DNA of 44,880 bases from Firmicutes bacterium ADurb.Bin193 (GTDB taxonomy: Bacteria; Bacillota; Clostridia; Monoglobales; Firm-18): contig MWCQ01000020.1 of NCBI GenBank assembly GCA_002070105.1, positions 1-44,880 on the forward strand, written 5' to 3'. Shown here piece by piece: positions 1-44,880 of this stretch. The notes beneath the pieces are model-generated. The model saw only the letters and a program-made list of their open reading frames with translations. It was not told where the DNA came from and ran no database searches. The stretch's first letter is position 1; every line of letters starts with the position of its first letter. A program made the position numbers and the translations under genes.

Positions 1-2
1 AC

Positions 3-146
3 AAATTCTATTCGCTGGAGGATTTCAAGGCTCAGCTTGCGGTGCACAACCGCAATTACAATAACTTCCCTATGCGTCCGCTAAAATGGCAATCGCCAAA
101 AACTGTTTTGCAAAATTTTTTGACCGATGGTGTAACATATCATTGA
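3..146 (+). CDS. C-terminal end of an IS transposase (partial)
   Basis: An open frame enters from the left edge and ends in TGA, giving 47 residues. It reads like the last part of a DDE integrase-core transposase of the IS3/IS481 kind: a stretch with EDF, QL, HN, then NNFPMRPL followed by W and SP, which is the usual end of the rve domain where the transposase C-terminus packs. The catalytic DDE residues would lie upstream, outside the window, so I cannot tell whether the element is intact. It lies next to a small HTH gene and a frameshifted nucleotidyltransferase, which fits a decaying mobile patch. Family assignment is from the tail only. Confidence 0.6.
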   Translation, partial: KFYSLEDFKAQLAVHNRNYNNFPMRPLKWQSPKTVLQNFLTDGVTYH

Positions 147-238
147 CAAACCTACAAATTTGGACTGATTTCAGTTCTTTTCTTGGAGGCGATAATAAAC
201 ATGGGTGAGCAGAAGATAAAGCAAGACACATCAATCCT

Positions 239-448
239 TTGGGAGCAAATATTCGTGCCATACGAAAAGCCAGTGCAATCGGGCAAACAGAACTTGTAAG
301 ACGAATACAGCTTATGGGCGTAGACATAACAAGGGAGACTCTTGTGAAAATTGAACGCGGCATACAACATATACAAGCAACTCAACTCAAAGCTATATGT
401 GAGGCACTAAAAACAAATTATGATGAACTGTTTAAATCTAAGGAATAG
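239..448 (+). CDS. Small XRE-family HTH transcriptional regulator
   Basis: A 69-residue protein that is almost entirely one Cro/C1-type helix-turn-helix: IRAIRKASAIGQTEL, then VDITRETLVKIERG as recognition helix and following turn, and a last helix ending NYDELF. It probably binds DNA and controls a neighbouring accessory gene. The start used here is TTG at 239. There is no good ribosome site before it, whereas a ribosome site (TTGGAGG, about 183-189) precedes an ATG at 201 in another frame. Reading 212-238 in this gene's frame gives EDKARHINP, which looks like a genuine N-terminal extension of this family. A one-base indel near 210-213 would join the two, so the gene may be frameshifted near its start or use the weak TTG. 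Confidence 0.65.
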   Translation: MGANIRAIRKASAIGQTELVRRIQLMGVDITRETLVKIERGIQHIQATQLKAICEALKTNYDELFKSKE

Positions 449-480
449 AAATCTACCTTTACTTACTTTCTAAACTTCAC

Positions 481-502
481 CGCAAAATCCAATCATTTTG
501 CG
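481..502. repeat. Short inverted repeat (8-bp arms)
   Basis: CGCAAAAT and ATTTTGCG are separated by six bases, about 30 bases after the HTH gene. No T-run follows, so it is not a canonical terminator. It could be an operator for the HTH protein or a weak hairpin. The rest of 449-638 shows nothing I can name. Confidence 0.35.
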
Positions 503-638
503 ATGAGGTTATCGCCCCATAGGATTTCTGCGAATTTGTATCAAAAGTAGGGTAATGATACACGCAGGAAACCCAAAACTGTGGTGGCCTTTGGATTCTT
601 TTGAGTTTTGAAAAATACGCAAATATACAAAAGCTCAC

Positions 639-668
639 TTGACCCAGACGGCAAAAATATGGTACAAT
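639..668 (+). promoter_or_regulatory. Sigma-A type promoter for the nucleotidyltransferase relic
   Basis: TTGACC at 639-644, an 18-base spacer, and TACAAT at 663-668. The downstream ATG is at 690 with AAGAGG (675-680) as ribosome site. The promoter and ribosome site appear intact although the coding frame downstream is broken. Confidence 0.55.
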
Positions 669-689
669 CTAATCAAGAGGTGTTGCAAA

Positions 690-1033
690 ATGAATACAAC
701 AATCTTTAGCCCATATATTACTAATATTATTAAAATTTAGCATCAAAATACCCTACTATTAAACGCGTAGGTGTATTCGGCTCGTTCGCAAAGGGTATTA
801 ATACTGAAAACAGCGATTTGGATTTACTCTATGACTATGACGATACAAAAGAAAATTCCACAGATGAATTATTGGAATATGTTGACGAGATAGATACACT
901 TTTGCGTACAAAGGCAAATGTGCCTAAAGTTGATTATGTCTGGTATAATGGTGTGCTAAACTCCGATAATATCAATTTTAAAAACGAAGCTCTTAATAGT
1001 GTGGTATGGGTTTATAACAGTACGGATAATTAA
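690..1033 (+). pseudogene. MNT-type nucleotidyltransferase, frameshifted
   Basis: The gene begins at ATG 690 (MNTTIFSPYITNIIK) but meets TAG at 738 in that frame. The following frame, from about 734, continues without a break as NLASKYPTIKRVGVFGSFAKG, then SDLDLLYDY, to TAA at 1031. GSFAKG followed by SDLDL is the signature of the minimal nucleotidyltransferase fold (GSxxxG and the DxD metal ligands). Adding one A to the A-run at 732-735 restores a single reading frame of about 114 residues, the normal size for this family. MNT proteins are usually antitoxins or AMP-transferases paired with a HEPN toxin; no HEPN partner is visible here. It is either a recent pseudogene or a sequencing slip in a homopolymer. 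The intact part alone can be read from a TTG at 818, but that would lack the GSFAKG motif. Confidence 0.75.
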
Positions 1034-1057
1034 AGGTTATTAATACCACATAAAAAC

Positions 1058-1098
1058 GGGATATAATAAGCGTAAATGCTTATTATATCCCTTTTTTT
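1058..1098 (+). terminator. Intrinsic terminator after the nucleotidyltransferase
   Basis: Perfect 14-bp arms GGGATATAATAAGC (1058-1071) and its complement (1078-1091), a six-base loop, then seven T. It starts 25 bases after the stop codon of the relic gene. Confidence 0.85.
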
Positions 1099-1107
1099 GA
1101 ACTTATA

Positions 1108-1230
1108 GGAAATTACGCAAAAGACGCGTAATTTCCTCGCTGCGGCGAAATGAATTCGCCTTCGCTTCCGCTCGCACGGCGGGCGGTTGCGTTCGGGAAA
1201 GTGCTTCGCACCCGAACGCTTTATTTTTTA
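1108..1230. repeat. Dispersed intergenic repeat, copy A
   Basis: It begins with a hairpin of 11-bp arms (GGAAATTACGC, 1108-1118, with 1126-1136), continues through a GC-rich core with GAAATGAATTCGCC and GGCGGGCGGTTGCG, and ends in a second hairpin (GCGTTCGGG, 1189-1197, with 1211-1219) followed by TTTATTTTTT. The core aligns with copies at 3656-3783 and 15119-15228, all in the same orientation. The second hairpin plus T-run could also terminate plus-strand transcription. It lies at the 3' side of the minus-strand URO-D gene. Confidence 0.7.
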
Positions 1231-1238
1231 AAATTATT

Positions 1239-2309
1239 CTATTCAAATACTGCGGCAGAAATCATGGCAAGATAATTGGGAATCGGCACATAATCCGGTA
1301 TACTGTTGCCGGAGCCCAAAGCATACCCGCCCCTGCCTTCAGCTCGTTTCAGCATTTCTTTAGACCTGTTGTAAACTTCTTCGGGAGTCTGCCTGCAAAT
1401 ATAGTCCATATCAATGCCTCCCATTACCGCAATCCGGGGGTAAAGCCTTTCATAAGCCTGTTCCACAGGTTCGATTTTATCCTCATATGAATGCTTTCCG
1501 TCAAAGCCGATGTTGTCTATTATGTCATCCCAAACCCCCGTCAAATTGCCGCATGAGTGCAATACCGCAGGCTTCCCCGCACTATGGACGGCGCTTACGA
1601 TTTTCTTATGCCACGGAACAACAAGTTCCTTTATACTTGCGGGTGAAAGCATTGTCTGTGTATTAAAGCCCCAATCGTCATTGACTACTGCTGCCCCCAC
1701 ACTGTCATATTGCACGGCAATCTCATAATATTTGAGCAATCGTGAGCCTACCTGGTCAAATATTTCGGATGCCAAATCAGGCTCATCCGCAAGCATAAAG
1801 CAAAGATTATCATAACCGACTATCTTAATGACATTCTCCAGCACACCGCTTGGGCCTTTAACAATAAACTTCATTCCATCGGGCAGTTCCTTTCCCAATC
1901 GGTCAAGCCAGGAGTAGTCGTAATCCTCGGGATTGTTCCAAACATATTTCTCAAAGCTTTCACGGTCTGTAATAAGCGGTGCATCGTTTAGGGATATCGT
2001 ATTTTTTGAATGAGCATCTCCCGACCTGAATTTGAAAGAAGAAGCCTGTACCGAGCAGTAGTCATAGCCAGCATTTTTATATGCGCCAATTGCCGCACGC
2101 TGATAATTGTATCCACCGTTAGACTTGAGTGTTTCTTCGTCCGCCAGGACCTCTATTACTTCAGGGTTTATAAACGGTTCAAAAAGTGTGGGTCTGTTTG
2201 GCATTTCCTTTTTTAGGACCTTTAAAACATTGTTAAAGTCCGGCTTTCTGTTCATTTTTTTAAATGTATTTACATCGGTATATTCTACTCGAAAAGACAA
2301 TTCCTGCAC
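1239..2309 (-). CDS. URO-D superfamily protein (methyltransferase-like)
   Basis: A 356-residue protein of the uroporphyrinogen decarboxylase superfamily, in the branch that includes corrinoid:coenzyme M methyltransferases (MtaA/MtbA). Visible landmarks are the NDDWGFNTQTMLSP segment, the PAVLHSCGN motif near residue 250 (the His-x-Cys of the Zn/thiolate site) and VMGGIDMD near the end. The HemE N-terminal arginine motif is absent, so true haem synthesis is unlikely. The substrate is unknown; demethylation of a methoxylated compound is one possibility. The start is GTG at 2309; a later ATG at about 2255 is an alternative and neither has a strong ribosome site. The conserved unknown gene upstream is 55 bases away on the same strand, so the two are probably co-transcribed. 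A second, distant homologue sits at 37861. Confidence 0.75.
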   Translation of the reverse strand: MQELSFRVEYTDVNTFKKMNRKPDFNNVLKVLKKEMPNRPTLFEPFINPEVIEVLADEETLKSNGGYNYQRAAIGAYKNAGYDYCSVQASSFKFRSGDAHSKNTISLNDAPLITDRESFEKYVWNNPEDYDYSWLDRLGKELPDGMKFIVKGPSGVLENVIKIVGYDNLCFMLADEPDLASEIFDQVGSRLLKYYEIAVQYDSVGAAVVNDDWGFNTQTMLSPASIKELVVPWHKKIVSAVHSAGKPAVLHSCGNLTGVWDDIIDNIGFDGKHSYEDKIEPVEQAYERLYPRIAVMGGIDMDYICRQTPEEVYNRSKEMLKRAEGRGGYALGSGNSIPDYVPIPNYLAMISAAVFE

Positions 2310-2364
2310 CTCGTTGTAATATCGATACTGTTTTTACCGCTTAATAAAGCAACATTTTTACTGC

Positions 2365-3138
2365 TTAACCTTCAAAATGAGGCTCGCACGAAATTGAGCC
2401 GATAATTTCCTTTGCGACTTTAAGCCGATCTTCACTGCCGGTTACGGCAATGCGGCAACAGCCCTCGCCGCCCAGAATACCGCCCGCCGAAACAAGCTCC
2501 GCCTTTGCACCTGTTAATATCTCTATCGCCTCAAGCTCCGTTATTATCGTACCGGTTATGGGGAGCATTCCCGGACCGAAGCAGGAGGAGGAGTTAAGCC
2601 TCTTCGCAATCTCGGTAATATCCCCGAAAACCCTTTTTTCAAGTCCTACGGGGATAATAAGCTCCGCCTTTTTACCGACTGCGGCTTTCAAAGCCTCGCC
2701 GCTTGTACCGAGGGAGGGATTTCCGATATGTATCCCCGCGGTTTTCCTCAAGGCGTCAACCGCATTTGCGCCTTTTATTACAACATCGCCCTTTCCCATG
2801 TGCGCCGCGGCATCAAATATGGTTTTTTCTCTGACCCATTTCCCCTTTTCAAAAATAACATCGCCCGAATGGAATCCGCCCGAATCGGGACTTACCTTTT
2901 TTCCGGGTGCGGTTGTAATTCCCCTGAAAAATTTATATATCGGAAAACTATTCGCCTCCCCCGTAAGAAGCAAAAGCTCCTCGGCTATATAGGCGTTTGT
3001 CGTCCCCGCAATAACAGCGACTATGCCGTTTTCCAGCGCCATATTAACGCTTTTTAAAGAAACCACAGCTTTGGCTATAAGCCTTTTTCCTGCGGGCACG
3101 GTAATAATAAACTGGTGTGTTGCGAAAAAATCCGACAT
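2365..3138 (-). CDS. Conserved hypothetical protein, 257 aa
   Basis: I do not recognise a named family. The protein is soluble, with no signal peptide or membrane segment. It is rich in glycine and small residues, with stretches such as AVIAGTTNAYIAEELLLL, DSGGFHSGDV, KGDVVIKGANAVDAL, GIHIGNPSLGTSGEA and SAGGILGGEGC that look like phosphate- or nucleotide-binding loops in an alpha/beta fold. It starts with ATG at 3138. Only 55 bases separate its end from the URO-D superfamily gene at 1239-2309 on the same strand, suggesting one transcript and a shared pathway. Upstream lies the terminator of the desulfoferrodoxin gene, so this pair should have its own promoter in 3139-3172 or be served by readthrough. 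Function cannot be assigned from the sequence. Confidence 0.6.
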   Translation of the reverse strand: MSDFFATHQFIITVPAGKRLIAKAVVSLKSVNMALENGIVAVIAGTTNAYIAEELLLLTGEANSFPIYKFFRGITTAPGKKVSPDSGGFHSGDVIFEKGKWVREKTIFDAAAHMGKGDVVIKGANAVDALRKTAGIHIGNPSLGTSGEALKAAVGKKAELIIPVGLEKRVFGDITEIAKRLNSSSCFGPGMLPITGTIITELEAIEILTGAKAELVSAGGILGGEGCCRIAVTGSEDRLKVAKEIIGSISCEPHFEG

Positions 3139-3172
3139 TCTATCCCGACATCCTTTCGTTTATAAAACAAAG

Positions 3173-3212
3173 GCTCTGAATTGGCGTTTGACGCCACTTG
3201 CCAATCCAGAGC
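3173..3212 (-). terminator. Hairpin terminator after desulfoferrodoxin
   Basis: GCTCTGAATTGGC (3173-3185) pairs with GCCAATCCAGAGC (3200-3212) with a single mismatch. Read on the minus strand it lies 43 bases after the desulfoferrodoxin stop and is followed by a T-rich stretch. On the plus strand it is followed by five T, so it could work both ways. Confidence 0.6.
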
Positions 3213-3255
3213 TTTTTATAATGCTGCATTAAGAATCTGCTTATTTGCGGCAATA

Positions 3256-3639
3256 CTATGCGTCTGCCTTCCAAAGACTGTGCAGATTGCAGTACGCAAA
3301 GGCGGCAATAAGCTTGTCATCCTTCAGGACAAACTCGGCGCGTGGAGCTTCTCCGGGCGCAAGACTTTTTCTCTGCCCGCCCTTTTCCGTTTCGATATAA
3401 ATCCATTCGATAAAATGCTCGCTTGTCATGGGGTGGGGCGCGCTTCCGATGTCTACCGTTATGTTATCACCCTTTGCGGTAATTACAGGCACATGCTTTT
3501 CCGTGGACGCATCCGTGGTGTTGGGTTTAAGCTCTTTCATTTGTTCTCCGCAGCATACAAGGGGAACACCCTTGTTAAGAATAAGTCCGATAAGGTTCCC
3601 GCAATGCTTACAGATAAAGAATTTTTGTTCCCTTCTCAT
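3256..3639 (-). CDS. dfx: Desulfoferrodoxin / superoxide reductase
   Basis: A 127-residue two-domain superoxide reductase, reducing superoxide to hydrogen peroxide in the cytoplasm without making oxygen. The N-terminal desulforedoxin domain has the Fe(Cys)4 ligands C10, C13, C29 and C30. The catalytic domain shows E47-K48-H49 (the EKHVP motif), H69, H75, and C117-N-L-H120, giving the expected His4Cys iron site. Length is normal for the two-centre class. ATG 3639 has an AAGGAGG ribosome site eight bases ahead. It is followed on the same strand by the URO-D pair (beyond a terminator) and preceded by rubrerythrin, whose product removes the peroxide formed. The two probably form an oxidative-stress unit, separated by repeat copy B. 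Confidence 0.93.
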   Translation of the reverse strand: MRREQKFFICKHCGNLIGLILNKGVPLVCCGEQMKELKPNTTDASTEKHVPVITAKGDNITVDIGSAPHPMTSEHFIEWIYIETEKGGQRKSLAPGEAPRAEFVLKDDKLIAAFAYCNLHSLWKADA

Positions 3640-3655
3640 AAACTAAACCTCCTTA

Positions 3656-3783
3656 AATAATTTAACGCTTCGGCGAAATAAATCCGCCTTCGCTTTCGCC
3701 CGCGCGGCGAGCGGTTGCGTTTCGGAAAGCGCTACGCGCCGAAACGCTTTATTAATAATTTAACGCCTCGGCGGAATAAATCC
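3656..3783. repeat. Dispersed intergenic repeat, copy B, with a second partial unit
   Basis: One full unit runs from AATAATTTAACGC at 3656 through GAAATAAATCCGCC and GGCGAGCGGTTGCG to a hairpin (GCGTTTCGG with CCGAAACGC) ending CTTTATTA. A second unit starts 98 bases later (3754) with the same AATAATTTAACGC and breaks off at about 3783, two bases before T-rich sequence. So this copy is the remains of a tandem pair. It lies between rubrerythrin and desulfoferrodoxin. Confidence 0.7.
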
Positions 3784-3789
3784 TTTTTA

Positions 3790-4332
3790 TTAATAGCTAA
3801 TTACACGAAGCTGGAAATACGCCTGCGGATGGTCGCAAACAGGGCATTTTTCGGGAGCGGCGGGAGCATCGTGAATATGTCCGCAATTAAGGCATATCCA
3901 TACGGTTTTTTCTTCTCTTCGAAAAACCTTGCCCTCCTGAATATTTTTAAGAAGAGCATTATACCTTTCCTCATGCTCCTTTTCGATTTTTGCGACATTC
4001 TCAAAAAGAACCGCTATATCGTTAAAGCCCTCCTCGCGTGCCTCTTTTGCAAAGTTAGCATACATCTGTGTCCATTCATATCTCTCGCCGCCGGCGGCGT
4101 CCGCAAGATTTGTCATGGTATCTGCAACGGCGCCGTCGTGCAAAAGCTTAAACCAGATTTTTGCGTGCTCCTTTTCATTGTTTGCGGTTTCGGTAAAGAT
4201 ATTAGAAATCTGTTCATATCCGTCTTTTTTTGCTTTGGATGCATAGTAGGTATATTTGTTCCTCGCCATTGACTCACCCGCAAATGCATCCATAAGATTT
4301 TTTTCGGTCTTGCTACCTTTCAGATTAGCCAT
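3790..4332 (-). CDS. rbr: Rubrerythrin
   Basis: A 180-residue rubrerythrin, a non-haem di-iron peroxidase. The N-terminal ferritin-like four-helix domain starts [17 protein letters not shown] and has [18 protein letters not shown] and IEKEHEERY, which carry the Glu/His diiron ligands. The C-terminal rubredoxin domain has CLNCGH and CPVCDHP, supplying the Fe(Cys)4 centre. The start is taken at ATG 4332 because AGGAGG lies just ahead of it; an ATG-like start further upstream would put the ribosome site inside the gene. A consensus promoter lies 53 bases upstream. Its neighbour desulfoferrodoxin makes the peroxide that this enzyme removes, typical of obligate anaerobes. Confidence 0.95.
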
Positions 4333-4384
4333 AGTATCTCCTCCTTTTAAATATAACAATATTATAATAAATTATTTCAGTTAA

Positions 4385-4413
4385 ATTATACTATTTTAGG
4401 GATACCTTGTCAA
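4385..4413 (-). promoter_or_regulatory. Consensus sigma-A promoter for rubrerythrin
   Basis: Read on the minus strand: TTGACA (4413-4408), a 17-base spacer, TATAAT (4390-4385). Both hexamers are perfect matches to the sigma-A consensus and the spacing is ideal. Confidence 0.88.
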
Positions 4414-4433
4414 CATTACCGGCGTATTCTTAC

Positions 4434-4462
4434 TTGACATAAATATAATATATATATATAAT
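4434..4462 (+). promoter_or_regulatory. Consensus sigma-A promoter for aroF-pheA
   Basis: TTGACA at 4434-4439, 17 bases, TATAAT at 4457-4462; the spacer is an alternating TA run. The -35 boxes of this and the rubrerythrin promoter are only 20 bases apart and point away from each other. The aroF ATG is at 4500, leaving a short leader with no room for an attenuator. Confidence 0.88.
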
Positions 4463-4499
4463 CAAATAAAGTTGGTAAAGGACGGAGCGAAGAGAAGCT

Positions 4500-5513
4500 A
4501 TGATTGTAGTTTTAAGAGAGGGTGCCACAAAGGAGCAGATAAAGAAAGTTGAACATAAGCTTTTGGAGCTGGGCTTTAAAACTCATCCCATATACGGAGA
4601 GTTCAAAACCGTAATCGGCGCCATAGGTGACAAGAGAAATATAAACAAAAACCTTATTTTGTCCATGGAGGGCGTCGAGGAGATCGTTCCGATTATGCTG
4701 CCCTATAAGCTCGCAAGCCGTGAGCTTTATAAAAATCCCACCGTAATTGATGTTGGCGGAGTAAAAATCGGCGGGGACGAAATTGTTGTTATGGCAGGAC
4801 CTTGCGCCATTGAGGGCGAGGCGGAGTTTATCGAGGTTGCGCAAGCGGTTAAAAAAAGCGGTGCTAAAATACTGCGGGGCGGTGCGTACAAACCTCGCTC
4901 ATCACCGTACTCTTTTCAGGGTTTGGAGGAGGAAGGCCTTAAAATAATGTCCGCAGCAAGGGCGGCAACAGGTCTTAAGCTTGTGACGGAGGTTGTGGAT
5001 ACCCGCGATGTGGAAATCGTTGACCAGTATACGGATATACTTCAAATCGGCGCAAGGAATATGCAGAATTTCAGGCTTCTAAAAGAGGTAGGGAACGGTA
5101 AGAAGCCGGTGCTTTTAAAAAGAGGTCTTGCCGCGACGATTACCGAGTGGCTTATGGCGGCGGAGTATATTATGAGCGAGGGCAATGAAAAGGTAATCCT
5201 TTGTGAGCGCGGAATAAGGACATACGAAACATCCACGCGAAACACAATGGACATAAGCGCAATTCCCGTAATAAAAGGCGCTTCACATCTTCCGATTGTG
5301 GCGGACCCAAGCCACGGGACAGGCCACACAAAGTATGTACCGTCGATGGCGAGAGCGGCTGTGGCGGCGGGCGCGGACGGTCTTATCGTTGAGGTTCATC
5401 AGGACCCTCCCAATGCCATGAGCGACGGGGAGCAGTCGCTTACACCGGCGGAATTTGACAGAGTTATGAAGGAAGTGAGCAAAATTGCTCAGGCTGTGGG
5501 GAGGAGCATATGA
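4500..5513 (+). CDS. aroF: 3-deoxy-7-phosphoheptulonate (DAHP) synthase
   Basis: A 337-residue type I-beta DAHP synthase that condenses phosphoenolpyruvate with erythrose 4-phosphate, the first step of the shikimate pathway. Residues 1 to about 67 form the ferredoxin-like regulatory domain that mediates feedback control in this class. The TIM-barrel follows, with MAGPCAIE (metal-binding Cys), [31 protein letters not shown], and the DPSHGTGH metal and substrate loop near residue 265. The length fits the full regulated form. ATG 4500 is preceded by GAAGAGAAG. The stop overlaps the pheA start by four bases (ATGA), so the two are translationally coupled and share the promoter at 4434. Together they commit carbon to phenylalanine. 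Confidence 0.96.
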
Positions 5514-6325
5514 AAATAGGTTATCTCGGTCCTGACGGAACATTCTCGCATACGGCGGCGTTAAGGTTTGCAAAAGAAGGCAACCACGAAACGGTTCAGT
5601 ATCAATCAATACCCGAGCTTGCGGCGGCGGCACAAAACCTTTCGGTCGATGCGGCCGTTCTTCCGATTGAAAATTCGCTTGAGGGCGGGGTTAACACAAC
5701 CCTTGACTGTCTTGCGTTCGACTGTGATTTGAAAATAACCGGCGAAATTCTGCTTCAGGTTCATCAAAACCTGCTTTCCAATTCGGAGAAAATTATTAAA
5801 ATATATTCCCATCCCCAGCCGGTCGGTCAGTGCGGAAGGTATCTGGCAAAAAATTTCCCCTCCGTTCCGATAGTGTTTACAAACAGCACAGCCGAAGCCG
5901 CGATACTTGCGCAAAAGGAGGAGGGAGCGGCGGCAATCGGAAGCGATACTCTTGCGGATATATACGGTCTTAAAATCGTGGCAAAGGATATTGAGGATGC
6001 AAACACAAACACAACCCGCTTTGTTGTCGCGCAAAGGGACGGAAAACCGGATGCCCTTGCCGATAAAACCTCTATTGTTTTCAGCGTTTCCGACACACCC
6101 GGCGCGCTTTTCAAAATGCTTTCCGTTTTTGACATATTCGAGATAAATCTTGTCAAAATCGAGTCAAGACCCGCAAAAACAGTCCTTGGTGAATACATAT
6201 TTTTTGTGGACATAAGCGGCTCTGCCGAAAATGACAACATTAAAATGGCGCTTGAAACGGTAAGGTATAAGTCAACCTTTTTCAAGGTTTTAGGCAGCTA
6301 CAAAGAGGATAAAAGCGGTGTATAG
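5510..6325 (+). CDS. pheA: Prephenate dehydratase with ACT domain
   Basis: A 271-residue prephenate dehydratase that converts prephenate to phenylpyruvate. The catalytic part opens with [15 protein letters not shown] and shows [21 protein letters not shown] and the catalytic NTTRF motif near residue 168. The ACT domain, about residues 185-265, has [11 protein letters not shown] and the KIESRP motif that binds phenylalanine in feedback inhibition. It is a free-standing dehydratase without a fused chorismate mutase. It begins in a four-base overlap with aroF and ends before a bidirectional hairpin terminator. Confidence 0.96.
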
Positions 6326-6347
6326 AATTTCAGAATGTTTTAATAAG

Positions 6348-6378
6348 AAAAAACCGAACCTTATGGCTCGGTTTTTTT
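6348..6378. terminator. Bidirectional terminator between pheA and the convergent unknown gene
   Basis: AAAAAACCGAACC (6348-6360), a four-base loop, then GGCTCGGTTTTTT (6365-6377). One A-C mismatch on the plus strand becomes a G-U pair on the minus strand. The stop codon of the minus-strand gene (TTA at 6361) sits in the loop. Confidence 0.85.
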
Positions 6379-7467
6379 GTTTAAACTGTTTTCACCCGTC
6401 TTTTTCTCAAGAGCATCTACGCGAAGTCCCATCTTCGCCACAGCCTCCGAAAGCTGTTGAAGCTGAATTTTAAGCTTGACAAGCTCAACCCCCTCGTCCT
6501 TTTGAACCGTAGGCATAACGGGCTTGGGCGGCGAAAGCTTAATATTAAGGTAGTCGCCGAGGAGGTAGAGATTTACGGTGTTATCCCTAATGTATCCGTA
6601 GCAGTGCCGTGCAAAGCAGTTTTCAAAAGAGGTGTGGGCAAGTGAGTACAGCTTGACGGGGGCAAAGGTGCCCGAAACAAATTCGGTGGGGCTTTGAAAT
6701 GAGGCTCCCCTGTTGCTGCTTGGGCAGACGCAAACCTTTCCGCTGCGCTTGTTTTCCCACATAACATATAAAAGTCCGCCGTGTTTCAATATTATTGGCC
6801 CGCTTCCCGGGGTACCGAGGCAATGCTCCGTCCCGTCGGATATATAAACAACACTGTCGTCCCTGATTCCTGCAATATGAATCTTATCGTCGACATAGAT
6901 ATAAGGGCTTATAAGTCCCTCCCCTGCGGTAATTGCGGTAAAGTCGCTCCACTCCTTTTTGCCCCATGCGAATTTTCGCCACCCCAAAGCCCCGCTCTGA
7001 TTATTGTAAAGAACATATATGTTCCCGTCGAGGTCTTTTGTCGTACAGAATTCCCCTTCGGTATAGTCTATTGCACCGGGCGGGTTACTGCTCTCCAAAA
7101 TCTGATGCGAAAGCAGTCTTTTCCCCTTATAATCTATGGAATATATAACATTTATCCAGTTACCCACACGGTAAATATTAAAATTTTTCGGCGATACTTC
7201 AATGGTTTTGCTCTGCATTACCGTATACTTTTTCCATGTCTTATCCCTGTTGCTTATATAAATCATACTTCCCGAATCATCCCCGCAAACAAGGTGAATT
7301 GTGTCTGTATCATCTATCAGAACATCAAAATCCTTCTGACCGCTCGACAACAGGACTTCATATTCCGTAATATGGTCGCTGGTCATACGGCAAAAGCAAA
7401 TTCCACCCGTGTTATGGCAAAAATGCCACATAACACCGTAGGTTTGCTTGACAAAATGCTCGCTCAT
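6361..7467 (-). CDS. Hypothetical protein, propeller-like with C-terminal coiled coil
   Basis: A 368-residue protein I cannot name. Residues 1 to about 300 show a loose repeating pattern of short beta strands separated by polar turns (for example DVLIDDTDTIHLVCGDD, DLDGNIYVLYNN, YVDDKIHIAGIRDD), as in a beta-propeller. From about 322 onwards it is a heptad-rich helix (VELVKLKIQLQQLSEAVAKM) ending in a charged tail, suggesting oligomerisation. There is no signal peptide or membrane segment, so it is probably cytoplasmic, or spore- or coat-associated. ATG 7467 has an AAGGGGG ribosome site. It is divergent from the cysteine-rich gene at 7570, sharing a 102-base intergenic region, and converges on pheA. 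Confidence 0.6.
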   Translation of the reverse strand: MSEHFVKQTYGVMWHFCHNTGGICFCRMTSDHITEYEVLLSSGQKDFDVLIDDTDTIHLVCGDDSGSMIYISNRDKTWKKYTVMQSKTIEVSPKNFNIYRVGNWINVIYSIDYKGKRLLSHQILESSNPPGAIDYTEGEFCTTKDLDGNIYVLYNNQSGALGWRKFAWGKKEWSDFTAITAGEGLISPYIYVDDKIHIAGIRDDSVVYISDGTEHCLGTPGSGPIILKHGGLLYVMWENKRSGKVCVCPSSNRGASFQSPTEFVSGTFAPVKLYSLAHTSFENCFARHCYGYIRDNTVNLYLLGDYLNIKLSPPKPVMPTVQKDEGVELVKLKIQLQQLSEAVAKMGLRVDALEKKTGENSLNKKTEP

Positions 7468-7527
7468 TTATAAACCCCCTTGTTTTTATTCACATTAATT
7501 TCCACATTACATATTATGATAGTGAAA

Positions 7528-7549
7528 ACTGTATATTACAGTGTATAAT
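7528..7549 (+). promoter_or_regulatory. Palindrome and -10 box ahead of the cysteine-rich gene
   Basis: ACTGTA-TAT-TACAGT (7528-7542) is a perfect palindrome. It overlaps the spacer just ahead of TATAAT (7544-7549). The -35 position (AGTGAA) is poor, which suggests regulated or alternative-sigma use. AGGAGG follows at 7556-7561 with ATG at 7570. Confidence 0.45.
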
Positions 7550-7569
7550 TGAAATAGGAGGTAAAAAAT

Positions 7570-8325
7570 ATGAAAGAAAGTTGTGGAAGCTGCAACGAAA
7601 CACTTGCGGATTTCAGAGACGGCGTATGCATTCATACCGACCAGGTGTATGATTCGTGCAGAGAGCGCGATTGTCTTGAGGACTTACAGGTAATATTGAC
7701 GAGATGCGGACAGGAACTGGTAGACCGTGCGATAAATGTAAAGGTTAAAAGTGCCGAAGTTATTTGGGTATTTATAGACCTTGACCCGGTTCCGTTTAAC
7801 AAGGGCTTTTTCACAGTCGATATTAAATACTTCTTCAAGGTTACCCTCGATGTATTCTGCGGAATCGGCCGCCCCACGGAAGTGGAAGGTTTGGCAACAT
7901 TTGACAAAAGGGTTATACTTTTCGGTTCGGAAGGCAATTCAAAGATATTCACATCCAAGCATGATCCGGGAGCTCAGCTTCCTTCGATGTGGACGAAAAA
8001 CAATCTTCCCAAAGCTGTTGTCGAGGTTGTTGACCCCATAGCCCTTAACGCAAAGCTTGTTGACGCCAAAGACTGCCACTGCTGCTGTAACAATGTTGCC
8101 GGTATTCCTGATAACATATGCAGGTGCTTCGGGGATGATCTTGTTCTCGGAGATGCAGACAAAGCGGTATTCGTAACCCTTGGCTTGTTCACAATAATCA
8201 AAATCGAAAGAAATGTTCAGCTTAGAATTCCCGCTATTGATTTTTGTGTTCCGACAAGAGAATGTCTTGCTGCAACCGGTGCACTCCTCTTAACACAAAT
8301 TTTTATTATTAAAAAGTCCACATAA
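7570..8325 (+). CDS. Conserved clostridial cysteine-rich protein, C-terminus apparently replaced
   Basis: A 251-residue protein of a family I remember from clostridia only as hypothetical. Visible features are an N-terminal CxxC (CGSC), the block VYDSCRERDCLEDL, EVIWVFIDLDPVPFNKGF, the well-conserved RVILFGSEGNSKIF, and a cysteine cluster CHCCCNN near residue 175 with ICRCFGDD after it. No signal peptide is seen. A metal-binding or cross-linked coat role is possible but unproven. After PTRECLAAT the sequence becomes AT-rich and hydrophobic and ends IIKKST. As I remember it, relatives continue with a Cys/Pro-containing end, so the 3' end seems to have been replaced where the recombinase gene begins. 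The last 17 bases overlap the 3' end of the convergent recombinase. Confidence 0.65.
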   Translation: MKESCGSCNETLADFRDGVCIHTDQVYDSCRERDCLEDLQVILTRCGQELVDRAINVKVKSAEVIWVFIDLDPVPFNKGFFTVDIKYFFKVTLDVFCGIGRPTEVEGLATFDKRVILFGSEGNSKIFTSKHDPGAQLPSMWTKNNLPKAVVEVVDPIALNAKLVDAKDCHCCCNNVAGIPDNICRCFGDDLVLGDADKAVFVTLGLFTIIKIERNVQLRIPAIDFCVPTRECLAATGALLLTQIFIIKKST

Positions 8326-9871
8326 TTTCAACTTTTCTTGTATTGGTCTTTTCATCGACCGCGCCGATTTTTATTTTTTCGATAAACTCATCAATTACGG
8401 GTCGTGTTAAGCTGTCGGACTTGTCATACTGCTCTATCAAAGATTGAATATCCATACAGTCCCGGTTTTTCTCATACCCGTCCTTTTTACTGTTCAGATA
8501 GCTTATTCTTTTTTCCAGGTCGGACATATCCTTTTGAAAACCGTCTTTTAGCGATAAAAATTCCTCGTCCGTAATAATCCCGCCAAGCTTATCCTCGTAC
8601 AGCTTTTTGAAATAACCCTCTTTTCGTTTTATCTGCATATTAAGGCTGTCAATCTCGCTTTGCAGCTTGCGCAGTTTACTTTTTGCATCGGTATAAAGTT
8701 TGACGGAGCTTTTAAGGTATGTATCGTTTTTATATTTTTTAATAAGTTTGTTGAATTCCGCAAGAATAATTCGGGCAAGCTCGTCAAGTCGCATACGCCT
8801 GCGATTGGAGCAAAAACTTTTATCCATGCCGATTGTCTTGCACCTAAGGTATTGATAGCCGTTTGTTATATTTTTGTGAAAGATGTTTCCGCACTCCGCA
8901 CAAAAGACCTTTTGGCTGAAAATATGAACGGTACCGTCATATTTTTGACATCTCGCACGGCTTTTAAGCTTGCTTTTGACCCTTGCCCAGACTTCGCTGT
9001 CGATAATTGCTTCGTGCGCATTTTCGACTTTAATCCAGTTTTCCTTTTCTACAAGCCTTTTTTTACTGTTTTTATAGCTGATGTTTTGAACGGTTCCCTG
9101 TACAAGCGTGCCAATGTAAACCTCGTTTCGCACCATTTTTCGTATGGTATCCCTGCTCCACAAATGGCACATGGCGTTGTGGTGCGGGCAGTGAAGCTTA
9201 AAGCCGTTTTCCCACTTATAGTGCAGCGGATTGGGCTCTGCCCGCGTGTTGAGCGCCGCCGCGATTTTGGCATAGCTCTCACCGTTTGCAAACCGTTCAA
9301 AGATTTCCTTTACAACCTGTGCGGCGGGCGGGTCTATTATAAGAAGATTTTTGTTTTGCGGAGATTTTTTATAGCCGTAGGGTGCAAACGCCCCGGTAAA
9401 TTCGCCCTTTTCTTTTTTATGCTTAAGTGTTGCGCGGATATTGTCCGACAAATCCTCCAAAAACCACTCGTTAATAAGCCCGTTTATCTGTCTTGCCTTT
9501 TTATTGCCCTTAACCTCTGTGTCCGCATTGTCGACAAGGCTTATAAACCGTATATTCCACTGCGGAAAAAGGTTGTGAATATACTTTTCGACAACCTCCA
9601 TATCCCTGCTGAAACGCGACTGTGTTTTGCACAGGACAATATCGAACTTCCGCCGCTCGGCATCCTCCAAAAGTTTGTTAAATTCAGGCCTGTTTCTGTC
9701 CGCACCCGAATAATCCTCGTCGGAATATATCTTATAAATATCCCACCCCTTTTCGGTCGCATAGCTTACAAGCATTGATTTTTGGTTTTGTATGCTTTCG
9801 CTGTCTTCAAAAGAATTGTGCTTGCCCCTGTCCTCATCGGACAGCCTGCAATAGACCGCAACTTTTGTCAT
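8309..9871 (-). CDS. Large serine recombinase
   Basis: A 520-residue large serine recombinase, a site-specific integrase of phages and integrative elements. The resolvase domain starts VAVYCRLSDEDR, with the nucleophile probably S11 and SRFSRD near residue 85. The recombinase domain includes APYGYKK and the segment WSRDTIRKMVRNEVYIG. The zinc ribbon has CAECGN and a second Cys pair (LRCK, SFC), followed by a long coiled coil (about 385-470) and a basic C-terminal end RKVEIMWTF. Length is typical. It begins with ATG at 9871; a 43-codon ORF lies 36 bases upstream on the same strand. No other phage or conjugation gene is near, so this may be a solitary remnant or a minimal element whose attachment site lies at its 3' end, inside the cysteine-rich gene. 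Confidence 0.93.
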   Translation of the reverse strand: MTKVAVYCRLSDEDRGKHNSFEDSESIQNQKSMLVSYATEKGWDIYKIYSDEDYSGADRNRPEFNKLLEDAERRKFDIVLCKTQSRFSRDMEVVEKYIHNLFPQWNIRFISLVDNADTEVKGNKKARQINGLINEWFLEDLSDNIRATLKHKKEKGEFTGAFAPYGYKKSPQNKNLLIIDPPAAQVVKEIFERFANGESYAKIAAALNTRAEPNPLHYKWENGFKLHCPHHNAMCHLWSRDTIRKMVRNEVYIGTLVQGTVQNISYKNSKKRLVEKENWIKVENAHEAIIDSEVWARVKSKLKSRARCQKYDGTVHIFSQKVFCAECGNIFHKNITNGYQYLRCKTIGMDKSFCSNRRRMRLDELARIILAEFNKLIKKYKNDTYLKSSVKLYTDAKSKLRKLQSEIDSLNMQIKRKEGYFKKLYEDKLGGIITDEEFLSLKDGFQKDMSDLEKRISYLNSKKDGYEKNRDCMDIQSLIEQYDKSDSLTRPVIDEFIEKIKIGAVDEKTNTRKVEIMWTF

Positions 9872-9907
9872 AACAGTCTCACCACCGTTTATAACGAAAA
9901 TAATTGC

Positions 9908-10039
9908 CTACATAAGTCGCTTCGCATCAGTATTCAGAGAGTTATTTATAAGCTTTGCAAGCTTTTCGTTAAACGCCGCTTCAAGCTCCTTTTCGTCACG
10001 GCTTGTAAAAACATTGATAATTTCGATTGCCGTCTTCAT
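9908..10039 (-). CDS. Small ORF upstream of the recombinase, 43 aa
   Basis: ATG 10039 follows GGGAG with good spacing, and the product is a charged, helical 43-residue peptide (MKTAIEIINVFTSRDEKELE at the start). Codon use looks coding and the ORF ends 36 bases before the recombinase, so they are probably co-transcribed. I do not recognise it. It could be a recombination accessory factor, as many serine integrases have a small partner, but that is only inference from position. The reading frame is open further upstream, to about 10291. Confidence 0.4.
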   Translation of the reverse strand: MKTAIEIINVFTSRDEKELEAAFNEKLAKLINNSLNTDAKRLM

Positions 10040-10281
10040 AAGACCACTCCCTAAATTATCTATATGCGCTCTCACTTGTCCATTATTAAATAATACCAAT
10101 CCCTGTTCAAAAATCAAATATAAAACTTGTCTTTTTTCCGCCATGCTGCGTTGGAAGAACCCGCCAATACACAAAGTATTGGCTGAACCTTCTGCCTTGC
10201 CTAACGAAAAAAATTCTGCGTTTTCTGATTCGATTTTCAAACCGGAACTGGTATTTACCTTTGTTGCAAAAGGCTGCATAA
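10040..10281. other. Intergenic stretch ahead of the recombinase unit
   Basis: Open in more than one minus-strand frame, but no start has a ribosome site and no family is recognisable. It contains a short inverted repeat around AATACTTTGTGTATT (minus strand, about 10170-10184) inside the palindromic CCAATAC/GTATTGG pair. It may be the regulatory region of the recombinase or an element end. Confidence 0.3.
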
Positions 10282-10319
10282 AAAAACGCAAAGCCCATTG
10301 ACTTGGGCTTTGCGTTTTT
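10282..10319. terminator. Perfect-stem bidirectional terminator
   Basis: AAAAACGCAAAGCCCA (10282-10297), a six-base loop, then the exact complement (10304-10319) ending in five T. Being flanked by A-run and T-run it works on either strand, and separates the recombinase unit from the binding-protein genes. Confidence 0.85.
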
Positions 10320-10383
10320 AGAATCTTAAAGTAGAAGCTACACCTATTTTATTATAAAACTATCTGTTAAAACAATTCAAGGT

Positions 10384-12015
10384 TTATTTCAGATAATAAT
10401 CATCAATGCTGTATGATTTTGGATTGTTGACATTAGGATACCTCTTGACAAACCTGTCATAAGCCGCCTGCTTTACTGCGATAATGTCGTTTATGCCCAT
10501 CTGTTCCATGATAGCGATATAGTTGTCAAATTCCTCATCAACATTTACACGACCCATAACAAATTTGATAAACATCTCATCACCGTAGGTGTTGACTTCA
10601 AGCTGTTTTGAGGCTGTTGCCGCCGTTTCTTCCGCCGTAAGAATTCCATGAACCTTAGATTTTGCCTCGTTCGCTTCCTTTACGAACTTCAGCCAGACCT
10701 CATGGTCCTTGGCCTGGAGCACATCCTGCTTTGTAGGACGACTATCCAGAACAAAGGGTCCGTTTCCGAAGTTTCTGAAATACTCATAGCCGATTGATGC
10801 CCTCGGAATACCGTCGGGGTTGTTGGCGATAAGATCTGTATAAATCGGCTCACCGTTTACATACTCATAGCTTACTCCCTCTATACCGAAGTTCATAAGC
10901 ATATGACCTTCCTTGGAGAATGCATAGTCAAGGTACTTTAGGGCAAGCTCGGGATATTTACATTTCGTTGTTATTGCAACGCAACCCTGTTTGTGAACAA
11001 TGTCATTCTGCTGTAAGAACTTAGGCGCCTCTCCTTTAACAAGCGACGGGTACTGAACTGCGCTGAAATCGAATTCCGGATCCTTTTTTTGCATAAGGCT
11101 CCTGTACCTTGAAAGATTCGGGCCTGCCATTGCGATAGCGGCACCCGCCTCCCCGCTCATAATCATGTCGTCATTGAGCTTGGCATCCTTTTTAAGCGCA
11201 AAGTCGGCGTAAATCAGACCTTCCCTGTACCACTTTGCCATCTCCCTCATATAATCCTTAAATCTTGGGTCGGTCGGACCGTACTTAACCTTTCCGTCCT
11301 CAACAAAATATGCCGGCAATATCCCGTAGGCAGACATAAGGCCGGGAACACGCAGGTCGTTGAGGTTGACAAGAAGCGGTACCTTTACCTTTAGCTCCTT
11401 CTTGAACGCCGTAAGCATATTATACCAATCCTCGATGGTTTCAGGCTCGAACATATTAAGCTTTTTAAGCCAGTCCTTGCGCACCGCAAGGCCCTGAAAA
11501 GTTCTGAGAAAGTCATTTCCCTTTATCTGAGGAACCTGAAAAATCCTGCCCTCTTCATCAACAAGCTCCGTAAGAATGTCGGGATAAGCCTCATAAAGCT
11601 TCGTAAGATTGGGGGCATACTTTTTCTGAAGGTCCTTGATGTCGATTACAACACCGTCCTCATAAGCCTTTACCACTCCTCCGCTGTAATTGACGAAGGC
11701 ACTTTCAAGCATATCGGTAAGGTCGCCGGAGGCAACCATAACATTAAACTGTTCTTTCTCCTGACCTATAACGGGATGTAAATATTCAACCTTTACTCCT
11801 GTTTTTTCATACAAAACCTTGTTCCACTGTGTGTCGGTATAGCTCGACATAATATTTGCGGCGGTTAAAGCAATGTTACACCAATATGTAAGCGTTACAT
11901 CGCTCGGCGTAGGCTTTTTACCGCAACCCGTAAGGAAACCACTTACAGAAAAAACAAGGGCAACAACACATGCCGTCACAATACATATTTTTTTCCTAAA
12001 CATACAACGATACAT
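10384..12015 (-). CDS. Extracellular sugar-binding lipoprotein (LplA/YtcQ-like), copy 1
   Basis: A 543-residue ABC-transporter solute-binding lipoprotein. The signal peptide ends in the lipobox GFLTGC, with C31 the lipidated residue. The mature part starts KKPTPSDVTLTYWCN and keeps the features of large oligosaccharide-binding proteins feeding LplB/LplC permeases: the ESAFVNYSGGVV segment, MIMSGEAGAA and LKYLDYAFSKEGHMLMNFGIEGVSYE. The start is ATG 12015, with GGAGG eight bases ahead; a longer frame exists but would hide the signal peptide. It is a close paralogue of the proteins at 12296-13930 and 16462-18093 and has no permease beside it. It probably supplies a related glycan fragment to the permeases at 18128-19982 or elsewhere. 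Confidence 0.88.
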   Translation of the reverse strand: MYRCMFRKKICIVTACVVALVFSVSGFLTGCGKKPTPSDVTLTYWCNIALTAANIMSSYTDTQWNKVLYEKTGVKVEYLHPVIGQEKEQFNVMVASGDLTDMLESAFVNYSGGVVKAYEDGVVIDIKDLQKKYAPNLTKLYEAYPDILTELVDEEGRIFQVPQIKGNDFLRTFQGLAVRKDWLKKLNMFEPETIEDWYNMLTAFKKELKVKVPLLVNLNDLRVPGLMSAYGILPAYFVEDGKVKYGPTDPRFKDYMREMAKWYREGLIYADFALKKDAKLNDDMIMSGEAGAAIAMAGPNLSRYRSLMQKKDPEFDFSAVQYPSLVKGEAPKFLQQNDIVHKQGCVAITTKCKYPELALKYLDYAFSKEGHMLMNFGIEGVSYEYVNGEPIYTDLIANNPDGIPRASIGYEYFRNFGNGPFVLDSRPTKQDVLQAKDHEVWLKFVKEANEAKSKVHGILTAEETAATASKQLEVNTYGDEMFIKFVMGRVNVDEEFDNYIAIMEQMGINDIIAVKQAAYDRFVKRYPNVNNPKSYSIDDYYLK

Positions 12016-12090
12016 CTGTCTTTCCTCCATTCCGGGTAGTACTTGCATAACTTGAATCAGCATTCTTGGGGCCGGATACCTTAAATGCAA

Positions 12091-12140
12091 GCAAATCCCT
12101 GTAAAACTGTGTATTTTTATCAGTATTTACAGGGATTTGC
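12091..12140. repeat. Inverted repeat between lipoprotein copies 1 and 2
   Basis: GCAAATCCCTGTAAA (12091-12105) and its exact complement (12126-12140), with a 20-base loop. It lies about 75 bases upstream of copy 1 and 155 bases downstream of copy 2. No T-run follows on either strand, so an operator or leader hairpin is as likely as termination. The rest of 12016-12295 has no gene. Confidence 0.5.
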
Positions 12141-12295
12141 GTATTATTTATTGGGCTACGGATCGAATGCAGCTATATAATCCGAATGTATTTTACGGTT
12201 TCTTATCAAAAACATTCCATAGGATGCATACAAACCGTCATAAAACCTTGCGATAGCATGTTATCAACTGTTTTTCAGCAAGCCCTATTGCCTGC

Positions 12296-13930
12296 TTATT
12301 TCCAGAAAATGTCCTCTACGCTGTATGTTTTAGGATTATTAACATCAGGATACCTCTTGACAAACCTGTCATAAGCCGCCTGCTTTATTGCGATAATGTC
12401 TTTGATACCCATCTGTTCCATGCGTGCGACATAGTTGTCAAATTCCTTTTCAACATCTACACTGCCCATAACAAATTTTATAAACATTTCATCGCCGTAG
12501 GTGTTGACTTCAAGCTGTTTTGAAGATGTAGCGGCTGTCTCATCAGCCGTAAGGATTCCGTGAACCTCAGATTTCGCTTCGACTGCTTCCTTTGTGAATT
12601 TAGCCCATATATCGACATTTTCCTTCTCGTTGAATCTTCCTTGCTTGTTTTTGCGACTGTCCTGAACATACGGACCGGGACCTGCGACCCTGAAGTATTG
12701 ATAGCTGATTGCTGCCCTCGGAATACCGTCGGGGTTGTTCATAATAAGATCGGTATACTTCGGCTCACCGTCAATAATCTCATAGCTTACGCCCTCAATA
12801 CCGAAATTCATAAGCATATGACCTTCCTTGGAGTATCCGTAATCAAGATACTTAAGCGCAAGCTCCGGATATTCGCAGCTTGATGTAATTGCAACGCAAC
12901 CCGAATTGTTAACAAGACCTTCACGCTGCAAGAACCTGGGTGCTTCACCCTTAACAAGCGACGGGTACTGAACCGCACCGAAGAAGAACTCGGGGTTCTT
13001 GTTTTCCATAAGGCTCATATATCTTGATATACCCGAATTTGCCATTAAAATGGCGGCGCCCGCCTCGTCACCCATAATCATTGCGTCCATTTTCTTAGCA
13101 TCCTTTTTAAGCGCAAAGTCGGGATAAATCAAACCTTCCTTATACCACTTTGCCATTTCCTTCATATAGTCCTTAAACCTTGGGTCGATCGGGCCGTATT
13201 TAACCTTTCCGTCCTCGACAAAATATGCCGAAGTTATCCCGAAAGCAGTTATAAAGCCGGGAACACGAAGGTCGTTGAGGACGACAAGAAGCGGCACTTT
13301 TACCTTTAGCTCTTTCTTAAATTTCGTAAGCACATTATACCAATCTTCGATGGTTTCGGGCTCAGGTAGGTTAAGCTTTTTAAGCCAGTCCTTACGCAAG
13401 GCAGGACCCTGGAATGTTCTGAGCGAGTCATGTCCCTTTATCAGAGGAGTCTGAAAAATCCTGCCCTCTTCATCTGCCATCTCCATGTAAAGGTCGGGAT
13501 AATTATCATATAGCTTCATAAGGTTGGGAGCGTGCTTTTTCTGAAGGTTCGTAATATCTAAAATAAGCCCGTCCTCATGAGCCTTGACCACTCCTCCGGT
13601 ATATTGGATGAAAGCACTCTCAATCATGTCTGTAAGGTCGCCCGATGCAATCATAACATTAAGCTGTTCCTTTTCCTGGCCAAAAACGGGGTGCAGGAAA
13701 TTAACCTTTACACCTGTTTTTTCAAACATAACCCTGTTCCATTCCGTGTCGGTATAGCTCGTCATAATACCTGATGCGGTTGCAGCAAGGTTACACCAAT
13801 ATGTAAGCGTTACATCACCCGGATTAATTTTTTTACCGCAACCGGTGAGAAAACCGCTTACAGCCAGAATTGTAGCAATAACTAAGGCCAATACAATCCT
13901 TGTTTTCCCTCTTGCAAGACATCGATACAT
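12296..13930 (-). CDS. Extracellular sugar-binding lipoprotein, copy 2
   Basis: A 544-residue solute-binding lipoprotein with the same GFLTGC lipobox (C31) as copies 1 and 3 and near-identical blocks throughout, such as ETIEDWYN, KKELKVKVPLL, KKDAKKMDAMIMGDEAGAA and the EVNTYGDEMFIKFVMG segment near the C-terminus. Differences are concentrated in the central sugar-contact regions (for example the QDSRKNKQGRFNEKE insert), so ligand preference may differ. ATG 13930 has TGGAGGAATG just ahead. It is transcribed away from copy 3, across 2.5 kb of non-coding DNA, and has no permease neighbours. A palindrome (13968-13983) and a TATAAT-like box lie directly upstream. Confidence 0.88.
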   Translation of the reverse strand: MYRCLARGKTRIVLALVIATILAVSGFLTGCGKKINPGDVTLTYWCNLAATASGIMTSYTDTEWNRVMFEKTGVKVNFLHPVFGQEKEQLNVMIASGDLTDMIESAFIQYTGGVVKAHEDGLILDITNLQKKHAPNLMKLYDNYPDLYMEMADEEGRIFQTPLIKGHDSLRTFQGPALRKDWLKKLNLPEPETIEDWYNVLTKFKKELKVKVPLLVVLNDLRVPGFITAFGITSAYFVEDGKVKYGPIDPRFKDYMKEMAKWYKEGLIYPDFALKKDAKKMDAMIMGDEAGAAILMANSGISRYMSLMENKNPEFFFGAVQYPSLVKGEAPRFLQREGLVNNSGCVAITSSCEYPELALKYLDYGYSKEGHMLMNFGIEGVSYEIIDGEPKYTDLIMNNPDGIPRAAISYQYFRVAGPGPYVQDSRKNKQGRFNEKENVDIWAKFTKEAVEAKSEVHGILTADETAATSSKQLEVNTYGDEMFIKFVMGSVDVEKEFDNYVARMEQMGIKDIIAIKQAAYDRFVKRYPDVNNPKTYSVEDIFWK

Positions 13931-13967
13931 TTTTCATTCCTCCATTTTTAATATTATATTATAATAT

Positions 13968-13983
13968 CTGATTACATAATCAG
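13968..13983 (-). promoter_or_regulatory. Palindrome at the promoter of lipoprotein copy 2
   Basis: CTGATTA and TAATCAG are separated by two bases. On the minus strand it sits directly upstream of overlapping TATAAT boxes (13953-13963), the position of an operator. The gene starts at 13930. Confidence 0.4.
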
Positions 13984-14254
13984 ACTGTATAAACCCAACT
14001 GAGTACGGTATTAAAATCATGTTATTTAACAAATCTCATAAAATTACAACATGAGTCCGATTTGATTTCGCGATAAATGCAAAATCCAACTCATGCTTAT
14101 TCCATGCCATATACGCTATTATATATTGTCCTGCTACTATTCTATTACCGGAATACTGAAAATATTGCACTGCGGATAATATTGTCCTTTTGTTGTAATA
14201 CAGAAATTATTATTAATTGCAAATCACAAGCCGGTCGAAATAAATCTTTCTGTA

Positions 14255-14331
14255 ATCTAATTTTAATAATAAACCATATTAATCAACAAATCAATAATCA
14301 GTAGCAGAGGTTAATATTCAATAACCGACTT
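14255..14331 (-). repeat. Left arm of the inverted upstream duplication
   Basis: Its reverse complement aligns over about 76 bases with 16030-16105, including an exact 18-base block (TATTAACCTCTGCTACTG; here 14299-14316 on the minus strand). Each arm lies 325-435 bases upstream of a lipoprotein start and faces that gene, so it looks like a shared upstream element copied along with the gene. Confidence 0.75.
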
Positions 14332-14375
14332 TTCTTTGCGAAAAATTTGAATGGGTACGGGAAGAAAAAATATCA

Positions 14376-14440
14376 AAAGAGCGGTTTTACTGCTACCTTA
14401 TACTAAAAAAATAGCAGTATGTTTTGGCAAACGGCTCTTT
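14376..14440. repeat. Two-step hairpin
   Basis: AAAGAGC (14376-14382) pairs with GCTCTTT (14434-14440), and inside it TACTGCTA (14388-14395) pairs with TAGCAGTA (14412-14419). This long-range paired structure is more elaborate than a simple terminator. Confidence 0.4.
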
Positions 14441-14503
14441 ATATTGCTGCAATGAAACGCCCCAAAGCGGATGCTTCTTTAGTTTTAGACCGCAAAAAAA
14501 TAT

Positions 14504-14524
14504 AAGGGCGTCATTGCCGCCCTT
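14504..14524. repeat. Short GC-rich hairpin
   Basis: AAGGGCG (14504-14510) and CGCCCTT (14518-14524) around a seven-base loop. On the minus strand it is followed by ATATTTTTTTGCGG, so it could terminate leftward transcription. Confidence 0.45.
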
Positions 14525-15022
14525 CATACTACCCGAAAAAACAGGCAGATGCCCGAACTCTTCGGTGGTTTATACTTTTAGCGTTAGCTTTGGTAACTTT
14601 CTGTGTTAATTTTGAATTTAGGCACATATACCGCACATATTATTGTTTGTTCGGATTCTGTTATAACTTAACCTGCCGCAAACTCTGCCCTGCATTGACA
14701 CACGAAGAATAGAGATTATTACGCCTTTTCTTTTCGCCTGTACGAACCGGCCTTCCCACCGATTCGACATGCTATGTCTTGTTGTTTTTTGTTGGGTCTG
14801 AATCAACAAACGAATTGAATTATAGATGTCAGTCGCATTGCGGCTTTAGCTGAGATTAATATATTGTTGTTGTAAATATGCGGTATAGCCTTAACATGTA
14901 CATTTCTTTAGAATCTGTTATTTGCTTTCCTTATTTTATATACCGTTATTTGCTTTGTTGGTTTTTATCCATTTGTAATGGAATATTACCGATGCCACAG
15001 ATATAAGCATAATGAAATCGCC

Positions 15023-15064
15023 GATAACAGTAAGTTAAGCCCTTGAATACTTAATACTGTTATC
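15023..15064. repeat. Hairpin with 15-bp paired arms
   Basis: GATAACAGTA plus TTAAG (15023-15039, with a two-base bulge) pairs with CTTAATACTGTTATC (15050-15064). No strong T-run follows. Confidence 0.4.
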
Positions 15065-15118
15065 ATTTGTGCATTAGAATCTATCACCTTCTTTTTGTTT
15101 CTGTTTTATGGGAAATAA

Positions 15119-15228
15119 GCTTAAAGCGCGGAAATTACGCGCTTTAAGCGAAAATAAATTCCCCCTTGCATAAGCCCGCGCGGCGAGAGGATGCGTTTAC
15201 GAAAACGCGATGCGTAAAAACGCTTTAT
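15119..15228. repeat. Dispersed intergenic repeat, copy C
   Basis: It starts with a perfect 12-bp hairpin (GCTTAAAGCGCG, 15119-15130, with 15138-15149; loop GAAATTA). It then follows the same core as copies A and B (AAAATAAATTC, CCCGCGCGGCGAGAGG, ATGCG) and ends in a second hairpin (GCGTTTACG paired with CGTAAAAACGC) and CTTTAT. It is more diverged than A and B in the middle. Confidence 0.65.
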
Positions 15229-15258
15229 CTGCGGCTTTTACACACGAACACTTCGATT

Positions 15259-15285
15259 ATGTAGTATTTTTCAAAAATACTACAT
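15259..15285. repeat. Perfect 27-base palindrome
   Basis: ATGTAGTATTTTT (15259-15271), a single C, and the exact complement (15273-15285). The sequence TAGTATTT recurs just after it. It could be an operator or a bidirectional A/T-rich terminator. Confidence 0.5.
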
Positions 15286-15841
15286 AGTATTTAATGTCCT
15301 TATCTGTGCCGCATAAAGATAAATTGTAAAAATCGCCTCCTTACAATCGGATTTTTGTTTGCAAATCAGGTTAATTCTGATTACTTATATTAAAATAAAT
15401 TAAACTGATTGCCGCTTTTGATTATCTGCAGAATACCGCAGATAGCAATATATCTTCAAAGCCCGTTTCGATATAAATAATATCCGCTTTGTGCGTTGAT
15501 ATTTCCGGCCATGGGTAATAATCGTTGAATATCGAAAATTACAGACAACCCAACACCGCTGCCAAGATTATACAGTAAAATTATGTCTTTATCAATTACC
15601 AGAATATAGAATGATAATCATAATCCAACATTCAATCTAATAAAAGGCGTGATTCTTAAGTAAACGCGATAAGATATCTAATTTCCGATGCAATAACCGC
15701 TTTCCTAACAATGCTGTTTATAAAGCTGTTAAATCCGGCTAAAACGAGCATATAAAACAGCAATATTTTAATTTTTTATACATAGCTACATAGCATGATA
15801 ATACTGAAAAATTGAATCGTACACCGTTTGTCCGTCGGGTT

Positions 15842-15889
15842 GCTATGGCTTTGTGCCGAAATTTCGCTTTCCGGCATCGCTTTCATAGC
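15842..15889. repeat. Imperfect stem-loop
   Basis: GCTATG (15842-15847) pairs with CATAGC (15884-15889), and TGCCG further in pairs with CGGCA. The intervening segment also pairs loosely. No coding frame runs through it. Confidence 0.35.
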
Positions 15890-16029
15890 CATTGTGGTTA
15901 CAAAAAGTTTATCGAGTTTTGAATATTTTTTCTTCCGTATATAATAAAATTCCTATAAAACAGGATTTTGAATATATAGCGGGACGGCAGTATTACTGTA
16001 TCTTGCAACGATAGTCCTATGCGACCGTA

Positions 16030-16105
16030 AAGTCGGATTTTGATTATTAACCTCTGCTACTGGTGATTGATTTATTGATTGCTATGGTTTATGCTTAAAA
16101 TGATG
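16030..16105 (+). repeat. Right arm of the inverted upstream duplication
   Basis: Partner of 14255-14331. The exact block is 16045-16062. It includes a TGATTGATTTATTGATT run. It sits about 360-430 bases upstream of lipoprotein copy 3, the same side and a similar distance as its partner relative to copy 2. Confidence 0.75.
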
Positions 16106-16306
16106 GGATGGAATGTCGTGAAATTCCGGTCGGTACATACTGCACGCAGGTAATGCTGCAAAGGCGGTTGAATATCTGTGGATCGACTTTTGGTGCCGAT
16201 AGATAGAATGAAGACTTATTGTAACCCGTCAGAGTTGCTTGAAGTTCCACAGCCGCAGTTAAGCTGACAAGCAATACAAAAGCAAAGAGGATTCACGATA
16301 TTTTGG

Positions 16307-16351
16307 CGTGGGTTCGATTAAATTTTGTTTATAGATAGAATCGAACTCACG
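16307..16351. promoter_or_regulatory. Inverted repeat ahead of the sulfatase operon promoter
   Basis: CGTGGGTTCGATT (16307-16319) and AATCGAACTCACG (16339-16351) pair with one mismatch (a G-T pair). The right arm ends five bases before a -35-like box, the place expected for an activator or operator site controlling the operon. Confidence 0.45.
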
Positions 16352-16356
16352 TCACA

Positions 16357-16385
16357 TTGTGTTTTGAAATTGCAATAGGTATACT
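16357..16385 (+). promoter_or_regulatory. Putative promoter of the sulfated-glycan operon
   Basis: TATACT (16380-16385) preceded at 17 bases by TTGTGT (16357-16362). The -10 is good and the -35 weak, as for an activator-dependent promoter. The first gene starts 77 bases after the -10. Confidence 0.4.
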
Positions 16386-16461
16386 TTATTGCCTGCCGCA
16401 AGCTGTTGCTGTGGACACAAAATATTTATTTTGAAATACAACAAAAGGAGAGTAGGATGAC

Positions 16462-18093
16462 TTGCAAAAAAATATTCTAAGAGGAAGAACAAAAGTTTTA
16501 TTAGCTTGTGTTATCGCCGCGGTTCTGACCGTAAGCGGTTTTCTTACAGGCTGCGGTAACAAGCCTTTACCGAGCGATGTTACGCTTACATATTGGTGTA
16601 ATCTTGCTGCAACCGCCGCAAGTATTATGACGAGCTATACCGACACCGAATGGAACAAGGTTCTGTATGAGAAAACAGGTGTAAAGGTTAAATTTTTACA
16701 CCCCGTTTTCGGTCAGGAGAAGGAACAGATGAATGTAATGGTTGCCTCGGCCGACCTTACCGATATGATTGAGGGTTCCTTCAACTATTATACCGGTGGA
16801 GTGGTCAAGGCATACGAGGACGGGCTTATAATCGACATTAAAGACCTTCAGAAAAAGCATACTCCTAATCTTGTGAAGCTTATAGAGGCTTATCCCGACA
16901 TTCTTCTTGAGATCGAGGACGAAGAGGGCAGGATTTTTCAGGTTCCTCAGTTAAAGGGAAATGACTCCATCAGAACCTATCAGGGTCTTGCGGTGCGCAA
17001 GGACTGGCTTGAAAAGCTTAATATGCCCGAGCCTGAAACAATCGAAGATTGGTACAATATGCTTACGGCGTTTAAGAAGGAGCTAAAGGTAAAGGTACCG
17101 CTTCTTGTTAACCTTGCCGATCTGCGTGTTCCGGGGCTTTTTACCGCCTATGGGATACACCCGTCATATTTCGTCGAGGACGGAAAGGTTAAGTACGGTA
17201 TGAGCGACCCGAGGCTTAAGGACTTTTTGGCGGAAATGGCGAAGTGGTACAGGGAAGGTCTGCTCTATGCCGACTTTGCGCTTAAAAAGGATGCCAAGCT
17301 CAATGATGCCATGATTATGGGCGACGAGGCAGGCGCTGCTATCACAATGGGAAGTTCGGGTATATCAAGATATATGAGCCTTATGAAAGATAAGAACCCG
17401 AAATTCGTTTTCGGTGCGGTTCAGTACCCGTCACTCGTTAAGGGCGAAGCGCCCAAGTTCCTGCAGCAGGACCGCCTTGTTCACCAAGCGGGAAGCGTTA
17501 CGATTACAACAAACTGCGAATATCCGGAGCTTGCGCTTAAGTATCTGGATTACGGGTACTCCAAGGAAGGTCATATGCTTATGAATTTCGGTATTGAGGG
17601 CGTAAGCTATGAGTATGTAGACGGCGAACCGAGGTATACGGAGCTTATCACCAACAACCCCGACGGTATTCCGAGGGCAGCAATCAGCTATCAATACTTC
17701 AGGGGACAGGGCCCGGGACCATATGTTCAGGACAGTCGCCGCACCAATCAGGCAGAATTCCCCGAGATGAAAAATGTACAAATATGGACCAAATTCGTAA
17801 AGGAAGCAGCCGAAGCGAAGACTACGGTTCATGGAATTCTTACGGCGGAAGAGACAGCCGCTATATCTTCAAAACAGCTTGAAGTCAACACCTACGGCGA
17901 TGAAATGTTTATCAAGTTCATCATGGGTCGGGTATCGCTTGATGAATTTGACAACTATCTTGCCCGTATGGAGCAGATGGGCGTTAATGATATTATCGCA
18001 ATAAAGCAGGCGGCTTATGACAGGTTTGTTAAGAAGCATCCTGAAGTTACTGAGCCCAAAACATATAACTTGGAGGATTATTTCTGGAAATAA
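16462..18093 (+). CDS. Extracellular sugar-binding lipoprotein, copy 3 (operon leader)
   Basis: A 543-residue solute-binding lipoprotein with lipobox GFLTGC (C31), closely related to copies 1 and 2. It is the one placed directly before the two permease genes, so it should be the main receptor of this transporter, capturing oligosaccharide outside the membrane. The start is TTG at 16462, with AAAGGAGAG ahead; a nearby ATG at 16457 is in another frame and stops after seven codons. The C-terminal EVNTYGDEMFIKFIMG and FVKKHPEVTEPKTYNLEDYFWK-type end match the paralogues, so the gene is full length. The next gene starts 34 bases later. Confidence 0.9.
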   Translation: MQKNILRGRTKVLLACVIAAVLTVSGFLTGCGNKPLPSDVTLTYWCNLAATAASIMTSYTDTEWNKVLYEKTGVKVKFLHPVFGQEKEQMNVMVASADLTDMIEGSFNYYTGGVVKAYEDGLIIDIKDLQKKHTPNLVKLIEAYPDILLEIEDEEGRIFQVPQLKGNDSIRTYQGLAVRKDWLEKLNMPEPETIEDWYNMLTAFKKELKVKVPLLVNLADLRVPGLFTAYGIHPSYFVEDGKVKYGMSDPRLKDFLAEMAKWYREGLLYADFALKKDAKLNDAMIMGDEAGAAITMGSSGISRYMSLMKDKNPKFVFGAVQYPSLVKGEAPKFLQQDRLVHQAGSVTITTNCEYPELALKYLDYGYSKEGHMLMNFGIEGVSYEYVDGEPRYTELITNNPDGIPRAAISYQYFRGQGPGPYVQDSRRTNQAEFPEMKNVQIWTKFVKEAAEAKTTVHGILTAEETAAISSKQLEVNTYGDEMFIKFIMGRVSLDEFDNYLARMEQMGVNDIIAIKQAAYDRFVKKHPEVTEPKTYNLEDYFWK

Positions 18094-18127
18094 AGGATAG
18101 CTATTGATGACAGGGGAGGCAAACCAA

Positions 18128-19084
18128 TTGGCACAGATTAAAACAGAAGCGGCAATGCTTAACTTAAAGCCGCAAGGACGGTTGCAGAAACTGTGGAGAG
18201 AAATTAAAAAAGGCAAGTATCTTCTTATTATGGCTGCGCCCGTAATTGCATATTATATTATATTCCATTACATACCGATGTATGGTGTTATCATTGCATT
18301 TAAAAGCTTTAGTCCGACAAAGGGCATTTGGGGAAGTCCCTTTGTCGGGTTCAGGCATTTTGCGAATTTTTTCGGAAGCTATTATGCATTTAGGGTTATA
18401 CGCAATACTATCTTAATTAATTTTTATCATCTTCTTTTCGGTTTTCCTGCGCCTATTATTTTGGCGCTGCTGTTAAATGAGTTACGGAGTAAGATGTTCA
18501 AAAAAGCGGTTCAGACGATTACATATCTGCCTCATTTTATATCTGCGATTGTTATCTGCGGAATCGTGGCGAACTTCACGTCAAGCACCGGTCTGATAAA
18601 CGATGTTATTGCAGCGTTTGGCGGACAGAGGGAAAGCTTTCTTTTAAAACCTGAGTATTTCCGCACAATTTATGTAAGCACGGGTATATGGCAGGGCGTC
18701 GGCTGGGGGTCTATCATATATCTTGCCGCGCTTTCGGGCATTGACCCGACTCTTTACGAGGCGACAGCGATTGACGGAGCGGGAAAATGGAGGCAGTTTA
18801 TTCATGTTACGCTTCCCGGTATAGCCCCGACCATTGTTATTCTTCTTATATTAAATATAGGAAAGATTATGAGCGAGGGTTTTGAAAAGGTTATTTTGCT
18901 TTACAACCAGAATATATACGAAACAGCCGACATCATATCTTCTTTTGTTTACAGAAGAGGACTGATAGAATCGGATTACAGCTTCAGTGCTGCTGTCGGG
19001 CTGTTTAATTCGGTTGTTAATTTAATCCTCATAAGTACGGCAAATGCAGTAAGTCGCAGAGTTAACGAAACCAGTTTGTGGTAA
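18128..19084 (+). CDS. lplB: ABC transporter permease, LplB type
   Basis: A 318-residue inner-membrane permease of the polysaccharide ABC-transporter class. It has about six membrane spans, the first around YLLIMAAPVIAYYIIFHYIPMYG, and the cytoplasmic EAA loop LYEATAIDGAGKWRQFIHVTLPG, which contacts the ATPase. The start is placed at TTG 18128 because AGGGGAGG (18112-18119) lies eight bases ahead; ATG 18107 or TTG 18104 would give an 8-residue longer form and lack a site. It pairs with the permease 13 bases downstream. No ATP-binding subunit is encoded in the window, so a shared MsmK-like ATPase must come from elsewhere. Confidence 0.9.
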   Translation: MAQIKTEAAMLNLKPQGRLQKLWREIKKGKYLLIMAAPVIAYYIIFHYIPMYGVIIAFKSFSPTKGIWGSPFVGFRHFANFFGSYYAFRVIRNTILINFYHLLFGFPAPIILALLLNELRSKMFKKAVQTITYLPHFISAIVICGIVANFTSSTGLINDVIAAFGGQRESFLLKPEYFRTIYVSTGIWQGVGWGSIIYLAALSGIDPTLYEATAIDGAGKWRQFIHVTLPGIAPTIVILLILNIGKIMSEGFEKVILLYNQNIYETADIISSFVYRRGLIESDYSFSAAVGLFNSVVNLILISTANAVSRRVNETSLW

Positions 19085-19097
19085 GGAGGGGGATAAA

Positions 19098-19982
19098 ATG
19101 AAGATAAAAAGAAGTCTCGGAGAAAAAATCTTTACGGTATTTAATGTTTTTATTCTGTCCCTGCTTACACTTGCAACGCTGTATCCGTTTATGTATGTGG
19201 TGTTTGCGTCGCTCAGCGACCCGACCAAGCTTGCAACTCATGTGGGGGTACTTTTAAAACCGGCCGGCTTTTCCTTGAAGGCATATAAATCGGTAATTGA
19301 GTATGAGCGTATAATTTCCGGCTACCGCAACACAATCTTTTATGTTGTGACGGGAACCGCGTTAAACATTTTTATGACATCGTTGGGGGCTTATGTCCTG
19401 TCGCGTAAGGACTTTATCTTAAAGAAAATAATGATGAAGATGATAGTAATATCCATGCTGTTTCACGGGGGACTTATACCCACCTATTTGCTTGTCAGGA
19501 GTCTGGGTTTGCTTGACAGCGTATGGGCTATCATTATACCCTCGGCAATCGGCACATGGAATCTTATTATAATGCGTACCAGCTTTTCATCAATTCCCGA
19601 CAGCTTAACCGAATCGGCGGCAATTGACGGGGCAAATGATTTTACGATTATGTTCCGTATTGTTCTGCCGCTTTCAATGTCGGTTATTGCGGTTATGATT
19701 CTTTACTATGGAGTAGGACACTGGAACTCGTGGTTCAGTGCGATGATATATTTATTAAGGGCACGCCATTTACACCCGTTACAGCTTGTTTTAAGAGAGA
19801 TTATTCTATCCAACAGTACAACGGACTTAATGCTCTCGGAATTTGATGTCGAGAGGCAAGATATTAGCGAAACAATAAAGTATGCCGCTATTATGGTGGC
19901 AATACTTCCTATTATAGCTGTATATCCGTTTTTACAGAAGTATTTTGTAAAGGGCGTTATGATCGGCGCCTTAAAGGGTTAA
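19098..19982 (+). CDS. lplC: ABC transporter permease, LplC/YtcP type
   Basis: A 294-residue carbohydrate ABC-transporter permease, the second membrane subunit beside the LplB-type protein. Six spans are predicted, beginning with VFILSLLTLATLYPFMYVVF. The EAA-loop signature is LTESAAIDGANDFTIMFRIVLP near residue 178. The C-terminus PFLQKYFVKGVMIGALKG is the usual end of this family. AAGGAGGGGG directly precedes ATG 19098. Together with copy 3 of the lipoprotein it makes an importer for long or unusual oligosaccharides, here most likely sulfated fragments. Confidence 0.92.
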   Translation: MKIKRSLGEKIFTVFNVFILSLLTLATLYPFMYVVFASLSDPTKLATHVGVLLKPAGFSLKAYKSVIEYERIISGYRNTIFYVVTGTALNIFMTSLGAYVLSRKDFILKKIMMKMIVISMLFHGGLIPTYLLVRSLGLLDSVWAIIIPSAIGTWNLIIMRTSFSSIPDSLTESAAIDGANDFTIMFRIVLPLSMSVIAVMILYYGVGHWNSWFSAMIYLLRARHLHPLQLVLREIILSNSTTDLMLSEFDVERQDISETIKYAAIMVAILPIIAVYPFLQKYFVKGVMIGALKG

Positions 19983-20035
19983 TGTGATTTAACATAATCG
20001 AAAGAAGCCGACTGACTTGAAAGGATGACATTACT

Positions 20036-21511
20036 TTGAAGAAAAGACCGCATATTATTATTTTTAATCCCGACCAGTTTCGGGGCGATGCGCTGGGCCA
20101 CCTGGGGAATGAGGCGGCTGTAACGCCCAACTTCGACAAAATCATCGAAAATGATGCGGTGTCATTCCGAAATGCGTTCTGTCAGAACCCTGTCTGCACT
20201 CCGAGCCGTTGCAGCTTCATGAGCGGCTGGTACCCTCATGTAAAAGGGCACAGAATTATGCACTATATGATGCATGAGGATGAACCGGTACTGATAAAAA
20301 CCCTGAAAAATGAGGGGTACTATGTATGGTGGGGCGGTAAAAATGATTTAACGCCCGGACAGGAAAGTGTAGAGCCTTACTGTACATACAAAAACAGACC
20401 CGGTCAGAAAAGGAAGCTTGCGCCCAATTTACACGCAATACAGGATTGGCGGGGGCCCAAAGACGGCGACAATTATTATTCGTTTTACGCCGGAAAGCTG
20501 GATACAAAAGGAGAAGATGTTTATTTTGACGGCGACTGGGCTAATGTGGTTGACGCCATTGAGTTTATCAAAAACGCTCCGAAGGATCAGCCGATATGTA
20601 TATTTCTTTCCATCGGAAGCCCGCACCCTCCTTACGGCGTTGAAGACCCATGGTACAGCATGATAGATCGGGGGAAGATTAAAGACAGATATCCCATTGG
20701 GAACGAAGCGGATAAGCCCAGCATTTTGAAGGGCATTCGGGAAGGTCAGCGGCTTAACGGATGGACTGAGGAGAGATGGAGAGAGCTTCGCGCGACATAT
20801 CTTGGAATGTGCTCCCGTGTGGACCATCTGTTCGGAATGTTGATGGATGCGCTTAAAGAGGCAGGGATGTACGATGATTCAGCGGTTTTTGTTTTTAGTG
20901 ACCACGGCGATTTTACCGGAGATTACGGGCTTGTCGAAAAAACACAAAATACCTTTGAAGATGTTTTAACGAATGTACCGTTTATTATAAAGCCGCCGAA
21001 ATGGATTGACTTAAAGCCGGGAATAAGGGATGCGCTGGTTGAGCTTATTGATTTTCCCGCAACTGTTGAGGCAATGACGGGAATTATCCCCAAACATACC
21101 CATTTCGGGAAGTCTTTGCTGCCTGTACTGGCAGGTACACAGGACAGCCACCGCGATGCGGTGTTTTGCGAGGGAGGCAGACTTCTTCACGAGAACCATT
21201 GCAAAGAGAGAGAAAGCCTGATGAAGCATAAAGAGCCTGAGCTTAGCTTGTATTGGCCAAGGCAAAAAATGCAAACCGGCGACGGAATAGAGCACGGAAA
21301 GGCCGTAATGGTGCGTACTCACGAATATAAATATGTACGAAGGCTATATGAGAAGGACGAGTTATACGACTTAAAAAATGACCCCATGGAGGTACATAAC
21401 AGGATTGATGATGACAGTCTTGCGGATGTGCTGGCAGCTTTAAAGGACAGACTTGCGGGTTTTTATTTGGAAACCTGCGATGTCGTGCCTTATAATATAG
21501 ATCAAAGATAG
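20036..21511 (+). CDS. Sulfatase (Cys-type), cytoplasmic
   Basis: A 491-residue type I sulfatase. C54 in NPVCTPSRCSFMSG is the residue converted to formylglycine; metal ligands are expected in NPDQFRGDALG at the start and SDHGDFTGDYG near residue 283. KYVRRLYEKDELYDL near the end is the usual C-terminal subdomain. No signal peptide, so it should act on imported sulfated oligosaccharides. The start is TTG 20036, matching the aligned start of its close paralogue at 32757 (which uses ATG). It follows the permeases by 53 bases. Being Cys-type, it needs an anaerobic sulfatase-maturating enzyme, not encoded here. Substrate specificity is unknown. Confidence 0.92.
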   Translation: MKKRPHIIIFNPDQFRGDALGHLGNEAAVTPNFDKIIENDAVSFRNAFCQNPVCTPSRCSFMSGWYPHVKGHRIMHYMMHEDEPVLIKTLKNEGYYVWWGGKNDLTPGQESVEPYCTYKNRPGQKRKLAPNLHAIQDWRGPKDGDNYYSFYAGKLDTKGEDVYFDGDWANVVDAIEFIKNAPKDQPICIFLSIGSPHPPYGVEDPWYSMIDRGKIKDRYPIGNEADKPSILKGIREGQRLNGWTEERWRELRATYLGMCSRVDHLFGMLMDALKEAGMYDDSAVFVFSDHGDFTGDYGLVEKTQNTFEDVLTNVPFIIKPPKWIDLKPGIRDALVELIDFPATVEAMTGIIPKHTHFGKSLLPVLAGTQDSHRDAVFCEGGRLLHENHCKERESLMKHKEPELSLYWPRQKMQTGDGIEHGKAVMVRTHEYKYVRRLYEKDELYDLKNDPMEVHNRIDDDSLADVLAALKDRLAGFYLETCDVVPYNIDQR

Positions 21512-21546
21512 AAAAACAATAACATTATTTTAATGGAGGTTATTTT

Positions 21547-24225
21547 ATGTTTGTGAAAAATCGAGGGAAAAGTTTATTTGCTATCATTTTGGCTTTAAGC
21601 ATGATTCTGGGCAATATTACGGTTGTGACCTTTGCGGATGATCTTGGAGATCTGGTATTTTATGAGCTTTCGGAAAATAACCTTGTTAAATGCCCGCAGG
21701 CTTTTACTCCGAATCAACCAGGCGCCGTACCTAATACCCCAGATAATCTGTTTGACGGCAGGCTTAGCATTGTGAACGGGGAATTCTATAATACCAATGT
21801 ATCATACAACCACGCTACTGGTAATGAGACAACTGCAGCTATAATAATCGACCTTGGTGCCGTAGTGCCGGTGGGCTTTGTGAGAATTATGTTCTCCGGA
21901 AGCGCGAGCAGGTCTTTTGTATTTAAGCTTATGGGCTCTCAAACCGGAACTGCTAATGATGACTTTGAAAATGTGAGAGAAGACACAGTTGAATACACAA
22001 GTATGGCACAGGACGATGGTCCCGATAGGGAATGGGATATTTTTTATTTTGACGAAGGTAAGGAATACCGATACATCAAATATATATGCGGCGGTAACAA
22101 CCAGAATAATTTTACGGCTATGCAAGAGATGCAGATCGGGTATATAGCAGGAGCTTTCAGTTCTCTTGAGATTTTTGACCCCGTTATAACGCTTAACGAT
22201 TCTGCGGATATTACCGAAAGCGGATTGGAAGAGGGCAAAATCACAACCACAATTTCAATGAGGAATAATACTGAGGATACTCATTATTCCTTCAGGTTGA
22301 TTACTGCGCTGTACTATGATAATAACGAGGAGGTTACCTTGGTTGACCTTTCGATGTCTCCGCAGACAACCATATCCCCTTCAAGTGATATTGATTTAAC
22401 CACGGATATCGATGTAAGCCTTGCCGAGGGGCAAACTATAGGAAAATACAGATTGGGTATTTTCCTATGGAATGATGTCGAAGGTATGTTAATGCGCGAT
22501 GGCGGGTATAGATTCACATCAAGTGGATTAGTGAAAAACAACAGCGGGTCAAAATCCGGCAAAATAACGGCACTTGAAGCTAATGTTGACAATGAGAACG
22601 GGGTGGTATCCATTACGGGCGCAACAGACAAAACCAGCATAAATCAAAGAATCTCCCTGCTCGTATTAAACCCCGGAAAAGAGATTACCGACCTCACATC
22701 GGACTCATACAGTTATGAGGACGGTGTCATAAATTATGCAAATCAAACCTATACAATAAGCGGCGGTACTTTCAGCTTTGGTTATAAAATGGCCGATGAT
22801 GCGGTTTCGGGCGTATATAAAGTCAGAGTAGGGTTTGACGATTCCGTAAAAGAGGATGTCTTTTTCATATATGCAAACCAGGCGGAAACAAGGGCTGCAA
22901 TCGAGGGAATAAACAACGCCGCTGACGGAGATGAAATCGAAGAGATAATTTCCCAAAATATCTACGCCTTGGAGATTTCGCCGGAATTCTATGCCGCTCT
23001 TGGCGCAGGTAAGGCACTTATTGGTGAGCAGTTGTATGACATTAAAGAAACCAAAGCGTTCGAACCTGACAAACTTAACGAATTCTTAGCGACATTTTAT
23101 GAGCTTGCAACAATATATAAATTCGATTCGGCTGCTAATGCTTATGATATTAAAACACTGTTTTCCGAGTATAATGATATGCTGGTTGCCGCAGGCGTTG
23201 ATATTGCGGAAGGCAGCGTATTCTACGGTATCAGTGACATGCAAAAACAAAGGGTTTACGGAAGAATGGCTGATGCGGAACTTACATCGATAGCGGCAAT
23301 TGTTGACAAGTGTTTCGAAGCATCGGTACTGGTTTATATAGAGGACTCAAGTCTTTCGGGAACAAAGAAAATGATTGAAGATTATTCCGCTCAGATGGGG
23401 CTTGATGCGGCGGCTTTGGATAAGTATAATAATGACTTGAGCGACAAGCAAAGAGATAAAGTGTGTGAGGAGCTTTACGGCAGGAATTATAAAGACTTTG
23501 AGGATTTTGCCTACAAGTTTAATGATGTGGTTGGCGATTTCGATCCTACCAAACCTACCGAACCTACCCCCAAGCCCGGCTCCTCCGGCTCTTCAAGCGG
23601 CGGTAAGCCCTCCTACGGCAAGCCAATGGATGTAGTGGTAAGAGAACCGATACCTACCCCCGCTCCGGCGGCTAAACCTGCTTTCAAGGATCTTGACGGC
23701 GTTGAGTGGGCGAAGGAAAGCATTACCGAGCTGTCAGCCAAGGGTATTATAAACGGCTTTGGTGATGAGTTCAAGCCAAATGACCTGGTTACAAGAGAGC
23801 AATTCATAAAAATGCTTGTACTTGTGTTCGGTTTAACGGACGAAACTGCGACTGCCAACTTTACGGATGTAAAAGCAGGCGAGTGGCATTATATATACAT
23901 TGCAAGTGCACAAAAAGCAGGAATTACAAACGGATTGGGAGACGGAAGTTTTGGCATAAACCTTCAGATAACAAGGCAGGAAATTGCAGCACTGGCATAC
24001 CGTGCGGCAATGGCTGCAAATGTAACTTTGCCAGAGGTGCAGGCGGCGACTTCGTTCAGCGATGCAGCTTTAATTGATTACTATGCCATAGCGGGTATTA
24101 CCGCGATGCAAAAGGCAGGAATCATCAACGGCTACGAGGATAACAGGTTTGCACCCAAAGAAAAAGCAACAAGAGCTGAGGCTGCAAAAATTATTTACGG
24201 ACTGTCTAAGTTGGTTTCGAAATAA
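21547..24225 (+). CDS. SLH-anchored surface protein with discoidin-like N-terminus
   Basis: An 892-residue exported protein. A signal peptide (about 1-30, ending VTFADD) is followed by a discoidin/F5-8C-like region (about 35-195: IIIDLGAVVPVGFVRIMF, FKLMGSQTG). A module at about 207-328 (ITESGLEEGKITTTISM to IFLWNDV) resembles the middle of the sulfatase at 30067. A mostly helical region, a Pro/Gly/Ser linker (about 667-705) and three SLH repeats (about 711-888; FKDLDGVEWAKESI, FTDVKAGEWHY, FSDAALIDYYA) complete it. SLH repeats bind pyruvylated cell-wall polymer, so the N-terminal modules should be displayed outward to hold glycan near the cell. No catalytic domain is seen. GGAGG precedes ATG 21547. 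Confidence 0.85.
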   Translation: MFVKNRGKSLFAIILALSMILGNITVVTFADDLGDLVFYELSENNLVKCPQAFTPNQPGAVPNTPDNLFDGRLSIVNGEFYNTNVSYNHATGNETTAAIIIDLGAVVPVGFVRIMFSGSASRSFVFKLMGSQTGTANDDFENVREDTVEYTSMAQDDGPDREWDIFYFDEGKEYRYIKYICGGNNQNNFTAMQEMQIGYIAGAFSSLEIFDPVITLNDSADITESGLEEGKITTTISMRNNTEDTHYSFRLITALYYDNNEEVTLVDLSMSPQTTISPSSDIDLTTDIDVSLAEGQTIGKYRLGIFLWNDVEGMLMRDGGYRFTSSGLVKNNSGSKSGKITALEANVDNENGVVSITGATDKTSINQRISLLVLNPGKEITDLTSDSYSYEDGVINYANQTYTISGGTFSFGYKMADDAVSGVYKVRVGFDDSVKEDVFFIYANQAETRAAIEGINNAADGDEIEEIISQNIYALEISPEFYAALGAGKALIGEQLYDIKETKAFEPDKLNEFLATFYELATIYKFDSAANAYDIKTLFSEYNDMLVAAGVDIAEGSVFYGISDMQKQRVYGRMADAELTSIAAIVDKCFEASVLVYIEDSSLSGTKKMIEDYSAQMGLDAAALDKYNNDLSDKQRDKVCEELYGRNYKDFEDFAYKFNDVVGDFDPTKPTEPTPKPGSSGSSSGGKPSYGKPMDVVVREPIPTPAPAAKPAFKDLDGVEWAKESITELSAKGIINGFGDEFKPNDLVTREQFIKMLVLVFGLTDETATANFTDVKAGEWHYIYIASAQKAGITNGLGDGSFGINLQITRQEIAALAYRAAMAANVTLPEVQAATSFSDAALIDYYAIAGITAMQKAGIINGYEDNRFAPKEKATRAEAAKIIYGLSKLVSK

Positions 24226-24261
24226 TTGGTGTAATCCAATAATATGATGGAGGTATCTTAT

Positions 24262-27200
24262 ATGCTTAGAAAAAAAGGTAAAATACGCGGTATAGTATCA
24301 TGCGTGGTTATTCTCGTTATGTTAATGAGTATGTTTGCTTCTGCGATAAGCGTTTCCGCAGCGGGTGTAAAACACAAAATCGTAAATATTACGGCAAGCG
24401 TACCGGGCAACAAGCCGGAATTGAAGCTGGAGTCATTGATTGACGGCGATGTTAACACAAACTGGTCAACCAAGGAAATAGGCGAGTATATTCAATTCGA
24501 CCTTGAGGGAGAACAAACAGTTGACTATGTGTCCATCACCTGGGCCAGCTCGGACGACAGGAAATACACCTTCACTCTGCAAGGTTCTACCGACGGAGAG
24601 GAATTTGATGATATAGTTACGCTGACAAGCAACGGAGTAAACAGTGTACCCGAAGTCTATTCCTTCTCGCCGATAAATGTTGTATCAATAAGACTGGTTG
24701 GAAACGGAAACACAGTCAACACCTTTACAAATTTAACCGAGATTGAAATAGGGAACAGCGGCGGCACAGGTGCCCCCACTACACCTACTACGCCCACTAC
24801 ACCTTCCGGATCTGCGACACCTGCTCCGACCGCGGCGCCTGTTGCTCCGCGACAGGCGGTATGGATCGTACCTTCCGATGTGGTAGGAAAACCGTATGAA
24901 CAGGCAGTTACACTTCTGACGGCGCTTAATATTATGATGCCGAACAGTGACGGAACCTTTAAGCCCGATGCCACCGTAACGAGGGCAGAATTTACCTCTG
25001 CCGTTGTTATCGCATACGGTATGGCTGAAGAAGCGGCAACAAAGGTAGCTACGAAATACAGCGATGTAACTGCTGACCATCCGGCTTCGGGTGCTATTAA
25101 CATTGCTACGGGCAAGGGTTTTATTGACGGAAACGGAGACGGAACCTTCAAACCGGATGATCCCATCCTCTATGAGCAGGCAGCGACAATGCTTGTTAAA
25201 ATGCTCGGATATGATGTTTATGCACAGCAGCTCGGTGGTTATCCCGCAGGGTATGTAATGCTTGCGGCTGAAAAAGGTATTGCAAGAAAGTCCGGCGCCG
25301 TACAGGGCATGCCTGTTACAAGGGGAACCTGCGCACAATTGATTTACAATGCATTGCATACCGATATAATGATTCAGGTTGGCTACGGAAGCAGTACAAC
25401 CTACCGCATTACACCCGGTAAAACACTTATGACCGAAAGAATGGAAATTTATAAGGATAACGGAGTGCTTTCGGCTACGGAAGATACCATGCTTACGAGA
25501 GCGGACAGCACCCTCAGAAAAAATGAGATTGAGATTAGCGGTAGCGTTTACAAAATCAAAAATCCAAATTTAAGATCCTTTTTGGGTTACGATGTTATCT
25601 TTTATTATGAAGAGGATCCGATAACAGAAGAAAAAACCATTGTGTTTATGGAGCCTGATAAGTCCAAAAACACGGTTCTTACAATCAAGGCTGACGATAT
25701 AACCAAGGTTGTCGGCAAAAAGATATATTATCGCGAAGACGGAAGTAAAGATGGTGTTGTTAAAGAAGCCACCATTATTCCGACTCCCTGCATTATTAAA
25801 AACGGAAAGGCTTATCCGGAATACACCGATTTGCCCACGGAGTTGTGGATTGCGGCGGGAGAGCTGATTCTTTTAGACAGGGATAACGACGACGAGTATG
25901 ATATTGTATTTATCAACAAATACGATATTTATGTTGTTGATACCTTGTCCGGAAACACATTCAAAGTATTTGACATGTACAGTAATAAATCGCTTGCGCT
26001 TGATCCCGATGCTACCGATTATAAATTTACTATTAAGAAGGACGGAAAGGACATTAAATTTGCCGACATTAAAAAGTGGGATGTTCTTTCGGTTTCCCAA
26101 ACCACACAAGTAGACGATGATCGGCTTATAGATGTTATTGTAACCTCAAAGAGCGTTAAGGGGAAAGTAACTGAGATTTCGGGCGATGAAGTATTCATTG
26201 ACGGAGTAAAATATGAATTATCGGGCTACTATAAAAAGGTTACAGACCCGACAAACACAGACCCGACGAAAAGTACGGTTTTATACAGTTCCAAGGCTGA
26301 CAAAATTGAAGTTGATGCTTCGGGAGTATTCTATTTTGACACCACAGGTAAAATAGCCGCTTTTGACAAACAATTTTCGACAGGAGAAAACTACGGCTAT
26401 TTAATTTCAACAGGTATTGAAGAAGGCGTATCCGGGAAAGTATTGTTTGAAATACTGACTATCGACAGTGGGATAAAAGTATTTGAAGCCAACAATAAGA
26501 TAGAAGTTTTCAGAGCCAACGGAGACCCCATAGAAGATACTTTTACTTACGAGGGAGAAATGTTTCTCGCCAAAGATGCTGTGGAGCTGACCGAACTTGA
26601 TTCAAACACAGCGCCGGGTCAAATTACGACAAAAAGGCAGTTAATCAAGTATGCGGTGAACGGCGAGGGCAAGCTTAATCTTATAAAAATAGCGGTTAAC
26701 TTCCAAACAATATACGAAAAACTTTTGACCGATACCAGTGCTGAAAATCGCGTTAAAATGATTGAAAAGCTTGACAAAGCGGAGAGAGATGAAATATTCA
26801 GAATATCTTTTCCTTCAAAGGCAAGAAGGTATAAAAACGCACATATGGGATTCTTAGAGGCGAATAACAATACCGGAGACAATGCGTTTTTCGTTGATGC
26901 CAATACTATTCACCTTAGAATACCCAATCAGAATGCTTATAATACATACAGAGGCGATATAAAGACATTATACAAGTCTCAAAAAGCAAAGTTTGGGAAC
27001 GGAAAAAATGTTACTCTTGTGGCATATGATGCGACAAAAGGCCTTTATACTCCTATTGTGATTGAACAATATGCTCCCGGCAATAAAGCTGATATCGATA
27101 CAGCCACATCTCTTCTTATAGTTGAAAAGATAACAGACACAATGAAGGATGATCAGTTTAGTAAGAAGCTTTACTATTATGAAAAGGGAGATTTAAAGTC

Positions 27201-27666
27201 AAAAGATATCGATTACAACAGTGAGCTTTATCAAGACATCGTAGACGGCGGAACCGTCTTTAAGAAGGGTGATGTAATCCAAATAGGCACAAATGCCAGT
27301 GGTGAAATTGATGCTGTCAATCATATCCGTAAAGCCACTGATCCATTTGTTCCCGCCAGATCCGGAAACGGCGATGATAACGGACAAAGAATTGTAGGAA
27401 CGATCAGGGTAGTCGAGGGCGGTGTCTTATTGGTAGAAACAGATACTGCAGTTACAAATCCTGAAACTTATCCGCCGCCCGGAGCGCGAACCTTTGAACT
27501 TTTTGCTGCAAAGATTGATGCGGCTGCGGCTGTCACGGTTTACGATGTCAAAGATGAAGAGGTTAAAAAAGGCTCCGGCAGCAATTTGGAAGTAGGCGAT
27601 TACATCATTATTCGTCTCAACAAGTCAAAAGTAGTTGAATTCATCAAATTTGTTAATTTCGAGTAA
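24262..27666 (+). CDS. SLH-domain surface protein with F5/8 type C domain
   Basis: An 1134-residue exported protein. The signal peptide is about 1-33. An F5/8 type C (discoidin, CBM32-like) domain covers about 33-163: LESLIDGDVNTNWSTKE, YIQFDLEGEQTVDYV, FTLQGSTDGEEF. A Thr/Pro linker (about 167-197) leads to SLH repeats (about 200-372, with GTFKPDATVTRAEF and GTFKPDDPILYEQA). The remaining 760 residues are beta-rich, with turns such as ITKVVGKKIYYREDG, as in clostridial S-layer-like proteins. I see no enzyme motif. ATG 24262 is chosen because GGAGG lies ahead; a start 18 bases upstream would overlap that site. It likely binds carbohydrate at the cell surface and works with the exported sulfatases that follow. 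Confidence 0.85.
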   Translation: MLRKKGKIRGIVSCVVILVMLMSMFASAISVSAAGVKHKIVNITASVPGNKPELKLESLIDGDVNTNWSTKEIGEYIQFDLEGEQTVDYVSITWASSDDRKYTFTLQGSTDGEEFDDIVTLTSNGVNSVPEVYSFSPINVVSIRLVGNGNTVNTFTNLTEIEIGNSGGTGAPTTPTTPTTPSGSATPAPTAAPVAPRQAVWIVPSDVVGKPYEQAVTLLTALNIMMPNSDGTFKPDATVTRAEFTSAVVIAYGMAEEAATKVATKYSDVTADHPASGAINIATGKGFIDGNGDGTFKPDDPILYEQAATMLVKMLGYDVYAQQLGGYPAGYVMLAAEKGIARKSGAVQGMPVTRGTCAQLIYNALHTDIMIQVGYGSSTTYRITPGKTLMTERMEIYKDNGVLSATEDTMLTRADSTLRKNEIEISGSVYKIKNPNLRSFLGYDVIFYYEEDPITEEKTIVFMEPDKSKNTVLTIKADDITKVVGKKIYYREDGSKDGVVKEATIIPTPCIIKNGKAYPEYTDLPTELWIAAGELILLDRDNDDEYDIVFINKYDIYVVDTLSGNTFKVFDMYSNKSLALDPDATDYKFTIKKDGKDIKFADIKKWDVLSVSQTTQVDDDRLIDVIVTSKSVKGKVTEISGDEVFIDGVKYELSGYYKKVTDPTNTDPTKSTVLYSSKADKIEVDASGVFYFDTTGKIAAFDKQFSTGENYGYLISTGIEEGVSGKVLFEILTIDSGIKVFEANNKIEVFRANGDPIEDTFTYEGEMFLAKDAVELTELDSNTAPGQITTKRQLIKYAVNGEGKLNLIKIAVNFQTIYEKLLTDTSAENRVKMIEKLDKAERDEIFRISFPSKARRYKNAHMGFLEANNNTGDNAFFVDANTIHLRIPNQNAYNTYRGDIKTLYKSQKAKFGNGKNVTLVAYDATKGLYTPIVIEQYAPGNKADIDTATSLLIVEKITDTMKDDQFSKKLYYYEKGDLKSKDIDYNSELYQDIVDGGTVFKKGDVIQIGTNASGEIDAVNHIRKATDPFVPARSGNGDDNGQRIVGTIRVVEGGVLLVETDTAVTNPETYPPPGARTFELFAAKIDAAAAVTVYDVKDEEVKKGSGSNLEVGDYIIIRLNKSKVVEFIKFVNFE

Positions 27667-27701
27667 GACTATAAAGTAACTTTCATAACGGGAGGATATC
27701 A

Positions 27702-30014
27702 ATGAAAAATACACAAAGAACCGCAGCGATAGCATTGGCAGCAGGCTATATGCTCTCATCATACTCGGGTTTTGATATTCGAACAGAAGCGGCCGGAGAA
27801 ACACCGGCCGCTTCCGGAACGAATCGCCCGAATATTATATATATACTTGCCGATGATTTAGGTTTTGCCGAGGTTGGCATTAACGGACAGGAAAAGATAA
27901 AAACGCCGAATATCGATCGGCTTACGCAGGAAGGAATGCAGTTTACACAGCATTATTCGGGTTGCGCGCTTTGCGCCCCCGCACGATGCACCTTAATGAC
28001 AGGTTTGCACACAGGTCATGGCAGAGTAACGAAAAATGATGACACTCCTTTAAGACCTGAGGACACCACAGTAGCCGAGCTTTTACAGGCGGGCGGCTAT
28101 AAAACCGGAATAGTAGGAAAATGGGGTCTTGGCAACGACGGGTCAACCGGATTTCCGACTAAAAAAGGTTTTGACTATTTCTACGGTTATGACGATCAGA
28201 CCCTTGCGCATAGCTATTATCCTACATATATATATAGGAATAATGAAAGGGTAAGTCTTGACGGAAAGACCTATATTCATGATGAGTTTACAAGGGAAGG
28301 CTTAGAGTTTATTAAGAATAATAAGGATGAACCCTTCTTTCTGTACATGGCGTATACGCTTCCTCATATCGAGTTAACTATACCTGATCTTGGCGAATAT
28401 GCAAAAGAAAGCTGGCCGGCAAAGGAAAAAATATTTGCCGCAATGGTAACCCGACTTGATACGGATGTCGGAAGGATAAACGACCTCCTTAAGGAACTGG
28501 GGCTTGAACAGAATACGATAGTTATGTTTGCTTCCGACAACGGCGCGCATGACAAAGGCGGGCATAATCCGTCATTCTTTAAGAGCAGCGGTCCCCTTCG
28601 CGGCATCAAGCGTGACCTTTATGAGGGCGGAATTCGTGTTCCGTTCGTTGTTAAGTGGCCTGGTGTGGTGGCTGCGGGATCGAAAACCGACCATATTTCA
28701 ACATTCTGGGACTTTATGCCGACTCTTTGTGACATAGCCGGAGTGCAATCACCAACGGCAATAGACGGTCTTTCATATCTGCCTACGCTTTTAGGCAAGG
28801 GCGAACAGAAACAACATGAGTATCTGTATTGGGAGATTCACGAACAGGGCGGAAAGCGTGCGGTTCGTATGGGCGATTGGAAGGCGGTTCGAAATAATGT
28901 TGACAAAAACCCGAATGGACCCCTTGAATTATACAATCTTAAAACCGACCTTGGAGAGAAAACAAATGTAGCTTCTGCTAATCCCGAAATTGTTGCAAAG
29001 ATGGAAGAGCTTTTGAAGGATGCAAAGCGTCCGATACCGAAGGAAGGTAAACCTTTTACTACTGTTACCGTTACTTCCGCACCGACTGCCACAGCGGCGC
29101 CTAATCCGACAACTACTGCGGCTCCGTCGCCTGCTGACAACAGCGGCGCAATAAAGGTGGAGATAGACGGAACAGCACATACCTTTGACCCAGCACCCAT
29201 CCTTGTAAATGACCGTACTATGGTACCTATGCGTTATATATTCGAGATTATGGGCGCAACCGTATCGTGGGAGGAAGCTACCGAAACGGTTACTGCGGTT
29301 AAGGGCGATACAACGATAATTCTTCAAATCGGAAGCACCGAGGCAACAGTAAACGGTGCTACAAAAGTATTGTATGCACCCGCAATGCTGTATCAGGACA
29401 GGACAATGGTACCTCTTCGGTTCATCTCCGAGTCGCTCGGCGCTGATGTGCAATGGGTAGAGGCAAGCAACAAGGTTGTAATAACGACCAAAAAGGATGC
29501 GCCGACACCTACACCTACGCCGACACCCACACCTACACCCACACCTACACCTACACCCACACCGACAACAACGCCCGATTCGTCAAGTGGTTCGATTATA
29601 ACCGACTTTGTTGCAATGGACGGCTTTGGTTCAATGTGGTCAGTAGCGAGCAACATTCAGGAAGGTGATGTTTTCTACGGAGACAGGGATTTTGTTTTAA
29701 CCACAGTACCCGACACTGTAAAGGGTGCGGATTGGATTAAGACCGCAAATGACTCCAAAAACTCCGGTGGCACAGTAGCAACCTTTAAGATTACTGCGGA
29801 TGCCGATGTATATATTGCGCACACCGATATGGACCCGTCCAAGCCTGAATGGATGAGCGGCTATACCGACACCGGAGAGGATATTTTGGCGACGCTTAAT
29901 AAAGAGGTTACATTCAGTCTTTACAAAAAATCATTTACGGCCGGAAGCACAATAGAGCTTGGCGAAAACAGTAACAATAACCAAATGTATTTAGTTATTG
30001 TGAAGAAAAAATAG
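27702..30014 (+). CDS. Exported modular sulfatase with copper-amine-oxidase-like stalk domain
   Basis: A 770-residue protein. The N-terminal signal-like segment (about 1-32) is weak but fits export. The sulfatase domain is about 42-425: NIIYILADDLGFAEVG gives the metal site, C91 in GCALCAPARCTLMTG is the formylglycine site, and FASDNGAHDKGG holds more ligands. From about 483 to 600 is a domain like the N-terminal domain of copper amine oxidase (two repeats with NDRTMVPMRYIFE and QDRTMVPLRFISE), which in clostridia is a cell-surface module rather than an oxidase. Eleven Pro-Thr pairs (about 601-622) lead to a C-terminal module (about 627-770; GDVFYGDR, TANDSKNSGG) shared with the next gene. 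It should trim sulfate from glycan outside the cell. Confidence 0.9.
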   Translation: MKNTQRTAAIALAAGYMLSSYSGFDIRTEAAGETPAASGTNRPNIIYILADDLGFAEVGINGQEKIKTPNIDRLTQEGMQFTQHYSGCALCAPARCTLMTGLHTGHGRVTKNDDTPLRPEDTTVAELLQAGGYKTGIVGKWGLGNDGSTGFPTKKGFDYFYGYDDQTLAHSYYPTYIYRNNERVSLDGKTYIHDEFTREGLEFIKNNKDEPFFLYMAYTLPHIELTIPDLGEYAKESWPAKEKIFAAMVTRLDTDVGRINDLLKELGLEQNTIVMFASDNGAHDKGGHNPSFFKSSGPLRGIKRDLYEGGIRVPFVVKWPGVVAAGSKTDHISTFWDFMPTLCDIAGVQSPTAIDGLSYLPTLLGKGEQKQHEYLYWEIHEQGGKRAVRMGDWKAVRNNVDKNPNGPLELYNLKTDLGEKTNVASANPEIVAKMEELLKDAKRPIPKEGKPFTTVTVTSAPTATAAPNPTTTAAPSPADNSGAIKVEIDGTAHTFDPAPILVNDRTMVPMRYIFEIMGATVSWEEATETVTAVKGDTTIILQIGSTEATVNGATKVLYAPAMLYQDRTMVPLRFISESLGADVQWVEASNKVVITTKKDAPTPTPTPTPTPTPTPTPTPTPTTTPDSSSGSIITDFVAMDGFGSMWSVASNIQEGDVFYGDRDFVLTTVPDTVKGADWIKTANDSKNSGGTVATFKITADADVYIAHTDMDPSKPEWMSGYTDTGEDILATLNKEVTFSLYKKSFTAGSTIELGENSNNNQMYLVIVKKK
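29149..29291 (+). repeat. Near-identical DNA segment shared with 44738-44880 (copy 1)
   Basis: Encodes the first half of the copper-amine-oxidase-like domain. By my count about eight of 143 bases differ from the other copy, far more similar than the flanking genes, so recent copying or gene conversion is likely. Confidence 0.85.
29502..29567 (+). repeat. Hexanucleotide repeat coding for eleven Pro-Thr pairs
   Basis: CC(N)AC(N) units repeated in frame, with several identical CCTACA and CCCACA units. It encodes a flexible, probably glycosylated linker and may vary in length between strains. Confidence 0.8.
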
Positions 30015-30066
30015 CTAAAGTAATTGCATTACAGGCTAAGGCGGGCAAGAAAAGGGAGGAGAACGC

Positions 30067-32631
30067 GTGAACAGAGCAGGCAAAGCGACAGCTCTTGCAT
30101 TAGCCGGTTGTATGATGTCGTCATACACAGGAATAACTGTAAGGGCTAACGAAGATTCACAAGGAGGGCCTGTTGGTGGTTCAAAGCCTAATATTATTTA
30201 TATCCTGGTGGATGATTTAGGGTATAATGAGGTTGGCTTCAACGGGCAAACACAAATTAAAACACCTAACCTTGACCGTATAGCTCAGGAAGGTATGAAG
30301 TTTATACAACATTACGCGGGGTGCGCAATCTGCGCGCCCTCGCGTTGTACTTTAATGACCGGTTTACATACGGGACATACTACAGTAATCGGAAATGATG
30401 ATACACCCCTTAAGCCGGAAGATACAACAGTTGCGGAGATTATTAAGGAAGCGGGTTACACAACGGGCATAATCGGGAAATGGGGACTTGGAAACTACGG
30501 GTCAACCGGTTTCCCAAATGACAAAGGCTTTGATTATTTCTACGGCTATGACGACCAGACACTTGCACATAATTATTATCCGAAAAATTTATGGCGCAAC
30601 CGTACTCAGGTAACACTGGGCGGAGCGCAGTACAGTCATGATTTGTTTACTCAGGAAGCTTTGCAGTTCATCGAAGATAACAGCACAGAGCCTTTTTTCC
30701 TGTATTTGGCATACACGATACCACATATTAAACTGACGGTGCCGGAGCTTGGCGAATATCAAAGCAAAAGCTGGCCCGCAGCGGAAAAGACATTTGCCGC
30801 AATGGTGACACGAATGGACAGGGATATCGGAACGCTTGAGGACAAGCTCACCGAACTGGGCATTGACGATAATACGATTATTATGTTCGCCTCGGACAAC
30901 GGTGCGCATGATAAGGACGGTCATAGTCCTACATTCTTTCAGGGCGAATATAACCTGCGCGGTTATAAACGCTATCTGTATGAAGGCGGAATAAGGGTTC
31001 CCTTCATTGTCAAGTGGCCGGGAGTAGTCCGCGCGGGCGCTGTAAGCGACCATGTTTCGACATTCTGGGACTTCCTTCCTACGGTGTGTGACATAGTAGG
31101 GGTTAAGCCACCCCCGGCAATTGACGGTATTTCATACTTGCCCACTCTTTTGGAGCAAGGTGAGCAGAAGCAGCATGATTATCTGTATTGGGAATTTCAT
31201 GAAGCCTTTGGTCCTGCTCGTGCCGTGCGTATGGGGGATTGGAAGGGTGTTCGCCTTAATGCCGATGCGAATCCTAATAACCCCATACAGCTTTACAATC
31301 TTAAAACGGATATCAGCGAAACTACCAATGTAGCTACCTCGTATCCGGGAATTGTTGCTCAAATAGAAGAAATAATAAAAAACATGGGCGACTCCGGAAA
31401 GCATTCGGTCGCAAGGGTTACGACAAATTCAACATTACTAAGCGGTAATCCGGGAGTTACAATAGAAAATGTTATTGACGGTAATCTTTCAACCTATTGG
31501 ATTACAAACAATTTAAATAAATACATCCAGATTGACCTTCAGCATGAAAAGCTCGTAAACTATATTGACCTTGCCTGGTTTAGGCGTAATGAAAGAACAT
31601 ATAACTTTAATATACAGGGTTCAAAAAACGGGGAAATTTTTACGAACATTCTCACAAACGAGGTAAGCACAATCGCGCCAAATAATGAGATGCAGCGCTT
31701 TACTTTCGAACGGCAGAGAGTCCGATATATCAGAATTATCATGAACGGTAACAGTACCGACAACATTACCGACATATGTGAAATTGCGGTCGGCCTTTGG
31801 CCTGCTTTTATATCCGTAGACAGTATTGATTATTTAATCGGTACCCGAAGCATTAAAGATACCGGGCTTGAGGCAGGGAATGTTAAAGCAAGTATAGTTC
31901 TTAAAAATAACGACACTGCTTATAATTCTCAGGCAAGGGTGTTTACCGCTTTGTACTGCAACAACAAACTGGTTAGCCTGGAGTTTCCCGACCAGATCAG
32001 CATTGCCGCGAGCGGTCAGAAAACGACCGAAATAACAACCAATGTTCAGGTTGCGCCGGGTACATCCATAGACGATTACGAATTGCGCGTTTTTATATGG
32101 AACAACTTTTGGGATATGCATCCGGTGCTTGAGAGCTATTCATTGAAAACCAAAGATGATAAAGTTGATGTTGAGCCCGATAGCGTAATTCAAGACCTTG
32201 TTGTTTCGCCCATAACTGCGGCGGAATTTTGGTCGATTCAGGATAACCTTCAGATAGGCAATTTGCAGTACGGGGACAGGGAGTTTAAATTCGGGTCGAT
32301 TCCCGCTGTGCTTATCGGGAACCAGTGGATTCAGACCGGGAATGACTCTAAAAGGGTCGAGGGCGATAACATTGCAACCTTTAAGGTGTCATGTGATGCG
32401 GATGTATATATTGCTCTCAGCAATAAATTCACCGCTCCTCCGGCGTGGATGAGCGGCTGGCAGGATACGGGACTTACACTTTCGGACAATCAGGCGACTC
32501 CGGCCGTTTTCAACCTGTACAAAAAATCCTATACTGCAAACAGCACCGTTACACTTGGCACAAATCTCGGAGCAAAGCCGAGCGGTACTTGGCCTAGCAT
32601 GTATACAGTTATTGTAGTTCCACAAAATTAG
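30067..32631 (+). CDS. Exported modular sulfatase with F5/8 type C domain
   Basis: An 854-residue protein with GTG start at 30067 behind GGGAGGAG. The short N-terminal segment (ALALAGCMMSSYTG) resembles the leader of the sulfatase at 27702. The sulfatase domain, about 40-437, has NIIYILVDDLGYNEVG and C89 in GCAICAPSRCTLMTG. An F5/8 type C domain follows (about 445-575: VIDGNLSTYWITN, YIQIDLQHEKLVNYIDLAW), then a module (about 580-700) like one in the SLH protein at 21547, and a C-terminal module (about 708-854; GNLQYGDREF, TGNDSKR) shared with 27702. It lacks an SLH anchor, so it is secreted or held by its binding modules. The role is probably extracellular desulfation. It is closely related to 27702 in the catalytic half. 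Confidence 0.9.
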   Translation: MNRAGKATALALAGCMMSSYTGITVRANEDSQGGPVGGSKPNIIYILVDDLGYNEVGFNGQTQIKTPNLDRIAQEGMKFIQHYAGCAICAPSRCTLMTGLHTGHTTVIGNDDTPLKPEDTTVAEIIKEAGYTTGIIGKWGLGNYGSTGFPNDKGFDYFYGYDDQTLAHNYYPKNLWRNRTQVTLGGAQYSHDLFTQEALQFIEDNSTEPFFLYLAYTIPHIKLTVPELGEYQSKSWPAAEKTFAAMVTRMDRDIGTLEDKLTELGIDDNTIIMFASDNGAHDKDGHSPTFFQGEYNLRGYKRYLYEGGIRVPFIVKWPGVVRAGAVSDHVSTFWDFLPTVCDIVGVKPPPAIDGISYLPTLLEQGEQKQHDYLYWEFHEAFGPARAVRMGDWKGVRLNADANPNNPIQLYNLKTDISETTNVATSYPGIVAQIEEIIKNMGDSGKHSVARVTTNSTLLSGNPGVTIENVIDGNLSTYWITNNLNKYIQIDLQHEKLVNYIDLAWFRRNERTYNFNIQGSKNGEIFTNILTNEVSTIAPNNEMQRFTFERQRVRYIRIIMNGNSTDNITDICEIAVGLWPAFISVDSIDYLIGTRSIKDTGLEAGNVKASIVLKNNDTAYNSQARVFTALYCNNKLVSLEFPDQISIAASGQKTTEITTNVQVAPGTSIDDYELRVFIWNNFWDMHPVLESYSLKTKDDKVDVEPDSVIQDLVVSPITAAEFWSIQDNLQIGNLQYGDREFKFGSIPAVLIGNQWIQTGNDSKRVEGDNIATFKVSCDADVYIALSNKFTAPPAWMSGWQDTGLTLSDNQATPAVFNLYKKSYTANSTVTLGTNLGAKPSGTWPSMYTVIVVPQN

Positions 32632-32677
32632 GATACAACTGGATTTATTTTATTTAGCATGCACGATTAGGGTATTA

Positions 32678-32721
32678 AAGCCCGGAAACGGTAAAGGTAT
32701 TAGATAATCGTTTCTGGGTTT
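32678..32721 (+). terminator. Hairpin in the middle of the operon
   Basis: AAGCCCGGAAACG (32678-32690) pairs with CGTTTCTGGGTTT (32709-32721) using two G-U pairs, followed by CATTTTG. This is the widest gap so far in the operon (125 bases). It may be a partial terminator or an RNA-processing site that lowers or stabilises expression of the genes after it. Confidence 0.5.
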
Positions 32722-32756
32722 CATTTTGTAAAAGAAATAAAAAGGAGATTATTTGT

Positions 32757-34247
32757 ATGAAAAAGCCGCATATTATTATTTTTAATCCGGATCAGTTTCG
32801 TCTTGATGCAATGGGACATATGGGGAACAAAGCTGCGGTTACGCCGAATTTTGATAAAATGGCAACGGAGGACGGGGTTTCGTTCCGTTTTGCATTTTGT
32901 CAAAACCCTGTTTGCACGCCAAGCCGGTGTAGCTTTATGAGCGGGTGGTATCCCCATGTGAGAGGGCACAGGACGATGGCCCATATGATGCAGCCGGACG
33001 AACCGGTACTACTTAAAACGCTAAAGGACGAGGGATATTATGTTTGGTGGGGCGGAAAAAATGACCTCATCCCGGGGCAGAATAACATATATGATTATTG
33101 CAATTTTTATAACATACAGACTAATAAGGATTTAATGCCCAACCTTCACACCGTGTACGAGTGGCGCGGCGAAAAGGACGGTCCCAACTATTACTCCTTC
33201 TATGCCGGGAAGCTGGATACCAAAGGCAGGGAAGTGTATTATGACAGCGACTGGGATCATATTATGAGCGCCGTTGAATTTATAAAGAATGCGCCGGAGG
33301 ATCAGCCTGTCTGCATTTATCTGCCCATACTGTACCCGCACCCCCCGTACGCTGTTGAGGATCCTTGGTACAGTATGATAAACCGTGATGATATCGAGGA
33401 AATATATCCCCGTTTTAAGGATAGTGATAAAAAGCCGAGTATGTTAAAGGGAATAATAGAAAAGCAGAGGCTCAAAGGCTGGACGCCGCAGCAGTGGAAA
33501 GAGCTTCGCGCCACATACCACGGAATGTGCGCGCGCGTGGATTATCAGTTCGGGCTTGTGGTAAACGCCTTAAAGGAAAAGGGTATGTATGACGATTCGG
33601 CTATATTTGTTTTCAGCGACCACGGTGATTATACGGGCGATTACGGAATTGTTGAGAAGACCCAAAATACATTTGAGGATGATTTGACAAATGTACCGTT
33701 TATAATAAAGCCGCCCAAGTGGGTTGATGTTAAGCCCGGCATACGCGAAGCACTTGTCGAACTTATAGATTTTCCCGCAACGGTTGAGGATTTAACCGGT
33801 ATCAAGCCGAAGCATACACATTTCGGTCGCTCCCTGCTGCCTTTGATTACGGGCGAAAAGGACGAGCACCGTGATGCCGTATTCTGTGAGGGAGGAAGAC
33901 TCCACGGTGAGGAGCATTGCAAGGAAAAGGAGGGGCCTGCCAGATATCCTACGAATGAAGTAAGCCTGTACTGGACAAGGATACAGTGGCAGGTTGCGGA
34001 CGGTCCCGAGCACGGAAAAGGGGTTATGATAAGGACGAAGGACTATAAATATGTCCACAGGTTGTACGAGTCGGACGAATTGTACGACCTTAAGGCAGAC
34101 CCGATGGAGCTGCACAACAGAATTGACGACGAAAGTCTTTCCGGTGTTTTAGCGGAGCTTAAAAACAGACTTATGCGTTTTTATCTTGAAACAAATGATG
34201 TTGTGCCCTTCAGGATTGACGCCAGAGAGCCGAAAATCGTACGGTAG
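32757..34247 (+). CDS. Sulfatase (Cys-type), cytoplasmic, paralogue of 20036
   Basis: A 496-residue leaderless sulfatase. C53 in NPVCTPSRCSFMSG is the formylglycine site; SDHGDYTGDYGIVEKTQNTFED and KPKHTHFGRSLLP match the gene at 20036 almost word for word, so the two arose by duplication within the locus. It differs from its twin mainly around residues 100-130 (IYDYCNFYNIQTNKD) and 200-225, likely substrate loops. AAAAGGAG precedes ATG 32757. It presumably acts on imported fragments, perhaps removing sulfate from another position. The next sulfatase follows by 35 bases. Confidence 0.92.
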   Translation: MKKPHIIIFNPDQFRLDAMGHMGNKAAVTPNFDKMATEDGVSFRFAFCQNPVCTPSRCSFMSGWYPHVRGHRTMAHMMQPDEPVLLKTLKDEGYYVWWGGKNDLIPGQNNIYDYCNFYNIQTNKDLMPNLHTVYEWRGEKDGPNYYSFYAGKLDTKGREVYYDSDWDHIMSAVEFIKNAPEDQPVCIYLPILYPHPPYAVEDPWYSMINRDDIEEIYPRFKDSDKKPSMLKGIIEKQRLKGWTPQQWKELRATYHGMCARVDYQFGLVVNALKEKGMYDDSAIFVFSDHGDYTGDYGIVEKTQNTFEDDLTNVPFIIKPPKWVDVKPGIREALVELIDFPATVEDLTGIKPKHTHFGRSLLPLITGEKDEHRDAVFCEGGRLHGEEHCKEKEGPARYPTNEVSLYWTRIQWQVADGPEHGKGVMIRTKDYKYVHRLYESDELYDLKADPMELHNRIDDESLSGVLAELKNRLMRFYLETNDVVPFRIDAREPKIVR

Positions 34248-34282
34248 GACTGAATTTAGATATACAGAGGGGATTGATATTT

Positions 34283-35746
34283 ATGAAAGATAAGCCGAAT
34301 ATTGTGTTTATTCTTACGGATGACCAGGGGTACTGGGCGCTGGGCTGCAACGGAAACAGTGAGATAAGAACGCCCAATCTTGATGCGCTTGCAAGAGATG
34401 GCATACGATTCGAGAACTTTTTCTGCACTTCCCCGGTGTGTTCTCCGGCAAGGGCTTCCATTCTTACCGGAAAGATTCCCTCACAGCATGGTGTTCACGA
34501 CTGGATTGTGGGGGGCAACGGAGAAAGCGACAATATAGATCGCGGCGGAACGAAAGAAAGAATCGAGTATCTTAAAGGTCAGACGGGATATACGGATATA
34601 CTCGCCCAAAACGGCTATATCTGCGGAATCAGCGGAAAGTGGCACCTCGGCGACAGTCATACGCCGCAGAAAAGTTTTTCTCATTGGTTCGTTTTCGGAG
34701 GCGGCGCAAGCAAATACTTTAATGCAGTAATGATTAACGAAAAGGGCGAAAGCATTGAGGTTAGCGAGTATCTGACCGATGTAATTACGGATGATGCTAT
34801 CGGTTTTATCGAAAAAAATGCCGGCGGTGACAAACCCTTTTATATAAGCGTGCATTATAACGCCCCCCACAGGCCATGGATTAACAATCATCCCAAAGAG
34901 CTTGTTGAATCATACGACGACTGCCCCTTTGAATCCTGCCCGAGTGAGCCCATGCACCCGTGGCTTACACATTGGAGAGGCGCTAACGGCGACAGGGACG
35001 ACGCTCCCGACAGGGAATGTCTTAAGGAGTATTTTGCCGCCGTTACGGCAATGGATGCGAATGTAGGGCGCATTATGAAAAAGCTCGATGAGCTGGGTAT
35101 AAGGGAGAATACCCTTGTGTGCTTTATGAGTGACAACGGGCTAAACTGCGGGCACCACGGAATCTGGGGAAAGGGCAACGGCACATTCCCTCAGAATATG
35201 TATGATACCTCGGTTAAAGTACCCTTTATTGTAAGCCATCCGGGGCGTATTCCAAAGGGTGTGGTGTGCGACAGTCTATTAAGCCAGTATGATTTTATGC
35301 CGACCCTACTTGACTATGTGGGCTTAAAGAATCCCGAATCCGACAAACTTCCGGGCAAGAGCTTCCTTCCTATACTGGAAGGCGGAAATATGGATGGACA
35401 TGAGCATCTGGTCGTTTTTGACGAATACGGCCCCGTAAGAATGATAAGAACCAGGGAGTGGAAGTATATCCACCGCTATCCCTACGGGCCCTGTGAGCTT
35501 TATGACTTGGTAGCGGACCCCGACGAGAGAAATAATCTGATTGATGACAAGAGTAAGGAAGAACTTATAATATCCATGCGCGGAGAGATGGAGAAATGGT
35601 TTTTGAAATATGCCGACCCCGAGGTTGATGCAAAGTCTGCGGGGGTTACGGGTACGGGGCAAAAAGCGCTGGCGGGAGTAAAAAGCAACGGAAAGTCGCC
35701 ATATGCACAGCTTGCCCCCATTCAAGGTCCGAAACCGCTTTACTAA
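34283..35746 (+). CDS. Sulfatase (Cys-type), cytoplasmic
   Basis: A 487-residue sulfatase without signal peptide. NIVFILTDDQGYWALGCNGN gives the metal-binding start, C53 in SPVCSPARASILTG the formylglycine site, SGKWHLGD a conserved substrate/metal segment, and FMSDNGLNCGHHGIWGKGNGT the second metal region. This arrangement resembles the arylsulfatase/heparan-type branch rather than the paralogous pair at 20036 and 32757. ATG 34283 has AGAGGGG ten bases ahead; a TTG nine bases upstream is less likely. C-terminal residues after about 450 are a poorly conserved tail. It is followed by the GH3 gene after 39 bases. Confidence 0.92.
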   Translation: MKDKPNIVFILTDDQGYWALGCNGNSEIRTPNLDALARDGIRFENFFCTSPVCSPARASILTGKIPSQHGVHDWIVGGNGESDNIDRGGTKERIEYLKGQTGYTDILAQNGYICGISGKWHLGDSHTPQKSFSHWFVFGGGASKYFNAVMINEKGESIEVSEYLTDVITDDAIGFIEKNAGGDKPFYISVHYNAPHRPWINNHPKELVESYDDCPFESCPSEPMHPWLTHWRGANGDRDDAPDRECLKEYFAAVTAMDANVGRIMKKLDELGIRENTLVCFMSDNGLNCGHHGIWGKGNGTFPQNMYDTSVKVPFIVSHPGRIPKGVVCDSLLSQYDFMPTLLDYVGLKNPESDKLPGKSFLPILEGGNMDGHEHLVVFDEYGPVRMIRTREWKYIHRYPYGPCELYDLVADPDERNNLIDDKSKEELIISMRGEMEKWFLKYADPEVDAKSAGVTGTGQKALAGVKSNGKSPYAQLAPIQGPKPLY

Positions 35747-35785
35747 AATAAGAAGTTATTGCATATAAAACAGGAGAGTATGATT

Positions 35786-37810
35786 ATGGATATCAAACAG
35801 ATAATAAGTCAGCTTACAATTGATGAAAAATTCTCACTCATGAGCGGGAAGAACCTGTGGGAAACGATGGATATTGAGCGCCTTGGAATTCCGTCTGTTA
35901 CTGTGGCCGACGGCCCCAACGGCGTGAAAAAAATGGTGAAGGACGACGAAGGAAAATTCACCTGTCAACCGTCGATATGCTACCCCACAGGGTCGACCCT
36001 CGCCGCTACATGGAACCCGGAGCTTGCACAAAAAATCGGTGAAGCGTTAGGTGAGGAGTGTCTATCACTGGATATAGATATACTGCTTGCACCGGGAACC
36101 AACATAAAGCGTACGCCTCTTTGCGGGCGTAATTTCGAGTATTTTTCCGAGGACCCCTTACTTTCGGGAGAGCTTGCGGCCGCATTTATTGACGGCGTTC
36201 AAAGCAAGGGAATCGGAACTTCACTCAAGCATTTTGCGGCAAACAATCAGGAATATGACCGTGCGAATGTAAGCAGTGAGGTTGATATTCGTACACTGCG
36301 CGAAATATATTTAAGACCGTTTGAAATTGCGGTTAAAAAGTCAAAGCCATGGACGGTTATGTGTTCATATAACCGAATAAACGGCGTGTACGCCAGTGAG
36401 AATAATTATCTGCTTGACAAGATTTTAAGGAAGGAATGGGGCTTTGAAGGCATTGTAATATCCGATTGGAATGCGGTGCATGAAAGGGCAAGGTCACTAA
36501 AGGCGTCCCTTGAATTGGGAATGCCAAGCTATGAAAACGCCGCTACCGAGCTTAAAGCCGCCTATGAAAAAGGATGGATAACCGATGAGGAAATAGACTC
36601 CGCGCTTGAAAGACTGCTGCGGATAGTGTTTATGGCGAAGGAAAGCCGAAAATTGCGTACAGAAAGTTATGATGCCAAAAAGCACATCAGCCTTGCAAAA
36701 GAAGCCGCACTTGAGGCTATTACCCTTTTGAAGAATGAAAATGATATACTGCCGATATCCAAAGAAAAAGTGAAAAAAATCGCCGTAATCGGTTCGTTTG
36801 CCGAAAACCCGGTAATTCAGGGCGGTGGCGCCGCAAATGTTCCCACAACCGAGGTTGACAGCCCGCTGGAGTGCTTAAAAGAGCTTATCAAAGATGAAAT
36901 AGAAATCGAGTTTGTAGCCGGATATATGACAAACAGGCCGCAAGTGGCAAGGCTTGACAAGGCAATTACCGCTGCTAGGAATGCCGATATGGCAATCGTG
37001 TTTGTGGCAAACAGAGAAAAAGTCACCGAAAGCGAGTTTTTTGACAGAAGCACAATCAAGCTGTCCTTCGAACAGGAGGAGGTTATTTGCCGTGTAGCAC
37101 AGCACAACCCCAATACGGTGGTTGTAGTTCAGGCAGGATCCGCAATTGATATGTCCGCATGGGCAGACAAGGTAAGGGGTATTGTTTTTGCGTGGTATTC
37201 CGGACAGACAATGGGAAGCGCGCTTGCCGAGCTGCTTTTAGGTTATGAAAACCCTTCGGGAAAAATTGCGGAAACCTTCCCGCTTTGCTTAGAAGACACT
37301 CCGGCATATGGTTCATACCCCGGAGACGGTCTTGTTGTTTGGTATAAAGAAGGAATTATGGTAGGATATCGTTATTACGATACCTACAAAAAAGATGTCC
37401 TGTTCCCATTCGGATTCGGGCTTTCCTACACAACATTCGAATACTCCGATATCAGTGTAACGCCGGCCGAAGCAACCGATAAAGAAACGGTAACCGTAAG
37501 CTTTAAGCTGAAAAACACGGGCAAGATGAAGGGTAAGGAAACTGTCCAGCTTTATGTAAGAGACCCGTTCTCAAGGGTATTGCGCCCCGAAAAAGAGCTT
37601 AAGGCATTTACCAAGGTTGAGCTTGCCCCCGGTGAACAAAAAGAAATAAAACTTACACTTGACAAGGATGCCTTTGCTTACTACAACGCGGTGTCGGAGA
37701 GCTGGTATGTCGAAAGCGGAGAGTTTGATATTATGGTCGGCTCATCCTCAAGGGATATAAGGCTTAGAGCGACCGTTACTATAAACTCCACCGATATTTC
37801 ATATACATAA
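35786..37810 (+). CDS. Glycoside hydrolase family 3 (beta-glycosidase)
   Basis: A 674-residue GH3 enzyme, the only clear complete glycosidase in the window. The N-terminal barrel includes VTVADGPNGVKK, the KHFAANNQEYDR segment and GIVISDWNAVH, whose D227 is the catalytic nucleophile. The GH3 C-terminal domain (about 315-560) has AAANVPTTEVD-type residues and IVFAWYSGQTMGSALAELLLG with NPSGKIAETFP. The last ~110 residues form the FnIII-like domain (PEKELKAFTKVELAPGEQ). No signal peptide, so it works inside the cell on imported, desulfated oligosaccharide; beta-glucosidase, xylosidase or galactosidase activity cannot be separated by eye. ATG 35786 is chosen because AGGAGAG is seven bases ahead; an ATG at 35780 is too close. 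Confidence 0.94.
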   Translation: MDIKQIISQLTIDEKFSLMSGKNLWETMDIERLGIPSVTVADGPNGVKKMVKDDEGKFTCQPSICYPTGSTLAATWNPELAQKIGEALGEECLSLDIDILLAPGTNIKRTPLCGRNFEYFSEDPLLSGELAAAFIDGVQSKGIGTSLKHFAANNQEYDRANVSSEVDIRTLREIYLRPFEIAVKKSKPWTVMCSYNRINGVYASENNYLLDKILRKEWGFEGIVISDWNAVHERARSLKASLELGMPSYENAATELKAAYEKGWITDEEIDSALERLLRIVFMAKESRKLRTESYDAKKHISLAKEAALEAITLLKNENDILPISKEKVKKIAVIGSFAENPVIQGGGAANVPTTEVDSPLECLKELIKDEIEIEFVAGYMTNRPQVARLDKAITAARNADMAIVFVANREKVTESEFFDRSTIKLSFEQEEVICRVAQHNPNTVVVVQAGSAIDMSAWADKVRGIVFAWYSGQTMGSALAELLLGYENPSGKIAETFPLCLEDTPAYGSYPGDGLVVWYKEGIMVGYRYYDTYKKDVLFPFGFGLSYTTFEYSDISVTPAEATDKETVTVSFKLKNTGKMKGKETVQLYVRDPFSRVLRPEKELKAFTKVELAPGEQKEIKLTLDKDAFAYYNAVSESWYVESGEFDIMVGSSSRDIRLRATVTINSTDISYT

Positions 37811-37860
37811 TACCGTGGATAAGGCGAGTATACTGATATTAGGGGGAGTGAGGCTTTATC

Positions 37861-38943
37861 ATGGATTTATTGAAATTTACCGACAGGTATGAAAAACTGC
37901 GCGCAGACAGAAAAATAAATGCTGATAAATTCATAAGCGGTGAGCGGCCCTATATGATTTTCCAGACCGGAGAGGGCAATGTATGGGGCGATATACGCTC
38001 CAAGGAGCAGTCGTTTGAAGAAAATGTCAGATATATAAAGTCGTGTTTTGGTGTTAAAAGCGACCACCTGCCTGTAATGGAGCCATGGTTCGGAACCGGC
38101 GTATATGCCAATATGTACGGCTGTGATTATGTATGGCGTGACGGGAGCGCTCCTGCCGTTCATTACAAGTACAAAAGTGTGGATGAAATCGAAGGGCTTA
38201 AAAAGCCCGATTGGCACAAAGCCGAAATCCCCAACCTGATACTCGATACAATCCGATACTTTAAGAGCAAAACGGGCGATGCGATCCCCATAATTCATAC
38301 CGATACCCAGTCGGCAAGCGACACCGCAACCTTAATCCTTGACGCGTGCGAGGTTTTTATGGCGTGTCTTGATGAGTCTGAGGCGATTATGAAGTTTATG
38401 GAGGACATCAACAGTCTTGTAATCGAATTCAGCACCGTACAGTCGGAGATTATCGGAAATGCGCTTGTAAAGCCGGGGCATATTATGCTTAATGCCGACG
38501 GATTTAAAGGTTTTTCCGTTTCGGATGACAATCTTGCGGTTGCATCCCCCACGGTAAACCGGATGTTTAATCTGCCTCTCGATCAAAAGATCGGCGAGGC
38601 AATGGGCGGCGTTGCGATTCACTCCTGCGGGAAGTGGTCGCATACAATGCCGTTTGTTAAGGAGCTTGTACCGTCTTGTGCGGCGATTGACTGCGCCATA
38701 GATTCGACCGTTGACCCCAACCCCAACGAGCCTGAGGCTGTTCGCGACGCTCTTGCGGGCAAGGGGATTTATGCCCATGTTAGAATGACGGGCGAAACGG
38801 ATAAAATGCTGGAGATTGTAAAAAGAGTTTTGCACCCCGACCTGAAGCTGATTGTACACCCCGCCTATATAGATGATGAAACCGCTGCGCGCAACTATTA
38901 CGAGCTTGAAAACCTGCTCGGAAGCTTTTATAAAAGCCGATAG
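37861..38943 (+). CDS. URO-D superfamily protein (methyltransferase-like) in the sulfatase operon
   Basis: A 360-residue cytoplasmic protein of the uroporphyrinogen decarboxylase superfamily. GGVAIHSCGKWSHTMP near residue 255 carries the His-x-Cys site of the corrinoid methyltransferase branch, and the HemE arginine motif is missing. It is clearly different from the homologue at 1239 (only the core motif is shared). GGGGGAGTGAGG lies ahead of ATG 37861. It is the last gene of the long operon, 50 bases after GH3. Since many sulfated algal or host glycans carry O-methyl groups, removing or transferring a methyl group is a possible task, but no corrinoid protein gene is present, so this is conjecture. 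Confidence 0.78.
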   Translation: MDLLKFTDRYEKLRADRKINADKFISGERPYMIFQTGEGNVWGDIRSKEQSFEENVRYIKSCFGVKSDHLPVMEPWFGTGVYANMYGCDYVWRDGSAPAVHYKYKSVDEIEGLKKPDWHKAEIPNLILDTIRYFKSKTGDAIPIIHTDTQSASDTATLILDACEVFMACLDESEAIMKFMEDINSLVIEFSTVQSEIIGNALVKPGHIMLNADGFKGFSVSDDNLAVASPTVNRMFNLPLDQKIGEAMGGVAIHSCGKWSHTMPFVKELVPSCAAIDCAIDSTVDPNPNEPEAVRDALAGKGIYAHVRMTGETDKMLEIVKRVLHPDLKLIVHPAYIDDETAARNYYELENLLGSFYKSR

Positions 38944-39274
38944 TAGTTGCAACACATTTCGGAAACGGCGGTCGCTTGATAAAACAGTATTTTGGTTAGT
39001 ATTCCAATATTTTCCGCATAAAAGGAGTACTGCTCGGAAAATGGCGATTATATTGGAAATTGATGATGCCGCAAAAACCGAGCTGACAATTTAACACCTT
39101 AAAAAAGTCGGAATTTGATAACAAATAAGACAAATGAGGATTGACTATAGCCTCTGATACCTATATGATATATTATAGAGAGTTGTGTGATATATCGGCA
39201 TAGAACGAGCATACCGATTATATGCGGTGTGCATCGGATTATCATTATAATTTAAAGATAAAAGGAGCTTTACT
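38944..39274. other. Intergenic region between the two plus-strand units
   Basis: No convincing gene. A 17-codon frame at 39041-39094 (MAIILEIDDAAKTELTI) has a ribosome-like AAAGGAG 13 bases ahead and could be the start of a lost gene. A good promoter lies at 39141. No clear terminator was found after the URO-D gene. Confidence 0.5.
39141..39169 (+). promoter_or_regulatory. Sigma-A promoter for the second sulfatase unit
   Basis: TTGACT (39141-39146), 17 bases, TATGAT (39164-39169). The next gene starts at 39275, leaving a ~100-base leader. It makes the last two sulfatases separately transcribable from the main operon. Confidence 0.6.
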
Positions 39275-40675
39275 GTGGACGGAAAAAGACCCAATGTTTT
39301 ATTTATTGCAGTGGATGATCTTCGGGATTTTGCGACCTGTATGCAATCATATCCCGATGTAATAACCCCGAACATTGACAGGCTTGCGAAACGGGGAATT
39401 CTTTTCGCGAATGCGCATTGTCAGGCGCCGATGTGCGCGCCTTCAAGGAACAGCCTGCTTTCGGGAATATTGCCTTCAACCTCGGGGGCATACGGTTTTC
39501 AGCCTTTTAAGGTTATTCCGGCGTTTAAAAATGTTGATACATTGCCTAAGCATTTTAAGAATAACGGATATCATGTTATGGGGACGGGGAAAATTCATCA
39601 CAATGCGCCGACACACGGCCCCGATGCCTCCGAGTGGCATGAGTATTGGCCGTCTATCGAAAACCCCGTAAATACATTCAATGGTGATGCGCCGCCTAAA
39701 TCAAAGGAAAACTGCGGCGGTATCGTCTGGAAGGTCGGGGATACGCCTGAGGAGGAGTGCGGCGATTATCTTCACGCTTCCTGGGCGGCAGAGCAACTGT
39801 CAAAGGAGTATGACAAGCCGTTCTTCTTGGCTTTGGGCTTTTATAAACCGCATCTTCCGCTTGTATGCCCGAAGAAGTATTTTGATATGTATGACCGTGA
39901 TAAGCTTCAGGATGTATACATAAAAGAGGATGACCTTGATGACATTCCCGATGCGGGCAAAATGCGGTCCAACAGAGTGATTTATGAATATGTGAAAAGC
40001 AACAAGATGGAAAAAGACTTGTTGCATGCTTATTTAGCCTGCATAACCTATATGGACGCCCAGCTCGGACGAGTGCTTGACGCTTTGGACAGCGGCCCCA
40101 ACGCCGACAACACAATCATTGTTTTCTGGGGTGACAACGGCTGGCATCTCGGTGAAAAGCATCATTGGACAAAGTTTACCCTTTGGCGTGAGTCTACAAG
40201 GGTTCCGCTTATTATATCCTGCCCCGGCAAAGCACAGGACAGAATATGCACCAAGCCGGTCGGTCTTATTGATTTGTTCCCGACGCTTAACGAGCTTTGC
40301 TCACTCGGTAAGCCGCCGCAGAAGCTTGAGGGAATGAGTATCGTACCGCTTTTGGACGACCCCGAAACCGAATGGGAAACACCCGTAATCACTACATTCG
40401 GAAGGGATTCGCACAGCCTGACGACCGAAAGGTGGAAGTACATTAAATATTTTGACGGCTCGGAGGAACTGTATGACAGGCTTTTTGATACATTTGAGTG
40501 GTATAATCTTGCGGAAAACCCCAGCTATCAGCATATTAAAGACGAACTTAAAAAGTATTTACCCAAAATAAATGTGCCGAACGAGCCGGGGACCACGCTC
40601 CCCCATGTATTTGCAAGCGATTATCCGAATATTGAGGCTTGGAGAGAAAAATATTACGGAAAAAATAATGCTTAA
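39275..40675 (+). CDS. Sulfatase, iduronate-2-sulfatase-like (Cys-type)
   Basis: A 466-residue leaderless sulfatase. NVLFIAVDDLRDFATCMQ, with C54 in APMCAPSRNSLLSG, is the pattern of the iduronate-2-sulfatase-like branch, as are GTGKIHHNAP, LGFYKPHLPLVCP and WGDNGWHLGEKHHWTKFTLWRES, which hold metal and substrate ligands. GTG 39275 is preceded by AAAGGAG. In other bacteria this branch removes 2-O-sulfate from uronic acids, so the glycan may contain a sulfated uronate, but specificity cannot be read from the motif. It is first of a two-gene unit and the next sulfatase begins 20 bases after its stop. Confidence 0.92.
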   Translation: MDGKRPNVLFIAVDDLRDFATCMQSYPDVITPNIDRLAKRGILFANAHCQAPMCAPSRNSLLSGILPSTSGAYGFQPFKVIPAFKNVDTLPKHFKNNGYHVMGTGKIHHNAPTHGPDASEWHEYWPSIENPVNTFNGDAPPKSKENCGGIVWKVGDTPEEECGDYLHASWAAEQLSKEYDKPFFLALGFYKPHLPLVCPKKYFDMYDRDKLQDVYIKEDDLDDIPDAGKMRSNRVIYEYVKSNKMEKDLLHAYLACITYMDAQLGRVLDALDSGPNADNTIIVFWGDNGWHLGEKHHWTKFTLWRESTRVPLIISCPGKAQDRICTKPVGLIDLFPTLNELCSLGKPPQKLEGMSIVPLLDDPETEWETPVITTFGRDSHSLTTERWKYIKYFDGSEELYDRLFDTFEWYNLAENPSYQHIKDELKKYLPKINVPNEPGTTLPHVFASDYPNIEAWREKYYGKNNA

Positions 40676-40695
40676 ACCACAGGGAGATTATGCAG

Positions 40696-42198
40696 ATGAG
40701 TGACAAAAGAATGAATTTCATATTTTTCTTTCCCGACGAGATGCGCGCCGACAGCGTTTCCTGTTACGGAAACCCTACCGTGAAAATGCCGAATTATGAC
40801 AGGCTTGCAAAAGAGGGAGTAAAGTTTGACAAATGCTTTGTTCAAAACCCTGTATGCTCGCCGTCGCGGTGCAGTGTAATGACAGGTCTGTATGTACATA
40901 ATTTCGGGCACAGGTCTTTATGGCATCTGTTAAGGCCGTATGAGCCGAGTTTGTTCAGATACTTAAAAAATGCGGGGTACGACATTGCCTGGTTCGGCAA
41001 AAACGACCTTTACTCACAGGCTTATCTCGATGAGATTTTAGGTGATAACGAAGAAATGCGTTTAGGCGACAGCAGTCATATTCAGGGCTCCGAAGGTGTC
41101 AGCGGAGGGAAAAACCCGTACAGTATTGACGACCCTGAGTATTATTCCTTTTTACATTCACCTTTTAAGACTGAAACGGGCAAGCCTGTTATAGACGATA
41201 GTATTACAAAAGCTTTGGATTTTTTGAACTCAAGGAAGCAGGGCGACAAGCCGTTTATGCTGTTTTTGCCCATAGTAATGCCGCATCCGCCCTATAAGGT
41301 TTTTGAGGAATTTTACAATATGTATGACCCGAAGGAGCTTATCGAAGAGCTGAAATCCCCCGACGAAACATCGGGTAAGCCTTCTTTTGCGGAGCTTATA
41401 CGGAAATATCGAAGGCTTGACAAGCTTTCGCCCGAGTTTTTTGCAAAAATATATGCAGTATATCTCGGTATGAACAGCTATGTTGACCTTATGCTGGGCG
41501 AGCTTTTGGAAACGCTCGACAGAACCGGGCTTTACAAAAACACAACCGTTATTGCCTCATCCGACCACGGCGACTGGGCGGGGAATTATGGCCTGGTGGA
41601 AAAGTGGCCCAACGCTATGGATGACGATCTGCTGCATGTACCGCTTATTATCAGAACTCCCGACAACAAGGCGGGTCATTCGGTAAGGGAACAGGTTGAG
41701 CTTTTCGATATTATGCCCACAGCGCTTGAGCTTGCGGGAATAGAGGCTGAGCATACCCACTTTGCCCGTTCCCTCGTACCCCAGCTGAACGGTGCTTCGG
41801 GCGACCCCCTGCGTGCGGTGTTTGCCGAGGGAGGCTACGATCTGCATGAGCCTGTTTGTTTTGAAAACTTTGAGGGAAGGTTTGCCGGGTCGGGACATCA
41901 AAGCTTCATGCAAAATCCCGCAGGGGTGTATTATCCCAAAGCCCTGCAACAAAAGGAATACCCCGAAAGCGTGTGCAGAACCGCAATGATTCGTACATCG
42001 GAGTATAAGCTGGTAAAGCGCACATCGGGCGAAAATGAGCTTTATGATTTGAAAAAGGACCCCCGCGAGATGACGAATGTTTATAGTGATGAGTGCTATC
42101 GCGATATCAGGCTTGATCTGGAGTCAAAACTGCTTGATTGGTATATTAAGACCGCCGATACCGTTCCCAAAACCAGTGACAGTCGCGGTTTCAAATAA
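40696..42198 (+). CDS. Sulfatase (Cys-type), cytoplasmic
   Basis: A 500-residue leaderless sulfatase. FFFPDEMRADSVSCYGNP provides the N-terminal metal site, C54 in NPVCSPSRCSVMTG the formylglycine site, ASSDHGDWAGNYG the second metal segment, and KLVKRTSGENELYDLKKDP the C-terminal part. It is related to the 20036/32757 pair (FGKNDL, HTHFARSLVP) but diverged. ATG 40696 is preferred because AGGGAG is nine bases ahead; an in-frame ATG six bases earlier is too close to it. It is the last gene of its unit and is followed by a hairpin terminator. Confidence 0.92.
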   Translation: MSDKRMNFIFFFPDEMRADSVSCYGNPTVKMPNYDRLAKEGVKFDKCFVQNPVCSPSRCSVMTGLYVHNFGHRSLWHLLRPYEPSLFRYLKNAGYDIAWFGKNDLYSQAYLDEILGDNEEMRLGDSSHIQGSEGVSGGKNPYSIDDPEYYSFLHSPFKTETGKPVIDDSITKALDFLNSRKQGDKPFMLFLPIVMPHPPYKVFEEFYNMYDPKELIEELKSPDETSGKPSFAELIRKYRRLDKLSPEFFAKIYAVYLGMNSYVDLMLGELLETLDRTGLYKNTTVIASSDHGDWAGNYGLVEKWPNAMDDDLLHVPLIIRTPDNKAGHSVREQVELFDIMPTALELAGIEAEHTHFARSLVPQLNGASGDPLRAVFAEGGYDLHEPVCFENFEGRFAGSGHQSFMQNPAGVYYPKALQQKEYPESVCRTAMIRTSEYKLVKRTSGENELYDLKKDPREMTNVYSDECYRDIRLDLESKLLDWYIKTADTVPKTSDSRGFK

Positions 42199-42227
42199 AA
42201 TTTATGTAAGCTTTACTGAAGCAACGC

Positions 42228-42272
42228 CGGATTTTATGTTAGCTTTACATAAAATCCGAGAAAAAATTTTTT
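42228..42272 (+). terminator. Terminator after the second sulfatase unit
   Basis: CGGATTTTATGT (42228-42239) and its exact complement (42247-42258), then a purine stretch and six T. Termination may be incomplete because the T-run starts eight bases after the stem. The next gene starts 17 bases later, so this also lies in its leader. Confidence 0.6.
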
Positions 42273-42288
42273 AGGAGGACTGACAGAA

Positions 42289-44880
42289 ATGAACAGAAAG
42301 TTATTTTGCAAATTGGTTAGTACAGCTTTGGTTATGACATTATTACTTACAAGCGGCATGATACTGCCGCAGCAGAAGGTTTTTGCTGACGATGAGATGA
42401 TTGAATGGCGTCCGATACCACTAAGGGTTCCAAGTGATATTGGCGCAGATAAGGTAGATTTTCCGCAGTACTATACAAAGGGCAGGTACGGCGGCGAGGG
42501 ATATCAGTATATCCACGGCGCAGCGGTACATGAGGATGGAACTGTTATAATGGGTCAGGACATGGGCTCTATCCGTATCAGCGAGGATTTCGGCAAGACC
42601 TGGTACTGCCCTCCGAATAACGGCAATTTTCTGATCGGCGGCAACGCCTGTGCCATTGACCCTGCGGACTCAAATGTTTTGTACGCGGCAATGTCGTCAA
42701 ACAGCTTTGTAAACGCGTTCGCCAGCCTTAAAAATTACGAAGGGATTTACCGCTCGACCGACAAGGGTCAAAGCTGGACCTTGGTACAGAGATTTTTTCA
42801 GATCCCTTATTCAAGCGGTTTCCGCTTTGTAAAGCAGAATTTTGCCTGTTACCCGCTTACAGGCGGAACGGTTGAATCGCGTATATGGCGTTTTGTTACA
42901 TCAGACCAGGGCGGCGGTCCCGGTGCGATGTTCACCTCAACGGGAGGTGTTAAATGGGAAAAGGTTACTGATTTTGATATAGCGGTTTATGGCAAAAAGT
43001 ACTCGCTTAATCAGCATCCCACTGATGTCAATACACTGTATATGTGTACGGACAAGGGCGTATGGAGGACGACTGACGGCGGAAAAACATGGACACTGCC
43101 GTGGAAGGATAAGCTTAACGGTCTTTCCCGCTCATTCTGGATTGACCCTGACGACACCAATCATATGTTAGCAAGTATTACTAACAACGACAAGACAAAG
43201 GGCGGTATATGGGAAACCTTTGACGGCGGAACTACATGGGTAAACATAATGAACGAAATTACTGTCGCACAGATGGCGGTTGGCGCAAAGAATCCTGACG
43301 GCAAGAGGATAATATATGTCCACAATAATGTTGCCCCGCCTGAGAATAAACCTCGTATCCGTAATTTTGACGGAAAATGGATTATCCCTACTATAAAGAC
43401 TGATAATCCCGGTGAATGGACGAGGGGTTCCATCACAGGACAGATGCAATGCGTTTTCCTTCCCCACCCCACAAAGCCCGATGTGTGTATTACTATGGGC
43501 CGCGCGTATTGGTGGAGGAGCGAAGGTACCGGAGGACAGGTTTGGGAGGAAAGCTCCACAGGCTATTCCGGTCCGCAGTGGCGTAATATTGCGTTTGACC
43601 TGAATAACTGGCAGCACTTTATCGTCAGTGTGGAGGATGCCGGAACTTTTTCCACAACAAACGGCGGCGAATGGTATAGTCAAAGCAATATAACAGGTAA
43701 AGGAGCCGGAGAACAATGGGCTCGAATGATAGAGCAGGTCGGGCAGTCAAATGTACAGGCACGCTCTGCTCGTGATATAATACTTCTTCCGGACCCGTGG
43801 CCTTCTGATGTTCCGCCGCCCGCAAGTCCTAACTTACCGGGAAGGCAGATTATGACTCTTGGCGGAACCTTTAGCCATTTTATATTTACAAAAGATAAAG
43901 GACAGGAAACATGGAATGACTGGATAGGCAAGGATAGAAGCGTCGGAGGCGATGGTCTTAACCGAAACCGTGTGTTTTACAGTGCTCAGAATCCGAACAT
44001 TATATACGCTGGACCGAATGTGTCTACAGATGGCGGAACGACCTGGACTATAAATACAGATGCAAGACAGGTTTGTGAGATTTCCGGAGTGAATGGTGAT
44101 ATTGTTTATGCGATCAAGGATGGTTCCCCCAATGAGATTCTTCAGTCTAAGGATAGGGGCAAAACATGGAAAACAATATTCAAAGCAACTTGGAAAATTA
44201 AAGACACCTCAAATACGGGAATAATTACTGCTGATCCTTCAGATGACGGACGCATTTATACAGTTGATGAAAATATGGATGTGCTGATGCTGAAAGAAAC
44301 CGATGGTTTGTGGAATCAGGTAAAACTTAATCTCCGCAAGGCGGCGGCTTTCAGCCATCCTACATGGAGCGTAAGAGAAATAGTTGTCGATCACAGTGAT
44401 TCAAAACTGCTTTATGTTATATTGAATATCTCGGGCGCCCCCAATATTTGGCGCGGACGCATTAACGACGATTTCACCGCCTGCACATGGGAGGATATAA
44501 CCCTGAATGCGCCGCGGATTGCACAGGCAAGCAATCTTATACTGAATCCGCTTACAGGTGATTTGATTCTCGGCTCGGGCTGCGGAAACTTTGTATTACC
44601 CGCACCTGCGGACTGGCAGCATAAAGATCCCTCAAAACGCCAGTACAAGAGTGCACTTTGGAAAAGCCTTCCCTTGCCGATACCCAACGGCTATTCGGGT
44701 ACGCCTTATGTACCTCAGGCGCCAAGCCAAGACGGCACAATAAAGGTGGAGATAGATGGAACGGAACATACCTTTGACCCAGCACCCATCCTTGTAAACG
44801 ACCGCACAATGGTACCTATGCGTTATATATTCGAGATTATGGGCGCGACCGTATCGTGGGAGGAAGCTACCGAAACGGTA
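42289..44880 (+). CDS. Secreted Asp-box (BNR) propeller protein, 3' end outside the window
   Basis: The first 864 residues of a protein that runs off the right edge. Start ATG 42289 behind TTAGGAGGAC. A signal peptide ends near FADDEM (about residue 33). At least six Asp-box turns are visible (SEDFGKTW, STDKGQSW, TTDGGKTW, TFDGGTTW, STDGGTTW, SKDRGKTW), as in GH74-type and sialidase/sortilin-like propellers; the catalytic residues cannot be identified by eye. From about 817 it enters a copper-amine-oxidase-like domain nearly identical in DNA to part of the sulfatase at 27702. It is probably an extracellular glycan hydrolase or binding protein, and could be the endo-acting enzyme the rest of the locus lacks. 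Confidence 0.82.
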   Translation, partial: MNRKLFCKLVSTALVMTLLLTSGMILPQQKVFADDEMIEWRPIPLRVPSDIGADKVDFPQYYTKGRYGGEGYQYIHGAAVHEDGTVIMGQDMGSIRISEDFGKTWYCPPNNGNFLIGGNACAIDPADSNVLYAAMSSNSFVNAFASLKNYEGIYRSTDKGQSWTLVQRFFQIPYSSGFRFVKQNFACYPLTGGTVESRIWRFVTSDQGGGPGAMFTSTGGVKWEKVTDFDIAVYGKKYSLNQHPTDVNTLYMCTDKGVWRTTDGGKTWTLPWKDKLNGLSRSFWIDPDDTNHMLASITNNDKTKGGIWETFDGGTTWVNIMNEITVAQMAVGAKNPDGKRIIYVHNNVAPPENKPRIRNFDGKWIIPTIKTDNPGEWTRGSITGQMQCVFLPHPTKPDVCITMGRAYWWRSEGTGGQVWEESSTGYSGPQWRNIAFDLNNWQHFIVSVEDAGTFSTTNGGEWYSQSNITGKGAGEQWARMIEQVGQSNVQARSARDIILLPDPWPSDVPPPASPNLPGRQIMTLGGTFSHFIFTKDKGQETWNDWIGKDRSVGGDGLNRNRVFYSAQNPNIIYAGPNVSTDGGTTWTINTDARQVCEISGVNGDIVYAIKDGSPNEILQSKDRGKTWKTIFKATWKIKDTSNTGIITADPSDDGRIYTVDENMDVLMLKETDGLWNQVKLNLRKAAAFSHPTWSVREIVVDHSDSKLLYVILNISGAPNIWRGRINDDFTACTWEDITLNAPRIAQASNLILNPLTGDLILGSGCGNFVLPAPADWQHKDPSKRQYKSALWKSLPLPIPNGYSGTPYVPQAPSQDGTIKVEIDGTEHTFDPAPILVNDRTMVPMRYIFEIMGATVSWEEATETV
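44738..44880 (+). repeat. Near-identical DNA segment shared with 29149-29291 (copy 2)
   Basis: Continues to the end of the window, so the full length of the shared segment is unknown. Differences are mostly third-position (for example GAC/GAT, AAT/AAC), apart from a Ala/Glu change after DGT. Confidence 0.85.

Follow-up and report, generated by a model that had tools for sequence, protein, structure and literature searches.

What does a gene for a protein of the uroporphyrinogen decarboxylase (URO-D) superfamily do when it closes a series of sulfatase genes? This question is raised by contig MWCQ01000020.1 of Firmicutes bacterium ADurb.Bin193, of which a stretch of 44,880 nt (the window) was analysed. 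The initial annotation had placed the gene with corrinoid methyltransferases in a sulfatase operon and had suggested demethylation coupled to glycan use. Methyl ethers impede the breakdown of the glucuronic acid side chains of xylan and of many algal sugars, and the known route for removing them from algal sugars depends on oxygen and a P450 enzyme, so it is unworkable in digesters, in sediments and in the gut. If true, a sugar O-demethylase that depends on a corrinoid would provide an anaerobic step for methyl ether removal, help to explain the recurrence of URO-D-like genes in carbohydrate loci of anaerobes and link plant and algal fibre with one-carbon metabolism.

The open reading frame starts with ATG at 37861, closely preceded by the purine-rich AGGGGGAGTGAGG, and ends with its stop at 38943 on the plus strand, encoding 360 aa. 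The Pfam URO-D model (PF01208, gathering cut-off 23.9 bits) matched residues 81-286 with 31.5 bits (E 1.2e-7). The best full-length relative, from a Sumerlaeota/BRC1 metagenome-assembled genome (MAG), is 53% identical across 358 aa, so the frame is not a chance one and the URO-D-like gene originally called here is real. Judged by its sequence, the product belongs to the URO-D superfamily as a distant member. When it was searched against NCBIfam, only models of the MtaA/MtbA/CmuA type matched, all well under their cut-offs; TIGR01463 (MtaA/CmuA methyltransferases) gave 23.7 bits against a cut-off of 235.4, and with the third zinc Cys of MtaA also absent, identity as MtaA was dropped. HemE identity was dropped likewise, since both HemE PROSITE-style signatures were absent from the 360-aa protein; this absence, and the HSCG motif (residues 254-257), had been read correctly at the outset. 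The AlphaFold model is confident (pLDDT 94.3, pTM 0.92) and consists of alternating helices and strands.

The genes of the window that matter here are:

16462-18093, plus strand: putative solute-binding protein, assigned by eye
18104-19084 and 19098-19982, plus strand: transporter-like membrane proteins, assigned by eye and by clustering with proteins of other loci
20036-21511, plus strand: sulfatase upstream of the run
27702-30014, plus strand: sulfatase with a Cu_amine_oxidN1 (PF07833) domain, in the run
30067-32631, plus strand: sulfatase with an F5/8 type C domain, in the run
32757-34247, plus strand: sulfatase, in the run
34274-35746, plus strand: sulfatase (PF00884), in the run
35759-37810, plus strand: GH3 glycosidase, 50 bp upstream of the URO-D gene
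37861-38943, plus strand: URO-D superfamily protein of 360 aa, proposed corrinoid-dependent O-demethylase (MT-I), from Pfam, residue conservation, profile comparison and model
39275-40675, plus strand: sulfatase, 331 bp downstream of the URO-D gene
40690-42198, plus strand: sulfatase

Four sulfatase genes, the GH3 gene and, as the last member, the URO-D gene thus follow each other on one strand with gaps of about 12-125 bp, and the two sulfatase genes at 39275 and 40690 come after the 331-bp gap. The sulfatase setting is therefore as first described, and the spacing suggests that the run is an operon; a scan for promoters and terminators returned matches no better than those in shuffles. For the GH3 protein the best NCBIfam model was exo-alpha-(1->6)-L-arabinopyranosidase, under cut-off. 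Genes 16462-19982 were assigned by eye as a putative ABC sugar importer, a reading supported only in that both membrane proteins cluster with their like from other loci. No corrinoid gene was found within the window. A second URO-D gene (1239-2309, minus strand; 356 aa, HSCG, 78.9 bits) lies outside the family studied here and adjoins a gene (2365-3138) whose product had no Pfam match.

Neither a plasmid collection searched with the URO-D protein nor genome contigs searched with the single protein as query gave a match, and even distant matches were few in samples of 391 genomes at class level and 398 at phylum level; within the taxonomic family of the host, one of eight genomes (ADurb.Bin193 itself) carries the gene. 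A pattern scan of GTDB genomes, seeded with a three-sequence alignment, yielded 58 loci from about ten phyla. In the tree, which has an arbitrary root and three rows with long branches, the ADurb.Bin193 protein groups with the Sumerlaeota sequence and one Planctomycetota sequence (support 100/99). This clade is sister to a clade of 44 rows (100/99; joining node 89/61) from Bacteroidota, Bacillota, Planctomycetota, Chloroflexota, Spirochaetota, Verrucomicrobiota, Atribacterota, KSB1 and others, whose members are about 30% identical to the ADurb.Bin193 protein and whose carriers include Phocaeicola coprophilus and Geosporobacter ferrireducens.

We next compared the family with proteins of known structure. 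The family profile found MtaA (PDB 4AY7) as its best match in the PDB (E 0.006), with HSCG aligned on HICG, and hhalign related the family to MtaA-like proteins with 97% probability over 232 columns. H254 and C256 of H254-S-C256-G align with the zinc-binding His and Cys of MtaA and are invariant in set A1, which was gathered without the motif (set A4 was left out of this count, its search pattern partly imposing HSCG); D148, Q150 and D223 are conserved as well. In the column of the third zinc Cys of MtaA, 37 of the 51 members of the family also have Cys, whereas the clade of the ADurb.Bin193 protein has Tyr, Ser, Asn or Pro there (Tyr336 in the protein itself), leaving the His and the first Cys of the His-Cys-Cys site. 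UroD-type S-methyltransferases retain His-Cys-Cys, and in the O-methyltransferases one or both Cys are replaced by carboxylates or non-coordinating residues (PMC10418091); CdmB and Moorella MtvB function without zinc (PMC13222342). The protein studied here may use zinc. The S-methyltransferases of the superfamily can have H-x-C-G too, so the motif by itself would be weak evidence. Among the conceivable activities, transfer of a methyl group to a corrinoid protein has the best support, and we consider it probable. Naming an O-methyl sugar as the donor goes one step further, and for the complete reading, a corrinoid-dependent O-demethylase in the substrate-specific role (MT-I) with a methylated sugar as its substrate, the evidence tips the balance modestly in favour.

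The genes beside the relatives bear on the donor. A galactonate/hexuronate-type MFS transporter gene lies near the family gene, often touching it, in 18 of the 58 loci, and genes for UxaE, UxuA (mannonate dehydratase) and tagaturonate reductase adjoin relatives. At locus L095 the family gene is clustered with genes for a transporter, a corrinoid protein and an MtaA-like protein, adjoining a divergent MeTr gene, EtfB and an EtfA-MTHFR fusion. At L103, from an unrelated lineage, it is accompanied by two further URO-D-like genes, a PocR/AraC regulator, a corrinoid protein, a short MTHFR, EtfB and EtfA; the ADurb.Bin193 counterparts of the last four are 62%, 61%, 71% and 64% identical, respectively. 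For the sister clade the likeliest substrate is a methylated hexuronate, e.g. 4-O-methylglucuronate. The proposed tie between demethylation and glycan use gains partial support from these links to corrinoid machinery and sugar-acid genes, but the substrates indicated by the sister clade are methylated hexuronates and not the methylated galactans originally envisaged. In the loci compared, no sugar or uronate gene marked the substrate of the clade to which the ADurb.Bin193 protein belongs.

Should the methyl donor be something other than a sugar (for instance a methyl thioether, methanol released from the polysaccharide, or a methylated aromatic attached to it), the sulfatases would be a signal of shared habitat. 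We regard this version of a corrinoid-dependent methyltransferase as unlikely, even if it fares best among the alternatives. The UroD-type MT-I enzymes characterised in PMC10418091 and PMC13222342 use aromatics, haloalkanes, thiols and selenols, H-x-C is common to S-methyltransferases, and most of the family retains the third Cys; the clade in question lacks that Cys, however, and hexuronate transporter and catabolic genes recur beside relatives in several phyla.

Co-occurrence was assessed with the 210-aa corrinoid protein of ADurb.Bin193 as query (match at E <= 1e-35). A close corrinoid protein is encoded in 45 of 49 carrier genomes, including all three others from the clade of the ADurb.Bin193 gene; the four negative carriers could reflect MAG gaps. 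Among 119 evenly drawn Bacteroidales there were 22 matches. With two known carriers omitted from these, 20 of 117 Bacteroidales matched compared with 20 of the 22 Bacteroidota carriers (Fisher p ~3e-11, an optimistic value given that the carriers are related). In the reverse search, covering 80 of the Bacteroidales, the family gene was present in 1 of 20 corrinoid-positive and in none of 60 corrinoid-negative genomes. The corrinoid protein must have other uses, since 19 of these 20 positive genomes lack the family gene. The dependence looks one-way, of the family gene on the corrinoid protein and not the reverse, as expected for a substrate-specific enzyme that shares a corrinoid protein.

Additional URO-D-like proteins accompany the family. 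One of them, termed HPSWW, keeps HxCG, is encoded in about 20 of the 58 loci and, at L075, L086 and L090, forms one fused protein with the family member; HPSWW proteins (e.g. L080:8723-9787) were undetected by any Pfam model. Fusion and co-location suggest that the enzyme of the sister clade is heteromeric, and at L137 a corrinoid protein gene lies directly 3' of the HPSWW gene. In four loci of Bacteroidaceae and relatives (L128, L129, L130, L142), large proteins combine a URO-D-type domain, with HLDG replacing HSCG, with corrinoid domains; three of the four have a symporter-like gene beside them, and the L130 protein also carries a homocysteine S-methyltransferase domain. Their URO-D-type domain is distantly related to the studied family (94% probability). 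These proteins are possibly all-in-one methyl donor:homocysteine enzymes. The fusion provides physical evidence for the action of such domains on corrinoid proteins, and the additional domain at L130 indicates that the methyl group can go to methionine. A 538-aa neighbour at L088, with a counterpart at L065, was considered as a CmuA-like URO-D/corrinoid fusion and rejected when Pfam gave URO-D and thioredoxin domains for L088.

The ADurb.Bin193 protein might instead be an enzyme of the URO-D fold that needs no corrinoid, for instance a sugar-acid decarboxylase, lyase or isomerase of a glycan pathway. URO-D itself is a decarboxylase, a corrinoid gene lies within 10 kb of the family gene in only 2 of 58 loci, and the family member may assemble into a complex with its paralogue HPSWW. 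Against this stand the genome-wide co-occurrence, the corrinoid linkage at L095, L103 and L137, the alignment of HxC with the metal site of MtaA and the fusion of a related domain to corrinoid domains, and we rate such an enzyme as somewhat less likely still than one with a non-sugar donor.

For the corrinoid-dependent sugar O-demethylase, the partner genes were sought in the ADurb.Bin193 genome (2.63 Mb, 58 contigs, 99.8% complete). It has seven URO-D genes, of which the top-scoring (210.9 bits) is MtaA-like and lies directly 3' of the gene for the 210-aa corrinoid protein; no HemE-scoring protein was seen in the genome. The locus, on contig C5, comprises the corrinoid protein, the MtaA-like protein, which keeps its zinc-site Cys, a RACo activator, a PocR/AraC-type regulator and DUF1638. 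Contig C12 groups genes for MeTr (methyl-THF:corrinoid-type, 266 aa; NCBIfam PRK07535, 350 bits, over cut-off), MetF, a second short MTHFR, EtfB and EtfA. The corrinoid protein and activator whose search the initial annotation had recommended are thus both on C5, a THF methyltransferase is present as well, and the lack of a corrinoid system, which was to have spoken against its proposal, does not apply.

An MT-II role, transfer from the methyl-corrinoid to an acceptor as in MtaA, is very improbable: MtaA is the nearest characterised structure, but its third zinc Cys is replaced, the genome already holds the C5 MtaA-like protein and MeTr, and the glycan-locus setting better suits a substrate-specific component. 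Equally remote is a gene gained by horizontal transfer that now serves no function, for which the single occurrence in the host family and the nearest relatives in Sumerlaeota and Planctomycetota could be cited, against an intact frame, retained family-wide residues, a tight gene run and the presence of every partner gene.

The O-demethylase reading implies the following route. Sulfatases and glycosidases would free a methylated sugar, which would then be imported and bound by the URO-D protein. The ether methyl group would pass to Co(I) of the 210-aa corrinoid protein from contig C5, kept reduced by RACo, and the 266-aa methyltransferase of C12 would transfer it to tetrahydrofolate (THF); a short MTHFR with EtfBA would oxidise it to methylene-THF. 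The C5 corrinoid protein would presumably serve the enzyme encoded at 37861-38943. Several findings count against the reading: the window and the visible surroundings of the closest relatives, L050 and L051, show no corrinoid gene; direct corrinoid linkage comes from two loci and from the sister clade; the C5 corrinoid protein already has an adjacent MtaA-like URO-D protein; the family gene is missing from 19 of 20 corrinoid-positive control genomes; and the substrate of this clade has no marker among sugar or uronate genes.

Among known systems, the aromatic O-demethylase MT-I enzymes (MtvB, OdmB, VdmB and archaeal MtoB) belong to the same superfamily and share the logic of MT-I, corrinoid protein, THF methyltransferase and activator, for which ADurb.Bin193 has all partner genes; they act on aromatics, whereas the ADurb.Bin193 gene has a glycan/sulfatase setting. 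The relatives at L095 and L103, unlike the gene in the window, are encoded beside a corrinoid protein, the arrangement looked for in an MT-I gene. MtaA, MtbA and CmuA give the best profile match and an aligned H-x-C, but differ by the third zinc Cys, and the score is far under the cut-off. Type 1 mlp clusters (Kountz and Balskus, PMC10418091) are likewise anaerobe systems of URO-D-type proteins with a corrinoid protein and activator; they have two or three MtaA-like His-Cys-Cys proteins for methyl-sulfur/selenium (PMC10418091), whereas ADurb.Bin193 has one MtaA-like protein at C5, a separate THF outlet and the studied gene among sulfatases. C5 does not show the type 1 arrangement, in which a single cluster holds Mlp2, Mlp3, a corrinoid protein and an activator. 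With HemE only the superfamily is shared. No sugar O-demethylase of the URO-D superfamily was found in the open-access literature; UroD-type MT-I enzymes with a corrinoid protein are known, and the subfamily, its glycan setting and the substrate class deduced for it appear to be new. Tentatively, and with somewhat less confidence than for the single enzyme, an undescribed, phylum-spanning URO-D-type family may demethylate sugars and sugar acids anoxically, 4-O-methylglucuronate in gut Bacteroidales and methylated sulfated sugars in ADurb.Bin193, the methyl group ending up in one-carbon metabolism or, for some Bacteroidales that possess corrinoid/homocysteine-methyltransferase genes, in methionine.

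The closest relatives, L050 and L051, had no corrinoid gene in their visible neighbourhood. They have a neighbour protein in common (L050:5426-6811; L051:1-957, minus strand; 48% identical to each other) that matched no Pfam family or PDB sequence and has no homologue in the ADurb.Bin193 genome; a by-eye guess of a sugar isomerase was dropped after these empty searches. The protein may mark the substrate of this clade. In ADurb.Bin193 itself, a glycyl-radical enzyme of the PFL2/hydroxyproline-dehydratase type (L020:3550-5838, minus strand) is encoded next to the corrinoid operon and divergently from it. Four more URO-D genes lie in apparent carbohydrate loci (L021, L022 and L023, on contigs C1, C4 and C7), where the neighbours, assigned by eye, are KDPG-aldolase-like, large glycosidase-like, and sulfatase-like plus Gfo/Idh-like; a glycan-locus setting thus seems to be the general case for the URO-D genes of this organism.
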